This document shows, in pieces, positions 1 through 64,000 of a stretch of DNA of 64,000 bases. The stretch is from Tribonema minus. Taxonomy: Eukaryota > Sar > Xanthophyceae > Tribonematales > Tribonemataceae. The notes below the pieces were generated by a model. It made no database searches and was not told the DNA's origin. It saw only the letters and a program-made list of their open reading frames with translations. The translations under genes were made by a program, and so were the position numbers. Each line of letters begins with the position of its first letter. The stretch's first letter is position 1. The stretch spans positions 744,001-808,000 of the forward strand of contig JAFCMP010000514.1 of assembly GCA_017506865.1 (NCBI GenBank), written 5' to 3'.

Positions 1-1110
1 CTGGCACCAAAAAGGTTGTGCCACTTAATAGCGCCAGTTGCGCTAGCTGGCGACCCAAGTCACTCGTGGCGCAACTGGCGATACTTGCATGTTTACTCTC
101 GAGGATTTCAAATCATTACTTGCAAGTTTACTCGCGAGTCCTACCTGCAGTTAGAGTTGTTTGGTGTACTCCGCGGTGTGCAATGCGGAGTCGCTACTGC
201 ATGCAAGTAGGCAGAGCCTGAGACCATTACAGCTGCCTGCTCTGATTGGTGAGTTGCAACTCGCTTGCCCTCCCATTGATCTTCAGCAAAAATCCGGCTT
301 GCTGTTTCAACATTTTGTTGATATCATGGCCCCCACCTCACCATCATAGCTGCAGCATCTCGCGCAGCTAGTAATAGAAGTACCGTAGCTTTACAACCGG
401 TTTGCACACCACGCTACGAGAAGGCATTGCTGAAATGACATACACAACGCGGAAGTCCGGTCATGTCATTCGGTACTTGCAGTCAGTGCACACATGCCCA
501 GTTATACTAGGTGGTCAGCTCTGAGGCACTGTTGACGCTGGGTGAACAATACTCAACGCTCAAGCTCTGAAAGGATTGCGCATGCATTTGCATTCCTTTC
601 CCTGACACTTGCTGGGTGCTTGACTGTAGCTGGTGACTGGTGTGACGCACTTCTGTGTTACCATTTGCATTCGCAACTATTATGCCATGCATGTGCAGCA
701 CCACTGTCTGTGCACCTTAACACAAGCTTCACTCATGCATGTTGAGTAACAACATTCGTAGCTCAGGACATGCAATGTGTGAGTGCCTGGATTTATTCAT
801 GTTGCAGCAGTGGCATTGTTTCAACAAGTGGCAATGCAATGCCGCTAAACTGCCTCGTACGGTTGCGTCAGTCAAATGTGACGCATGTCCTGGACTCTTG
901 AAAATTGACACTCTCAAGCTAAGTAACATTTTTAACGAACCTCATCTCCAGATTTTTGGCTAAGTAATACTTGAAGTATACGTTGCCATATGCAGAATAC
1001 ATAATGGATATATACATTACAGCTATACATTATGCGGCATATAGAACATCTCATTATACGATGCTCTATGGCGGCAAGCCTAATCACCATGATAAGATAT
1101 TGAGGTTTGA
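1..1110. other. No gene recognised
   Basis: This stretch is AT-richer than most of the window. Only short reading frames without family character are present on either strand. No RNA gene, array or long repeat was recognised. It may be intergenic or intronic sequence of a gene extending off the left edge. Confidence 0.4.
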
Positions 1111-1655
1111 TCAATCTGTACTGGTAGCAAATGTCTTGTTGATGTTATCACTGACAATCTTGTATACCCGCTCACAGCATCTTCCCACACGGTGTTCCAT
1201 TCCAGCACCACCAAAGAATGTGTTGTCCCTAAAGCTGGCTTCAGTTAATGGTACCTCATCGCTCTTAGGATCCACGTGAACTGACACGCGGAAAAAGGCC
1301 CAATGCCCTTACTGTTGGGTGCTGCAGAGTACAGCACATTATCACAATACACAATAATGTAAGGAAACAATAGTTGGTCATGGCAGAGCGCCAATCAAAA
1401 ATAAGTCAAAATACAAAGGCGGCGCGCCACACACCCTGATCATGGCATGGCAGAGCGCCAATCAAAAATAATTCAAAATACAAAGGCGGCGCGCCACACA
1501 CCCTGATCATGGCATGCAATTGCGTACGATCATTGTGCGCAATGGAATGGTTACATGGTAATGAAAAGGTTCATCATGAATTTGCCCTACACCACGTCTC
1601 TTCAATGTTTGCACAGCAGCAGGATCACGTGTGAAGATCAAGTCAAGAATATACG
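1111..1655 (-). CDS. Coding-like fragments, possible 3' exons or gene remnant
   Basis: Two minus-strand pieces read like real protein although no ATG-started frame covers them. Segment 1111-1280 follows a plausible 3' splice site (GTGTCAG at 1281-1287) and encodes about 55 residues, including VDPKSDEVPLTEASF and FFGGAGMEHRVGRCCERVYK, then a stop. Segment 1507-1655 encodes about 49 residues, including LIFTRDPAAVQTLKRRGVGQ and IHDEPFHYHVTIPLRTMIV. No clear acceptor precedes the second piece, and a 67-bp tandem duplication lies between them. They could be terminal exons of the P-loop gene upstream on this strand, exons of another gene, or a decayed copy. I do not recognise the family. Confidence 0.25.
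1379..1512. repeat. 67-bp tandem duplication
   Basis: Two head-to-tail copies, 1379-1445 and 1446-1512, differ by one or two bases. Each begins CATGGCAGAGCGCC and ends CCCTGATCATGG, with a GGCGCGCC site inside. The near identity points to a recent duplication. Confidence 0.9.
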
Positions 1656-1709
1656 AAGTATTGATATGTCAATGTGTGTTTGATGTAACCACTGGTGGTT
1701 ACGCCTCAC

Positions 1710-4330
1710 CTGTCCTCTTGCATGTCCCCATTGCCTCGCCGAGTCATCAGCCGCGTGCCGCAGAGCTTGAGCAGCTCCGGGCGAATCTGCACCTGCTCGG
1801 GACTTCGGGGGCTATGGTCCCAGTCGCAGTCAGCGGTGATCTGGAATCCAGCGCTCAAGTCGTTGAACTCTGTGGCGAGATGCTGCACTGCAGGCGGGAT
1901 GCGGTTCCGGCTGCGCCTGCCGGCACGCACCGCGGCAAGGTGCTCCAGCATGCGCAGCTTCAGCTGCTCTTCCGTCTTGAACGTGATCGACACCGCGTAG
2001 GGGCCATAGCGGTTCTGCACGGCGACACAGCAGTTGCATGGTGAGGAGAGGCTGGGCATTGCACCAAAGTCAGCATTTGCGCGCGTGTGCCTCTGCAAAG
2101 CTGCGATGATTGGCGCGCTTGATGTGCTGTGAGGTGCACGTTGCGGACAAAAATTGGTCTGCAGCAGTGTGCTGGATGCAGCGACCTTGTGCACATGCGG
2201 CTGGTGTCAGGGGTGAGGGGTACGGTGAGTTTTGACCACTTTCAGAACCAGCCTTATGAGTGTACCATATTATCTATAATTAAGCCCATGGGGCGAGATT
2301 TATGAGTTTCCGAGCCCTTACAAAATGATGCCCCACACGCTCATAACAATGTTAACCCCCCCCCCTTTTTCTGGCATGCATACGCAGCATGTATCCTCTG
2401 CGTACGTGTACTCTACACCTCCGTGACTCATGCTACATCACCACATTGTGTGTGCGCATACATATGCACTGTCATCAATGTGCAGAGCAGACAGAAAGAC
2501 AGCTAACAATGTAGCCAAACTCACAAAAAGGCTCCCAGAAGCAGCAGCTGGCTTTCCAAAAGTTGAACCGGTTTCAGGAGTGGCGTAGAAGCATGCTGGC
2601 ACCTCATGAGGTGATAGATGAGCTGAAATGGCTCAAACATAAACACGCCCCACCCTTTTTTTCTCCATAAATTAATGGCGCCCCACCCCCCTTTTTTCGC
2701 TCTCATAAAAAACTCGCCCCATGGGCTTAATGATAGATAATACGGTACACACATGCAAATGGAGCCACAACGAGCTGGCACATAGTACTGTTTGCCAGGT
2801 CAGTGGTGGAATGTGAAGCATTAACGGGCAAACAAACATTTGGTTGGTCATGTACTTGCAATTCCAAGTGTGCCCAACTTGCCCCGGCTTTTGTATGATA
2901 TGAGAAAGTGGACCTGAAGCGCCATTTAGCAGATGAACTGTAGGTTACATTACATTCATATGCGTATACACCAAAAACAGAAGCACTGGCAACCATGAAT
3001 GAGAATCAGCGACTGTGCAAGGCACCATTTCTGGCAAGCGGCAATCTGCCACCCACCATTAGGCGTGCTCTCTAACTTCAACAATTGAGCGTCAGTCAAT
3101 CGACAATGACTTGCCTCGATCACGACGGAGGTGCAGGGGTCCGCCTCGGAGCTGTCTTTCGGCGGCACCGGTAAGATGTCCTGGCAGATTCGCATGGGGT
3201 TGCCATGCGCAATGTCATACAGGCTCCGCTCCAGGGCACCCGGCTCCAGCTCGCCAGCATCCTCCGTGGTCCAGAACGCGATCTTGGCACAGGGCGCCGA
3301 ATCCGATCTGCCGCTGCAGTCATTGACGCTGTTGAAGGCAGCGCTGAGACGAGCATGCGCTTTGCTGGCGGCGCCTGATAACTCCATGTTCTCTAACTTG
3401 GCGCGCACGTGATTGACGCTGTCAATGACATCGTCCGCAGACTGTCCGATCTCGTGGGCAGTGCGCTCGTCCACAAGCGTGTGCGCGTGCTCCTCGACCG
3501 TGGCTGCGTAGTCGCAAATGCGGTCCCGTGCGGTCGTGGCCGCGGGAACTGCTGCAGCGTCGCCTTCGATGCCCCGCAGGGCATCCAGGGCATCCTTCGC
3601 CTGCTGCGCCGCGCTCTCCACCTCCGCCATGCTGATAGCCCAGCGCTGGTGGCGCTCGGCGTACTCAGGGAACGACTCGAGCGTGATCGCTATCAGGATT
3701 GAGATCAAGGTGGTTTTGCCGTCGCCACTCGGAGCCACCGGCGCAACGCACAGTTTCTCCAGCTGCCGAAGGGCCTTGGCGAAGTCTGCAATCCGGGCGA
3801 GGACAGACTCGGCAACCTCCCTTGCCTGGGTGCGCTGCTGCTGAAGCTCGTCTGGCACTGCACTGTCGTCATCAGACGGCTCCGCTGCGGCCGTCAGGAC
3901 GGTCTCACACATTGGCTTGAAGATCGTCGTCGCATGTATCAGCCATGCGGTGGGGTCCACATACATGGCTGCAGCCGCCGCATCCAAACCTGCTATTAAA
4001 AAAACATAAATGCAAGTGCAAGTGAGTGAGATGCGTAGGGCGCGGAGCTTGAGACTGCAGATGTACCATCGCTCAACAACTATTCTTATGTGAGTGCAGG
4101 ATTCAGCAAGGTTGCGTAGGGCTGACAGCAGCTTCCGATGATCTGCGATGCGTTGAATATGCGGTCTGTGATTGTTGTACCTGCTGCAGAATCAAGTATG
4201 TCCGATCGTTTTGGAGTTATGCTGACTGACGATATATGCCAAATGGTATGGTGCAAATACGTACCTCTGCTGCTGACAGGCTCTGGGTCTCCTGCGCTGC
4301 GGCGGCGGCAGCCCGTTTTGATTTAGGCAT
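1710..4330 (-). CDS. P-loop protein, possibly SLIP-GC-like nuclear GTPase (multi-exon, partial model)
   Basis: Three exons are visible. A tentative first exon at 4265-4330 encodes 22 residues starting MPKSKRAAAAAA and ends at a GTACGT donor. A long exon at 3057-3989 follows a T-rich acceptor and ends at GTGGGT. Another, about 1710-2014, follows CCGTGCAG and ends at GTGAGG. The long exon has a helical N-terminus, then a Walker A-like APSGDGKTT segment and a Cys-Thr-Ser-Val-Val-Ile-Glu stretch. The next exon contains NRYGPYAVSITFKTEEQ. P-loop, then Cys-Thr/Glu motif, then an aromatic strand resembles SLIP-GC/dynamin-like GTPases, which are common in stramenopiles. The P-loop begins with Ala instead of Gly. 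Reading phase does not match across the two introns as drawn, so small exons may be missing. The assignment is an inference. Confidence 0.38.
2260..2750. mobile_element. MITE-like element with ~48-bp terminal inverted repeats
   Basis: The left end (from 2260) and the reverse complement of the right end (to 2750) both start GTGTACC and share about 48 bp with only a few differences, including TTAAGCCCATGGGGCGAG. The 491-bp unit has no transposase frame. Inside, CGCCCCA plus poly-C/poly-T modules recur. No target-site duplication is obvious at the ends. It lies in the presumed intron between the 2014 and 3057 exon edges of the P-loop gene. Confidence 0.65.
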
Positions 4331-6302
4331 CTGCGGTCAAAGCAAGCACAATAACAGAAGGGGGTGAGGGGCATGCGGTTGTGCCGTTCGAGAATTTCAG
4401 GGTGCCAGACTATCATGATGGCCAGCCGTGAGTGTGAGCCAGGATCGCAAAGGCGCTGCGGCAGGCCCTTCAACTTGCATCACCTCTCAGGAAGCAAGCA
4501 GGCTTACCTTGCTAATCCCACGAGCTATTCGCGTCGCCGCAGTCACCGACCGCAGAAGCTGTCAACGGTGCTGCGGCGATAGAGTGGCCCTGTTGACGAA
4601 CCGCAATCAGCTGCGTGTGAGAGATGTGTGCTAGCTCAAAATACAAATCGCCAACTGCCAGCGGGCGGAAAAAGGGGCGGAATCGCATCACGCCTTTTTG
4701 TTTAGTGCGCTTTCTTCGAACTGCAAAAAAATGTTGGTGCGTTCTTCAGTGGTCACAATGATGCAACAAGGGCAGACAAGTATATTATATATACATACCA
4801 AGACGCTTGAATCATCAATACACGTCTTTCAAAGGAACTTTGTTTGTTAAAACGTGAACCATCTCTGCATGCACGCTCATCGAGCGACAAAAAACGATGT
4901 CTGGCATGAAGACAGATGCTTCCAAAAAAAGCGTATGACTCACAGCCATGGGATGTGAAATATTACATGCATATGTACGATAAAGAAGTGATACACACTT
5001 GTGCACTCTTGGAGTTGGGGTTAGCATCACTTGGTGCGCGTCACGACAACGCCACAACATCACGCAGCAGGTGTATGTATGGCATATGCACAGACAGGTC
5101 TGCTGCATGATGGCATCACTGCAAGGCAGGTGGAGGCAGTGTTGTTAATGACGTAAGTACGGGTAGCGACGCAAGTACGCGTAATGACGTAAGTATGCAG
5201 GATCTGGGTAATGACGGCTAATGACGGCAAACCCTAGTTGCTGCAATATCATTGACCTAGCCCTAACCTGACTAAGGCTCCAGGCGCAGTTGGTGCATGA
5301 CAGAGCTCAGGTCGATGCATGCAAAATGCGACTACTAGCACTACCATGAGTGTATGGGTACGCAGTGTCATATGCTGTCATGTACGCACTGCCACGCAGA
5401 TGCCATTCGCAAGCATGTGTTGCAAGAAAATACGTGTGCAGCAGCACACGCCTGATCGCCAGCAGCAGCAACACTCGTCCCAAGGAGCCTGACCGCCAGC
5501 AGCAGCAACACTCGTTGTGCAAAGCTTCGTATTGTATAACTTCGAAGTACGCATGTAGCCCCCCCCCCCAGCTCGTGCTTCAACTTCAAACCCACGTCAC
5601 GACCATACAACCATCAACTGTTACCTTACGCAATACACTGCTGTGAATCGCTGCATGCTTGGGCGAACAAAAAAATGTGGTGCAGCAAGTATAATGCCAC
5701 AACACAGATACAACTTCAACAGTGCCGCACGTGCACCCCATCATTGCCGTGATGCGCCTGCTGGTGCGCTCACAGTAACAGGTCATGGCACAGAGAGGAG
5801 CCGCAGGAAGAAGAAATCATGCAATAAATGATACTTCAATGTACTTCACAGAAACTCACGGCGTTTATTGATGAATATCGACGTTCTGTACTCACGTGAC
5901 ACAACCCGAATGCACAAGGGGTGCGGTGGGACCAGAATAACTCTATGCACTCCCCCCCCCCCCCCCCCCCCCCGGCTCTTCTGGAAACATGTAGAACAAA
6001 GAGTATATCAAGATCCGTTTACATCCAATGGGGGCCAGTGTGTTGTATGGCACGTGGTAATGGCGATGAAAAGCAACCGCCCTGGCTCCGCTCACAACTG
6101 ATTTCGCGGCTACCATCACAGGGGTATGTGTGTATGCGGGCTCATGTGTGTGTGTTGGTGTGAAAGTGTGTGTGTGCGCACGGGCAGCATAATGCTCTTG
6201 TCACGAGCGCGCGCAAGTCTCGCCCCCGCTTCGCGGCCCACCCGTGGGCCAGGGTCAGTGAAACCCCAACACCAGGGTTCTAAACCCGACTGAACGTACG
6301 TG
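4331..6302. other. Intergenic stretch with small repeats; no gene recognised
   Basis: Only short frames without domain character are seen. Local structure includes AATGACGTAAGTA-type near-repeats at about 5148-5225, a duplicated GCCAGCAGCAGCAACACTCGT block (5455-5478 and 5493-5514), and a C homopolymer of about 25 at 5950-5974. Confidence 0.5.
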
Positions 6303-6655
6303 TGCTCGACGAAGTCGATGACGCCGCAACAACCGCCGCCGCCAACTCCGCTCGTGCCACCTCCGCCGCCGCCAGCACTGCTGCCGCCATGCTGCCGCTG
6401 CTGCCGCCGCTGCCGCCACCGCTGCTTCCGCCGCCGCCACGACCGCCGTCGCTGCTGCCGCCGCCACCGCCGCCGCCGCTGCCGCCACTGCTGCAGGCGC
6501 GCTGCCGCCATCGTTGCAGCCGCCGCTGCCGCCACCACTGTCGCCGCCGCTGCCGCCGCTGCCGCCGCCGCTGCCACTGCCGCTGCGCCACCGCTGCCGC
6601 CACCACTGCTGCAGGCGCCGCTGCCGCCGCCGCCGCCGCCGGCAGGCGGCAGCAT
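6303..6655. repeat. GCC/GCT trinucleotide low-complexity tract
   Basis: About 350 bp consists almost entirely of degenerate GCC/GCT/ACC triplets. All six frames are open and give Ala/Pro/Arg/Gly-rich nonsense proteins. It begins immediately after the stop codon of the phosphotransferase gene (minus strand), so it is best read as 3' UTR or downstream low complexity rather than coding sequence. Confidence 0.7.
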
Positions 6656-9600
6656 CTACTGCACCTTGACCGCCCAATGCGGCGGCCCCAGGTGGAAGCA
6701 GCGGATTGACAGGTGGCGGCACATGTCGCGCACGGAGCCCACGAGGTACCAGAGGTACGCCGCCATGGTGACGCTCAGCGCCGCCAGCAGCGCGCGCTCC
6801 GGCGGCACCGGCGGCGCGGCGGCGAGGCCGAGGCGCGGCGCGTAGAGGTTGAGCGCTGCTGCCGCGAGCGCGAGCAGGCCGGGGGTCGCGAGGTCGTGGA
6901 GGAGCACCGAGTTCTTGGCCATGTGGTGCACAATCTGATGAGAGGGGGAGGGGGGGGGGGCGGTGCAATGCGTGAGGAAGGGTTGTGGTGTTACTTCAAG
7001 TGGTGAGTTGAAGATGAGAGCTTGTGTGTGTGTCAGGAAGGCCGGGAGCTATTGTCAAGAGCGCGAGCCAGGCCACCACGTGCGGGTGCAGCAACATTGC
7101 AGTGTTGGAGACTGCACACTCCCGTTTCCGAGTTTGAATTGCGTGTACTAATGAAGTGTGCGAGATTGTCAGGCGTGTCAAACACTACATGCCTAGCCAC
7201 GCCACACATCTGATGGAACACGCTTGTGGCTGCACTAAGCGACACAGCAGCTGCTCTGCTTCAGCTGCGCCCGATCACTACACACAAACACAAAGGAGCG
7301 TACATCATGTTTGAAAGACGTGCCATACTACACAACAGCCGTACACAAGTGTGCCCAGCGCGTGATACAAACACTATACTTGACAGTCGAAGAATAGGCC
7401 TTAATAACAGTTACACATCGGGAGATATTGGTTGAATATCTAGTGCGCATGTATGTGTGTAGGTGTGTGTTTGTATGTGTGTCTCCAGTTACAAACTGCA
7501 TGACCCAAGCGGATGCGCAGCTGCGGAGCTTCGTGCCACATACACGGCTCCGACAAACACATCAACTGTTGAAGTTGGGCACCAGGCATCTGCAGTGTCA
7601 ATCGTCACTACTACCGCTACATGCAAACAAATGCGACTACCGCCTCAATACATACAACTTAGTTGTGCATGGCAGAACTGAAAGCTGTTCGCCTCGCTCA
7701 GCCCATTCTAACTTTCCCTTTGACTCGCTCACTCTCTTAATCTGTGCCGTGGCGCCGAAAATGTGCGTGGCGGCGAGCGCCATCCCCAGCAGCTGCAGCG
7801 TCGCGTGCCGCTCAAACGCCTCCGCCCCCATTGACTCACTCACTCACACTCACTCACTCACACTCACTCACTCACTCACTTACCATGCGGCTGATGATGT
7901 GCGTGCCGTCGATCTACGGGCTCAGCGCCACGCCCATCCCTGCTCATTCACTCACTTGCTGACTCACTCACTCACTCACCATGCGGCTGATGATGTGCGT
8001 GGCAGCGATCCCCGTCCCCAGCAGCTGCAGCGCTGCGTGCCGCTCAAACACCTCCGCCCCCGGCCCCGTCGCCAGCAGATACCCCACCACCATCAGCGCC
8101 ACGTAGGGGACCAGCTGCAGCAGCCCCGGCGCTAGCCCCACGCGCTTGTCCCCTAGCTCCGCAGGCGGCAGTTTCGCCGCGCTCGCCGGTACGACGCGTC
8201 CCACGGACGAGAGGAACATGTGGCCCGTGACAAAGGTGAAGGTTACGAGCGCTGCGCCCTCCAGGGTGTAGCCGGGCTTGTCAAGCACTTGAAGGGGTAT
8301 GAGGGGGTACAGCGGGGTGCGCCAGAGCTGTTTGGGGGGGGGGGGGGGCAATCAGCGGGAGGAGAAGTCCATGCTGAGCTTGCGCCCAGTTTGACGTTGT
8401 AAAATGATTTATGACGTGTAGAATAGGCGGGAGGCGCATTCTGTGTGGCGGAGGTTGTTAGGGGCGGTGGCCTGACGGTGCCTGAGAGGAGGCGGCACGA
8501 GCGTGCATCTGTGTGTATGACAACAGTCCTGCAGCACCTGTGATGCCCTAATCGAGACGTCCATACCAGCGAGATAGGGGCATGAACTGCAGCAGTTGCA
8601 CTAGCCTATTGGCGCGATGTTGCTGGCCCGTGACTTCGTGAGCATGCCCTTTTGTCCACCTGCTCGTGCCTGGCGACTGCAGCAGCGACAGCAGTGCTCA
8701 ACACATGCGCGCGCACCAGCACAATGTTACTCTCAAAGGCAGCATCGTGGCACTGCCTACAGCAACGCTGCGCCGCCCAAAAGGTGATGACACTGAACGT
8801 CAAGTTCAAGAGTGACGCTCACCTCAACTCCGCACACGCCGGTGATGACGAACACAATCATCTGCGCGAACTGCGACTCTGTGACGCTGCTGAAGTGCAA
8901 GTTCAAGAGTGACGCTCACCTCAACTCCGCACACGCCGGTGATGACAAACACGATCATCTGCGCGAACTGCGACTCTGTGACGCCAAACCAGCCGTTGGA
9001 CCAGTTGAGCGTTCCCGTGTGGTACTCCTCCCACTGCGCCATGTAGAAGACCAGCTCGATGTTGCAAAACAGCAGCATAGTCTGCGTGCGGCGGGGCGGC
9101 GCGCAGGCGCACTGTATGTGAGTATGTGACTATGCGCGGGCTACCTATTGCCTTGTGATGAGTGTTGACATTTGACGCGGCACTGCTGAAATCACAGAAG
9201 GCGCTGAAGATGTCCATTTGGCAGTACGCGTCACAGGCAGGAGTTAAATCAGCATCAGCAGACACTGACCGCCAGTCTTGCGAGAAAAGCTGCCTTCTAA
9301 AAATCAATGCGAAAAGCAAACCATATGACTCAAGTTTGCAAACCATGGGGTCCAAAAGTGGGAAGCCAACCGACAACAAAGGTAAATAGCACCGACCACA
9401 ACACAACAAAGGTAAATAGCATCGACCACACTCTTCTGAAGCTCGCGTAATTATGTTGTGGCCCACATTGAACGATTCAGGGCATTGAAAAAAACGCTGT
9501 CCCACCACACTAGCATTCGCAGCCAACGACAACAACCGCAGCTGCTGCGAACCGTTTCGCATCAGCAATAAGCCACTTCACGCACCTTCCAGGTTGTCCC

Positions 9601-10083
9601 CATCTGCAGAGCCACTGCAGTCGCCACCATGCACAGCAGCAGCACCAGCGCATCGCATCCGTGGTCAAACAGTTGGCCCAGCGGCGAGCTGGAGTTGGTT
9701 CTCCGAGCCTGTTTGCCGTCTATGGCGTCGAGGGTCTGGTAGAAGAACAGCCCCACGGCATACGCCACCACCTGCCAGCCCGGAATGGGCTGCTTGAGGT
9801 CTGGCGACTGCACCAGGAACACTACAGTCCAGAACACCACCGTCAACAAGCCTACAAAGGTGACCAGATTTGGTGCCGCCCAAGACGGTAGCAGTGTCAC
9901 CGCCCAGTTCCAGTACGGAGTGAGGAGGTTGTCGAGGTGGGTGTACACTCCTGGCTTGTAGCTGTACACCCGAATCCTCTCCAGCTCCGTCTCCGTCAGG
10001 GCCCACCGCCACTTGGCGGCCTCGACTCTTGCCGCGGGGTGTCCATTGTTGACGGAAGCGCCGCCATCAGCTCCCTTGCCCAT
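6656..10083 (-). CDS. Choline/ethanolamine phosphotransferase (CDP-alcohol phosphatidyltransferase family)
   Basis: This membrane enzyme transfers phosphocholine or phosphoethanolamine from the CDP-alcohol to diacylglycerol, the last step of the Kennedy pathway, in the ER. Four exons (10083-9586, 9081-8920, 8327-7980, 6934-6656) join in phase to 428 residues, within the family's usual length. The CDP-alcohol signature D-x2-DG-x2-AR-x8-G-x3-D-x3-D is complete, with D119, D122, G123, A126, R127, G136, D140 and D144. Several hydrophobic segments follow, with QWEEYHTGTL typical of the family and a C-terminal tail (DMCRHLSIRCF) resembling eukaryotic CEPT/EPT. Donors are GTGCGT, GTGAGC and GTGAGT; the last two acceptors have poly-C tracts. 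Introns 2 and 3 contain degenerate copies of the preceding exon ends. Choline versus ethanolamine preference cannot be read from the sequence. Confidence 0.9.
7741..7960 (-). repeat. Echo copies of phosphotransferase exon 3 end + donor
   Basis: The true exon 3 ends at 7980. A first copy of its last bases plus donor ends at 7884, 96 bp downstream, with GTAAGT instead of GTGAGT. A second, more diverged copy with about 85 bp of exon tail covers 7751-7835. Runs of TCACTCAC, derived from the donor-side sequence, separate them. No acceptor precedes the copies, so they are not predicted to be exons. Confidence 0.75.
8801..8897 (-). repeat. 97-bp echo copy of phosphotransferase exon 2 end + donor
   Basis: Bases 8801-8888 match 8898-8985 almost perfectly, a 97-bp period. 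The copy holds the last 66 coding bases of exon 2, its GTGAGC donor and about 20 bp of intron. It sits directly downstream (minus strand) of the true exon and lacks the exon's first 96 bases and any acceptor. Confidence 0.9.
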
Positions 10084-10309
10084 GGCTCGACGTGTGCGCT
10101 AGAGGCAGCCTTTCTGCTGCCTCGATGAGGTAGTCAGCGACCTACCTCTCTGCGCTGATTGATGCTGGTCGACTGTCGTGTGTGCCACGGAATGTGCTTT
10201 GAGACAACAACACTTGGCAGTTAGACCTCGAACTACTTGAAACATTTTTTGAAGTTGCATCCTCGGTGAAAGACTGACTATCCGAGCTGTAGCAGTTGTC
10301 GCAGCCGGG
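10084..10309. promoter_or_regulatory. Divergent promoter, phosphotransferase / DNA glycosylase
   Basis: Only 226 bp separate the start codons of two oppositely transcribed genes, so both promoters must share this region or overlap transcribed UTR. No TATA box or recognisable factor site was identified. Confidence 0.6.
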
Positions 10310-12440
10310 ATGAGTACTCCCCCCGCCAATCCTTTTCTGTCGTTTTCTTTCGCCGCACCAGGACCTGGTCCTGATGTGCGCCATGATGTTTACAGCACAC
10401 CAAAACGTAAAGCAAGCTTGGAGGCAAGAAGCGTGAGCAAACATCGGCGCAGGATAGTTACGACCGCAGCGGAACTGACCATCAGCAGCTCCAATGGCGA
10501 CACCAGTGGCGGCGGTAGTGGCAGCAGCAATAACAGTGCCAGCAAGAGGAGTGCAAAGAGACGAGTGAAGCCGGAGCAACAACTTGGATCCGGATCCGGA
10601 GGCGGCTTGCCAGAGAAGCTGCGGAGTCCTGGGCACCCTGAATGGCCTCTGAGATGCGTTTGTGTGGGCCACAATCCCAGCGCAACGGCATGGGCAAAAG
10701 GTGAACGAAAAGATGGCATGCACCTGTAATCGTCACAGGCATAGACTCTGCTGGAGTGACAAATTTATTCACCAGCCTGTGTCCTGACTTCTTGTCCTGC
10801 CAACATCAGCCCATTTCCTGATGCTTATCCTTCTTACCTGAGGTTGTTGGACACCTGACCACACTCCAGGAGGTGCTGCTGGCCATAATTCGGCGTCGTA
10901 GTACAGCGAATGGGTGCCACAGTAGGTGTCACGCAGTCTCCAAAACCAATACAGTACATGGTCATCAGGGGCACATCTAGCCCGTTCCATTACCCGACAC
11001 ATGATACTTCAGTACGATACACGCTCGGCACATGATTCTTCACAACTGTGGGACTCTTGGAGTCCATGGCATGCGCAACTGGCTTGGGATAACGCGAGAA
11101 GGCAGCGCACACACAGAAGTACTCAGCAAAGCTGCAGCGGCAGCGGTTGATGCTGCAGCCTGCTGCCCGTCCTGCTTTTGCGGAGGTGAAGTACTTCAAG
11201 TGAACAAGTTGAAGGTCATTGTGGTTCTCCCCTTTGGGGTACGAGGGCCAAGGGACACCACTGAAATGCACCACAGATACGAAGGCTCAGTGGGCAGCCA
11301 GTGTGCATACACACTTGAAATACAATTACCAAGCTGACATTGTGAGGCATGAGCATAATATTGGATTATGATTGCCAACACAAATATGCAAATTCTTTGA
11401 AAACGTTCGGCACATATCGTTATCACAGCATGTGCAACAGATGCCTTGTGAGCACCTTTGCTCAAGCGGAGGCATGTGTGGTTCGTCTTTGTGGCCATTG
11501 CGGATTGCATGTGCATGCCCACAGACGGTTAGCCAAATGCGGCAACAGATGCGCAAAGTTGCGCCGCAAAAGTGTCGGCAGCTCAGCGTGATTTCGCCCA
11601 ACATACTCACGAGTTCCGATGAGCATTCAACTTCCAATTGGCGTGCCACGCTATTCTGACGCATACCCCCCCCCCCCCCCCCCCCCCCCCCTTTCAGGCC
11701 ACTTCTACGCACACCCGTCCAACCACATGTGGCGCCTGCTGCACGCCGCCGGCGTCTCGCCACGGCCGCTCACGTGCGTCGACGACGAGCGCCTGCCCAT
11801 AGAACTGGGCGTAGGCTTTACAGATCTTGGTCATGACTGCCCCGGCACCAACAGCGCCGCCTTCAAGCGCGATGTGCTGCGCACGTGGCGCGCGGGCCTC
11901 TTTGAGCGGCTCAGGGGCCACGTGCGCCGCGCCGCCGCCACCGCCGCCGCCGCGGCCGCGGCATCAGCAGCGCTGCCAGACCCTCAGTGCGGTGGTGCAG
12001 GCGGCGACGGCGGCGCTGTCGGCGGCGGCAGCAGCGGCGGCGGCAGCGGCAGCAGGCGCGGCGGAGCTGCAGCCGCCGCCGCCGCTGCTGTGAAGCTGGA
12101 GATGGAGGATGCTGCGGCAGCGCCGGAGCGCCTGGGCTATCCGCACGTCATCGCCTTCACCGGCAAGCGCCAGTGGCGCGAGCTGTTCTTTGGCACACCA
12201 GAGGCAGAGGCCCTGGCCAAGAAGGTTGACTATGGGCTGCAGCAGGCGCGCCCTCCCGACTGGCCGTTTCCGCCGCCCCCGAACGGGCCACTAGTTGTTG
12301 TTCTGGCCAGCTCCAGCGGGGCCTCTGCGCTGAGCAATGAGGCGAGGATAGCGCCGTACCGGCTGCTGGCGGGGCTGCTGAGGGATGTTCGGTGGCCGCA
12401 TTCGCCTGAGCGTTCCGTTGAAGCGCAACGCCTCTCTTGA
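10310..12440 (+). CDS. G/T- and U-mismatch DNA glycosylase, TDG/MUG family
   Basis: This nuclear base-excision repair enzyme removes uracil or thymine mispaired with guanine. Two exons (10310-10700, 11698-12440; donor GTGAAC, acceptor a long poly-C tract ending TTTCAG) join in phase to 377 residues. A basic, Gly/Ser-rich N-terminus precedes the catalytic domain from about residue 110. The first active-site loop is GHNPS (120-124), followed after the splice junction by HFYAHPSNHMWRLL, the MUG/TDG nucleotide-pocket region. Further on are IELGVGFTDLG, VIAFTGKRQWRELF and a C-terminal LASSSGASA corresponding to the second catalytic loop. A Gly/Ala low-complexity insertion of about 60 residues interrupts the domain middle. 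The loop reads GHNPS rather than bacterial GINPG, as I recall for algal and plant homologues. It is transcribed divergently from the phosphotransferase. Confidence 0.85.
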
Positions 12441-14472
12441 AGTGTTGCGCACTTGGGACCTGAAATGTATGGATAGACGCAAGACGGGCTATGCTGCCAT
12501 GCATCATCATGCTCCCTACGTATGTCTTGTGCATCATCATTCGTCATCATGCGGGCTCGCGGTCTGGTCCTAGCTTTAATGACCACCACAAAAACAAAGT
12601 GAGTGGAGTGTATGCTTGGAGCGTTACATGGCGCGCAGACGTGCATCGACGCCAGGGCGACATGGTGCAAACGTCTGCAGAGCTACTCAAGTCACAAAGT
12701 ATGTTTTTTCAGTGCGTACCCTCTGCAATTGAGCGCACAACATGCTGGCAGCAGAGGTTGGATGGAGAATTCAGGAGCCACTCGAACCGCTGCCGCCGTT
12801 ACATCGACCCTTGCCTGCCCACGACGTACATTGGGGCTTTCGCCCTCAAGAGGCGTTACTCAGTCGTAACGGAAAATAATGTAACCGTTTGTGAAGTCAT
12901 AACGTCGCGCAGCTGCCAGTAGCTGCCAGTAGGTGCGTACCTTCTGGGATTGAAAGTGTGGAGACAAACGTCGACGAACTGCACTCAGCCCTTGCACTCA
13001 ACACCGTCAAGCGAAGTGGCTGGCCTGACTTTCCCCATGCACAAGGATGGCGCAGCACGGCATCGGCAGAACGGGGTGCACCGATCGAGGAGGACCGGCA
13101 ACTTTTACAGCAGCAACAGCAAGGAAGAGTGGCTCGAAAACAGCGAGCACAGCGCCAGCAGCGCCGACAGTGGAGGCAGGAGCAGTACCACAACCAGCGC
13201 CAGCAGCGAAACTAGCAGCAATAGCGTCAGCGAATCAGGCAGCACAGCTGTACCGATACACACTGCAGCGACAGGAGCAGCTGCCGAAATGGTGCCCAAG
13301 CTTGTTCGCTGCGATAGCACGGTAATTTACTCTCGTGCGCTTGCGCTGGAAGGCTGCAACGCCAGGCGCATTGATGTGAAGACGTCCCCTACGGCAGGAG
13401 CGGGAGGGCCGCCGAGCAGGGGCGCAGCACGGGCGAGGGTGTTCAATTTTTTGTCCAACAACACCAGGCCTGCTTTCGGCATTGCAGCGAGCCAGGGCCA
13501 TGCCGCAACGCGGTACGACCCAAAGGAACACCACCTCAAGTCAAGAAACGCCGCTCTCGCCCTCCACTGAAGATGTTCATACCGCACACGGCCCCAGGAT
13601 GGCGCACAGCATGTTTATCTTTTTGTTGAGGCTTGTGTATGCTGTGCATCATCGCTTTGGTGATGGTCCTTCACCAATTCGGCTTGAATTACTCCCCCAT
13701 GTCGTGCCAGAACACGCCCCCTGTGCACAAAGTTTTGACCCCCCAGAAAATCCGATCCCAAAGGTGGGGCGCTGTCCACGCCAGGAAGCAAGCCTTCAGG
13801 CGCTCAAAGTGAACATGCGCAGTCGGCAACATACATCACATCTATTTAATGGAAACCACAGCCATCGTTTTAACTGAGAACCTGTGCAGCGTCGCGCTGC
13901 GCAGCCTCGCCTTTTGTCCACTGCTTGCATGCGCTCTGTTTGCACCCGATCCATGGTTATGCTGATTTGGGCGTTGTTGCCGGCACGGCGTTCACCTTGG
14001 CAGTGGTGTTTCCTGCAGCGGCAGGGAATGATGGTGTTGCGACATGTTTTGCAAGTGTTGATGAGATGCATGGCATGGCAGCAAGACTCATGGAGTAGAA
14101 ATCTGTTGCGGACAGCATGCTTTGTTGTTGTGCGGTGTTGATGCTGTTGAGTTGACATTTGACACATGGGCACATGCACGTACCACCAACACATACCGGA
14201 TGAATCGAATTGGCGGTGATCACACGCAGAGATGAGCTGAGTCAGCCAGTGTGCGGTTTGCACGCCTCAACCTTGCAGCGTACGGTGTAGCACAGCAGCG
14301 ATCGGCGCCACAGCAAAAGGCCATGCCAGCACTGATGCGCCATGCGCTGCCGCTTGCAAGCATATCTATATCCGCAAACACAGGCAGAGCTCTTGCCGCG
14401 CGCCATGCCCCCGCCGCTGCTTCTGTGAGCGCAGCGTCGCCGCCGCCGCCACCGCAGCAGCGGCCCCAGCGC
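12441..14472. other. Convergent intergenic region, no confident gene
   Basis: This lies between the 3' ends of the glycosylase and the FAAP100-like gene. Apart from one possible reading frame listed separately, only short frames without family character are seen. GCATCATCAT repeats (12500-12550) and CATCATCG near 13645 are minor. Confidence 0.45.
12950..13570 (+). CDS. Hypothetical Ser-rich protein, doubtful
   Basis: An ATG-started frame of 206 codons has a Ser/Thr/Gly-rich middle and a basic C-terminal part (VFNFLSNNTRPAFG). A competing frame at 13047-13325 is Ala/Gln-rich and ends near a GTAATT. The region also has long minus-strand frames, so openness may reflect composition only. I recognise no domain and see no clear splice partner. 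Confidence 0.22.
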   Translation: MKVWRQTSTNCTQPLHSTPSSEVAGLTFPMHKDGAARHRQNGVHRSRRTGNFYSSNSKEEWLENSEHSASSADSGGRSSTTTSASSETSSNSVSESGSTAVPIHTAATGAAAEMVPKLVRCDSTVIYSRALALEGCNARRIDVKTSPTAGAGGPPSRGAARARVFNFLSNNTRPAFGIAASQGHAATRYDPKEHHLKSRNAALALH

Positions 14473-17400
14473 TCAGCTTCCGCCGCCGCGGCACTTGGCA
14501 TACGCGTCTAGAACGGCGCCAACAGCGCTCCGCACATCACCCGCGCGCGCTTCGTACGGCGCGCCATCGGCCTCTACGTCCACCTGCACGCGCTCCAGCA
14601 GGTCCAGCGCTCGGGCCGCTGCCGCCGCCGCCGCCGGCGCGCCGCCGCCGCTGCTGCCGGCCACGCGCCACGCGCCGCGCAGCCGGTGCCGCACGCGCGC
14701 GAGCACCGCCTCGCGTGCCAGCGGCGCCGCCGCGGCGTGCGAGCACAGCGCGGTGACCTCAAACTGCTGCTGCTGCTGCTGCTGCTGCGGAGGCTGCGCT
14801 GCAGCGGCGCTGCGGCAGCGCAGCAGCAGCACCTCGCCGCCGACGGCCAGCGCCGCGTCCTGCCGCGCCGCGCCCCACGCCACGTGCGCAGCGTCGCTGA
14901 GCAGCGCCGCCAAAACGTCCCCCGCCTTCCACTGCGCCGCCGCCGCCGCCCCCCCGTCCGCTGCCTCCAAGCGCACCGCTGCGGTGCCGCCCGCTGCTGC
15001 TGCCGCCTTTGGCGCAGGCGCGCCGCCGCCGCCGCCGCGCAGCGCGTCCGCGACGACCTGCTCCACGCCACCAAAGACGGATGCGCTGTTGCTGAGCGCT
15101 GCTGCCGCTGCGGCCGCGCGCACCTGCGCCATGCTGCCCGGCAGCGCCGCGAGCGCGCGGGGGGTGCCCCAGTCAAACAGGTCAAAGCGGCGGCTCAGCA
15201 GCCGCACGCACACCCCGCTGCTGCCGCCGCCGCCGCCGCCGCCGCCGACGCCGCTGACGCTGCTCACAAAACTGGCACTAGCATTGCTACTGTGTGCATG
15301 TGCGATGCTTGCGGCGTATTCACCGGCCGCGCCACCGCCGTTGCCGCCGCTGCTGATGCTGTCGCCGCTGCCGCTGCCGCCGACTGCGGGCGGCGTCCTG
15401 TAGCTGAGAAATGTGGTAACAGTTACGGGCTGCGCCGTTGGCAGCGCGAGGCGTGTCATGAAGTGCCAGCGCTCGCCGGCGCGCAGACCTCGCGGCAGCG
15501 GCGCGCTCGTCGTCCACGCCGCCTGCCGAGTGCACCACAACACATCAGCTGTTACAGGCAGTCACATACTTCGAAGTATGGGCAAAGAGTGCGCACCATG
15601 ACAGTTGCAGGCAGTCACCCAAATCCATGCGGGCAAAGAGTGTGCACCTCTGATGCCGTTGCCGCTGCCTGGTGTTGGTGGTCTATTTTTTTGTGCAACA
15701 GTGCCGCAGTGCCCTTCAGCAGCGGCGTGCATGGGTTTTGGGTTGCACCAGCCGCAGCAGCAGTCACGGTTTGATCGCACGAGTGCACTGTGGCGCTATA
15801 CATGCCATAGTGGAAGTAACAGCATGCGCATGTCAGTGCTCAGCGCTGCACCAGCGCTGTACCGAGTGCCACATCAGCAAACATCCGCTCATGACGGCCT
15901 GCAAGCGGAAGCCGCCGCAGTTTCATCATCACCCCATAAAGCGCGCATCAATCTCGCCAGCTTGCTGGCCCAGCTGCTTGAATAGCTAAATACCTACAGC
16001 AGAATACTCCCTCACCCTAACCCTACACCAGCTCCTTACCCTAACCTCAACCCGTGTTAGGCAGGCACCCTTCTGACCCAAATATATGCCCACCTGCTCA
16101 GTGGCATCAGCTGCGCCGCCGCCGCCGCCGCCACCACCCCCGTAACTGACGGGCAGCACCTCAGCGCTCAGCACCCACGCGCCGCGCACCAGCGCCGCCA
16201 GCAGCGCCGGCGGCACCGCCAGCGACAGCGCCAGCTCCAGCGGCAGATCCGCGCAGGCGGCGGCGTGCTCCGAGTGCGCATCCGGCGCGCGAAGCTCCGC
16301 CGTGTGCGACAGCAGGGTGGCAGCGCTGCTCAGCGTGGGGGGGCCGTCGCCGCGCTGCCGCTGCTGCTGCTGCTGCGGCGACGGCAGCGGCGCTGTGAGC
16401 GCGCGCAGCGCCTCCGCCGCGGCGCGCAGGTCGTTGATGTTGGCGTCGAGCGCTGCTGAGGTTGCAGCTGCACGGGACAGGATTTGGGGATGGAGTGGAG
16501 TGAGCGGCGGCGGTGGCGGTGCCGGATGCGCAGGTGGCGAATGCTGAAAGCGGCGTAAGGTTGGGGTGGTTGATGCTTGGAGGGTGGCATATAGCAGCAA
16601 CTGCTGTAGGCAAGTCATAAAAACGTGAATGAGCTGTAAGCGTCAGTGCAGCTGGTGCCTATGATTCGAGAGTGCAGCGTTCTACCCGCGCCGACACTTT
16701 CAAGTCATCTGCAGAGGTCCGCAAGCTGCTCAACAGCACGCTTGCTGGCGATAGCCGCTCCAGCAAAACAGAGTTGCGGTCACGGTGAGGGTTGGGTGTA
16801 AAACAAGGCACCGCCGAGATCGCTGCCACACAACGGCTGCTGCATCACACGTCAACAGCTAGCAGTCTCAACATGGCTGCTGCCTCACACTACAAGTTTT
16901 TATCTGTGTGGTTTGAGATGCGCCACAGTAGCAACACGCACACCACAGCTTGTTCAAAAATATTTCAGTACATGGCTGCGGCTGGTCTTGGCTGAGTTCA
17001 GTCAGCCTGATGCTTGAAGTTGCAGGGCTCAGGAGGCAGCACTCGCCTAGCGCGTCCCTCTCCTCCCCGTACGCCGCCAGCCGCGTCAGCAGCGCCTTCA
17101 CGCGCGCCTCCTGCGCCGCCGCGCCGCTGCCGCCGCCGCTGCCGCCTCTGACGCCGCCGGCGCCGGCGCCGGCGCCGCCGCTGCTGCTGCCCTCTTGCAG
17201 CGCCCACTCTCGCGATTGCTCCATGCACGCCGGCGGCGCAAACCCTACCACTCCGCCGCTCCACATCAGTGCCACCACGACGCCGCAGGCAGCGCCGCTG
17301 TCGCGGCTGCCACCGCCGCCGCTGCCAGCACCTGCACCGCCGGCACCGCCAGTGCTGCCGGCACCATTGCTGCCGGCACCATTGGCGCCGCCGCCGCCTC

Positions 17401-19145
17401 CGCTGCCGCCGCCTTCGCCGCCGCGACTGTCACCACCATGTGTGTCGCCACTGCTGCCAATGCCAGGGGGTACCCAGCACAGCGCTGCGACGTCCGGCGC
17501 CAGCGGCAGCGGACAGCTGGCGGAACCCAGGCCTTCCGCCACGCCGCGCTGCGTCGTGGCCGCGGCGCCGCCGCCGCCGCTGCCGCGGCGGAGGGGCGTG
17601 TAGTATGCGCGGCCGCCGCGGGCGCAGTGCAGCACGCCGCCCGGCACGCTGCAGACGGAGGCCACCGGCGCCGCGAGCGTCAGCGACGCTGCTGCGCTGC
17701 TGCTGCCGCCGCTGCGCGGCAGCGTGCACAGCGCTCCGTGCTGGCCCACGACGAGCAGCGCAGAGGCGGCGGCGCCGCCGCCGCCGGAGGCTGGCAGCAG
17801 CGGCAGGATGGCGTGGATGGGCTGGTGCAGGTTGACGAGCAGTGCTGCTGCGCTGTCGCCGGCGGCTGCGGGGTCGAGGCTGAGCGGGGCAAAAGCGGGG
17901 AGAGGGCGGAGACTTGTTTTCAATGTTGGCAGAAATCGGTGCGAGCGTGTTGCACAGTTGACCTCTGGGCTGCGTGCATTCCTTCACCCGGAGGGCGCGT
18001 GTCATTCGCTGGCGTTTACGTGCATGCATTCAGTGCGGTGTCCTTCTGAGCTGGATGCCTGATGTCATTACGGCACGCCTCCGTGCTGTTCATGACGTGC
18101 GCAAGCGGCACGGCACTGAGCGCTGGCGCAGCATGAGAGTCAGCTCGAGATTGTCAACGCTTGATGGCCAGCACAGTCTGGTGGTCGCCCGCAGGCACAG
18201 AGCGCTGGCACTTGCAGCATGTCAGCACGACGCCACCGTCCCACGTGGCACATGTCCCGGATGTCCAGGTGCCAGCGGCACTCAGTGGCTACTGCAGCTG
18301 CATTTTGACAGGAGCGCCGTGTGCCGCAAATATTTGGAGGCTTCAGCATGTGTGTCGTACCTGTGCCATCGCACGACGCCCTGGCTATTGCCAATGACGA
18401 GCACTGCTGTGATTCGTTTCGGCGGCGCTCCGCCAGCTGCTACCTGCGCATTCAGCAGCTCATACCGCTGTCTGAAAAGCGACGCAAACGCCCCTGCTTC
18501 CAGCGCGATGGCGCCACCGCCGCCATCGCCGCCACCACCGCTGGCCGTTGCCGCCGTTGCTGCCCTGCTGGGCTGTTCTGCGTCGCTGCTGTAGACGATG
18601 ACAGCTGCAGTTGGGCACTCAGTGTCTGCATCTGGCAAGGTCGTGCTTGAGCCATCGGTGCTGTAGAGCGTCGTCTGCTGCAGCAGGCCTGTCGCGAGGG
18701 TGACCCTGCGTGCTCGGCAAGTGCACAGCAGCCGCACCCCGGCATGGCTGGCATGCAGCCAGTCCTTGGGCACCTGTTGCACGTGCCGCAACGCTGCGCC
18801 CGATGGCTGTAATGACTTCTGCACACATGAGGTCGGGATGGCGTAGATGGATCCATCTCTGCATGCCACTGTGCACAAGCTGCCATCGTTCGCGGGCTGA
18901 AAGTCCACAACGGGTGATGAGAACCGCAGGACTGTGAGCAGGGCCTGTTGCTGAAAGACATGGATGTGACGAGCTGATGCGTGGACGCCGAAGACGGGTG
19001 CACCTGCATCGCTGCCGCTATCTGTGCCAGGATCTGCGCCGAAGTGCACCACTTTGCAGCGTTCCGTAGGTCGAGGAAGTGTGGTTGTGCAACGCAGTTG
19101 CAATCTGAAGGGTTTCAGATCAGGCACGACACAGGCAGGCTCCAT
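14473..19145 (-). CDS. FAAP100-like Fanconi anaemia core-complex protein
   Basis: In animals FAAP100 joins FANCB and FANCL in the core complex that ubiquitinates FANCD2/FANCI at interstrand crosslinks. Four exons (19145-18361, 17879-17047, 16467-16094, 15522-14473) join in phase to 1,013 residues; animal FAAP100 is about 880. The N-terminal half reads as an irregular beta-propeller. Stretches such as HIHVFQQQALLTVLRF followed by CTVACRDGSIYAIP, and later ALLVVGQHGALCTLP with GGRAYYTPLRRG, parallel the order I recall in vertebrate FAAP100. Exon 3 is helical. Large Gly/Ser/Ala insertions account for the extra length. Intron 2 has a GC-AG boundary (GCGAGT); intron 3 holds telomere-like sequence. 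The start at 19145 was chosen because the upstream in-frame codon is TTG. FANCB or another propeller protein is the main alternative. Confidence 0.6.
15549..15655. repeat. Imperfect ~54-bp direct repeat in FAAP100-like intron 3
   Basis: Two imperfect copies share CAGGCAGTCAC and GGGCAAAGAGTG-GCACC blocks about 54 bp apart. The first contains the palindrome TACTTCGAAGTA. Confidence 0.6.
16006..16051. repeat. Short interstitial telomere-like CCCTAA-type sequence
   Basis: CACCCTAACCCTA and TTACCCTAACCT occur in a 45-bp block within intron 3 of the FAAP100-like gene. It is degenerate TTAGGG-type sequence, too short to be an active telomere. Confidence 0.55.
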
Positions 19146-19243
19146 CGACCACAGCAACCATGATCCAGCCCTGCAAAGTGCCTGGACTCGCCTCGATTTG
19201 AAGTTCGACCTACTTCAACGAGGCGGAGAGAGGAGAACACGCG
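19146..19243. promoter_or_regulatory. Compact divergent promoter, FAAP100-like / IDO
   Basis: Ninety-eight base pairs separate the two start codons. The region contains TTGAAGTTCGACCTACTTCAACG, part of the TTGAAG/CTTCAA sequence seen near many genes here. No TATA box is evident. Confidence 0.6.
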
Positions 19244-21139
19244 ATGCTGCTGCTAAGTTGGAATGGAGAGGGACCAGCGGCGGTCCTACTGCAGCTGGTG
19301 CATGCAATGGCATGCTGGCTAGTGGTCGAGCTTGTGTTCGTCCAGCAGGTGCTGCCTCCGCTCCTGACGGCGTTGGACAATGCCGGCCTGTGCAGAGTCA
19401 GCGGGCTGCTACGGCGCCTGCTGCTGCGTCGCCGAGGCATCGCGAGTGGCGAACTTGCGCAGCAGCGAACACATCAGTGCCACTGCTGCATTGTACCGCA
19501 GGTCAGCAGCAGCAGCCATGACACCAGCAACGGACACACCAGCAAACACCGCGCCGCCGCTGCCGCGGCACCACACAGTAGTAATGTCAGCTCTCCTGCT
19601 CCCTGCTTCCAGTACGACCTCGCGCTGCCCAGCGCAGAGCCTCGCTGCCCGCTCGTGCCCCTCTCCCCAGACACCTTGCAGCTGCTAGAGAAGTTCGAAG
19701 TAGACCCCGTCAGAGGCTTCCTGCCCTCCGAGGACCCGCTCTTGCGACTCCCCCAGCCCGAGCTGCAGCCCTGGGAGGACCTCGTCTCAGACCTGCCGGC
19801 GCTGCTCTCCGCCGCTCAGGCGCGCCTGCCCCTCTCCCGCCTCCCCATCCTCCCCATAACCCTCCTCGAGACGGAGCCGCAGCGGCGCCGCGCGCTGCTG
19901 CTGCTGAGCATGCTGTGCCACGCGTTCGTCTGGGGCGAGCCGGCGCGCCCCGCAGACGCGCTCCCCCCCGGTATCGCCGTCCCCCTATGGCGTCTCGCCG
20001 CTGATATGGGCGTGCCGCCGGTGATGACGCACCTCTCGCTCGTGCTGTACAACTGGCGGCGCCTCGACCCTCGCGGCGCGCTCGACGCCACCAACCTCGC
20101 CGCAGCGTGCCAGTTTCTCGGCGGCCACGACGAGGCCTGGTTCTACCTCACCACCGTGGAGATAGAGGCGCGCGGCGGGCCCGCCATGGCGGCGCTCCTG
20201 CAGGCGCAGCGCGCCGCCACCGCCGCGTCCGCCGCCAGCAGCAGCGCCGCCGCCGCCGCCGCGGCGTGCGCGGAGCTCGCCGCGTGCCTGCGCGCCGTCG
20301 AGGGCGCCGTGCACGGCATGCGCGGCGCGCTGCGGCGCATGTCCGACGGCTGCGACCCGCGCGCCTTCTACCACCGCGTGCGCCCCTTCCTCTCGGGCTG
20401 GCGCGCGAACCCGACGCTGCCGCGCGGCGTGCAGTACACGGGCGTCCCTGCCAGCAGCGCTGCCGCTGTCGCCGGCGCCGATGACAGCAGCAGCGGCTCT
20501 TGCGGCTGCAGCGGTGACGGCAGCATCTGCGACGGCGGCGGCGGCGGCAGCGGCGGCGGCGGCTGCGGGTGCTCCGCGCGCGCGTGCTTCTACGGCGGCA
20601 GCGCCGCGCAGTCGTCGCTGTTCGCGGCGCTGGACGCGGCGCTCGGCATCGCGCACGACGGTGCCGGCGCGGGCGCGGCGTTCCTCGCCAACATGCGCGC
20701 GTACATGCCGCCGTCGCACCGCGCGTTCCTCGCGCACCTCGGCGCCGCCGCCGCGCCGGGCGTGCGCGGCTGCGTCGCGGCGCTGCGCGGCGGCGCGGAC
20801 GGCGGCGGCAGCAGCGCTCAGGCGGCAGTGGACGCGTACGACGCCGCCGTCGCCGCCGTCGAGGCGTTCCGCACGGCGCACATCGGCATCGTGACGGCGT
20901 ACATTCTGCAGCAGGCGCGCGGCGGCGGCAGCGGCGCGGCGTCGCCGGCGCCGCCGGAGGCGACCAAGAGCAGCGGCGGCGGCGGCGGCGTGCACGCGGA
21001 CGCGTCGCCGGAGCGCGAGGGTATGTATACGCGGGACAAGGCGTCGGGGGGGAAGGGCACGGGCGGCACGGACCTGCTGGAGTTCCTGCGGCCGCTGCGC
21101 GATGACGCGCGCGCCGCGGTGCTGCAGCGGAAGCGGTGA
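19244..21139 (+). CDS. Indoleamine 2,3-dioxygenase-type heme enzyme
   Basis: This heme dioxygenase opens the indole ring of tryptophan to N-formylkynurenine, the first step of the kynurenine route. A single coding exon gives 631 residues against 400-450 for most IDOs. The catalytic domain starts near residue 140. Motifs in order are VRGFLPSEDPLLRLP, LYNWRRLD, FLGGHDEAWFYL, the CDPRAFYHR...RPFLSGW segment (380-386), GGSAAQSSLFAALDAALGI, FLANMRAYMPPSHRAFL, FRTAHIGIVTAYI with the proximal heme ligand His546, and the C-terminal GTGGTDLLEFL substrate loop. Extra length comes from Ala/Gly insertions and an N-terminal extension of about 120 residues with a hydrophobic first third, perhaps a targeting peptide. 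ATG codons further in (for example MACWLVV) could be the true start. It is divergent from the FAAP100-like gene. Confidence 0.9.
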   Translation: MLLLSWNGEGPAAVLLQLVHAMACWLVVELVFVQQVLPPLLTALDNAGLCRVSGLLRRLLLRRRGIASGELAQQRTHQCHCCIVPQVSSSSHDTSNGHTSKHRAAAAAAPHSSNVSSPAPCFQYDLALPSAEPRCPLVPLSPDTLQLLEKFEVDPVRGFLPSEDPLLRLPQPELQPWEDLVSDLPALLSAAQARLPLSRLPILPITLLETEPQRRRALLLLSMLCHAFVWGEPARPADALPPGIAVPLWRLAADMGVPPVMTHLSLVLYNWRRLDPRGALDATNLAAACQFLGGHDEAWFYLTTVEIEARGGPAMAALLQAQRAATAASAASSSAAAAAAACAELAACLRAVEGAVHGMRGALRRMSDGCDPRAFYHRVRPFLSGWRANPTLPRGVQYTGVPASSAAAVAGADDSSSGSCGCSGDGSICDGGGGGSGGGGCGCSARACFYGGSAAQSSLFAALDAALGIAHDGAGAGAAFLANMRAYMPPSHRAFLAHLGAAAAPGVRGCVAALRGGADGGGSSAQAAVDAYDAAVAAVEAFRTAHIGIVTAYILQQARGGGSGAASPAPPEATKSSGGGGGVHADASPEREGMYTRDKASGGKGTGGTDLLEFLRPLRDDARAAVLQRKR

Positions 21140-21888
21140 TTCTGCCCGCAGCTGCTGTCGGTGCTGCTGCTGCTGCTGCTGCTGCTGCTGCGGCCGTGCT
21201 GGCGGGGCGCAGGTTGCGCCAGTGGTCAGCATGTCGTGCAGCCCATTCTGTTTGTTGTGGAATTCAGGCTGGTGCTGTAGCGGCTGCGCGATTGCAGGCA
21301 AGCACCTGCCGTGACGTCTGTCTGCCGTCTCCGCAACTGCTGTCGCCGTTGTCTGATAGCATATTAGTGTTGCCCTGCCCACTGTTCAGGGCCCCCTGCT
21401 TTGACTCAGAGCAAGGGGGTGGCGACGGCTTTGGTGTTCGCTTGAATGCCGCGTGTGCGGCGACTGACCACTTGTGGCGTCGCCGTAGCGTCTTGATGTA
21501 CTGATTGAAGTTGAATCTGACAGAAGTGAAGGCGCTCTTTGGAGCGCGCTCGCCTTCGATGCACAGACCACAATTAATGTTACCATTTTGAAGTTCTTTC
21601 TTTTGGTCATTCACCTGGTGTGATTGTCTGTTGCTGCTGCATGAACTGTGTTTCTGCAAGATGATTGGTATCACCATTGCCCTGATGCGGCCAAGAAAGT
21701 GCCTGAAGCTGCCAAGTGTGTTAGACCAGCAGAACAAGACAGCAACACTAGCGCGGGACCAGAAAGCAGCCAACAATTCAACTGTGTGTAATTGTATCGA
21801 CCGACTAGGAAGTAACACTCGCCCAACTGCTGCAGTAAGCTACCGCTGTCCTCAGCGTCTACCCAACAGCCTAGGAGGCCACGATACT
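21140..21888. other. Convergent 3' region with CTG repeat
   Basis: This lies between the stops of IDO (+) and CAF-1 p60 (-). A run of nine to ten CTG/GCT triplets occupies about 21158-21190. No gene is recognised. Confidence 0.55.
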
Positions 21889-24800
21889 TCACTGGGCAGA
21901 CGATATGAGCACCGGCGTAAGCCGCTTCTTGGGCTTCTTGGCACTGCCGTCGCCTGCAACTGCCGCTTGCGCAGCAGCGCTGCTGCTGAGCACTGCTGCG
22001 GCAGCAGCATGCGGCACCTCCGCGGCAGCGGCAGCCGCATCGACAGCCGCGCTAGCAGGCGCTTCCGCCGCCGCCGCTTGCTCCACTGCTGCCACTGGTG
22101 AGGCAGCTGCAGGGGTAGATGCAGCGGCAGGAGTGCCGCCGGTGTGCGCCGGCGCAGCAACTAGCGTGGGCGTAATGCGCCGCTTGATTTTCTGGCCAGA
22201 ATTGGGCGTTCCCTGCCGCTGTCCCTGCGGCTGTGCAGCAACCTCCGCCGCCGCCACCGCCTCCGCCGCCGCCACTGCTGCTGCTGCTGGCGCAGTGTGC
22301 AGAGCCTGCTGTTGCTGCTGCGGCGGCTGCTGCGGCGGCGACTGGACTGCCGTCAGCGGCTGTGCAGCTGCAGCAGGGCCCGACTGCACCAGGGTCGGCA
22401 CTATGGTTTTCTTCAGTTTCCGCGGCGCCGTGCCATTTGCGGCATCAGCAGCCGCACCCTGCGCTGCCGCCGCCGCCGCCGCTGCCGCCGCCGCCGCTGC
22501 TGCCGCCGGCACCGCCGGCCTTGGCGGCGGCGGCGCACTTTCGGCAGCAGCGCCTGCGGCGGCAGCACTGTCGCCTGCGTGGCCATACACCAGCGGGTAT
22601 GCGCGCCGCACCGCCGCCGCTACACCATCTCCAGTGACAGTTACGCCGCCGCTGAAATCATCTAGTGGCGCAAGCGCGCCGAGCTCGCCGGGCGCGAAGG
22701 TGAGCCTGCTGACGTAGCCGTCCTGCGACGCGACGAGGAGCGCTGATGCATCCGGCAGCCACGCGGCGTCCGTCAGCGGCGCCAAGTGCAAGTGTGACGC
22801 TACCGCCAGCGGCGTCGGCGTCTGCGTGTCGTAGACCAGGACCGTGTCGGACGTGAGGACCGCGAAGACGGCGCGGTGTGCGGCGTCGGTTTCGCGCACC
22901 GAAACTGTCGCCGCCGCGTGCGGGAGGAAGAGGCGGGGGCAGCAGCGCACGGCCACGGAGGGCTTGTCTGGCCCCGCGAGGCACAGCGCGGGCCTGCGGG
23001 GGGGAGCGGCGGCGCGTGTTGCTTGAATTGGGCCAGATGCCACTGCAAACTCAACAATACCACACCAGAGATACATTCTCTTGCCACAAGACTTACACAA
23101 GGTCCTAGTGTTTGCTGTGGCGCAAGACTTGTTGGAGTTTGAGGTGGTTCGGCCATCAGTGCAAACCCTAAGGGTAGGGGGAAAGGCAGTTCTAGAAGTC
23201 GCTCTGGCACCTTGGCAGGTGGTTGCCAATTCTGCTACCTCTGCGGCTCGAAAGGTAGTGCGTATTCCGCTGGCCTGAGTGTTGTGTCAGGGATGATACC
23301 ACTTGAGAGCTGAAAATACTTTTTCACCACTTGAGGAGGTGTACACTGCTCTGTCGACATTATGCCTCAGAGTATCAGGCACGACGCGCTCACGCTGTGC
23401 AGCTGCCCAGCACAAACACATTTGCGGACCGCAGACATTAATGATTCTATGTGCGCCCTACCACTTGGCAATGGACCATGTCAGCTCAGCATCCTCCGCC
23501 CTATCTCACCAGCTACATCCACAGCATGACCATCTAAACACAAACGCACCCCAAACAGACTCACGTGGAGTAGCTGCCGCGCATGAACATATACGTGCAG
23601 AAGCGCGGCGCGCCCCCCCCGTCTGCCCCCCCCTCCCCCCCTGCCACCCCCCCGCACTGCTGCCCCGCAGGCGCAATCAAAAACGCGCCATCCGGGGTCC
23701 ACGCCAGCCGCCTGAAGAACAGTCCCTGCATCAGCAGCTCCTCCACAAAGAGCAGCTCGTGCCGCTGCTTCGCCGCCGCCGCCGCTGCCGCCGCTGCTGC
23801 CGCCGCCGCAGCGTCGCTCTCCGCGTCGACATCCATGGCGGAATCCGCCGCCGCTGCGGGCGCGCCGGGCGCAGCGGGGGCGTTCGCGCTGCTACCACCG
23901 CCCGCAGCCGCAGCAGCAGGCGGCGCAGCAGCAGCGGCGGCAGCGGTGGGCGCAGCAGCGGCGGCAGCGGAGGTGGCGGCGGCGGCGGCAGAGGCGGCCA
24001 GGTTCTTGATGACCTTGTCGCCGCGCAGCGTGAAGCGCTGAGCGCTGCCCTGCAGTGCGGCGTCGTACGAGTAGAGCTTGCACGTGCGGTCGCTGCTCTG
24101 CGTTGCGATGTGCTCGCCGAGGGGGTCCCAGGCTACGCCCTGCGCGCTCACATGGGGGGGGCGGGGGGGTAGTTATAGATGCAGGTCAGGTATTGTTGCA
24201 AGTTGAAGTTGGGGACGGGTCTTACGGTGTACAGTCATGGTGGCAGAACAACGAAAAGTTTGCTGGCTGGATGCATGTAGTGAGAGCACCCGATCTCTCA
24301 CGTGCATGGGGGGGGGGGGGCAGCAGTGCTGGATGCGACAGCTCTCGCTCGAGGAAACACCTTCGTTGTGATCATTGCTATGTTTCAAAGGTCAACTTTA
24401 CTGTTTGGCTAGTATAAGCATGATGATCACGATGCGAGGGGGATATTATCATGGGCGACGGCGCGTTGCAGCGCTCAGGCGCAGAGGGCGCAACATCGCT
24501 CAGCACAACATTGCTCAGATGCAACCTGGCCTGAACGGACTGCTTTTGGTCCTGCGCCGACTCCACAGCCTGCTGCACAATGCAGCGCCCGACTCGAACA
24601 CGCCTACTGCAAAATATACAGCAACTTTCAACCGCAACAACTGCTGTAACTATTGCGGATCATTCACCTGCACGAACGGCTTCTGGGTCTGCGCCGTTGC
24701 GACGCGCTGCTGTGCAATGCAGCATCTGGCTCAAGGACAGCATTACTTTGCAGTACACGTTCACCGCAAGTGCTGCTGCACCGTGGGCCACTCGCCTGCA

Positions 24801-25662
24801 CGAACTGCTTGTGGTCCTGCGCCGTCGCGACGCACTGCCGCGCCACGCAGCATCAGACTCAATCATGCGTACTTCGATGTATACAGCCACTTCGACAATT
24901 GCAACAATTGTGTAACTATTGATCACTCACCTGCACGACAGCTCGTGGTCCTGCGCCGTCGCCGCGCACTGCTGCGCCACACAGCACCAGACTCAAACAT
25001 GCATACTGCAAAGTACACAGCCACCTTCAATGGCGACACCTGCGATTACCACTCGCCTGCACAAACTGCTTGTGGTCCTGCGCCGTCGCCGCGCACTGCC
25101 GCGCGACGCAGTCCCAGACGCGCATCGTCTTGTCTATCCCCACGCTCGCCAGCAGCCGGGACCCCGGCGCCCACGCCAGATCGTACACCCCCATGCTGCT
25201 GGCGTTGAGGGAGTATCGCGATGGCTTGAGGCCCTCCGTCCCCCAATCCCCCGCGCTCGCGACGCTCCACACGATGACGGTGCCGTTGTCGCCCGCGGTC
25301 GCCAGGCACAGCCCGTGGGGGCTGAAGCGCGCCACGTTGACGACGCAGTCGTGGCCGGAGAGGGCGGTGAGGAAGCGCTGCAGGCGCACGCTGGCGGTGC
25401 CCCCGTCAGGCACGTCCCACCGAGGGTCCGCCAGGCCGGGGGCTTTGACTGCGAAGAGGTGCACCTCGTTGGCTATTCCCGCTGTGGCCATGACATACTC
25501 TGTGGCATTGTCTGTGGCGTCTGACGCTGCGGGATCGCCGTGCTTGGAGCGTCGGTCGGTGCTCTGCGGCAGGGGCGAGGGATGGATGTCGCAGCTGTAT
25601 ATTGGCACATTCTTATTGGCCTCTCCGGCGTGCCAGATGATCTGCGGGGTATCGACCAGCAT
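21889..25662 (-). CDS. CHAF1B: Chromatin assembly factor 1 subunit B (p60/FAS2/Cac2)
   Basis: This WD40 subunit of CAF-1 deposits H3-H4 behind replication forks and repair patches. Three exons (25662-25057, 24139-23565, 22993-21889) join in phase to 761 residues. The propeller follows human p60 closely: VNVARFSPHGLCLATAGDNG, VYDLAWAPGSRLLASVG, then across the first junction FVQ/GVAWDPLGEHIATQSSD, FFRRLAWTPDGAFLIAPAG and SVAVRCCPRLF. A Gly/Ala insertion lies in the middle. The Ala/Gln-rich C-terminal half carries three basic repeats of B-domain type (KKTIVPTLV about 588-596, KRRITPTLV 664-672, KKRLTPVLI 749-757), the kind of motif that binds ASF1. Intron 1 starts with GC (GCGAGT) and contains four degenerate copies of the exon 1 end. 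The start at 25662 matches the family N-terminus. Confidence 0.9.
24530..25050 (-). repeat. Four-copy echo array of CAF-1 p60 exon 1 end
   Basis: The true exon 1 donor starts at 25056. Equivalent positions recur at 24930, 24795, 24667 and 24530, giving spacings of 126, 135, 128 and 137 bp. Each copy carries roughly 60 bp matching the exon tail (coding for DCVARQCAATAQDHKQFVQ) and a donor-like site: GTGAGT, GCGAGT, GTGAAT and a decayed one. No acceptors precede the copies. Similarity falls with distance from the exon. Confidence 0.85.
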
Positions 25663-26322
25663 GTTACTGCCTGCTCTCTCGTCCCAAGGGTTCTGTGCCT
25701 CGAGCAAGGCCTTGCCACTCCAAGTAGATTGTTTGTTGGATCTGTGCTTCGATGAAGCGAGCTGTGAGTTCCTGCACTGTCTGGAAACGAACGGCGCAAA
25801 CACTCGAGAACGCAAATGCCAGTCGCCGCGAGCTGCTAATGCTACTGTGCTCCTGTAAGCTCGTCGAAGTTGTGTCTGCTCTGGTTTTTGATTTCAAACT
25901 TTGGGCGCCAAGGCCCAGCCAAGTTGAAGTTTATCTGCGCAGCCTCGTACTCGTACAGCACTTCAGAGTTGACCAGATGATTGTCCCGCGACCGCCACGT
26001 GTTGTCAACTATATGCCCTGATGCGCTTTTGAAATGCTTGGTGCCAGAAATCTGGTCGCTATATGGAGCAGTCACACCCTGCAAAACAATATCATTCCGT
26101 CATGCTGTGCCAAAAACATCAGTCAAATTAAGCGGGGCACTGGAGACAGAGGATTGTATTCATTGTGATGATGATAACTGAACCCCCCCGCTAAAGTCAG
26201 GCCAGCAGCCTACACACACAGTCATCTATTAAAAAAGGTGCGTACACCTGCGTTCAACGCCAAACATTATCAGCCACGTTCTAGCCAACGCCGCCCCCCC
26301 CCCCCAAAGAGCGCGCCGCGCC
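25663..26322. other. Intergenic region, CAF-1 p60 start to DUF6816 3' end
   Basis: A minus-strand frame at 25842-26084 reads somewhat protein-like (HIVDNTWRSRDNHLVN, EVLYEYEAAQINFNLAGPW) but has no visible splice partner, so it could be an orphan exon. AAGTTGAAGT occurs near 25920. A poly-C run lies at 26292-26306. Confidence 0.35.
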
Positions 26323-27955
26323 CTACGCAGCGCCCGCCGCCGCCGGCTTGAAGTCGTACGCGTGCGAGTACAGCACCACGGGCTCCGTCGGGCTGTCAAA
26401 GTAGTTGCTGTCCTGCGGCTGCAGGTACCCGCACGTCAGCAGGCTGGCCTTGAACCCCCGCCCCCCGCCCCCCCCCCCCTCCTCCCCCCCCCGCCGGTAC
26501 ACCCAGAACTGCTGGTAGTCCGCCACCAGCTCGCGCGCGATCACGTCCGCGCCCGGCCTGTAAATCGTCACCTGCCGAATGTACTCGCTCAGCAAGAACG
26601 CGTCGGCACCCGCCGCTTCCGTCTCGCGCGCGTTCGTGAAGAGCTCCACGCGCGTGTTCCCCGCCCCCGCGCGCGCCCCCGCCGCCGCCGCCGGCCGCAG
26701 CGCGAAGCTGCAGCGGTTCGGGTTGCGCTCCGGCTCGTACTCGCACGAGAGGACCGCGGGCGCCCTGTCGCCGAGCCAGCCGCGCATGGCAGCGCTCAGG
26801 TTGAAGGGGCGGTCATCGCGCACAGCGCTGCCGCCGCCGCCCCTGCGCGCGAAGCGCTGCTGGAACGCCGCCGCGGGCGGCCCGATGTCCGCGTTGGACA
26901 TGATGCTGAGCTGCTTGAAGCCCGGCGTGTACTCGTTGCTCACGACGGCCTCCTTCTTGACGGTTTTCGAGGGGAATAGATACCCGCCGAACCCTGCTGT
27001 TACGTCCCAGGTTCCCTCCATCCAGTCCGGGTAGGCGGCTTCCTTGGCACGTGGGCGGCGGCGGCGATCAAGGGGGCTTCGTCAGCGTATGTTGGTATGG
27101 TGTGGGTTGTACGTATGGGGTGTGCTGCGCTGTTGGCTTTGCCATACAGAGTAGCGGGGTTGTGCGCACGAGCATGACATGCTGCGAAACACCATTCACG
27201 CAGAATCTGAGCAGCAAGTTTGCCTGCACAAGCATGACATGCTGCAAAGCACTGATCCCCTTGCCGATCTTCACATCCCTGAGCGTGCGTGCGGCGCCGC
27301 TTGCACAAAATGATGCAGGCCGGCGGGGGGTAGCGCAATGGCCAGCTGACAGGTGCGGTCATGCCAAAGCATGGGTTCAACGTGTTATCTTCTGGCAACA
27401 GCAGTTCATTCCAGTTGTACTTGCCTAGCAAAGGGTTACTGCATGTGCTGAACCTGACACCAACAGTACACGACTGTGAGCATTCCAACGATGCGCACGC
27501 CAACTCTCTCGTTGAGCTAGCACCATGGTTTTGCGTGTACTTGCAGTTATTCCATGCCGTGTCTGTGACCGTATACTTTGCTGCTGCTATGCTTTCATTC
27601 ACAACATGCAGCTCGTAGCATTTAAGTGTCTCCCGGGCTGCGACTCACAAACACACGCAGCATTTGCGCAGCATTGCGCAGAAACAGTACGCACGATGCA
27701 GAACTCGCTGCAGCATCGAACCTGAGGAGGGAGGCTGAAGATCGGTTTGTCGAACCGTCGCTCTTTGATGCGCGCCATCAACGACCCATCCGTGCTCATT
27801 GCATGTTCGGGAGTCAGCAAAGACGCCGCTGCAGCACCTGCTGCTGCTAGCGCCTCTCGCCTGTGCAGCGCCGGCGTGCGAAGTGAAGAAGCGAGCGTGA
27901 ACAGGACCGCCAGCACGAGCAGTGTGCTACCGCAGAAAGCGCGCCATCCCACCAT
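26323..27955 (-). CDS. DUF6816-like plastid (probably thylakoid-lumen) protein
   Basis: Two exons (27955-27722, 27042-26323) join in phase to 317 residues; the donor is GTTCGA, a weak site. The N-terminus is composite. A hydrophobic signal peptide (about 1-24) is followed by a Ser/Arg-rich stretch. Then comes a twin-Arg RREAL, an Ala-rich hydrophobic segment and an EHA/M cleavage context near residue 52. That order matches ER, plastid and twin-arginine thylakoid transfer in algae with complex plastids. The mature part begins with RRFDKPIF and crosses the junction into EAAYPDWMEGTWDVTAGFG, resembling the Tyr-Pro-x-Trp-x-Glu-Gly-x-Trp start of the plant/cyanobacterial DUF6816 family. Molecular function is unknown. 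It is divergent from RPAP1, with 51-102 bp between starts. Confidence 0.65.
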
Positions 27956-28057
27956 CGCGTTGCACGCAGCGCTCGTGCCATTCGAACTTCTACTTCAAGT
28001 GCTGGGATGAAAACTTCAAACTTGAAGTGCCAGCTGGCAAGTGCTCACACAAAAGTC
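27956..28057. promoter_or_regulatory. Very short divergent promoter, DUF6816 / RPAP1
   Basis: The gap is 51 bp to the first upstream ATG and 102 bp to the preferred RPAP1 start. It contains CTACTTCAAGTGC and ACTTCAAACTTGAAGT, the recurrent CTTCAA/TTGAAG sequence seen near other gene ends. That supports treating 28007-28057 as untranslated. Confidence 0.5.
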
Positions 28058-31000
28058 ATGCGGCGGGATCCGGAGGATATCGATGAGCTGCTGGCCATGC
28101 AGCAAGAGTTTATGCAGAGCCAGATGAAGCCTGCAGCCAAGGTGCTGAGAAGACCAGCTCCGAAGATCGGCATTCGCAGTGGCGCTCCTGGCGCCGCTGC
28201 TGTGGACGCTGGCGGAGTCGCTGCCGCCGCTGCTGTTGGAGCAAGCCTCGGTGAATTAGGTAGTTTTGGTGCCTCCGCTGGTGGTCACTCAAAAAACACT
28301 GACGGTTCTCGAGCACAGGACGCCCAGCAGCAGCCAGCAGCAGCCTCAGTCAATGCTTCAGGCCATGTCGCCACACAAAGCGCAAAGGTTGCTGGCCCGG
28401 CGCTGAACATACCTGGCATCAAGGGCGGCATCACGGAGAGGCCTGCGTCCGGGCCTCAGCCAATGCGGATCCGACCGGCACAAGCAAGCTCTTCGGCAGG
28501 CAGTCAGCAGCGTATGTCCGGATTCAGGGCTCGGCAACAGACACAACGACAACAGCAGCAGCAGCAGCACCAGCACCGCACCAATGCTGAGCAAGCTGAG
28601 GAATTGCCGTGCAATTCACAGCCCCTAGGGCCACACGTCTCAGAACGCACCGCTGCTGCCGGTCACAACGGCACGCCAGAATTTCTCATGGCGCAGCGCC
28701 TCGCGGCGGGAGCAGCGCCCGGCAATGTGCCAGGCGCGCAAGAGCTAGCCGGCTTCCCAGCAGTGTTCCACCGCAATCAGTCTCAATCACTGGCCGAAGG
28801 GCTGCGCAATTCAAGCACTGCCAGCACTAGCGGCAGCGGCCAGCCTGCGGAGGAGCACCGCATTGGAGGGGGCGTAAGCTGCAGCGGAAACGGCGATGAG
28901 CGGGCAATACACACAGAGAATATGCGGCGCGTGCAGGGCATGTCGCCTGCGCAGGTGGAGGAGGAAGTCCGCGAGCTCTCGGCGGCGTTCTCACCGGCGG
29001 CGCTGGAGGCGCTGCGGCGTCGCGGCCTGCAGAAGCTGCAGCAGCAGCAGCAGCAGCGCTCATCAGGAGGTGTCACTGCGACATCTACTGCTGCTGCTCT
29101 CCCATCAACCCTTCACCAAGCAGATGCTGGTATGCCACAGCACGTGTCAGCTTCCGCTCTAAGTGCAGCTGATGGTGCATCCTCTAGTGCTGCTGCGACT
29201 GTCAATCCTGCCCCTCCAAACGGCAGCAAACACACCATCACACCCAATCCACCATCAAGCATCACCGAAAGCACCGCTGCATCCGCCCAGCTGCCGCCAC
29301 CGCCGCCACAGCAGCAGCAGCAGCAGCAGCAGCCGCCACCTAGCACAGCGCCACCAGAGCAGCCACGCGTAGACGAGCGCGGCGCCGCCGTCCCCCCCCG
29401 CGCATCCCCCGCCGAAGCCCCCCGCCACGGCGACCCCCACCACCTGACCCCCGACGAGCTGGTGGCGCTCGCGCGCAGCGACGTGCCCGCGCAGCGCCGC
29501 GCCGCGCTGCGCGCGCTGGCGGGGCTGCTGCGCGCGCGCCGCGCGGCGATCGCGGCAGGTGCGCCGCCGCCGCACGCGCGCCTGCCCGAGATGCTCCCCG
29601 CGGCGCTGCGCCTGTGCCTCGACGGCGAGTCGTGGAAGGAGGTCGCGGCAGCGCTCGGCGCCCTGGACGCGTACCTGCTAGCGCCGGAGGACGCGGCGGC
29701 GTGGGCGGCGGCGCCGTGGTGCGGCGGTGGCGGCGGCGGCGCGCTGCCGCCGCCACGCCGTCCGCAGTGCACCGTGGAGGAGCAGCGCGGGATGGACGCG
29801 CTGGACGGCGGCGAGGAGGAGGGGGAGGAGCAGGGGGAACTGTCGCTGCAGCAGGCAGCGCGCGCCGCGTACCTGGAACCCGTGCGCGGGCTGCTGGCAA
29901 TGAACCTGCTGCCGCGGCTGCGCGCCATCACGCGCGAGTGGGCCGACGCGTCCGACGCCTCCGCGCCCTGGGTCATCGCCGCTGCCGCCGACGCTGCCGC
30001 TGACTGCCGCAGCGCGCCGCCCGGCGCGGTGGAGTGCCTGCGCGTGCTGGTGGCGGTGGCGCGGAGCAGCGCTGCGAATGCGGAACGAATCATTGCAGAG
30101 CCGGGGCTCCTGGATGCAGTGCGCGAGGCGTTTGTGGAGCCGGACACGGCTGGCGCGCCGCCGGTGCCACTGTCGTGCGGCAGCAGCGGCGGTGGCGGCG
30201 GCAGCACCGGCAGTGGCAATGACGTCGAGCGCTCGCCAGCGGTGTGGGCGTTGCGCTTAGCTCGCGCTGTGTGCCACGGCAGTCGCTTGGCCGCTCGTCA
30301 CGTCCTCTACGGCGGCCGTGGCGGCATTCTGGATGCTGCGCAGGCACTGCTGGCGCTCGGGGGAAGCGGCGGTGGTGGCGGCGGCGGAGTGCTGGCGGCA
30401 GCGCAGTGCGAAGCGCTTGCGGTGTGGCATGCGTGCCTGCGCTACGGGCTGGCGCTGGAGGCGGCGGAAACGGTGCTGCCGCTGGCGCAGGCGCTGGCGG
30501 CGCCGCGCAGCGCCGCAAGCGATGGCGGCGGCGGCGGCGCTGCTGCCGCTATGGCCGCCGGAGGCCACCAGTGGGGCGCGCTGACGTCATCACGCTCACC
30601 GATTGCGGCAGCGCTCTACCGCTGCCTCGTGGCGCTGGCGTACGCTAGCACGCCGCTGCCGCAGGACGTCATCGATCGCGCCAGCGAGCCTGAGCGGCTG
30701 GAGTTGGAGGCGGATGCTAAGCTGCGGCCAGCGCCGCAGGCGCTCGCTGCGCTGCGCGAGCGCATGGCGGCGATCGCCGCAGCAACGCTGGCGGAGCTGC
30801 AGCAGGCAGCGGCGGCGCAGGAGCTCAGCGCGCGCACCGCAGCGTTCGCGCCGATGCTGCAGCTGGTGGCCGCGGTGCTGGCAACGCAGCCCGCCGCTGC
30901 TGCCTCCGCCGCTCGCCTGTCGTCCGCCGCCGTTGATCAGCTGCTGATGACGATTTGCTCTTCAGGGGCCGTGGCGGCGGCAGCACGCTCTCTTGCGGCA

Positions 31001-32800
31001 GGCGGCAGCGCCGCCGCCAGCAGCGCAGACTGGCTCTGCATCGTGTGTCAGCTGCTGCTCGCGTGCGACAGCGCGCAGCCGGAGGCGTGCGCGGCGGCGG
31101 CAGCGCTCGCGTCGAACGCGGACGTGCTTGCCGCTCTGGCTGCACTGCTGGGCTCCGCTGCCGCGCCATCAGCTGCCACTGGCAGCAGCAGCAGCAGCAG
31201 CGCTCAGTACGCTGCTCGCGCTGCGCGCCTCGCGCGTGCTGCCGCCTGCGAGGCGCTGCACGCGTGCGTGCTGGCGCGGGGGCTGTGGCCGCTCGCGGTG
31301 CTGCCGGCGGCGCGCGCGGGCGCCGTCGCCGCGTGTCCCCTTTTCATGGTGTCAGAGTTTGAAGCCGGCGAGGAGTACCCTGCTGCGCAGATGATGCTGC
31401 TCGGTCTGCGCGCCGGTGTTGCAGGAAGCGCGGAGGTGCAGCAGGGGGTGGAGGAAGATGACAAGCCATCGCTGCCATTCCTGGAGGCGCTGTATTGCGG
31501 GTCCATGTGCGAGGTCGCAACGCTGGCGCACTCGCGCGCGCTGCACACGGGCGGAGCGTGGCACTCCCTCCAGTCGCTGACGCTGCGCCAGCGGCAGCAC
31601 GCCGTCGGTGCCGCCGCCGCCGCCGCCGAGCCCGCCTCGCTGCTGCCGCTGCCGCCGCACTGGCTGCTGCTGCCGCTGACGAGCCGCGGCAGCGGCGCCG
31701 CGGCGGTGCGCGCGGTGTCTCAGTGCCTGCGCCTGCTGCTGAGCGTTGATGAATCCCCAGCGCTCAGCACGTACATGCGAGCACTCGCGCCGGAGCTTCG
31801 GCTGTACCATCTCATGGCAGCATGCACGTACGGCCAGGGGGTCCTCGCGGACCCCGCCGTCGCGCCGCCCTTCCGAGCGCTGCTGTCACGCTGGGCGCAA
31901 CAGTGCTTCATCGATGCAGCGGCGGCGGTGGCAGCAGCACCTTCCGCTGCTGCCGGCGGTGGCGGCAGCACCGCGTCTGCGCCGCCGCCGCCGCAGTGTC
32001 CGGAGGACCGCTTCGTGGCGGTGGTCGAGCGGCTCAGCGCGTCGCGCGTGGCGCCGCAGCTGCAGCGCTCAACACCCTCAGCAGCGGATGCGCAGCAGCA
32101 CCCGGGCCTCACCGCTTTCGTGTCGGATCTGCTGGGCGCGTTCGTGGAGGACTCGTGCGGCGACGCCGGCTTTGCGCGCGCGCTGCTGCTGCTGCTGCGG
32201 CCGCGCATGCCGCCGCTCGCGCGCGCCCTCATCTGGCGCGAGCTCGGCGCCCTCGGGCTGCTGCCGCTGCTGGCGCCGCCGCCGCCGCAGCACGGCGGCG
32301 CCGACACCGACTCCACCTCCGGCGCCGCTTTCGATGCGGTGTTCGCAGTGGCGCGCGACGCTGATGGCCACAGCAGCGGCGGCAGCAGCGGCGGCGGCAG
32401 CAGCGATGGCAGCGGCAGCGCAGCGTTCGACGCGCACCCCGCGCTGCTGGACGCCTACGTCGCGGCGCTGTCGCATGCGCGCTTCTCCGCCGCCGCGGAC
32501 GGCGGCCCGCTCTTCGGCGTCGCGTGCGCGCACGTCGCGCGCCACCTGTTCTCTGGCGCGCAGCGCTCGGCGGCAGAGCAGGGGGACCTTGAGGGGGGGT
32601 GGCGCCCCTCGTGGTGGCAGTGCTCGCGCTTCAGCGCGCTGTGGGGGGCGGGGGAGGGGGCGGCGGCGGCGGCGGTGGCGGCGTGGGGCGGCGTGGATGG
32701 GGAGCGGTTGGCGGCGCTGGAGGCGTATTGGCGCGCGGAGGGCGTGTCGGAGGCGGCGCGCGCGCGCGTGGCGGTGTTTCTGCGGCAGCACGGCAGATGA
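28058..32800 (+). CDS. RPAP1: RNA polymerase II-associated protein 1
   Basis: RPAP1 binds RNA polymerase II, helps its assembly or nuclear import, and links it to Mediator. A single exon codes for 1,580 residues from ATG 28058; human RPAP1 is about 1,390. The N-terminus starts MRRDPEDIDELLAMQQEFMQ. The RPAP1_N region follows (HTENMRRVQGMSPAQVEEEV then FSPAALEALRRRG), and after a Gln/Pro linker the RPAP1_C region (LTPDELVALARSDVPAQRRA). The rest is a long Leu/Ala-rich helical-repeat domain interrupted by Gly/Ser/Ala tracts, ending with HPGLTAFVSDLLGAFVEDS and ALSHARFSAAA segments that match the C-terminal family pattern. An upstream in-frame ATG at 28007 would add 17 residues but lies in motif-like noncoding sequence. 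Human-like C-terminal helical order supports the call over a generic ARM protein. Confidence 0.88.
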   Translation: MRRDPEDIDELLAMQQEFMQSQMKPAAKVLRRPAPKIGIRSGAPGAAAVDAGGVAAAAAVGASLGELGSFGASAGGHSKNTDGSRAQDAQQQPAAASVNASGHVATQSAKVAGPALNIPGIKGGITERPASGPQPMRIRPAQASSSAGSQQRMSGFRARQQTQRQQQQQQHQHRTNAEQAEELPCNSQPLGPHVSERTAAAGHNGTPEFLMAQRLAAGAAPGNVPGAQELAGFPAVFHRNQSQSLAEGLRNSSTASTSGSGQPAEEHRIGGGVSCSGNGDERAIHTENMRRVQGMSPAQVEEEVRELSAAFSPAALEALRRRGLQKLQQQQQQRSSGGVTATSTAAALPSTLHQADAGMPQHVSASALSAADGASSSAAATVNPAPPNGSKHTITPNPPSSITESTAASAQLPPPPPQQQQQQQQPPPSTAPPEQPRVDERGAAVPPRASPAEAPRHGDPHHLTPDELVALARSDVPAQRRAALRALAGLLRARRAAIAAGAPPPHARLPEMLPAALRLCLDGESWKEVAAALGALDAYLLAPEDAAAWAAAPWCGGGGGGALPPPRRPQCTVEEQRGMDALDGGEEEGEEQGELSLQQAARAAYLEPVRGLLAMNLLPRLRAITREWADASDASAPWVIAAAADAAADCRSAPPGAVECLRVLVAVARSSAANAERIIAEPGLLDAVREAFVEPDTAGAPPVPLSCGSSGGGGGSTGSGNDVERSPAVWALRLARAVCHGSRLAARHVLYGGRGGILDAAQALLALGGSGGGGGGGVLAAAQCEALAVWHACLRYGLALEAAETVLPLAQALAAPRSAASDGGGGGAAAAMAAGGHQWGALTSSRSPIAAALYRCLVALAYASTPLPQDVIDRASEPERLELEADAKLRPAPQALAALRERMAAIAAATLAELQQAAAAQELSARTAAFAPMLQLVAAVLATQPAAAASAARLSSAAVDQLLMTICSSGAVAAAARSLAAGGSAAASSADWLCIVCQLLLACDSAQPEACAAAAALASNADVLAALAALLGSAAAPSAATGSSSSSSAQYAARAARLARAAACEALHACVLARGLWPLAVLPAARAGAVAACPLFMVSEFEAGEEYPAAQMMLLGLRAGVAGSAEVQQGVEEDDKPSLPFLEALYCGSMCEVATLAHSRALHTGGAWHSLQSLTLRQRQHAVGAAAAAAEPASLLPLPPHWLLLPLTSRGSGAAAVRAVSQCLRLLLSVDESPALSTYMRALAPELRLYHLMAACTYGQGVLADPAVAPPFRALLSRWAQQCFIDAAAAVAAAPSAAAGGGGSTASAPPPPQCPEDRFVAVVERLSASRVAPQLQRSTPSAADAQQHPGLTAFVSDLLGAFVEDSCGDAGFARALLLLLRPRMPPLARALIWRELGALGLLPLLAPPPPQHGGADTDSTSGAAFDAVFAVARDADGHSSGGSSGGGSSDGSGSAAFDAHPALLDAYVAALSHARFSAAADGGPLFGVACAHVARHLFSGAQRSAAEQGDLEGGWRPSWWQCSRFSALWGAGEGAAAAAVAAWGGVDGERLAALEAYWRAEGVSEAARARVAVFLRQHGR

Positions 32801-33439
32801 GCGCGCGGCGCGGCTATCGCAGTGGGGGGTAGGGTTAGGGTTGGGGTTTAGAGTGAGGGTTGGGCGTGGGTGTGCGGCACTTGCAGGCGGGGGTGAGCGC
32901 CGTGCAGCGGGGCCTGCACCCCACTTTTGTGTTGGTGGTACCTCGTGATGCAGTCTGCGCAGCGGTGATGGTGCGCATCGCTGCGTCAGTAAATCATGTG
33001 CAACGTGGCAGCGCTGCTGCATGCGCAAGCGGGTGTGTCCTTGGACGCGCAACGCCAGTGCAGTAGTATAGGAGTGTCAGCGCATTTGCTGCCCGCTTGC
33101 TCCAAATGCGGGGCTATCACAATGGACAACCCTATCAACACATGATCATCTCATGCCATGGCGAGGTCCTGACCCATGCACTTCGTTTCTTGAACTGTGT
33201 AAATATTGTGATTTGCTCATATCAGGTAAACAGCAGACGCAAACTACATGATGCAGGATGTCTTTGCATCCCACTTGCATGCCGCTACAGCATTGCTCAG
33301 CAGCGTCAGCGATGCTTTGCCTCATAGCGTGTGCGTCCCTCATCTGGCTTCACAAGCGTCGATGTTCTAAGCTTGTATGCAACGGCAATCAGGGTGCATG
33401 TGGCACTGACACAGAGCCATAGCAAATATCGCCACAAAT
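32801..33439. other. Convergent intergenic region with telomere-like tract
   Basis: This lies between the stops of RPAP1 (+) and the LRR gene (-). At 32826-32867 a degenerate TAGGGTTAGGGTTGGGG tract resembles an interstitial telomeric repeat. Nothing gene-like is seen. Confidence 0.55.
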
Positions 33440-34375
33440 TCATTCATTCATTTGTTCAATAGCAGCTTCTCTGGTCTTCTTAGTGCTACTACCGGGGCGC
33501 TGCGGCGCCACAATGGGGTTACCAATCAGCGTCACAACAACATTCCCCCCGCTCGCCCCCCCCGTCATCCTCCCCGTCGCCGCGTCCACCTCCCCCCACG
33601 CCTCCGTCCACTCCCGCGGCACCACGCTGATGCAGTTGTTGGCGAGGTTGAGCGCTGCCAGCCGCGGCAGCGCGGCGAGCTCCGGGCAGATGAGCGCGAT
33701 GCGGTTGCCGTTGGCGTGCAGCGACTCTAGCGCCACGAGACCGCCGAGCGCGCGCGGCAGCTCGCGAATGCAGTTGCTGCTTGCGACGAGGCTGCGCAGC
33801 GCGATCAGCGCGCCGAGCTGCGGCGGCAGCGCCTCTAGCGCGTTCTGCCGCACGAGCAGCGTGCGCAGCGCCGTCAGCGCGCCTATCTCCGGCGGCAGCG
33901 CGGTGAGCTCGTTGTGGTCGAGCGCGAGCGTCGTGAGCGCCGTCAGGCGCGCGATGGCGGCGGGGACGGAGGGGATCCCGTTGCCGGACAGCCGCAGCTC
34001 CGTGAGGCGCGTGAGCTCCGTGACGGGGAGAGGGAACTCGTCGAGCAGGTTGTCGTCCAGCCACAGGGTTTCGAGGGTGGACACGAGGCCCAGCTCCTGG
34101 GGCAGTGTCCGCAGCTGGTTTCTCCCCAGATTCAGGTGCAGCAGTGCGGTGGCGCCATTGCCCAACAAGCCTACGCCCTCGATGCTCGTGAGCAGGTTGT
34201 CGTACACGCTCAAGGAGCGCAGCTGAGCGAGTGCTGGGATGTTGTGGGGGGAGCAGATCACCCTCAGGCCGCCTTTGAACTCCCCCGACCGCCTCCCCAG
34301 TCGCAGCTCCTCCCTGGAATCCTCTCGATCAGCTAGGATCTCATTGATCTTGCGCAGGTCCTTCTTGATGAACAT
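33440..34375 (-). CDS. Leucine-rich-repeat protein
   Basis: A complete single-exon frame of 311 residues starts MFIKKDLRKINEILADRED. From about residue 50 to 255 it holds around nine 23-residue LRRs of the LxxLxLxxNxLxxLPxxIxxL type, for example ALTTLALDHNELTALPPEIG. A capping region contains VPREWTEAW, and the tail is basic. There is no signal peptide, membrane span or kinase/NB-ARC domain, so this is a cytosolic or nuclear scaffold of the short PIRL/LRRC57-like sort. It is likely a protein-interaction module; partner and pathway cannot be inferred. The 3' end faces RPAP1. Confidence 0.8.
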   Translation of the reverse strand: MFIKKDLRKINEILADREDSREELRLGRRSGEFKGGLRVICSPHNIPALAQLRSLSVYDNLLTSIEGVGLLGNGATALLHLNLGRNQLRTLPQELGLVSTLETLWLDDNLLDEFPLPVTELTRLTELRLSGNGIPSVPAAIARLTALTTLALDHNELTALPPEIGALTALRTLLVRQNALEALPPQLGALIALRSLVASSNCIRELPRALGGLVALESLHANGNRIALICPELAALPRLAALNLANNCISVVPREWTEAWGEVDAATGRMTGGASGGNVVVTLIGNPIVAPQRPGSSTKKTREAAIEQMNE

Positions 34376-37300
34376 GATCCCTTGTGCGGCCGCTGCTGGC
34401 TGACTTTCGCAGCGGCTCTTGTGCTATGAACTTCGACTTGTCCAAACCTGTTTGCACATGTCCGTCAATCAGTGCTGCTGTGGCTCTCTTTTAGTCACGG
34501 CTTTCCGTAGCTTGTAACACCTTATTCGCCAGCGCTTGATCAGTTGATCACCTCGCCACAGCTGTGCTCTACATGGCAACGACGCTTTGGCGGGCGAAAT
34601 TCGAAATCCAGTTGAAGTTGCAAGCTCGAGGTGAAAAGCACACAGAGAGCCTGTGAGTCCCCCTGCCTCTTGAGGTTCACAAGGCCTCCCAATTATCAAA
34701 TGTCAGGCAGCAGTGCTGGCAATGCGGGGCGGCAATGTAAATGTGCTCAACAGACATGAACTGCCTTTAATGCACAAAGAGGAGAAAGGTACTGCAGGCC
34801 AATGGAACGCACCTGTGCTGATTCCTAGGGACGAAGTCACTAGGTCTCCGTTTGCACATCGTGCAAAAGACCCTAAATCGCAATAACTTCTGAACTAGAA
34901 GCCTGTTTCTCATCCTGTTTGGTGCATGGTACAGACATACTGTTGGGTATAATGATGATGCAACAAATCTGCAGCAGACCATTTGTGTCATGCTGTGGGT
35001 AATTACAAAGCCTAAAAAACGGGGTTTATTTGGATTAAAAAGAGTTTGTCTGTCTCTGTGTGCACCGAAAACCCGATATATCGCCGGTATTCGTATCACA
35101 TCATGAACAGCTCTGGTGCTACAGCACAACGAGCGAGCAGTGCAGCGGAGGTCATGAGCCTGTAACAAGTGGTGAGACTTGTTCAAGGCGTAGGCGCGCA
35201 CAGCACGAAGGAGCAGCCGTGCGGCACAGCTCGCGGAGGACAGTCTGTGGCAACACAGTGGAGCTGCCTGAGGGAGGCAAGGCACCCTAACGCAGCACGC
35301 GAGAACTGTTGCCGAGCGAGGTGCAGCAACAGTCCTTGCTTCACGGTAAGCAGTGCTGAGCCACGTGTGGCACCAAGTGCTGGCGCTGACTAGTATTACG
35401 GCGAATAAAACGCATGGTATGGCGGGGAAGCAGCAACGTGGTGTGGCTTGTGAGCTGAGCATGGTAAGGCTCAGCTACACGTGTCTGCCAGCATAAGCCC
35501 AGTGCAGCTGTTGAGCAAGCTGTACCCATGGCGTGGGCTGCCTTGACGGACGGAGCGTGTCGTGTTGTGTTCCGACGATGGGCTGCTGCAGGCAAGTCCA
35601 AGTTAAGCTGCTCGACGAGCAGGAGGAGCACGGCACTGGTGATTAAGGTGACATGCAGGTATGCAGCAAATTGTGGTCGGTTGATTTGGCGACCCGTCAG
35701 CAACGAACCTCCATAGGTGGTGCTTGCTCAATGGCGACTGGCCTGGCTGGCTGAAGCTGGAGCCATGATTCAACATACAAGCCTGAGGCTTGCAGAGCCG
35801 CATGCTGTCAAATGAGGCAGTAAGCAGGCAGAAGACTGCGATCGATTGACTTGGCGACCCATCAGTCGTGATTTCATGGCTGGTACTTGCCAACTGTTTG
35901 CAACAGCAACTGGCCTGGGCTGGCTGCAGCTGAAGACATGTGCAACATGCGAGGCTTGCAGAGCTGTCAGTGCCTGCTGTCACACTGGGCCGTGTATGCA
36001 GTGAGCACGTATCAGGTTGCGGTCGGGTGAATTGGCGACTCATGAGCATTGAACTGCCATGGCCGGTCCTTGCCACCTGTTTGCGATGGTGACTGCCTTG
36101 GGCTGACTGCAGCTGAAGACATATGCGACATGCGAGGCTTGCGGAGCTGCCTGTGCATGCTGTCAAACTGGGCCATGTATGCAGTGAGCACGCAGCAAGT
36201 TGTACGCGGTTGACTTGGCGGCTCGTGAGCATTGGACTGCCATCTGGCAGCAGGTGCCTGGTAATGCATTGATGAGGCCAGGTGATACCAACGACGCACT
36301 GGTGTCAACAGCATCATGTGGTATGAGAGCAGCTGAGGCGCAGACTAAGCTGGCACAGCAGGACGTGTTAGCACACTTCTGCCACTGCCAAGAAACCTGC
36401 ATGGAGTAAGTGCATTCCTCTGGACAGTGTATGCGCTTGAAGCTACATGATGTGGTACATTGTTTTTCTGAACTCCTGCTTTGCCATGCTTGCCAACATA
36501 CACACATGCAGTGTGCAATGAAGCAGCGTCGGGTGTGGTTATGCCTTCAATAACCCCAAGCGGTGGAACAGTCATTACAGAACTCAGTGGAGTCGCGCAG
36601 CCCTTCATACTCACAAAATGGCTGCTTACCTGCAGCTCAACGTGGCTGACATTTGCGCTTGAAATCTCTCAAGTTTAGGGAGAAGGTTATCCTCCCGTAT
36701 TGTTTTGCAACCAGCTTTTGGGCATTTGTAGACATTGTCACATGTGCCGCCTCCTGTGTCCCCTGCTTCCTCTGCTGCTGTGCATGCATTGACAACGGTG
36801 TGCCTGTCTGCATGGCTAGCTTTCCAACATGTTTGCAATACAACAACCCTGACATCAAATTTCCACAGCTTGTGAGCAAACACAATACTCTTGTCGCTTT
36901 CTGTAGCGCCATGGTGCACTCTTATCTGCTTGCGTCCCTAGGACTCTCCCCCCGCCCGCAGGGCTATTATCGATGGATATGTGGGCCAGATGCCTGTGCT
37001 ACAGTGCCAGTGCTGTGGTGTACAACATCACTGGTGTACAACTCCTGGACAACACGTGTGTAATGCTGCTACACTGGCACCGAATGCTGCAATGCAACTG
37101 GCATGCATGCGCCTGTGCTGCAATTCAAGAGCTGCGTGACATGTTGAATCCTCCACCACATCTACTGAAGCACAGCAGCACGTCACCACAAAAAGCAGCT
37201 ACTTCACGTCGTTGCTGCATGCAGAACCAGAAACATGAATGGCGTATGTAACAGTAAAACGCACAATGCACAACAGCAAGCATCCGGTGCACAAGGCAGC

Positions 37301-37388
37301 ACAGCCAGTGACTCTGATATGACAGGAAGATGAGCACATATATGCTGTGCGTCGTACATGTACATGTGGTGCGCATGGTGCTGCGCAG
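34376..37388. other. Gene-poor region with repeats and spacer remnants
   Basis: Long minus-strand frames (for example 34767-35462) are Cys/Arg/Leu-rich with no domain character. A block near 34740-34790 (CAACAGACATGAACTGC) matches the spacer of the BTB tandem array, as does 37010-37130, so part of the region is decayed array spacer. The minisatellite is listed separately. Confidence 0.45.
35655..36245. repeat. Diverged minisatellite, ~175-bp unit, four copies
   Basis: Blocks like CGGTTGACTTGGCGACCCAT recur near 35675, 35847, 36026 and 36210, with conserved CTGGCTGCAGCTGAAGACAT and GAGGCTTGC(A/G)GAGCTG blocks between. Identity among copies is moderate, and divergence is spread throughout. Confidence 0.7.
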
Positions 37389-38870
37389 CTACAGGAGCTC
37401 GGCGCAAACGTCAAAGTTGAGATTGCCCGCGTCATCTGCCCAGCATTCGAACGCATTCAAATCCCCAGCAGCAAGGCCGACACGAAAGAAATTGGACCAG
37501 CCCCACCTTCGATTGTCAGCGGTGCCCTTTTGCACAGAGCGCATTATGTCATTTGTCCAATCCTTGGCAGTGCAGGTGACTATGACCTTGCGCATGATGT
37601 ATCCAGCAACGGGGCTCTTTGCACCCGTCGTTTGGTGAACATATAGAGCCATGCGGAAACCGTAAGCTATTTCTAGCCGAGCATCAACCTTGGCGACCAC
37701 ATACCACCGATACCCACCATAGTACATGCTGCCGCTGGTTGGCACGTGTTTAGAGGAGCGCTTCTCTACAGCCTTGCCGCATGCTGCAGCCACATCATTT
37801 AGAGACATGACGACCTTGAACTTTGCTGCCGTAATGGATGACTTCGGCCGCTCAAGCTCACGGGTGCCTGCAAGTGCCTGAGGCAAATTCTCCATCTTCC
37901 GCACCTCCTGCCATGCGGATGGCGAGGCTTTGCCGCTGCACAGCAGCGCAAGCACGGCCGGCGTCCACTGAGGGAAAAAATGTGTGACGCCGGCCAGGAA
38001 CCCGGTGTTCAGGTGCTTGAGCCGGATGCAGTTTGCCACTTCGTCAGGCACTTTTGCCAACCTGTGCTGCCGCGCCCATTTAGTTGTGAGCACCACTACC
38101 GTGCTTTCCGCTGCGACAGCAAGTCCGTCGTTTCTGAGCAATGCTACCAGTGCTGTTTCTGGCAGCCTGATCAGCTGCCTGCGCACCTGCTGGTCGTTCA
38201 TTGCTACCTCCAAGTCCCCTGCCCGCTCCAGCAGCGCCGTCTGTGCCTTCCTGAGATCGACGCGATCGCGCACGCTGTCAGGCGCTTCGTACACCCGCAG
38301 CGCATCATCCCGGGCTAAGCTGGCTTGCTGGTTAAGCCACTCTGTGGCCGCACACAGCATGATCTTGACGACATACGCATCCGCTAGTCGTGCGATGGCG
38401 AGCGCCCGCTCCACCGTCATGTCCTCTGCAGGCAGCTTCCCGTGATACATGCCCCACAAAACATCTTCGAAAGCGGCGACATCCGCTTCGTCGTCGAGCT
38501 TAATTTCGATGCGCACAGGTCTCTCGGCGCCAGGGTAGCTGATGACCTTGCTGCGAAGCACGCTGCTGTGCATGATGAGAACAATGCTATGTACATGCAG
38601 CCGCTTGACTCCCGGAGGCACTGCTTCAGGTTCGCTACCTCCGTTCTCTCCCTGCTTCCTGGCAACCTTGCAACTCGCCGCCGCCCCTCTCTTCCTCTTG
38701 CGGCTCGCATTACTCTCGCTCTCTGAGAAGGTGCCAACAGGCCCATAAGTGAGCAGTATATCAGAATAAGCTTCTTCCCCCCACATACGTGCTACTTCAG
38801 ACATCGCTTCTGCAGCTGCCTCAGATACTGCATTGGCAGGAGTTGCTGGCGCCGCAGCAGGAGCGCTCAT
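37389..38870 (-). CDS. BTB-BACK protein with C-terminal MATH-like domain (copy A)
   Basis: This is an intact single exon of 493 residues, ATG 38870 to the Leu-Leu-stop end. The BTB fold (about 30-175) is split by a basic insertion with a nuclear-signal-like SRKRKRG. Hallmarks are AYSDILLTYG, LHVHSIVLIMHSSVLRSKV, and ERPVRIEIKLDDEADVAAFE followed by YHGKLP. A BACK-like helical region (ERALAIARLADAYVVKIMLC, RLPETALVALL, LKHLNTGFLAGVTHFFPQW) follows. The last 150 residues (MYYGGYRWYV, KGTADNRRWGWSNFF, LNFDVCAELL) look like a MATH/TRAF beta-sandwich. Such proteins are typically CUL3 ubiquitin-ligase substrate adaptors. The order BTB then MATH is the reverse of the usual MATH-BTB. The paralogue at 43261-44742 has exactly the same length. 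Confidence 0.75.
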   Translation of the reverse strand: MSAPAAAPATPANAVSEAAAEAMSEVARMWGEEAYSDILLTYGPVGTFSESESNASRKRKRGAAASCKVARKQGENGGSEPEAVPPGVKRLHVHSIVLIMHSSVLRSKVISYPGAERPVRIEIKLDDEADVAAFEDVLWGMYHGKLPAEDMTVERALAIARLADAYVVKIMLCAATEWLNQQASLARDDALRVYEAPDSVRDRVDLRKAQTALLERAGDLEVAMNDQQVRRQLIRLPETALVALLRNDGLAVAAESTVVVLTTKWARQHRLAKVPDEVANCIRLKHLNTGFLAGVTHFFPQWTPAVLALLCSGKASPSAWQEVRKMENLPQALAGTRELERPKSSITAAKFKVVMSLNDVAAACGKAVEKRSSKHVPTSGSMYYGGYRWYVVAKVDARLEIAYGFRMALYVHQTTGAKSPVAGYIMRKVIVTCTAKDWTNDIMRSVQKGTADNRRWGWSNFFRVGLAAGDLNAFECWADDAGNLNFDVCAELL

Positions 38871-40395
38871 ATGCGCCGCCCTGCACGGCTCGCTTGTCGT
38901 GGCTGCTTGTTGCGTTGCGGCAAGGCAGCTTTTCACGATCAAGACGCGTGGCCTGCTCTTCTCCCACACGGCACAACTGATATTTTAAATTTTTATATGC
39001 AACGAACCTCAACTTGACCTTGAAGTTGCATTCAACACTTTGTTTCTTTTTTTTTAATTTAGAAAGAAAAAAATGCATGCGCATTTCCTGCCGTAATGTC
39101 AGAGTATATGGGAGCCGGTGGTGCCCCATACCAACACTTGACTGTGGCTGTTTCACCTTGATTTTTTTGACCCCAAGGTTTCACTGCATGCCTGTGAGCT
39201 GCGCCCAGAGGAAATGATGTCATGCATGGACTCGACATCGAATTTCATCACAAGGTACCTGGCAATTTCTGTTGAGAGAGTATCTTGGCTCTTATTGAGC
39301 AGCGCACGCGTGCATGATCAGCTGCTGGACGCTCTGCGTCGAGCACCACTCAGCCTGGGTGCATCAGTATATAGGCCACAACGATCGTTCGAAGGACTTC
39401 GAAGAGGCAACTTTAACTTTCACTGGCTCATTTGACGCGATGCTGGACAAAACGGCTTTGTCTAGCGCCATCAGTATCATCCTCATGTGCCACATGTATT
39501 ATGCTTTCTGTCTACATGTAGCAATGGCTGCCAGTGCAGGCAAAATAACGCTGGTGACATTGGCACAGCGTTGAAGCAAGAAAGAGACCTGTAGGAGCAG
39601 GTGATCCTGGCAACGTCACAATGCACATGCGCATGGGTGCTCACTAGTTGACACATCTTATTTGCGGCGCCGGGAAGGCACTCATACTATAGTACTCTGC
39701 TGCTGCTGCATCAATTTGGTAGCAGTGCTCAGCATGCACTGAAGCAATCACAGCGCTCAGCCCAGCAAGGCAGTTGCTGGCGCGTACATGTAAATGAACG
39801 CAGAGGATGTCCCATGCAGCTGCGGAGGCACAATGCTGACGGCGGAAGACCGTTGAATTGCACATATGGAAGTGCTCAGCGGACATGAACTGCACTGAGC
39901 GCACACAAAGGAAAAAACTGACTGCAGCAAACGCAATACACCAGGTCCTGTGCTACTGCCCTAGTAAGCAGCGTTTGCCATGCGGTGCTTACCAATCGCG
40001 TATGCGTGCCGCCAGCTGCATGTCAGAGCTTTGGGAATAATACAAAATGTGGACAACACATGTGCAATACTGCTATGCTGGCATTAGACACCGCACTGAG
40101 GCCAGGCTTTGTGCATGCATCTGTCACATGGTGCTGCCATTCATGTAGGCTGCATGCGTTCAAGTTGGCGAATCCCCCACTACATCAGTAGTATTTGCAT
40201 ATTATTGCAATGAGCAGGCGAGACAGCGACAGCGTAGTGCATGCAGTGCCAGAAAAACGCATGGCATACGTACAACTCGTCGCACGCAAACAAGCATAGT
40301 GCATAGGCCATTATGGCAGAGCCAGTAAATGTCAACTCACAGACGGCTGCATGGACGCTGTGCATTCAGTAAGAGGTGTGCATCGCGCTGCGCGG

Positions 40396-41861
40396 CTACA
40401 CGAGCTCGACGTCAACATCAAAGTTGAGATTGCCTGCGTCATCTGCCCAGCGTTCGTACGCGGCAGCATCCCAGGCAGGAAGCTTGACCCCAAGGAAATT
40501 GGGCCAGCCCCATCCCAGATTGTCAGCTGTGCCTCTCTGAAAGGAGCGCTCTCTGTTGTTCGTTCGATCGTTGGCAACGCAGGTGACTACATACTTGCTA
40601 ATGACATATCCGGCAATGGGGCTCTTTGCACCCGTCGACTGGTTAACATGTAGCGTCATGCTGTACAGATGAGCGTGTCCTGCCAGCGCGGCAACCTTGG
40701 CGCGTACATACCACCGGTACCCACCATAAAACATGCCTCCGCTGGTCGTCACCTCTTGAGTGGAACGCTTCTCTACAGCTTTGCCGAATGCATCCGCCAG
40801 ATCATTCAGAGATACGACAGCCTTGGACTTCGCTGCCGTGATGGACGATTTTGGCCGCTCAAGCTCGCTAGTACCTGCAACTACCTGTGACGCGTTCAGC
40901 ATCTTCCGCACATCCTGCCAGCCGGATGAGGAATGCTTGCCGACGCACAGCAGCGCAACGACATTGGCTGTCCACTGAGGGAACCAAAGTGTGGCGCCCC
41001 TAGGTACCCGCTGTTGAGGTGCTTGAGCCGGATGCAGCATGCCACTGCGTCAGGCACCGATGCTAACCCGTGCTTCTGTGCCCATATGATGGTGAGCGCC
41101 ACAACAGTGCTTTCCGCCGCAACAGCAAGTTGGTCGTCGCTGAGCAATGCCACCAGCGCTGTTTCTGGCAGCTTGACCAATTGCTTGCATACCTGCTCGT
41201 CGTTCATTGCAACCTCCAGAACCCCTGCCCGCTCCAGCATCGCCGTCTGTGCCTTCTTGAGGTCAAGGCGTTCGCGCACGCTGTCAGGCGCTTCGTACAC
41301 CCTCAGCGCATCATCCCAGGCTAGGCTGGCTTGCTGGTTGAGCCACTCGGTGGCCGCACACAGCATGATCTTGACGTCGTAAGCATCCGCCAGTCGTGCG
41401 ATGGCCAGCGCCCGCTCCACCGTCATGTCCTCTGCAGGCAGCTTCCCGTGGTACATGCCCCACAAAACACCCTCGAAAGCGGCGACATCCGCTTCGTCGT
41501 CGAGCTTGATTTCGATGCGCACGGGCCTCTCGGCGCCAGGGTAGCTAATGACCTTGCTGCGGAGCACGCTGCTGTGCATGATGAGAACTGTGCTATGAAC
41601 ATGCAACAGCTCGACTCCCGGACGCAATAATTCAGGTTCGCCAGCCGCGTTCTCTCCTGCTTCAGCCTTGCTACTCGCCCCTCTTTTCCTCTTCCGGCTT
41701 GCATTACTCTCGCTCTGTGAGAAAGCATCAACACGCCCTAAAGTGAGCACAATATCAGAATAAGCTTCTTCCCCCCACAGACGTGCTACCTCAAACACTG
41801 CATCTGCAGCTGCCTGAGTTATTTCACTGGCAGGAGCTGCCGGCGCCGCAGGAGCGCTTAT
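40396..41861 (-). pseudogene. Broken BTB-BACK-MATH copy B
   Basis: It is colinear with copies A and C but carries two lesions. The codon matching their initiator ATG is ATA (41859-41861), with no nearby in-frame ATG replacement. A one-base deletion at about 41000, just before the FPQWTANVVALL segment, shifts the frame. Downstream of the shift the frame is open to a normal end. Basic insertion, BTB, BACK and MATH-like parts are all still recognisable, so inactivation is recent. A sequencing error could explain the frameshift but not also the start loss. Confidence 0.75.
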
Positions 41862-43260
41862 ATGCGCCGCCCTGCAAGGCTCGCTAGTCGTGGCTTCTTG
41901 TTGCGCTGCGGCAATGCAGCTTGTCGCCTTTTCAATGATCAAGACGAGCCAAGATGCCTCCTCCCACGGAAGTCACAACACATGCTCTTCAAGTTGAAGT
42001 TTCACGGTTGCTGAAATTATGGCTTGATTCCTGCCCGTGGAGTGCGGGTATATATCCGGTGTGGTGCCCTATATCCAACACTTGACTGTGGCTGTCTCAC
42101 TGCATGCCTGTGAGCTGCACCCAGGAGAAATGATGTCATGCGTGGGGACACGACATCGAAATTCATCGTGATCACAAGGTGCTGGCAATCTCTGTTGAGA
42201 GAGTATCTTGGCTCTTATTGAGCAGCGCACGCATGCAGTCTTCTCAAAGCAATGTCATGCTGTGTTCAGCTGCTGGACGCTCTGCGTCGAGCACTACTCA
42301 AGCATTGGTGCCATCAGTAGTAGCAAGATGGAAGACTCAACAAGGCAGTTTCAACTTGCACTCTTTTTTGCAGACGGCACTTCTTTGTCCAGCACCAACG
42401 TTGGCACCGGTACCAACCTCACGTGCAAAATGAATGGTTTGAAATAATTCGATTTACAGCAATGGCTGCCAGTGCAGGCAAAATACCGCTGGTGACATTG
42501 GTGAGAAACCTGTAGGAGCAGGCGATCCTGGCGACACCGCCATGCACATGCGCATGGGTGCTCACTAGGTGATACATCGTATTTGCGGCGCCGGGAAGGC
42601 ATATCCTCTGCATTGGTAGCAGTGCTCAACATGCACTGAACTTGAAGCGACCACAGCGCTCAGCCCAGCAAGGCAGCACGTTTGGAATATGCACAATGTG
42701 TCATGTGCGCAGAGGACGTTCCATGCAGCCGCGAGGCACAATGCTGACGATGGGAGACCGGAGAGATGTGCATATGGAAGTGCTCAGCAGACATGAACTC
42801 CACTGAGCGCACGCAAAGGGAAAAAACTGACTGCAGCAAACGCAATGCACCCGTGCCACTGCCACTGTCGCAAGCAGCGTATGCCAAACAGTGCTCACCA
42901 CTTCGTGTGGCCAGCAGCACGGTTGAAATGGGAACAGGATATCAAAACATATGCAATGCTGCTACGCTGGAACCGGACACCGCACGCAGCCCAGGCTTTA
43001 GGCCTGCGTCACATGGTGCTGCCATTCGTGTACGCTGCATGCCGACTTCATGCTGGTGAATCCCCCACAATCAGCAGGCGGGTACATCGACAGCGTGGTG
43101 CATGCAGTGCCAGAAAAACGCATGGCATGCCGACAACGCACCGTACATGAACAAGCCTAGTGCCTACGCCAATATGGCAGCAGAGCCAGTGACTCTCAAC
43201 TCACGAACAGACCGGATAGGTGCTGTGCATTGTACATGAGGCATGCATCGCGCTGCGCGG

Positions 43261-44742
43261 CTACAGCTCGGCGCAAACCTCAAAGTTGAGGTTGCCCGCG
43301 TCATCTGCACAGCGTTCGAACACATTCGAATCCCAGGCAGCAAGACTGATCTCAAAGAAATCGGTCCAGCCCCATCCTAAATTGCCGGCTGTGCCTTTCT
43401 GAGTAGAGAACTCTTTGTTGTGCGCATGATCCTTGGCAGTGCAGGCGACCGCAATGTTGCGCTCGACAAATCCACCAGTGGAGCTGTTTGCGCTCACAGT
43501 TTGGAGAATATGCACATCTACGAAGTAATGGGAAGATGCATCGGGGTCAGGTCGGACTGTTGCTTCTAAGCGCCAGCAATACCCACCATAGTACGTGCCG
43601 CTGCTGGTCAGCACCTCTTGTATAAATTGCTTCTCTACAGCGTTGCCGAAAGCTGCTGCCACATTAATTAAGGACATAACAACCTTGAACTTTGCTGCCG
43701 TGATGGATGACTTCGGCCGCTCAAGCTGACTGGCACGTACGAGTACCTGTGGCGCGTTCAGCATTGTCCGCACATCCTGCCATGCAGATGACAAATGCTT
43801 GCCGACGCACACCAGCGCAACGACATCAGCTGTCCACCGAGGGAAGAAATGCGTGACGCCTGCCAGGTACCCGCTGTGAAGGTGCTTGAGCCGGATGCAG
43901 TTTGCCATTTGGTCGGGCACTTTTGCCAACCTGCGCTGCTGCGCCCACTTGATGGTGAGCGCCACGACCGTGCTTTCTGCTGCGACAGCGAGTCGTTCAT
44001 CGCTGAGCAGTGCCACCAGCGCTGTTTCTGGCAGCTCAATTAACTGCGTGCGTACCTGCTCGTCGTTCATTGCAACCTCCAGGTCCCCTGCCCGCTCCAG
44101 CATCGCCGTTGTCGCCTTCCCCAGGTCGAGGCGATCGCGCACGCTGACAGGTGCATGGCACACGCGCAGCGCATCATCCCAGGCCAGGCTGGCTTGCTGG
44201 TTGAGCCACTCGATGGCGGCCCACAGCACGATGTTGACGACGTAAGCATCCGCTAGCCGGGCGATGGCCAGCGCCCGCCCCACCGTCATGTCCTCTGCAG
44301 GCAGCTTCCCCCCGTGATACATGCCCCACGAAACATCCTCGAAAGCGGCGACATCCGCTTCGTCGTCGAGCTTTATTTCGATGCGCACAGGTCTCTCGGC
44401 GCCAGGGTAGCTAATGACCTTGCTGCGGAGCACACTGCTGTGCATGATGAGAATTGTGCTATGAACATGCAGCCGCTTGACTTCCGGAGGCACTGGTTCA
44501 GGTTCGCTAGCTGCGTTCGCTCCCTGCTTCATGGCAGCAGCGTTGCTACTCGCCGCCCCTCTCTTTCTCTTGCGGCTCGCATTAGTGTCGCTCTCTGAGA
44601 AGGCATCAACAGGCCCAAAAGTTAGCACGACATCAGAATAAGCTTTTTGCCCCCATAGACTTGCTACTTCAGACAGTGCTTCTGCAGCTGCCTGAGCTAC
44701 TCCACTGACAGGTGCTGCTGGCGCCGCGGGAGAGGCGCTCAT
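43261..44742 (-). CDS. BTB-BACK protein with C-terminal MATH-like domain (copy C)
   Basis: This is an intact 493-residue single exon starting MSASPAAPAAPVSG. Architecture is the same as copy A: BTB with an inserted SRKRKRG basic patch, a BACK-like helical middle, and a C-terminal MATH-like sandwich (MYYGGY-equivalent TYYGGYCWRL, GNLGWGWTDFFEISL, GNLNFEVCAEL). An extra Gly lies in the YHGGKLP segment. The C-terminal domain is more diverged from A and B than the BTB part, suggesting faster change in the presumed substrate-recognition domain. The role is inferred as a CUL3 adaptor. Confidence 0.75.
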   Translation of the reverse strand: MSASPAAPAAPVSGVAQAAAEALSEVASLWGQKAYSDVVLTFGPVDAFSESDTNASRKRKRGAASSNAAAMKQGANAASEPEPVPPEVKRLHVHSTILIMHSSVLRSKVISYPGAERPVRIEIKLDDEADVAAFEDVSWGMYHGGKLPAEDMTVGRALAIARLADAYVVNIVLWAAIEWLNQQASLAWDDALRVCHAPVSVRDRLDLGKATTAMLERAGDLEVAMNDEQVRTQLIELPETALVALLSDERLAVAAESTVVALTIKWAQQRRLAKVPDQMANCIRLKHLHSGYLAGVTHFFPRWTADVVALVCVGKHLSSAWQDVRTMLNAPQVLVRASQLERPKSSITAAKFKVVMSLINVAAAFGNAVEKQFIQEVLTSSGTYYGGYCWRLEATVRPDPDASSHYFVDVHILQTVSANSSTGGFVERNIAVACTAKDHAHNKEFSTQKGTAGNLGWGWTDFFEISLAAWDSNVFERCADDAGNLNFEVCAEL

Positions 44743-45625
44743 GGCGAGCGAAAAGATTTTCGCAAACCAGGACTATGTTGAAGTTGAAGACCTCAGGAAA
44801 GAGTGAACTGTTGAACTGTTTTGAAGTTCGAAAAAGAAGTTTCAGTTGAAGTACACTGTTGAAGATTAAAACCGTTGTTCGGATCTGAAAGCGAAAGATC
44901 ACCTTGCACCTCACACATGCTATGTACATTATGATGCAGACAACTTTGCGCCTCACACATGCTACATGAGAATGTTTTCATTCTTCACAGAAAAGGAAAA
45001 GGCACAGGTGTGGCGAAGATATCATGCAGTGAAGATAACATATTTGCATGAAAGTGCTTGATCATACGTGCACAACGGATTTGACAACGGAGCGTGCATG
45101 TTGCATGAGCCATATGAGTTGATCCATCATTTTTTTAAAACAATCATATACTTCAAAGTATCATAATTCTCCCACGTTGTCGCACCTCATTGCCTAACAA
45201 CCTACTGGAATTACTCACCGTGCCAAGCCCTTGTCACCTGACACACATGCCATAGAGCGACGAAGCAGCACACACACACACTTTGGGGCCCTCTGCATGG
45301 TTTCTAGCCCCTGAAAGTCCCAACCCAACCAACATTGCCACACTCTTGTGCGCAGACACGTGCCGCCTCCGTCAGTGAAATGGCCACAACGCCTGTTGAC
45401 ACCCAGCCTTCAGCCACCGTGGTGACCTAGTTGTGTACGTGTGTAAGTGTGCAAACGCGCCGAAGTGTTGATGGCGGATACAGCTGCAACTGTCAACCGA
45501 TCTCACTGCCATCGAACTGTGCACCGCCGGTGTGGTGAACCCCCTTTAAAGTTGAGCCACCGAGGCTGCAGTGGCGTGCGCTGCCGTCATCGCTGAGCCA
45601 TGTCACCGACTGGACAAGGATCACA
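44743..45625. other. AT-rich intergenic region
   Basis: No gene is seen. TTGAAGTTGAAGAC at 44778 and several TTGAAGT/GTTGAAG words cluster at 44776-44870, directly upstream of BTB copy C. Confidence 0.55.
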
Positions 45626-46279
45626 ATGACCAGATGCAGGGGGGCAGCAGCGGACAATGTGCGCCGAGGTGCGTGCGTTTGCGGCGGCAGCAGCGCGTCT
45701 TGCAGCAGGCACCAAGGCGGCAGACTGGGCCTCGGCAGCAGGGGGGCTGGCCCGCTGCTCCTAGTGTTCGCGGCTGCTGCGGCGGCGCCTGCATGGGCTG
45801 TGAGATGCGGACGCAATTGGCCCGCTATGCACGTGCTGCGGCGCGGCCGCATCGAGCCCTGCCAACTGCTCTGCGCACACGATAGCCTGCTCAGAGCGCT
45901 GCTGCCAGATGTCTGGGCAGCTAAGCCCAGCAAAGCTGCCACACCGCTCATCCTGCGCTGCAGCTGCAGTGCTGGTATGAATTGCGGAGGCCGTGCTGTG
46001 AGCCGCACCGGTAACAGCTACACGCCGCGCGCGACATCTGCACAGCTGTCTGCTGAACGCAGAGTGCTGCACAGGCAGCAGCACCATCGTCAACAGAGCC
46101 CTGGAGCAACGGTCAGGCGCCACTTACATGCGATGGGCTTGTCACCTGCGCTGCTCCACACCCTCTGCGGCACCGCGGAAGACAGCGTCAGCTGTGCTCT
46201 CCTGCGCGAGCTCGCCAGCACACATCAGGCCACCTTGCTCATCAGGGAGGCGGCCGCAGACAGCAGCGCTCGCGCATGA
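45626..46279 (+). CDS. Hypothetical protein, doubtful
   Basis: An ATG-started frame of 217 codons is Cys/Arg/Ala-rich, with a hydrophobic LLLVFAAAAAAPAWA segment near residue 50. Its last 55 bases overlap the 3' end of the permease gene on the other strand. A minus-strand frame is open over much of the same interval, so composition could explain it. No family is recognised. Confidence 0.22.
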   Translation: MTRCRGAAADNVRRGACVCGGSSASCSRHQGGRLGLGSRGAGPLLLVFAAAAAAPAWAVRCGRNWPAMHVLRRGRIEPCQLLCAHDSLLRALLPDVWAAKPSKAATPLILRCSCSAGMNCGGRAVSRTGNSYTPRATSAQLSAERRVLHRQQHHRQQSPGATVRRHLHAMGLSPALLHTLCGTAEDSVSCALLRELASTHQATLLIREAAADSSARA

Positions 46280-49200
46280 CCCGCAGCGCTCATGCCCAGC
46301 AGCGCCACAGCAACCCCCCCCAGCGCCGCCAGGACCCCCTTCCCCGCCCACCGGTCGGACGCGCTGAGCCACGCTTTCTGGGCACCGAGGCCGTACTTTG
46401 CGGCCCACATCATGAGCGGGGGCCCTATGCACCATAGGATGGTGACGGGGTACGCCCCTGCAAACTCCACGGCTGCGTAGAACGCGCCAGGGCTGGGGGA
46501 AGGGGGGGGGTAGGGGATGCAGGGGGGGGGGTGCAAGGGGGGGGTGCAAAGGGACGATTTCCATGAGGGTGGGCAAGCCAGGCTGTGCAGTTTGAAAGCG
46601 TGTAGCGGTAATGCTGGCTTGCATGCTGCCAGAGGGCATGGTGCTCAGAGACTGCGAGTGGCGAAACTCACATCACATGCGCTGAGCATTGCCGCAACGT
46701 TTCCTTGCGCGTTGTTGCTCCAAACACAGCGCCCTCGTACCACATTACTTTTGAGCATACCGGAGCTAGAGCAAGGCGGTGGGCGGTGATCATATGCACT
46801 CCCATGCAGCGTGCTTGTGTGCCAGATCAGCGGTCAATTGAGAATGCACCATGGATCACCGTGGAGCTTCAGCAACACCATGGCAGCATGAACTTTAATG
46901 CACAAGGAACAACCATACATACATGCCCCTCTGCGCAGCGCTCAGCACTCACCTCGTTACCGCCAACAGCAGCGACGGCACGACAGTCAGCGCGGCGACG
47001 CCCAGCGCGCTCACCCCCCTCGCTCCCCCCTGCCCCTTCCCCTCCCCCTCCCTCCTCCCACCCCCCCGCCGCGCACCCAGCGCATCCCACAAAAACTGTG
47101 AGAGCGCCAGATAGCTGCCCGCGACGGTCGTCGTTATCGCGCACGCCGCCAGCGCCGACACGAGCGCGCCCATGCTCCCCCCCTGCCGTAACAGCACATT
47201 CACGGGGTCCCCCCCCGCCTTCAGCGCCGCACCCGCAGCGGGGGGGACCAAGCCCAACGCCACGAGGCTCCAGCTGAGGCACATGAGCAGGGGCGGGAGG
47301 CTGCCGAGGGCGAGCGCTGCCGCGGTGCGGCGCTCGTCGCCGCCGAGCCGCTCGCACACCAGCGGCACCTGCCGTTGACGGGGAGTCACCGCGCGCAGAT
47401 TGATGAGTGTGGATGTGTGTTGCACTGAGGTACGGGTTGCTCTGTTGTGTCGAGATACCAGTTACTCTGATGCACATCATGGCTGTGTGATCAGAGGTGC
47501 AGCGTGCAGATTGATGCGCACAATGTGGCGTGTGTTGCGGCGCGCAGCATGGTCCGACGCGCATGGTCGCAAGCGGTGCGGTCTGCAGTGCCTGACACTG
47601 GTTAGCTGAGCCGGATGGTGGCAGGTTGCCGAGGCGGACCAAAGAAAGCACACGGTTTCCTACTACATCTGTGTCACAACAATCAGGACTTGTTCATTGC
47701 TCACGCAGGCTCTGAAACCGCACATACCCTACTTCAACTTCACAGCGGTGACGCTACCAGGCGGCCTTAATGCCAGCCTTAACGCCAGCTGCAGACTGAA
47801 CCTCGTTGGTTGAACTGCCCGAAGTGCAGAATTTTTGGTGCCTTGAACACACCGTCACCTACTTACTGAGGATGCACTGCAGCATGCAAGGACATGTTGT
47901 CGGCTTGAGCGCGCAGCTTGCGCAAGCGGCGTCGAGGTTCCACCTATCGTTCTCTGTGCGAAACGGACTGTTGATGGCAAGTCTTCTTGGCTTGCATGTG
48001 CAATTTCAACGCACAGGCACAGGGCTGTGTACCAGGTGGCTCGCCTTGTGCAAGAATGTTGAAAAAAGCATTTGATCTGCAACTGCTAGATCTACTGTTG
48101 CAGATATGAAAAACGAATCAAAAAGATCGTTGAGCTCTAGGTGACAAGGGATGGTTAGCCGCAAGTGCCTTCCAACAATAACCATGGTCGCCGCTGCTGC
48201 AGTCATTGGCCACGAGTCAAACAGTGCCACCATAACCACAGTAGACAAAAAGACTTCTGTGTGCAAGCTGTTTAGCGTTCGAGGCATGGGTGTTCAGTAT
48301 GGACAGGTCTCACGTGTTCGGTAGGCCAGCTCCAGCCGGCAGCCCAACACAGAGGTTCAGCAGCTAGTGACAGCGCTCTTGAATGCGCGTAGTGCAGAAG
48401 GTGATGAGCGGGTTTTGAACCAATCCATGCGGCGACATGGAGGCTCCAGGTTGTTTAGCACGAGCTATCCGTAGCGTTCTCCTTTCCTCACCTACGAGCA
48501 GTAGCATAGCAGGCGAAGCGCGGGTCAGGAGTCTTGTCTGTTTGCGCGTCAGCTCCTCTGTACACCAGCTGTTCCAGCGCTAAACGAAAAGAGCAATTTG
48601 ACACTCTTTGATGCGGGTTACTGGGTAACCTGCTAGTTGAGCCAGCACCAAGCACACTATCTGTACAGATCGAGTACAGCATCTGTACCAGATTACTGTC
48701 GTTTTAACCCTCACCATCTCAGTGTACACCAGCAGCTGCATGACAACAGGCACCGCTGTTATGGCTGCTCCTGCTCCCGCCGAGCTCCCACGCAGCAGCC
48801 AAGCCATGTTCACCTGCAGCAGACGGCAGCAAAGTAGAGTCTCATGTGTTGATGCCAAGAAAGGTGCAGAGCGGGTCATTCTACGCTTGAAGCCCAGTTA
48901 TGACTTGTGAGTGGAGTTGTGTAATGCCAAGACAATGTTGCAAAACAGGTCAGATTCCATAAGAAAACCCAACTATGACTTGCGCTGGCAGAGAGTAATC
49001 GCAACACGCTTTCATGTGACGGTGAAGTGTGTGTACTTCGACTGCCATGGCCACAGCAGTGACCACATGCGCCATAGATACGGCTCACATCAGCGCCACT
49101 GCGCTCACCAACACACAGCGTCTGCAGCATTCACAACGACGCTCATGCCCCCAGTGACGCGCCCACACCTCAACCAAGAACTGCACTGCGACAACAACTT

Positions 49201-50512
49201 GAACTGAGCACTGTTTTCATCTTGCCTGCGGCGCGCCGACCGCGACGACGCCCGCGAACGCCGCCATCATCCCCGCCGTCAGCGCCGCGTTGCCGCCGTC
49301 CACGGCGCGCGCCGGCGCGCCGAACACCGCCGCCGCCATGAGCGCGCACGGCAGCGCGCACGCTGCGGCGTGGGGCAGCCCCGTGAGGCCCGCGACGACG
49401 CCGCCCGCGCGCGCGAGCTGCGAGACGAGTGTCGCGTTGAGGAGGAAGAAGAAGCCGGCGGAGAGGGCGCGCGCGCCGCGCCGGCCGAGCGTGCGGCGCG
49501 CGACGGTGAAGACGCTGGCGGCGGGGGAGCTGCGACGCGCGCGTGCGGGGAGGGGGGTTGTGACGCAGTGGTTGAGATTCCCTGAGCATGATGAACTGAG
49601 CATGGCTGCACACATTGAAGTGCATGGGATTGTCCAGCGGCAAGTGAGATGTTGGCAGATTCCTGCGCACAATGGCTTCACTGCTGGATCTCTGGGAGCT
49701 CTGCCGGCACGTGAAGAGTGCTGCACGGTGATGCGTGAGTTGGTCGTTGCTGTGAGCTTAGGTGTGCTGCTGCTGCACCCCTGTGCAGTCATACAAAAGT
49801 GACAGTTTGAGCTAAAATGATGAACACTTGCGCTGCGAAGCAGAAGCAGTGCACCTGCAAGCACGCTTTGCTACCGATCACGGGACGAATGGTGAACTCC
49901 CAACGTGAATTAAGCATTTCCGGTTCGTTGCACATTGCCAGATGTAGATGTGACTCTGACCAAAGTGGGCTACATCAAATGGTGCGCAGCATGAGCATTT
50001 CCATCTGTCATTACGCTCTGACAGCAAAGATAAGCTGCAGCACATTGATTCTGATTGATTTGACGCACTCACCCGGTCTCGCGCATCACCGCGCAGCACA
50101 GGTGTGCCAGCAGCAGAGAGTTGGCCAAGAGGTACGCCCAGCTGCCAATCAGCATGGCGCTGCTCAGGGCCGCTCCCAGGGGTGCAGTGTAATAAGGCAG
50201 GCCAAGGAAGCCACCTCCAATTGTGGTGCCCGCGATGAGAGCTGCAGCGGTGAGTACGTTGCCAGTATTGCCAGCTTGCGCACTCTGCTCTGAATTCGTG
50301 GTCGCTTCATCGGAAGCATCCAGTCCCTGCAGTGGCTCCACGTCAAGCGCCGGCAGCTCCGACGCCTGCAAACATGCACGAGTGCTGCCTCGAGAAAAGC
50401 TATTGTGTCGCAACAGGCCGTAGTGCTGGCGAGATGCTGGCGCGAACGCGTAGACGGGCGCGCATAACGAAGCCGCCGTCAGGCACAGCTTCACGACATG
50501 GCGCGGCCGCAT
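46225..50512 (-). CDS. Plastid-targeted aromatic amino-acid permease (Trp/Tyr permease, HAAAP family)
   Basis: Five exons (50512-50073, 49529-49226, 48813-48715, 47368-46953, 46492-46225) join in phase to 508 residues. Residues 1-20 form a signal peptide ending VYA/FAPASR, the ASAFAP-type bipartite plastid presequence, followed by a Ser/Arg-rich transit segment. The transporter begins near residue 100 with NVLTAAALIAGTTIGGGFLG, the first helix of TyrP/Mtr permeases. It continues through AITAVPVVMQLLVY and, across a junction, VPLVCERLGGD, then AFYAAVEFAGAYPVTILWC and further helices to about 11 spans. It probably moves tryptophan or tyrosine across the plastid envelope. Exon 2 ends at a GC donor (GCAAGA); exon 5's acceptor has a C-rich tract. 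The start was chosen at ATG 50512 because it begins the signal peptide. It is divergent from the prolyl hydroxylase. Confidence 0.85.
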
Positions 50513-51034
50513 GGTGGCGGGCACGCACGCAAAATCACACGCACACTTATTTCTTTCTGCAACTTGAACTTCTGCAAACTTCAAGTCCATGTCCCCCAAA
50601 AAGCCCCCAACCGGCTCTCAGCGACCTCACACGCAACGCCAGTTGGCTAGGCTGTGAGAGGGGTGGACCGAGCAAGGCGTTTTCCTGCTGCTGCGTGGAG
50701 CTAGCCGCTTTCTCTGCTGTCACTGCCACACTCCTGGCGAGGTGAGTGAATTTTTGGAAACCCCGTTTTGGGTGCAATATCTTGAGCTGCTGCCTCCGGA
50801 ATGGCACCAACACGCACTGCTGTCGCCGCTTGCGTATGGAATAGCTTCCTCACATGGCATTGCACCGCTTTGCCTCCTGCACCCTTCCGCTGCTGCTGCA
50901 TCGCGCCACCAATGTCGGTGTCGCGGCGATAAGATTTTAGCGAGAGCATGACCCGATGGCTCACGGGGTTAGCCTGCGCGTGCTAACGCCGTTTCCTCGT
51001 GGTTCATTGCCATACATCGACAGGACCATCTACC
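50513..51034. promoter_or_regulatory. Divergent intergenic promoter, permease / prolyl hydroxylase
   Basis: This 522-bp gap separates opposite start codons. CAACTTGAACTTCTGCAAACTTCAAG occurs just upstream of the permease start. No TATA box is identified. Confidence 0.45.
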
Positions 51035-54000
51035 ATGGTGTTTTCTGGGCGCCCTTTGTCCACCGTGGCCGTGTGCCTGGCCGCGCTCCTGGTGATCAGG
51101 AGCAGCTGTGCCGCCCCTCTTGACGCGGCTGTAATCACCGAGGTCGACTCCTACCAGGGCCTGCTGGATGTGGCTGGCACGGCAAGTAGACATTCCCCTC
51201 TGCTCCGCACTGCTTCGTGTTGCTGCGATCGCACTGCGTATGATAAGATGGCGAACCTTTCCGTCACTTGAGGACACACCCCGTGAAGTGTCTGTCGTGA
51301 TTCCTGCTGCATGAACTCCGGTTTGCACTGAAGAAGCTTAACACAATGCGTTGGGTTAACAAATATCTGACGCCAGTGTTGTGCGCAAGGGCAGGATCAT
51401 GTTCCGAATAACGTGACAGTCACAAGCTCTTCAACTTCAGCATGTTCGCCTGCAATTGCGCATGAGACCATTGATGCTGCTGGAACCTGGTTTAGGGGTG
51501 TTAGAAGTTTTCAACTTTCTGGAAAATGGTGCGAAGGAGTTAACACAAGTTGTCGTTGTGCGTATAATATATATATAATGCATTGATATATATATGCATG
51601 TACCTGGCTTTGACAGAAAATGACCTTGACAGCGCCGGTCAAGCGAAGAGAAGAGATTACCATAGTGGTTCATGAGGCATGTACGTAATGCTCTCAACAT
51701 AAAATTTGCCTGAATGAGCCGGCCCGGCCACATGGACTGTTTTAGCCATATCACTCGCCAGCTTGGTGCTCTTGCATGAGCGTCAAGGCAGCAGCAGCGT
51801 ACATGGGAGAAGCACATTTTGTGTGAGACGCGTGGCAACTCAGGCACGACAGTTGTGGTGAGAAAACTTGTACGTATCGCTGTTACCTACACCATGCAAC
51901 CAGGTGAGCGCACCGCGTCTGTCTTACGGACACTGGAGTTGTGGTTAGAAAACTTGTACGTATCGCTGTTACCTACATCATGCAATCAGGTGCGCGCACC
52001 GCGTCTGTCTTACGGACACTGGGCGAGTGTCATGTAGACGTCACACTAGTTGGCGTCACGTGGACACGCTCCAATGGTCGGGCCCTGAGGCGGTGACTGA
52101 GCGGCGAGCACGGTGTGTACGTTTATTGTTCAATGTTTGCTGCATGCGTACAGCATACTGCAAGTGCTAACATCACCTTATACAAACATCAATACATACC
52201 GATGCGCAACATCAGGTGGACGACACGGACACTGGCCAATTTGCTGCTCGCCTGACCATGCACCTCCTTACATGAACATACATACATACCGATGCGCAAC
52301 ATCAGGCGGATGACAAGAGCACTGGCCAGCTTGCTGCTCGCCTGACCATGCACCTCCTTACATGAACACACATACATACCGATGCGCAACGCCAGGTGGA
52401 CGACACGGACACTGGCAAGCGGTTTGAGCGCGAGGTGATGATGCTGCTGTACGAGGGCGGCAAGTGCACGGCGGACTTCAAGAAGCACGGCCTCGACGAG
52501 TATGGGCGCCTGCAGCCGGAGGACGTGGCGCTGGTGGCTGCGGACGTCAACAAAGTGGACCAGGTCAGTGTATGTTTTACTCTGCTCTGGAAGTATACTG
52601 ATGTATGCACTTGTTCATGTTTCTTAAAGTCAAAAACGCAAGGTTGTTATGGAGGACGTGGCGCTGGCGGCCGCGGACGTCAACAAAGTGGACCAGGTCA
52701 GTGTATGTAAAAGTACATATTACTTTGCTTTGCAAGGATACACATGTATGCACTTGTGTATTTCTTAAAAGTCAAAACGCAAGTTTGCTCTAAAGGACGT
52801 GGCGCTGGTGGCCGCGGACATCAACTAAGTGGACCAGGTCAGTATATGCATGTTACTCTGCCTTATAGTATTCGTGTATGCACGCGCATATTTAATACGA
52901 AGTTCTGGAGGACGTCGCTGGTCGCCGCGGACGTCAACAAAGTGGACCAAGTCAGTGTACATACATACATGTTACTTTGCTCTGGGAATATGCACATGTA
53001 TTGCACATGTATATTTTCTGATCATGTTTGAAACGCACATTTTTTCTGGAGGATGTGGCGCTGGTGGCTGCAAACGTCAACAAAGTGGACCAGGTCAGTG
53101 CACATATATGTTGGCTAACGTCGAAATTCAAAAGCTGTCCTGGAGGACGTGGTGCTGGTGGCCGTGGACGTCGTCGCTAAATTGGACCAGGTCGGTGTAT
53201 ACACATATTACTGCGCTTTGGAAGTTTACAACAACAAGTACAGAAAGTTTATGAAGTAAAACCTCCCAAGTCAATCCTGGAGGATGTGGCGCTTGTAGTC
53301 GCGGAGTCATCAAAGGGGATTAGGTCAGCGTGTATGCTATAGAAGTACTCTGTACACATTTATTCCCCCAAACATGTATGTTTGCACGTGTATATCCAGT
53401 ATGTCCCCTTTTTGAAGTATTGTTTGCTGATGTAGTTAGCAGGAGGGCAGGCATGAATGGTGAGGAGTGGCCTACAATGTAATGGCCCTGCTATCGAAAG
53501 AAATTTTGAACTGCGACTCGGTATTTGCTGGCGCAAGCATGTCCACGATGCAACGGGCGCGATGGCAACCTCAGCAAGAGTGTCATACCTCCCCTTGTGA
53601 CTCTTTTTCGTGGCAGCTCTTCCTGGTGAAGTTTGGCATGCCGCCGACGCTGTCGACAGCATGCCGTGCCTGACTTCATTCTTTTTGAAAAAGGTCAATC
53701 GAGGCCATGTTTACTGTGAGCATACTTTCGCACAGTGCAATGCTCATGCTGGAAGGTCATTCAAAGTGCCCCCCCCCCCCCCTCCTCTCCCCCCTCGCTT
53801 CTTCAATTTGCCAACAGGTCTTCCTGGAGAAGTTTGGCATCGTCGATGACGGCGACGACATGCCGTGCCCCACGGCCGTCGTCATCCGCCAGCGCAGCCC
53901 CCTGCAGAACCCCACGTTTGAAGTTGTCGGCTCCGACCCCGATGACCCGTTCGCAATCGCGGACGGCGTGCTGAAGAGCCAGGAGGTTCACATCGGCTCT

Positions 54001-57000
54001 GTGAATGATTATGACTTCCCGATCAAGGTCATGTTCGTGTGGCGCGATGGCAAGGAGAGGCCGCACCTGCGGCGCCTGGAGCCCGGGCGCGAGTCCTGGA
54101 TGAAGACCTACAGGTTAGCATACTTCAACATGGAGTTGAAGTGACCATTACTTGAAGTTTGGAGTTGAAGTGTTGGTGTGTCGGTACTTCGGTGTTGAGC
54201 AATTTGCGGGCACTTGTGGAGGCAGGCAGTTTGATATGAATATTGCATTTTGAAAGAGTACGAAGTGTTTGTGTGTGTAGACGCAGTCGTGTAGTGCGGC
54301 ACAGGAAAGCATACTTCATCATGGAGTTAAAGCAAAAAAGGGCATTCAAGTATGGGGGCTAGGTTGAGGAGTGTACGATGTGTAGGCACAAGTCTGGGGC
54401 GTGCTGGAAAGGCGAGGCAGCACTGAGGTGACCAAGTTCTAGAAAATTTCAATTGTTGGCGGGAGCGTCCAGGGCTTGAAGTTGTGTGCAGCCATGCAAG
54501 CCTCCCTGCTGTGCCAGCGGACACTTTACCGAGTCTCCACAGTATGCTCCCGTCAGCAGGGCGCATGTTGAGTAATTGTTGACCCAGAGCTCACCCTCTC
54601 ACTGCGCATCCATGTTCAACTGAAGTCTGGCGCAATCCCTGCTCCCCCCCTCACTCTGCGCTGGAAACAGGTCGACGGAGCTCGTGGCGCGCGCGCTGGA
54701 CGATGGACGCGAGCTGCAGCGCATGCGCGTGCGCTGGCACGGCCTGTTCACCGTCGCGCACCGCAACTGCAACATTGAGAACTGCGGCATCGTGGAGAGG
54801 AAGGAGGTGCGCGCTTGACATACTTCAAGTACTTGAAGTGCCAAATACAGAACGTCGAGAATGTGTATTGTAGTGTTGCGCTTGAAAGTATAAATACATG
54901 CTCGCATGCTGGCACGGCCTGTTCACCGTCGCGCACCGCAACTGCAACATTGAGAACTGCAGCATCGTGGAGAGGAAGGAAGGTGCGCGCTTGACATACT
55001 TCAAGTAGTTGAAGTATGCGTATGTACAGTGTGTGTACAACGTGTCTGCACGTGCCTGTGTAGTGGAAAGGTGTGTGCGCATTGAGCAGAGATGGGGGCA
55101 TGTGCGATACCAGCCAGAATCAAGGAGCAGAATGTGTGGCACTTCAATGTTGAAGTTCAGGGATGATCACGCAGATGGTTACCACAACGACCATTGCATC
55201 TGACGCTGACTGCGCCGTGTGCGTCTCTTTACGCGGGCAAAGCAGGTGCAACTTCAATGTTGTAGTTCAGGGATGATCTCATAGATGATCACGAAATGCC
55301 CAGTGCCCAGTGCAATAATTAACAAATGTGCCATGTCTGTTTGCGCTTCACTGGCGGCAGGTGGAGCTCGATGAGGAGGAGATCCGTGCGCGCGAGCAGA
55401 ACGAGAAGTTCCGCGTGCGCAACAACGTGCAGCAGCCGGTCGGCCTCCCGCGCTTCACGGACGTGGGCTTCAAGAAGGTGAGCCACCCCAACATACCTAC
55501 ATACCCTTATCATATCACCATGCCTACATACCCAACGTGCAGCAGCCCGACGGCCTCCCGCGCTTCACGGACGTTGGTTTTGAGAAGGCGAGCCGCCACA
55601 ACACACCTATGCACCCTTATCAACCATGCATACATACCCCTTGCGTGTCAACACACCCATACATACTCAGCAATGTGACCACCCCCTACATTACTTGGAC
55701 ATGGGTGGGTGCCGTGTGCACACAGTGCTGAGCAGAGCGAGCGGTGTCAGCGGTTTCAGCATATACAGGGTCTCAAGAGTGCTGCGCCTCTCTCTGCGCA
55801 TGCAATGATGACAGCGGCACGCAGCACCTTTCCAGCATTGCTCACTCAATGCAGCGCAAAACCCGATGCTGCACTCAGTGCTCAGTGTCGTTGCAAGTCA
55901 CGGATTGCACGTTGCGCTTGTTCGTTAGAACTTACGATGCACGTCTCCTGCTTCCCCAGTTGAAGTTTCCGCATGGAGACAAGGATTAATCGGCTGCAAG
56001 GGCGTACATAAGGCATGTGACTGCATCGCCACAACCTAGCATGCATGCTCGCCGTTCACCTTACTTCTTGCTGCTCCACATTCGAAACTGCTGTTTGTGA
56101 CCCTTCTCTGCTGCGTAACTGGATGTGTTCTCCACCGCACTTACTCCACTTGCATGCTTTGCATCGCTAATTGCCTACTTCTATCCGCTACTTTCAAACC
56201 CCCGGCCCCCAGATCACTGAACTCACTTGACTTGTGTGCTTCGCATTGCTGAAAGCATTTTTCTATTCCCCCCCCTCCCCCAGATCCGTGTCCCCGACGA
56301 CGTCTGGGACATGCTGGTCACCTATTACCGCCAGAACAAGCAGAACCCCAAGATTGAGCGGTGGGGCAAAGGCAACGTCTACACCAACAACCTCGAGGCC
56401 CCCTCGTACATGGTCAACCTGCCGGAGACAGGGCCCCTTAAGCCCGCTATCTTCAACGGTCTGAGGCCCATACTGGAGGAGTGGAGCGGAGTTGAACTTG
56501 TGTCGACGTCATGCTACGGCATCCGCGCGTACACGCGCGGGAGCTGGCTCGCGAACCACGTGGACACGCGCGCGACGCACACCATCAGCGCCATCATCAA
56601 CGTTGACCAGGAGGTCAGTGGCATTGTGTGTGTTGTATATCATGTGATTGAAGTTGATGTTTGAAATCCATCACCGCCGAGGTCAATTTCACATTGTGGT
56701 TGAGGTTGAAGTTGGCTCGCGATCCACGTGGACACGCGCGCGACGCACACCATCTGCGCCATCATCAACGTCGACCAGGAGGTCAGTGGCACGTGTCATG
56801 TTTCATTGTGGTGTAGTTGAAATTGAAGTTGTAATGCTGGTGAACCACGTGGACACGCGCGCGACGCACACCATTAACGCCATTATCAATGTCGACCAGG
56901 AGGTCAGTGGTGGCATCAACATACATGCTTCAAGTACATGCATTTTACATGTTCCATGTCGTTTACAAGCTTGTACATGCTACATGATGTGGTTGAAGCT

Positions 57001-57764
57001 ATAGTCGAAGTTGGCTCGCAAACCACTTCGACTCGCGCGTGACGCGCACCATCAGTGCCATCATCAACGTCGACCAGGAGGTCATTGTCGATTTCTCAAG
57101 TACAGTTGCAGCGTAACCTCATTGAAGTTGAAGTTGAAGTTGACGCGCTAACCAGGTCGACATGCGCGCGACGTACACCATCAGCGCCATCGTCAGCGTC
57201 GACCAGGGGGTAGTTCACGTGACTCCTTTGATCTTATGATTGAGATTGAAATCAGCATGTGAAGCTGGCTGGCGGCACCTTTCTGCCAGTTGAAATTGAA
57301 GTTGACATGTGAAGCTGGCCTGACTGGCTGTGCGCAACGCTCGACATCAGCGCCATTAATGTCAAGCAGGCGACCAGTCGCGGTACACAGATTCAAGACG
57401 ACTGTGAGTGAAAATCCAGTTAAAAGTGCGACGCTTGCGTCAGCACAGTGTCTCAGGCGCAGCACCCGTGCGCAGAGGACCACCCGCACAGCACAAAAAG
57501 TCAGCACTGCGCACCCGCTCACTCTCCTTCTCTCTTCACTGCCGCCGCCGTCGCCGCCGCCAGGTCAACAAGGACTGGCCCCTGAACATCTTTGACCACG
57601 CGGGCAACGACCACAACATCACCATGGCGCCGCGCGACATGGTCCTGTACGAGTCTGCGACGTGCGTGCACGGCCGCCCCTCCACCTTTGACGGCCAGTT
57701 CTACGCCAACATGTTCATCCACTACAAGCCCACGGACCCCTCCAAGTGGATCCAGGAGCGGTAG
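51035..57764 (+). CDS. Secreted prolyl 4-hydroxylase with VHL-beta-like domain
   Basis: This Fe(II)/2-oxoglutarate dioxygenase hydroxylates proline in secretory-pathway or wall proteins. Seven exons (51035-51181, 52396-52563, 53818-54113, 54671-54806, 55361-55477, 56284-56613, 57564-57764) join in phase to 464 residues. Residues 1-26 are a signal peptide. Around 165-200, VHIGSVNDYDFPIKVMFVW then RLEPGRESWMKTYRS resembles a VHL beta domain. The catalytic domain starts about 289 (DVWDMLVTYYRQN, GNVYTNNLEAPSYMVNL). Iron ligands are HVD (H380, D382) and the distal H434 in VHGRPSTF, followed by YANMFIHY. The last residues, WIQER, are not an HDEL retention signal. The exon 1 donor is GC (GCAAGT). 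At least five introns contain copies of flanking exon edges. The motif set is typical of ochrophyte P4H-like proteins. Confidence 0.9.
51851..52022 (+). repeat. 86-bp tandem duplication in hydroxylase intron 1
   Basis: Two copies (from 51851 and 51937) share AGAAAACTTGTACGTATCGC and GCACCGCGTCTGTCTTACGG with a few differences. No exon sequence is obvious in this unit. Confidence 0.85.
52201..52380 (+). repeat. Two 90-bp upstream echoes of hydroxylase exon 2 acceptor + start
   Basis: GATGCGCAACATCAG plus the first two dozen bases of exon 2 (GTGGACGACACGGACACTGG) occur at 52201 and 52291. The true acceptor follows at 52381. The period is exactly 90 bp, and all copies keep the AG acceptor. Confidence 0.9.
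52650..53330 (+). repeat. Six-copy echo array of hydroxylase exon 2 end + donor
   Basis: The true donor is at 52564. Copies of GAGGACGTGGCGCTGGTGG and AACAAAGTGGACCAG/GTCAGT recur with donors at 52697, 52838, 52951, 53094, 53191 and 53324 (spacings 133, 141, 113, 143, 97, 133). The units include intron-head sequence. The last copy is the most decayed. Confidence 0.9.
53612..53675 (+). repeat. Upstream echo of hydroxylase exon 3 start
   Basis: GGCAG followed by CTCTTCCTGGTGAAGTTTGG and later AGCATGCCGTGCC mirrors the true acceptor and first 50 bases of exon 3 at 53813-53870, about 200 bp upstream. Confidence 0.75.
54298..54335 (+). repeat. Short echo of exon 3 donor-side intron
   Basis: CAGGAAAGCATACTTCATCATGGAGTTAAAG mirrors the true exon 3 end/intron head at 54111-54140, with the donor GT lost. 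Confidence 0.6.
54906..54990 (+). repeat. Echo of hydroxylase exon 4 end + donor
   Basis: About 75 bp of exon 4 tail, from TGGCACGGCCTGTTCACC to AGAGGAAGGA plus GTGCGCGCTTGACATACTTC, is repeated with the donor at 54982, 175 bp after the true donor at 54807. One added A disrupts the exon frame. Confidence 0.9.
55533..55600 (+). repeat. Echo of hydroxylase exon 5 end
   Basis: AACGTGCAGCAGCCCGACGG through TTTGAGAAG repeats the exon 5 tail 110 bp downstream of the true donor (55478). The copied donor is GCGAGC instead of GTGAGC. Confidence 0.85.
56712..57385 (+). repeat. Echo array of hydroxylase exon 6 end + donor
   Basis: The true donor is at 56614. The tail encoding NHVDTRATHTISAIINVDQE recurs with donor positions 56782, 56903, 57081 and 57210 (spacings 168, 121, 178, 129). 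A decayed fifth copy lies at about 57340-57380. Donors change from GTCAGT to GTCATT to GTAGTT with distance. The copied segment encodes the HVD iron-binding motif. GTTGAAGTTGAAG-type words lie between copies. Confidence 0.9.
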
Positions 57765-59591
57765 TCGCGCTGCTGCTGCAGCAGTGCTCTGCGGCGCAGC
57801 GTGCAGGGGGGGGGCGAAGGGGGGGCAGCGCTTTCCCGGAAACGAGAGAGCCGAGTGGGAGAGTTGTGTCGTCAGCGCGCTCCGCTCGCGCACACAGTAC
57901 GGCCCCCATTACGGCGCAGGGGTTGAGTCAGGGGTTGGTATACCCTTTCGGAGGCTGTAGGTGAAGTACATCTCTCCCCCTGCCCCCCCCCCCCCCCCCC
58001 CCCCCCCCTCTCTCGTGGGGGGGCACTTTCCCCTTCAACTTTATCCCCCGTGTGGTATCCATCATGTACGCACGACAATTTGCATAGCCGAGGGGTGGGA
58101 GGGGGGCGAGGTGCCAGTGCCGGGCCGGTTTGTCCTTGCATCGTAGTAACAGTGTTGTTCTTTGGGAGGGGTCAGCTGGGGCTGCTGGCTTTGTTCGCCT
58201 TAAGCGATCCCTTCCGCTGCTCTGCAGTTAGCGTAGTATACAGCCATGTACATGCGCGGTAAAGAACACAAATGTGTGATTTTGCAGCTTTTCCACCGTG
58301 CTGCTTTTTTGCGCCATGCGGTGTTGCCGCTGTTGCCAAGTGCCTGTGCCTGCCGTTGCAACTGCTTGCTGTTCAGAAAGATGTTGTAAATCTGTGACAG
58401 CAGCGGAACCTGTGAGCATTCTTGAAGGTATTCATTTTCATGCAGCATCGCGTCTGTCGGATGAGGGGTGTTTTGTGTGTGTTTGCAAACGTATTGAGAA
58501 AACACGACAAACACATGTTTAGAGCATTCAGATTCATGTCTAGTAGACCCCAGCCATGTATGAATACAGAGCATCAGCAAGAAGCGGTACGGGGGAAAAA
58601 GCGACAAGTGGGACGTTGCCGTTGCCAACTTTCAGGTATTTACTGCATCTTTTTTTATTTATTCAATGAGAGGCAAGTATGTAGGTCGAGCTTTCATGTG
58701 AGCTCAAATATTGAGCTAAAGTAGCTACAGCATGCAAGCAGCCACCAGCATTTGCATTTTGATAGTTTTGAACATCAGATTTATGTCCTGCAGACCCCCA
58801 GCCATGTACGAATACAGAGCATCAGCAAAAAGTCGTACGGGGAAAAGTAACAACTGGAACTTGACAGATACCAAAGATAGTGTGCGAATACCCATGACTA
58901 TGGTGGGGTCTCAATGCGTCCAGCAACTTGATGTTTACACAAGGGGCTGTCATTCAAGGGGCTGGCCAACAGGAGCCGCCAGGATCAGTTCACCAATAGG
59001 AGCGGTCATATGACCATGTAGCATCTGTTGACTAGGGTTGAGATGAGTGTTCACGGGGACTGGGTAGCGAATTATAAAGTCAAAGGGCCCCGTGGTCTGT
59101 GCTGGCTTGTGGTATGTGGCCATTGACGCCGCGTTGAGAGCAGCCAACTAGGTAGACGCATACGAGGTGCAATGACACAACGATTGCGCATCAAGCAACG
59201 GTTTCTTGCTAAGAAAGAGCACTGCCCATGGACCCATGCAGCGAGAGTCGTATCTGTACGCTGCATGTGTGACGTTGCTAAAAGCTGCTCGAATGATGTG
59301 TGCACATGACCTTTGCAGCCGAGCTTCTTGACGGAGTTCATGCGCAGACTGTGCTGCTTTTGTTCTCTGACTGCACCGTCATGACCGAGTAGGCAAGAGT
59401 TCGCCTTGCTGAACGTACTCGATGTCAGGTTCAAGTTCAGCCTGAACGCCACTGTCTGGAACGTGCAAGAGGTGACAGCCTTCACTCCCATGACTCACTG
59501 AGCGCGTCATGTTAAAGTTCAACTGAACGACGACGTCACTAATTCAACCTTGAAAAAAGTGAGCGCCTCAGCTACACCAGAGAGCGCTAGC
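57765..59591. other. Intergenic region with a ~250-bp-spaced direct repeat
   Basis: No gene is seen. A run of about 30 C lies at 57980-58010. A block of about 85 bp, containing CCCCAGCCATGTATGAATAC then AGAGCATCAGCAA, occurs at 58535-58620 and 58781-58865. Confidence 0.5.
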
Positions 59592-61060
59592 ATGAGCGCT
59601 CCTGCAGCGCCGGTAGCACCTGCAGAAGCTGTCAGTAGATTCACTCATGCAGCTGCAGAAGCAGTGGCTGCAGCAGCACGCCTCTGGGGCAACGCAGCCT
59701 TTTCGGATGTGCTGCTTCTCGTTGGCCCTGGTGAGGCCTTCTCAAAGCGCGGGAGCAAAGCGAGCCTCAAAAGGAAGAGAGGGGCGACTAGCAAGGCTGC
59801 CAAGAAGCAGGGAGACAATGCGGCTAGCGAACTCACAGCATTGCCGCCCGGAGTCAGGCAGCTGCATGTTCACAGCACCGTCCTCATGTTGCACAGCGGC
59901 GTGCTTGAGGCCAAGCTAACCCGTTGGAGCGGCGCCGAGAGGCCCGTGCGCATCGACATCAAGCTCAACGACGAAGCAGATGTCCCTGTTTTTGAGGATG
60001 TCATATGGAGCATGTACCACGCGAAGCTGCCTGCAGAGGACATGACGGTGGAACGGGCTGCATCGCACGACTGGCGGATGCTTACGACGTCAAGCTCGTG
60101 CTGTGTGCGGCCACTGAATGGGTCAACCAGCAAGCCAGCCTGCCCTGGGACGATGCGCTAAGGGTGTGCGATGCACCTGTCAGCGTGCGCGATCGCCTCA
60201 ATCTCGAGAAGGCACAGACGGTGATGCTGGAGCGAGCAGGGGACCTGGAGGTTGCAATGAACGATGAGCAGGTACGAAAGCAGTTACTCGAGCTGCCAGA
60301 AACAGCGCTGGTGGCACTGCTAAGCGATGACCGACTCGCTGTTGCAGCCGAAAGCACGGTGGTGACGCTCACCATCAAGTGGGCGCAGCAGCACAAGTTG
60401 GCAACAGTGCCTGACGCAGTGGCATGCTGCATCCGGCTCAAGCACCTCAACAGCGGGTACCTCGCGGGCGTCGCGCATTTCTTCCCTCAGTGGACAGCCA
60501 ATGTCGTTGCGCTGCTGTGCGTCGGCAAAGCATCGCCGTCCGCATGGCAGCATGTGCGGCAGATGAAGAACTCGCCACATTATACTTGCAGGTTTGAACG
60601 GCCGAAGTCATCAACAAGGGCAGCAAAGTTCAGGGTTGTCGTGTCTCTAAATGATGTGGCTGCAGCATTCGGCAAGGCTGTAGAGAAGCGTTCCGCTCAA
60701 AGGGTGCTGGCCAGCGGCAGCTTGTACTTTGGTGGGTATCGGTGGCATGCATCCGCCGATGTCGCCGCCACTCTGCGAGAAGCTCGTCAAAACGGCATGG
60801 TTTTGTATGTTCACCAACTGACGGGTGCAAACAGCCCCATTGCTGGATATGTCACCCGCAAAGTTGTAGTCACCTGCATCGCCAAGGATCAAACAGACAA
60901 CAAAGAGCTCTCTCAACAGCAGGGCACGGCTGACGATCTGGGATGGGGCTGGGTCAATTTCTTTGGGGTCAACTTTGCTGCCTGGGATGCCAATGCGTTT
61001 GAACGCTGGGCAGATGACGCGGGCAATCTCAACTTCGATGTGTGCGCCCAGCTCCTGTAG
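59592..61060 (+). pseudogene. Frameshifted dispersed BTB-BACK-MATH copy D
   Basis: This lies about 15 kb from the tandem array and in opposite orientation. It has an intact start (MSAPAAPVAPAEAV), BTB with basic insertion (SLKRKRG), BACK-like region and a well-preserved MATH-like end (LYFGGYRWHA, DDLGWGWVNFFGVNF, GNLNFDVCAQLL). A four-base deletion near 60058-60062 removes part of the ERALAIARLADAY segment and shifts the frame. The N-terminal product would end soon after the BTB domain. The second half remains open for 350 codons, so loss is recent, or the site is a sequencing artefact. Confidence 0.7.
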
Positions 61061-61735
61061 TTGCGCAGCGCACTGCACGCCACATGTACAGGGGCTCGAG
61101 TTGCAGAGCGATGCGCGCGCCTGACATCTCCGAGGGCTATGTTCAGGCTACTGCGCTACTGCGTGGTGCCTCGCATGACGTACTGCCTGCGCACCATTCC
61201 CACTACGCAGACAGCGCCAGCCGCCAAGGAGTGGGATCGGGTCACGCAGTGGGTGCTTGAGCACTCAATGGGCCTGCAGGCTTTGCATTGAAAAACCGCA
61301 CCCTGGAACCGCAGCCGCAATATCGGCTGCGGGATGGACCTTTGGCAGTGATGAGCACAGAAACGAAAGGTTTTAAAGAGTAGCGTGAAGCGTCCCTCCT
61401 GTCACGCAAGTGCTAACCTGTAGCAGACACACCACTCACAACCACAGGACACCAGCAGAGCGCCGCAGAGCACAGCAGAGCACAGCGCAGCAGGGAGAGC
61501 AGCAGCGGAGGCATTCCAGCGCAGCAGTAGCAGCAGCGCACACGCAGACAGCAAGCTGCCTGCGCCATCAGCAGCAATCACTGCGCAATTGAGCCGGATC
61601 AGCACAGGAGCAGCAGAGCAGCGCCATCCACAGCAGTAGCCAGCAGCAATAGCAGCAATTGAGCCGACAGCCACTTGTTTGCCATTGAGCCGGAGCTGCG
61701 TGATACAGCAGCAGCGCAGCAGCAGCAGCACAACC
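61061..61735. other. Intergenic / upstream region of the poly-Gln gene
   Basis: No gene is seen. From about 61430 the sequence becomes CAGCA/CAGAG-rich, grading into the CAG-rich coding region, and probably represents the 5' UTR. Confidence 0.45.
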
Positions 61736-64000
61736 ATGTCCATGCCGGAACGCAGCAGCAGCAATTACAGCCGTAGCAGCAATACTTCAGCCTTGTCAGC
61801 TACAGCAGCTGTCTTAATGCCGCAGCGCCGAGCTCCCATTGCTACAGCGGTACTGCTGCAGCAGCAATCAATGCCACACCAGCAACAGCAGATGTACCAG
61901 CAGCAGCTGTACCAGCAGCAGCTGTACCAGCAGCAGCTGTACCAGCAACAGCTGTACCAGCAGCAGATGTACCAACAGCAGCTGTACCAGCAGCAGTATA
62001 TTCATCTGCAGCAGCAAGTTTGGCAGCAGCAAGCGGCGGCTGAGCAGCAAGCGGCGGCTGAGCAGCAAGCGGCGGCTCAGCAGCAGCAGCAGCAGCAGCA
62101 GGCGGCGGCTCAGCAGGTGGCGGCGGCGGCCCAGCAGCAGCAGGCGGCGGCTCAGCAGGTGGCGGCGGCGGCCCAGCAGCAGCAGCAGCAGGCGGCGGCT
62201 CAGCAGGTGGCGGCGGCGGCCCAGCAGCAGCAGCAGCAGGCGGCGGCTCAGCAGGTGGCGGCGGCGGCGGCCCAGCAGCAGCAGCAGCAGGCGGCGGCTC
62301 AGCAGCAGCAGCAGCAAGCGGCGGCAGCAGCGGCGGCGGCTCAGCAGCAACAGCAGCAAGCGGCGGCGGCGGCGCAGCAACCGGCTCAGCAGCGACAGCA
62401 GCTGCAGCTGGACGCGGCGGCTCAGCAGCAGCAGCAAGCGGCGGCAGCAGCAGCGGCAGCAGCGGCGGCGGCTCAGCAGCAACAGCAGCAAGCGGCGGCG
62501 GCGGCGCAGCAACCGGCTCAGCAACCGGCTCAGCAGCAACAGCAGCTGCAGCTGGACGCAGCGGCTCACTGGCAGGTACTGCCAGCGGTGCAGGACTTGG
62601 ATGTGGCACGCGCAGCCTTGGTAAAAATTGCAGCTCAGCACGCGGCGGCGCAGCAGCAGCCACGGCCGTCTCTTCTTCCACAACAGCCGCAGTCGCCGCA
62701 TCCACAGCAGACGCCGCCGCCACTTGCTGCGTCCGCTGACACCGATTCCGAAGCGGACGATGACGGGGATGAAGACGAGAGCGACTCCGACGAAGGGAGC
62801 CGTCCACTTCGCGCCGCACGGGCGCCCCTGCTGCTGACGCTGCCACGGCGGCCGCGGTCGCCATCGCCCGCAGAGTGCGACGGGGAGGGTGACAACGGGG
62901 AAGAGGACGTCGACTTCAGCAACGTCTGCACCTTCGACTTGGACGACTCAGACGAGGAGGAGAGGGCACCCAAGCGGGCACGCACGGAGCGGCTCGTGGG
63001 CGTGGCGGCGGAGCCCGCAGCGACGCCGCGTCAGCCGCCGCAATCACTCGTGACAGAGAACGAGCTGCGTCGCGCGGAATGTCTGGCCAGCGTGGAGGAA
63101 AGGGGGGACCGCACGTACACGATGCACGTGACCAGCGCGCTGGCATTCATGGAGTTCTACTGCCCGGAGCTGTCGACCTACAACTTCCTCGCCGGCAACC
63201 ACCGGATGTTCCCGGTCAGCCAGGAGGACAGCCGAGAGCTGGGGGTTGAGCACACGGCAGCCGGCAACAAGACGGGCGTCGGCAAGCATAGGTACGTGGT
63301 GGCGCGCATCACGCTCTTCTGCTTGCCTTGGCATGACTGAGTGCATCTCATGGCACGCGCTGACACCTTCTTTCGCGTCCCCCTGTTCGCAGGATCGACA
63401 ACCGGTACACGCTGTCGCCCGCGGGCAGAGAACTGGTGGCCCTCGGAAAGCTCAACAGGCAGGTTTTCAGGCTGCTGCTGCACTGCGCCGGCGGCAGCGG
63501 CGGTAGCGGGGCGAACTGCCGCAAGAACCCGGGTGCGAAGGGACAGTGGTGCGCCGCCGCCGCCGGTGACGGATCGTGCGCGCCCGGCTGCACGTGGCGA
63601 AGGGGGGCGAACCATCATTGCGCGGTCGAAGTGCGCGTCACTGCGACCATCGCGCAGGTGTTGAAGCACACTGTGCAATTGCAGATCACGGGGCGGCACA
63701 CCGCGGATGGCGTCGTGCCCGTGCCGGTCGACTTGCAGAAACTCGACCTCAGCCTCATCTTCGACGACTACATCCGCAACACGTGCCAAGCGGGAGCCGT
63801 GTGCCGCAGCAAGGCGATACGGGACGCGCTGGCACTGGTGCCGCAGGGGGCCAGACTCACCGGCAGGTGCCACCTCGGGCGCATACACTACAGCAACGTG
63901 GTGTCGTACGCCGCGAGACTGACGTGCAGCGCCGTCCCCGGCACGTTCACCGCCTTCGACGCCGTGGTCCGCCAACACGCTCTCAGCATGGCCACCCCGC
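61736..64000 (+). CDS. Poly-Gln/Ala acidic protein with Cys/His-rich C-terminal region (partial)
   Basis: Exon 1 runs from ATG 61736 (CAACCATGTC context) to 63291. A 101-bp intron (GTACGT donor, TTCGCAG acceptor) follows, and exon 2 is open from 63393 to the window edge without an ATG. Residues about 45-280 are Gln-Ala repeats, first YQQQL/M pentads and then QQAAAQQVAAAA units. An acidic stretch of Asp/Glu/Ser and a basic APKRARTER patch follow, suggesting a nuclear protein. The conserved-looking part includes TMHVTSALAFMEFYCPELS and, after the junction, RYTLSPAGRELVALGKLNRQ and Cys/His residues spaced like a zinc site (CRKNP...WC...CAPGCTW...HHC). I do not recognise the family; a transcription regulator or a transposon-derived DNA-binding protein are options. 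Confidence 0.6.
61870..62570 (+). repeat. CAG/GCG-rich coding repeat
   Basis: Two arrays lie in frame. TACCAGCAGCAGCTG is repeated about seven times at 61895-61997. CAGCAG/GCGGCGGCT units of 45-54 bp follow to about 62560, including two near-identical blocks around 62340-62400 and 62465-62530. All minus-strand long frames here are shadows. Confidence 0.85.

What the first reader, a model, noticed from the sequence alone, without database searches (positions are those of the whole stretch)
52650..53330. Six decaying copies of an exon's 3' edge with its splice donor line the downstream intron
After hydroxylase exon 2, the coding tail plus GTCAGT donor recurs six times over 760 bp, at 97-143-bp steps. 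None has an acceptor. Divergence rises with distance, as if new copies arise next to the exon. Each is a decoy or alternative 5' splice site, so the spliceosome must choose the first. I know of no standard element class that does this. It suggests intron growth by repeated tandem duplication across the exon-intron border.
Basis: seen in the sequence. Interest (0 to 1): 0.92.

Follow-up and report, generated by a model that had tools for sequence, protein, structure and literature searches.

The report
Exon edges copied repeatedly into introns
In this alga-like genome the ends of exons, splice sites included, have been copied again and again into the neighbouring introns, leaving rows of decaying look-alikes; the flagged case is one example of a widespread pattern that seems to show introns growing outward from their exons.

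Summary
Exon 2 (52396-52563) of a seven-exon gene is followed by six copies of its last ~46 nt plus GT donor, 97-143 bp apart. The same gene has such copies at the donor edges of exons 2, 4, 5 and 6 and, mirrored upstream, at the acceptor edges of exons 2 and 3. In 13 kinesin genes chosen without regard to repeats, 23 of 43 local-duplication arrays touch a detected exon edge against 6.4 expected; with exons masked, 14 of 37 against 4.1. In 250 kb of other sequence with ab initio exons, 15 of 51 against 5.5. Nearer copies tend to resemble the exon more (11 of 16 multi-copy arrays fall with distance, 4 rise), and most changes are private to one copy: new copies seem to arise at the exon and push older ones outward. 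Decoy sites are mostly intact but rarely give in-frame, stop-free exons, so the exon-proximal site is presumably used. Best reading: recurrent tandem duplication across exon-intron borders. Why borders are favoured is unknown; RNA evidence is missing. Ten paper searches found no description of it.

The parts
51035..57764 (+). Seven-exon gene, 464-residue product; exons 51035-51181, 52396-52563, 53818-54113, 54671-54806, 55361-55477, 56284-56613, 57564-57764
   Evidence: Joined exons translate without a stop until the last codon; introns GT-AG except a GC donor in intron 1. The 'hydroxylase' name is recalled from motif; Pfam gave no family even at E 10.
52518..52563 (+). Template: last 46 nt of exon 2, followed by donor GTCAGT
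52651..52702 (+). Donor-edge copy 1 (46 exon-like nt + GTCAGT)
   Evidence: 44 of 46 exonic letters identical
52793..52843 (+). Donor-edge copy 2
52907..52956 (+). Donor-edge copy 3
53048..53099 (+). Donor-edge copy 4
53142..53196 (+). Donor-edge copy 5 (donor GTCGGT)
53279..53329 (+). Donor-edge copy 6 (donor GTCAGC)
52171..52395 (+). Two upstream copies of exon 2's acceptor edge (90-bp unit; exon-like parts begin near 52216 and 52306)
   Evidence: (D4)
53614..53670 (+). One upstream copy of exon 3's acceptor edge, 201 bp before it
   Evidence: (D10, D11)
54897..55015 (+). Copy of exon 4's donor edge with its following intron (original from 54722)
55533..55639 (+). Copy of exon 5's donor edge; the GT donor now reads GC
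56710..57222 (+). Four copies of exon 6's donor edge (starts 56710, 56836, 57009, 57138)
57331..57378 (+). Weak fifth exon-6 donor-edge copy (approximate place; .77 over 47 nt)

Best explanation
Short tandem duplications (unit 75-533 bp, median about 175) recur across exon-intron borders in this genome. SHOWN: the duplicated piece takes in 21-111 nt of exon, the splice site and some intron. On the donor side the copies lie downstream, on the acceptor side upstream, so all end up inside introns. Copies near the exon tend to be most like it, and most changes are private to one copy. INFERRED: most events start again from the exon, which selection holds fixed, and push older copies outward, so introns grow from their exons like a conveyor and keep a rough time series of past exon states. 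INFERRED: copies are tolerated because exons are recognised from inside (exon definition), so the nearest acceptor-donor pair wins and outer decoys are skipped; copies carrying most of an exon are missing, perhaps because they would compete. UNKNOWN: why borders are favoured. Renewal of arrays that keep one selection-fixed copy may explain part; a splicing-linked cause of breakage remains open.
For: Edge excess in three tests: 23 of 43 arrays against 6.4 +- 2.2, maximum 14 of 500 runs; exon-masked 14 of 37 against 4.1 +- 1.8, maximum 9 of 300 runs; ab initio exons 15 of 51 against 5.5 +- 2.0, maximum 12 of 300 runs. Copies at 15 of 45 donor and 19 of 45 acceptor edges; antisense 2 of 45 and 2 of 45. 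Near copy more similar in 57 of 77 pairs, less in 19, one tie; within-array permutation P .00015 over 16 arrays.007 over the 13 outside the window gene. Private columns 25 of 29 and 25 of 30. Edge arrays span more units, median 3.2 against 1.7, p 4e-4. Exonic identity .90, intronic .80-.82, as expected if only the exon is fixed. Exonic share of the unit mean .32, maximum .56, against a null mean of .44. A toy neutral model gives edge shares of .27 (unmasked) and .14 (masked), below the observed .53 and .38.
Against: 4 of 16 multi-copy arrays run against the gradient and the nearest copy is best or tied in only 10 of 16. Among arrays with a single alignment the edge excess is weaker: 7 of 24 against 2.7, P .013. 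With exons masked the larger span of edge arrays is not significant (p .085), and at E 1e-10 only 6 of 26 masked arrays run up to an edge (no null computed there). Intronic identity of nearest pairs is no higher at edges (.838, 23 arrays) than elsewhere (.858, 15 arrays; p .26), so edge arrays are not clearly younger. Exon-middle queries also hit in 6 of 57. In the exon-6 array copies 3 and 4 share 4 changes, so not every copy came straight from the exon. No transcripts, related species or reads were available.
Confidence: 0.62

Rival explanations
1. Uniform neutral tandem duplication everywhere in introns, with exon edges over-represented only because the exon is held fixed by selection and its copies stay recognisable longer.
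For: Local duplications are common genome-wide. Exonic divergence is half the intronic. Arrays away from edges lie uniformly in their introns (.245 against .25 expected, 17 arrays). The toy model gives an edge share of .27 from this effect.
Against: The excess persists with exons masked (14 of 37 against 4.1; binomial p 3e-4 against the toy model's .14). Stop-codon borders, where a fixed coding edge should behave alike, show no copy in 13, against 34 of 90 splice edges (p .004); dropping one doubtful stop and the window gene it is 0 of 11 against 28 of 78 (p .015). That set is small and was put together.
Confidence: 0.22
2. Older tandem arrays homogenised by gene conversion from the exon: near copies are converted more often, giving the gradient and the star-like pattern without new copies being born at the exon.
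For: The gradient and the private changes are also expected from distance-dependent conversion. Indels are about eight times rarer in the exonic than in the intronic part of the alignments, more than the 1:2 ratio of substitutions.
Against: Intron-derived parts of near copies are also more alike in the exon-2 array (.78 for copy 1.48 for copy 6), which conversion confined to the exonic part would not give. At one column each the exon differs from 4 of 4 (exon 6) and 5 of 6 (exon 2) copies, so recent conversion is not complete.
Confidence: 0.15
3. The copies have a function: alternative or decoy splice sites kept by selection, for example to regulate splicing.
For: GT kept in 25 of 30 aligned donor copies and AG in 27 of 36 acceptor copies.
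Against: That retention is about what ~10% neutral divergence per site predicts (.81, my arithmetic). Of 52 intact decoys 21 extend the exon by a multiple of 3, and only 7 of these leave any frame free of stops. Changes in the copies do not look codon-like (by eye).
Confidence: 0.08
4. Remnants of whole-exon tandem duplication (spare or mutually exclusive exons).
For: Copies are exon-derived and carry splice sites.
Against: Copies hold one edge only, with 21-111 exonic nt (28 arrays); exon middles are found in introns in 6 of 57 tests.
Confidence: 0.03

Closest known systems
[quoted passage not shown] Drosophila cases PMC2891723, passages; potato case PMC4974935, listing and start of abstract only)
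   Same: Local tandem duplication involving exon sequence and splice-site-like motifs.
   Different: There the duplication makes a new intron out of exon sequence. Here introns already exist, the piece includes intron, and copies accumulate inside the intron at both borders without changing the exon.
Introner elements (PMC7789003, passages; PMC9860276, listing and start of abstract only)
   Same: Repeated sequences tied to introns and splice sites.
   Different: Introners are copies of one element at many sites. Here the units are made of the neighbouring exon's own edge; the exon-2 array returned no second place in the genome.
Ordinary intronic tandem repeats / minisatellites (recalled)
   Same: Head-to-tail units, varying copy number.
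   Different: Placed preferentially on exon edges, tending to decay outward from the exon, with an exonic part of limited depth.
Recursive-splicing ratchet points (recalled; PMC8605326 and PMC6110457 seen only in listings)
   Same: Intronic AG|GT-like sites: most exon-2 donor copies read CAG|GTCAGT.
   Different: The bases before the GT are exon-derived, not a pyrimidine-rich acceptor; no splicing intermediates could be examined.

Membership tests
Tandem duplication arrays (general) | Adjacent head-to-tail copies of one unit | tested here: met
Intron gain by tandem genomic duplication | New intron bounded by the two duplicated AGGT motifs, intron body derived from exon | tested here: not met
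   Copies carry donor plus intron flank and lie within an intron that has its own acceptor
Introner elements | Same element dispersed at many loci | tested here: not met
   The exon-2 array returned one place only; in 11 of 13 kinesin genes the units found are copies of their own neighbouring exon edge. Units of different genes were not compared with each other.
Introner elements | Terminal inverted repeats / target-site duplications | not tested
   Only a general inverted-repeat scan of 51800-54200 was run
Tandem exon duplication | Copies with both splice sites and whole exon body | tested here: not met
   One edge only, 21-111 exonic nt in 28 arrays
Recursive splicing sites | Pyrimidine tract plus AG immediately before GT | tested here: inconclusive
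   AG before the GT in 5 of 6 exon-2 copies, but exon-derived sequence upstream (by eye)
Recursive splicing sites | Stepwise lariats or junctions | not testable with these tools
   no RNA data

The most novel reading that the evidence does not exclude
DNA duplication in this lineage is linked to splicing itself: something about splice junctions (co-transcriptional spliceosome assembly, R-loops, or chromatin at exon borders) breaks or re-copies DNA there, so introns lengthen by accretion from both exon ends and each keeps a time-ordered fossil series of its exon. What survives would also map how much exon a decoy may carry before the spliceosome is fooled.
Probability: 0.2. Interest if true: 0.92.

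Novelty: new variant of a known kind. Interest (0 to 1): 0.7.

Why it matters
How introns lengthen, and how the spliceosome ignores nearby near-perfect sites, are old questions. Here 34 of 90 tested splice edges (28 of 78 without the window gene) carry one or more copies of themselves, so one genome offers many natural tests of splice-site choice. The copies may keep past exon states: in the exon-6 array all four aligned copies have GTC where the exon now reads GTT, so synonymous changes could be polarised without an outgroup. If the splice-site link holds, it would name a mutational route to intron growth that needs no transposon.

Tried and rejected
Mobile element: rejected for the exon-2 array, no second place returned; no Rfam match at gathering score and no tRNA in the window. 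Protein identity: Pfam none at E 0.001 or 10; solved structures none at 0.001 for the whole protein and, for its last 176 residues at E up to 10, 7 matches to inorganic pyrophosphatases with E .68-.96 that I take as chance; protein database off. GC-rich hot spots: arrays away from edges have the GC of their intron (.545 against .549, 17 arrays). The 86-bp unit at 51851-52022 as a decayed acceptor-edge copy of exon 2: weak, resting on 11 shared letters (shuffle P .005 and .013). Stop-codon control: one search tested 35 window ORFs of 250 codons or more; 4 had a downstream match (stops near +15403, -16868, -25027, -61868; the third lies in the donor-edge array at 24526-25122), none among the 5 I then kept as coding-like or the 4 BTB-like ORFs, one of which (-40896) may end at a premature stop. 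With 3 kinase genes and the window gene that is 0 of 13, or 0 of 12 without the doubtful one. Organism: no RuBisCO small-subunit match, 92 light-harvesting matches, so perhaps an alga with a red-lineage plastid; not identified. The 20 stretches were arbitrary, not randomised: 8 on the window's contig, 8 on four contigs named, 4 elsewhere. Kinesin genes: 52 of the 132 matches used, taken for exon number and what could be fetched, before their repeats were seen; 7 of the 52 contain in-frame stops, so their ends are less sure. Exon ends there were refined by a simple score; low-scoring ends fall back to the HMM end. One counted edge copy (L031, 16 nt, 7 nt from the edge) is doubtful. The ab initio exon finder got 7 of 16 kinesin exons of three loci with both ends as in my annotation, missed one and added two, although trained on those genes. 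Papers: ten searches found no description of this; Gao and Lynch 2009 and Hellsten 2011 are not held and are known to me only by recall and from a reference list.

Full report
OBSERVATION. The window lies in an unnamed 158-Mb, 554-contig eukaryotic genome. The gene at 51035-57764 has seven exons that join into one clean reading frame. After exon 2 the last 46 exon nt plus donor recur six times, far beyond chance (96 against a shuffle maximum of 35).

MORE OF THE SAME IN THIS GENE. Self-comparison and a sensitive edge scan show donor-edge copies after exons 4 (one), 5 (one) and 6 (four clear, one weak), and acceptor-edge copies before exon 2 (two) and exon 3 (one). Together the arrays fill 2186 of 5335 intron bases. 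Duplications that touch no edge also occur in the gene (51851-52022; 55141-55306).

A GENOME-WIDE PATTERN. Local direct duplications occur in 18 of 20 arbitrary 10-kb stretches (none in L007 and L026). To test placement I used kinesin genes found by Pfam PF00225, 13 loci with 52 matched exons. Of 43 arrays, 23 touch a detected exon edge (9 donor, 14 acceptor edges); randomly shifted arrays give 6.4 +- 2.2, maximum 14 in 500 runs. Because fixed exons could make edge copies easier to see, exons were masked: 14 of 37 arrays still run up to an edge against 4.1 +- 1.8, maximum 9 in 300; with other E limits 14 of 39 (1e-3), 11 of 31 (1e-6) and 6 of 26 (1e-10), without nulls. An ab initio exon finder recovered exons 2-6 of the window gene exactly, missed exon 1 and cut the last exon short, and was less exact in three kinesin loci. 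With a slightly higher threshold it gave 15 of 51 arrays at edges (11 donor, 5 acceptor edges) against 5.5 +- 2.0, maximum 12 of 300, in the 20 stretches plus window 1-50000; with looser exons 19 against 6.2 +- 2.3, with stricter ones 14 against 4.0 +- 1.7.

EDGE SCAN. In the window gene plus the kinesin genes, 15 of 45 donor edges and 19 of 45 acceptor edges have a copy in the adjoining intron; antisense controls 2 of 45 and 2 of 45; exon-middle queries 6 of 57. Without the window gene it is 28 of 78 (counted; used). Two of the 13 kinesin genes (L027, L035) show none.

ORDER AND DESCENT. The nearer copy is the more similar in 57 of 77 pairs, the farther in 19, one tie. Pairs within an array are not independent, so permuted the order within the 16 multi-copy arrays: 11 fall with distance, 4 rise, 1 is flat, P .00015; without the window gene 9 of 13 fall, 3 rise, P .007. 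The nearest copy is the best or tied in 10 of 16. In the exon-2 array 25 of 29 variable columns (edge plus donor) are private to one copy; in the exon-6 array 25 of 30. Copies made from their neighbours would share changes; they mostly do not, except copies 3 and 4 of exon 6, which share 4. At two synonymous sites the exon seems to be the one that changed: it differs from 5 of 6 copies (exon 2) and 4 of 4 (exon 6).

RATES. Exon against nearest copy, 9 donor and 14 acceptor edges: exonic identity .90, intronic .82 at donors and .80 at acceptors, about the 1:2 ratio expected if only the exon is held fixed. Gaps per 100 letters are 1.2 and 1.6 in the exonic against 10.2 and 12.5 in the intronic part, a larger contrast than that ratio predicts. 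Decoy sites keep GT in 25 of 30 and AG in 27 of 36 aligned cases, near neutral expectation; I see no sign that decoys are purged or preserved.

SPLICING. Of 52 intact decoys, 21 would extend the exon by a multiple of three and 7 of those leave some frame free of stops. The copies are therefore unlikely to be routine exon. Because decoys lie outward on both sides of exons, use of the innermost exon fits exon definition (recalled concept); pairing across the shortest intron would take the decoys. This is inference from annotation by homology and frame.

LIMITED DEPTH. Units take in 21-111 exonic nt; the exonic share of the unit averages .32 and never passes .56, against a null mean of .44 (P .0018 for the mean; no run of 5000 reached so low a maximum; 28 arrays). 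Selection against decoys that carry too much exon is one explanation.

WHY BORDERS. Edge arrays span more units than others (median 3.2 against 1.7), though masked data leave this at p .085. Arrays with one alignment show a weaker excess (7 of 24 against 2.7, P .013), and intronic identity is no higher at edges (.838 against .858, p .26). A toy neutral model with a fixed exon, whose settings I chose, gives edge shares of .27 and .14 where .53 and .38 are seen. Stop-codon borders show no copies in 13, or 12 without a doubtful one, a small set put together afterwards. Renewal at a selection-fixed end plus an unknown preference for splice junctions is the best I can offer.

LIMITS. No RNA, no relatives, no reads, about 300 kb of a 158-Mb genome besides the window, organism unidentified, protein function unconfirmed. 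The ten paper searches returned nothing that describes this pattern; most subscription literature is missing from that library.

Noticed in passing
window 51182-51187: Intron 1 appears to start with GC (GCAAGT) instead of GT; some donor copies elsewhere also read GC.
   Followed up: partly
window 24526-25122, minus strand: Array of about 134-bp units touching the donor edge of an ab initio exon (25050-25670), apparently another donor-edge case.
   Followed up: partly
window 8793-8984, minus strand: Two 97-bp copies that by eye read like an exon end followed by GTGAGC; not among the edge arrays.
   Followed up: no
window 58517-58860: Duplication of about 98 bp, 248 bp apart, downstream of the gene, so not all local duplications are at exon edges.
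   Followed up: no
window 37295-44743 and 59591-61090: Four related long stretches (BTB-like by eye, recalled), 76-82% alike in DNA, mostly over about 1.5 kb; one may hold a premature stop.
   Followed up: no
window 56614-57300: The intron after exon 6 is rich in TTGAAG-like runs (one pure stretch at 57122-57143).
   Followed up: no
L024 1843-2397 and 5867-6314: Two arrays with the same 81-bp period, a multiple of three, about 70% alike; possibly coding repeats, though the exon finder called no exon in L024.
   Followed up: no
window 61880-62553: Long CAG/GCG-rich repeat.
   Followed up: no
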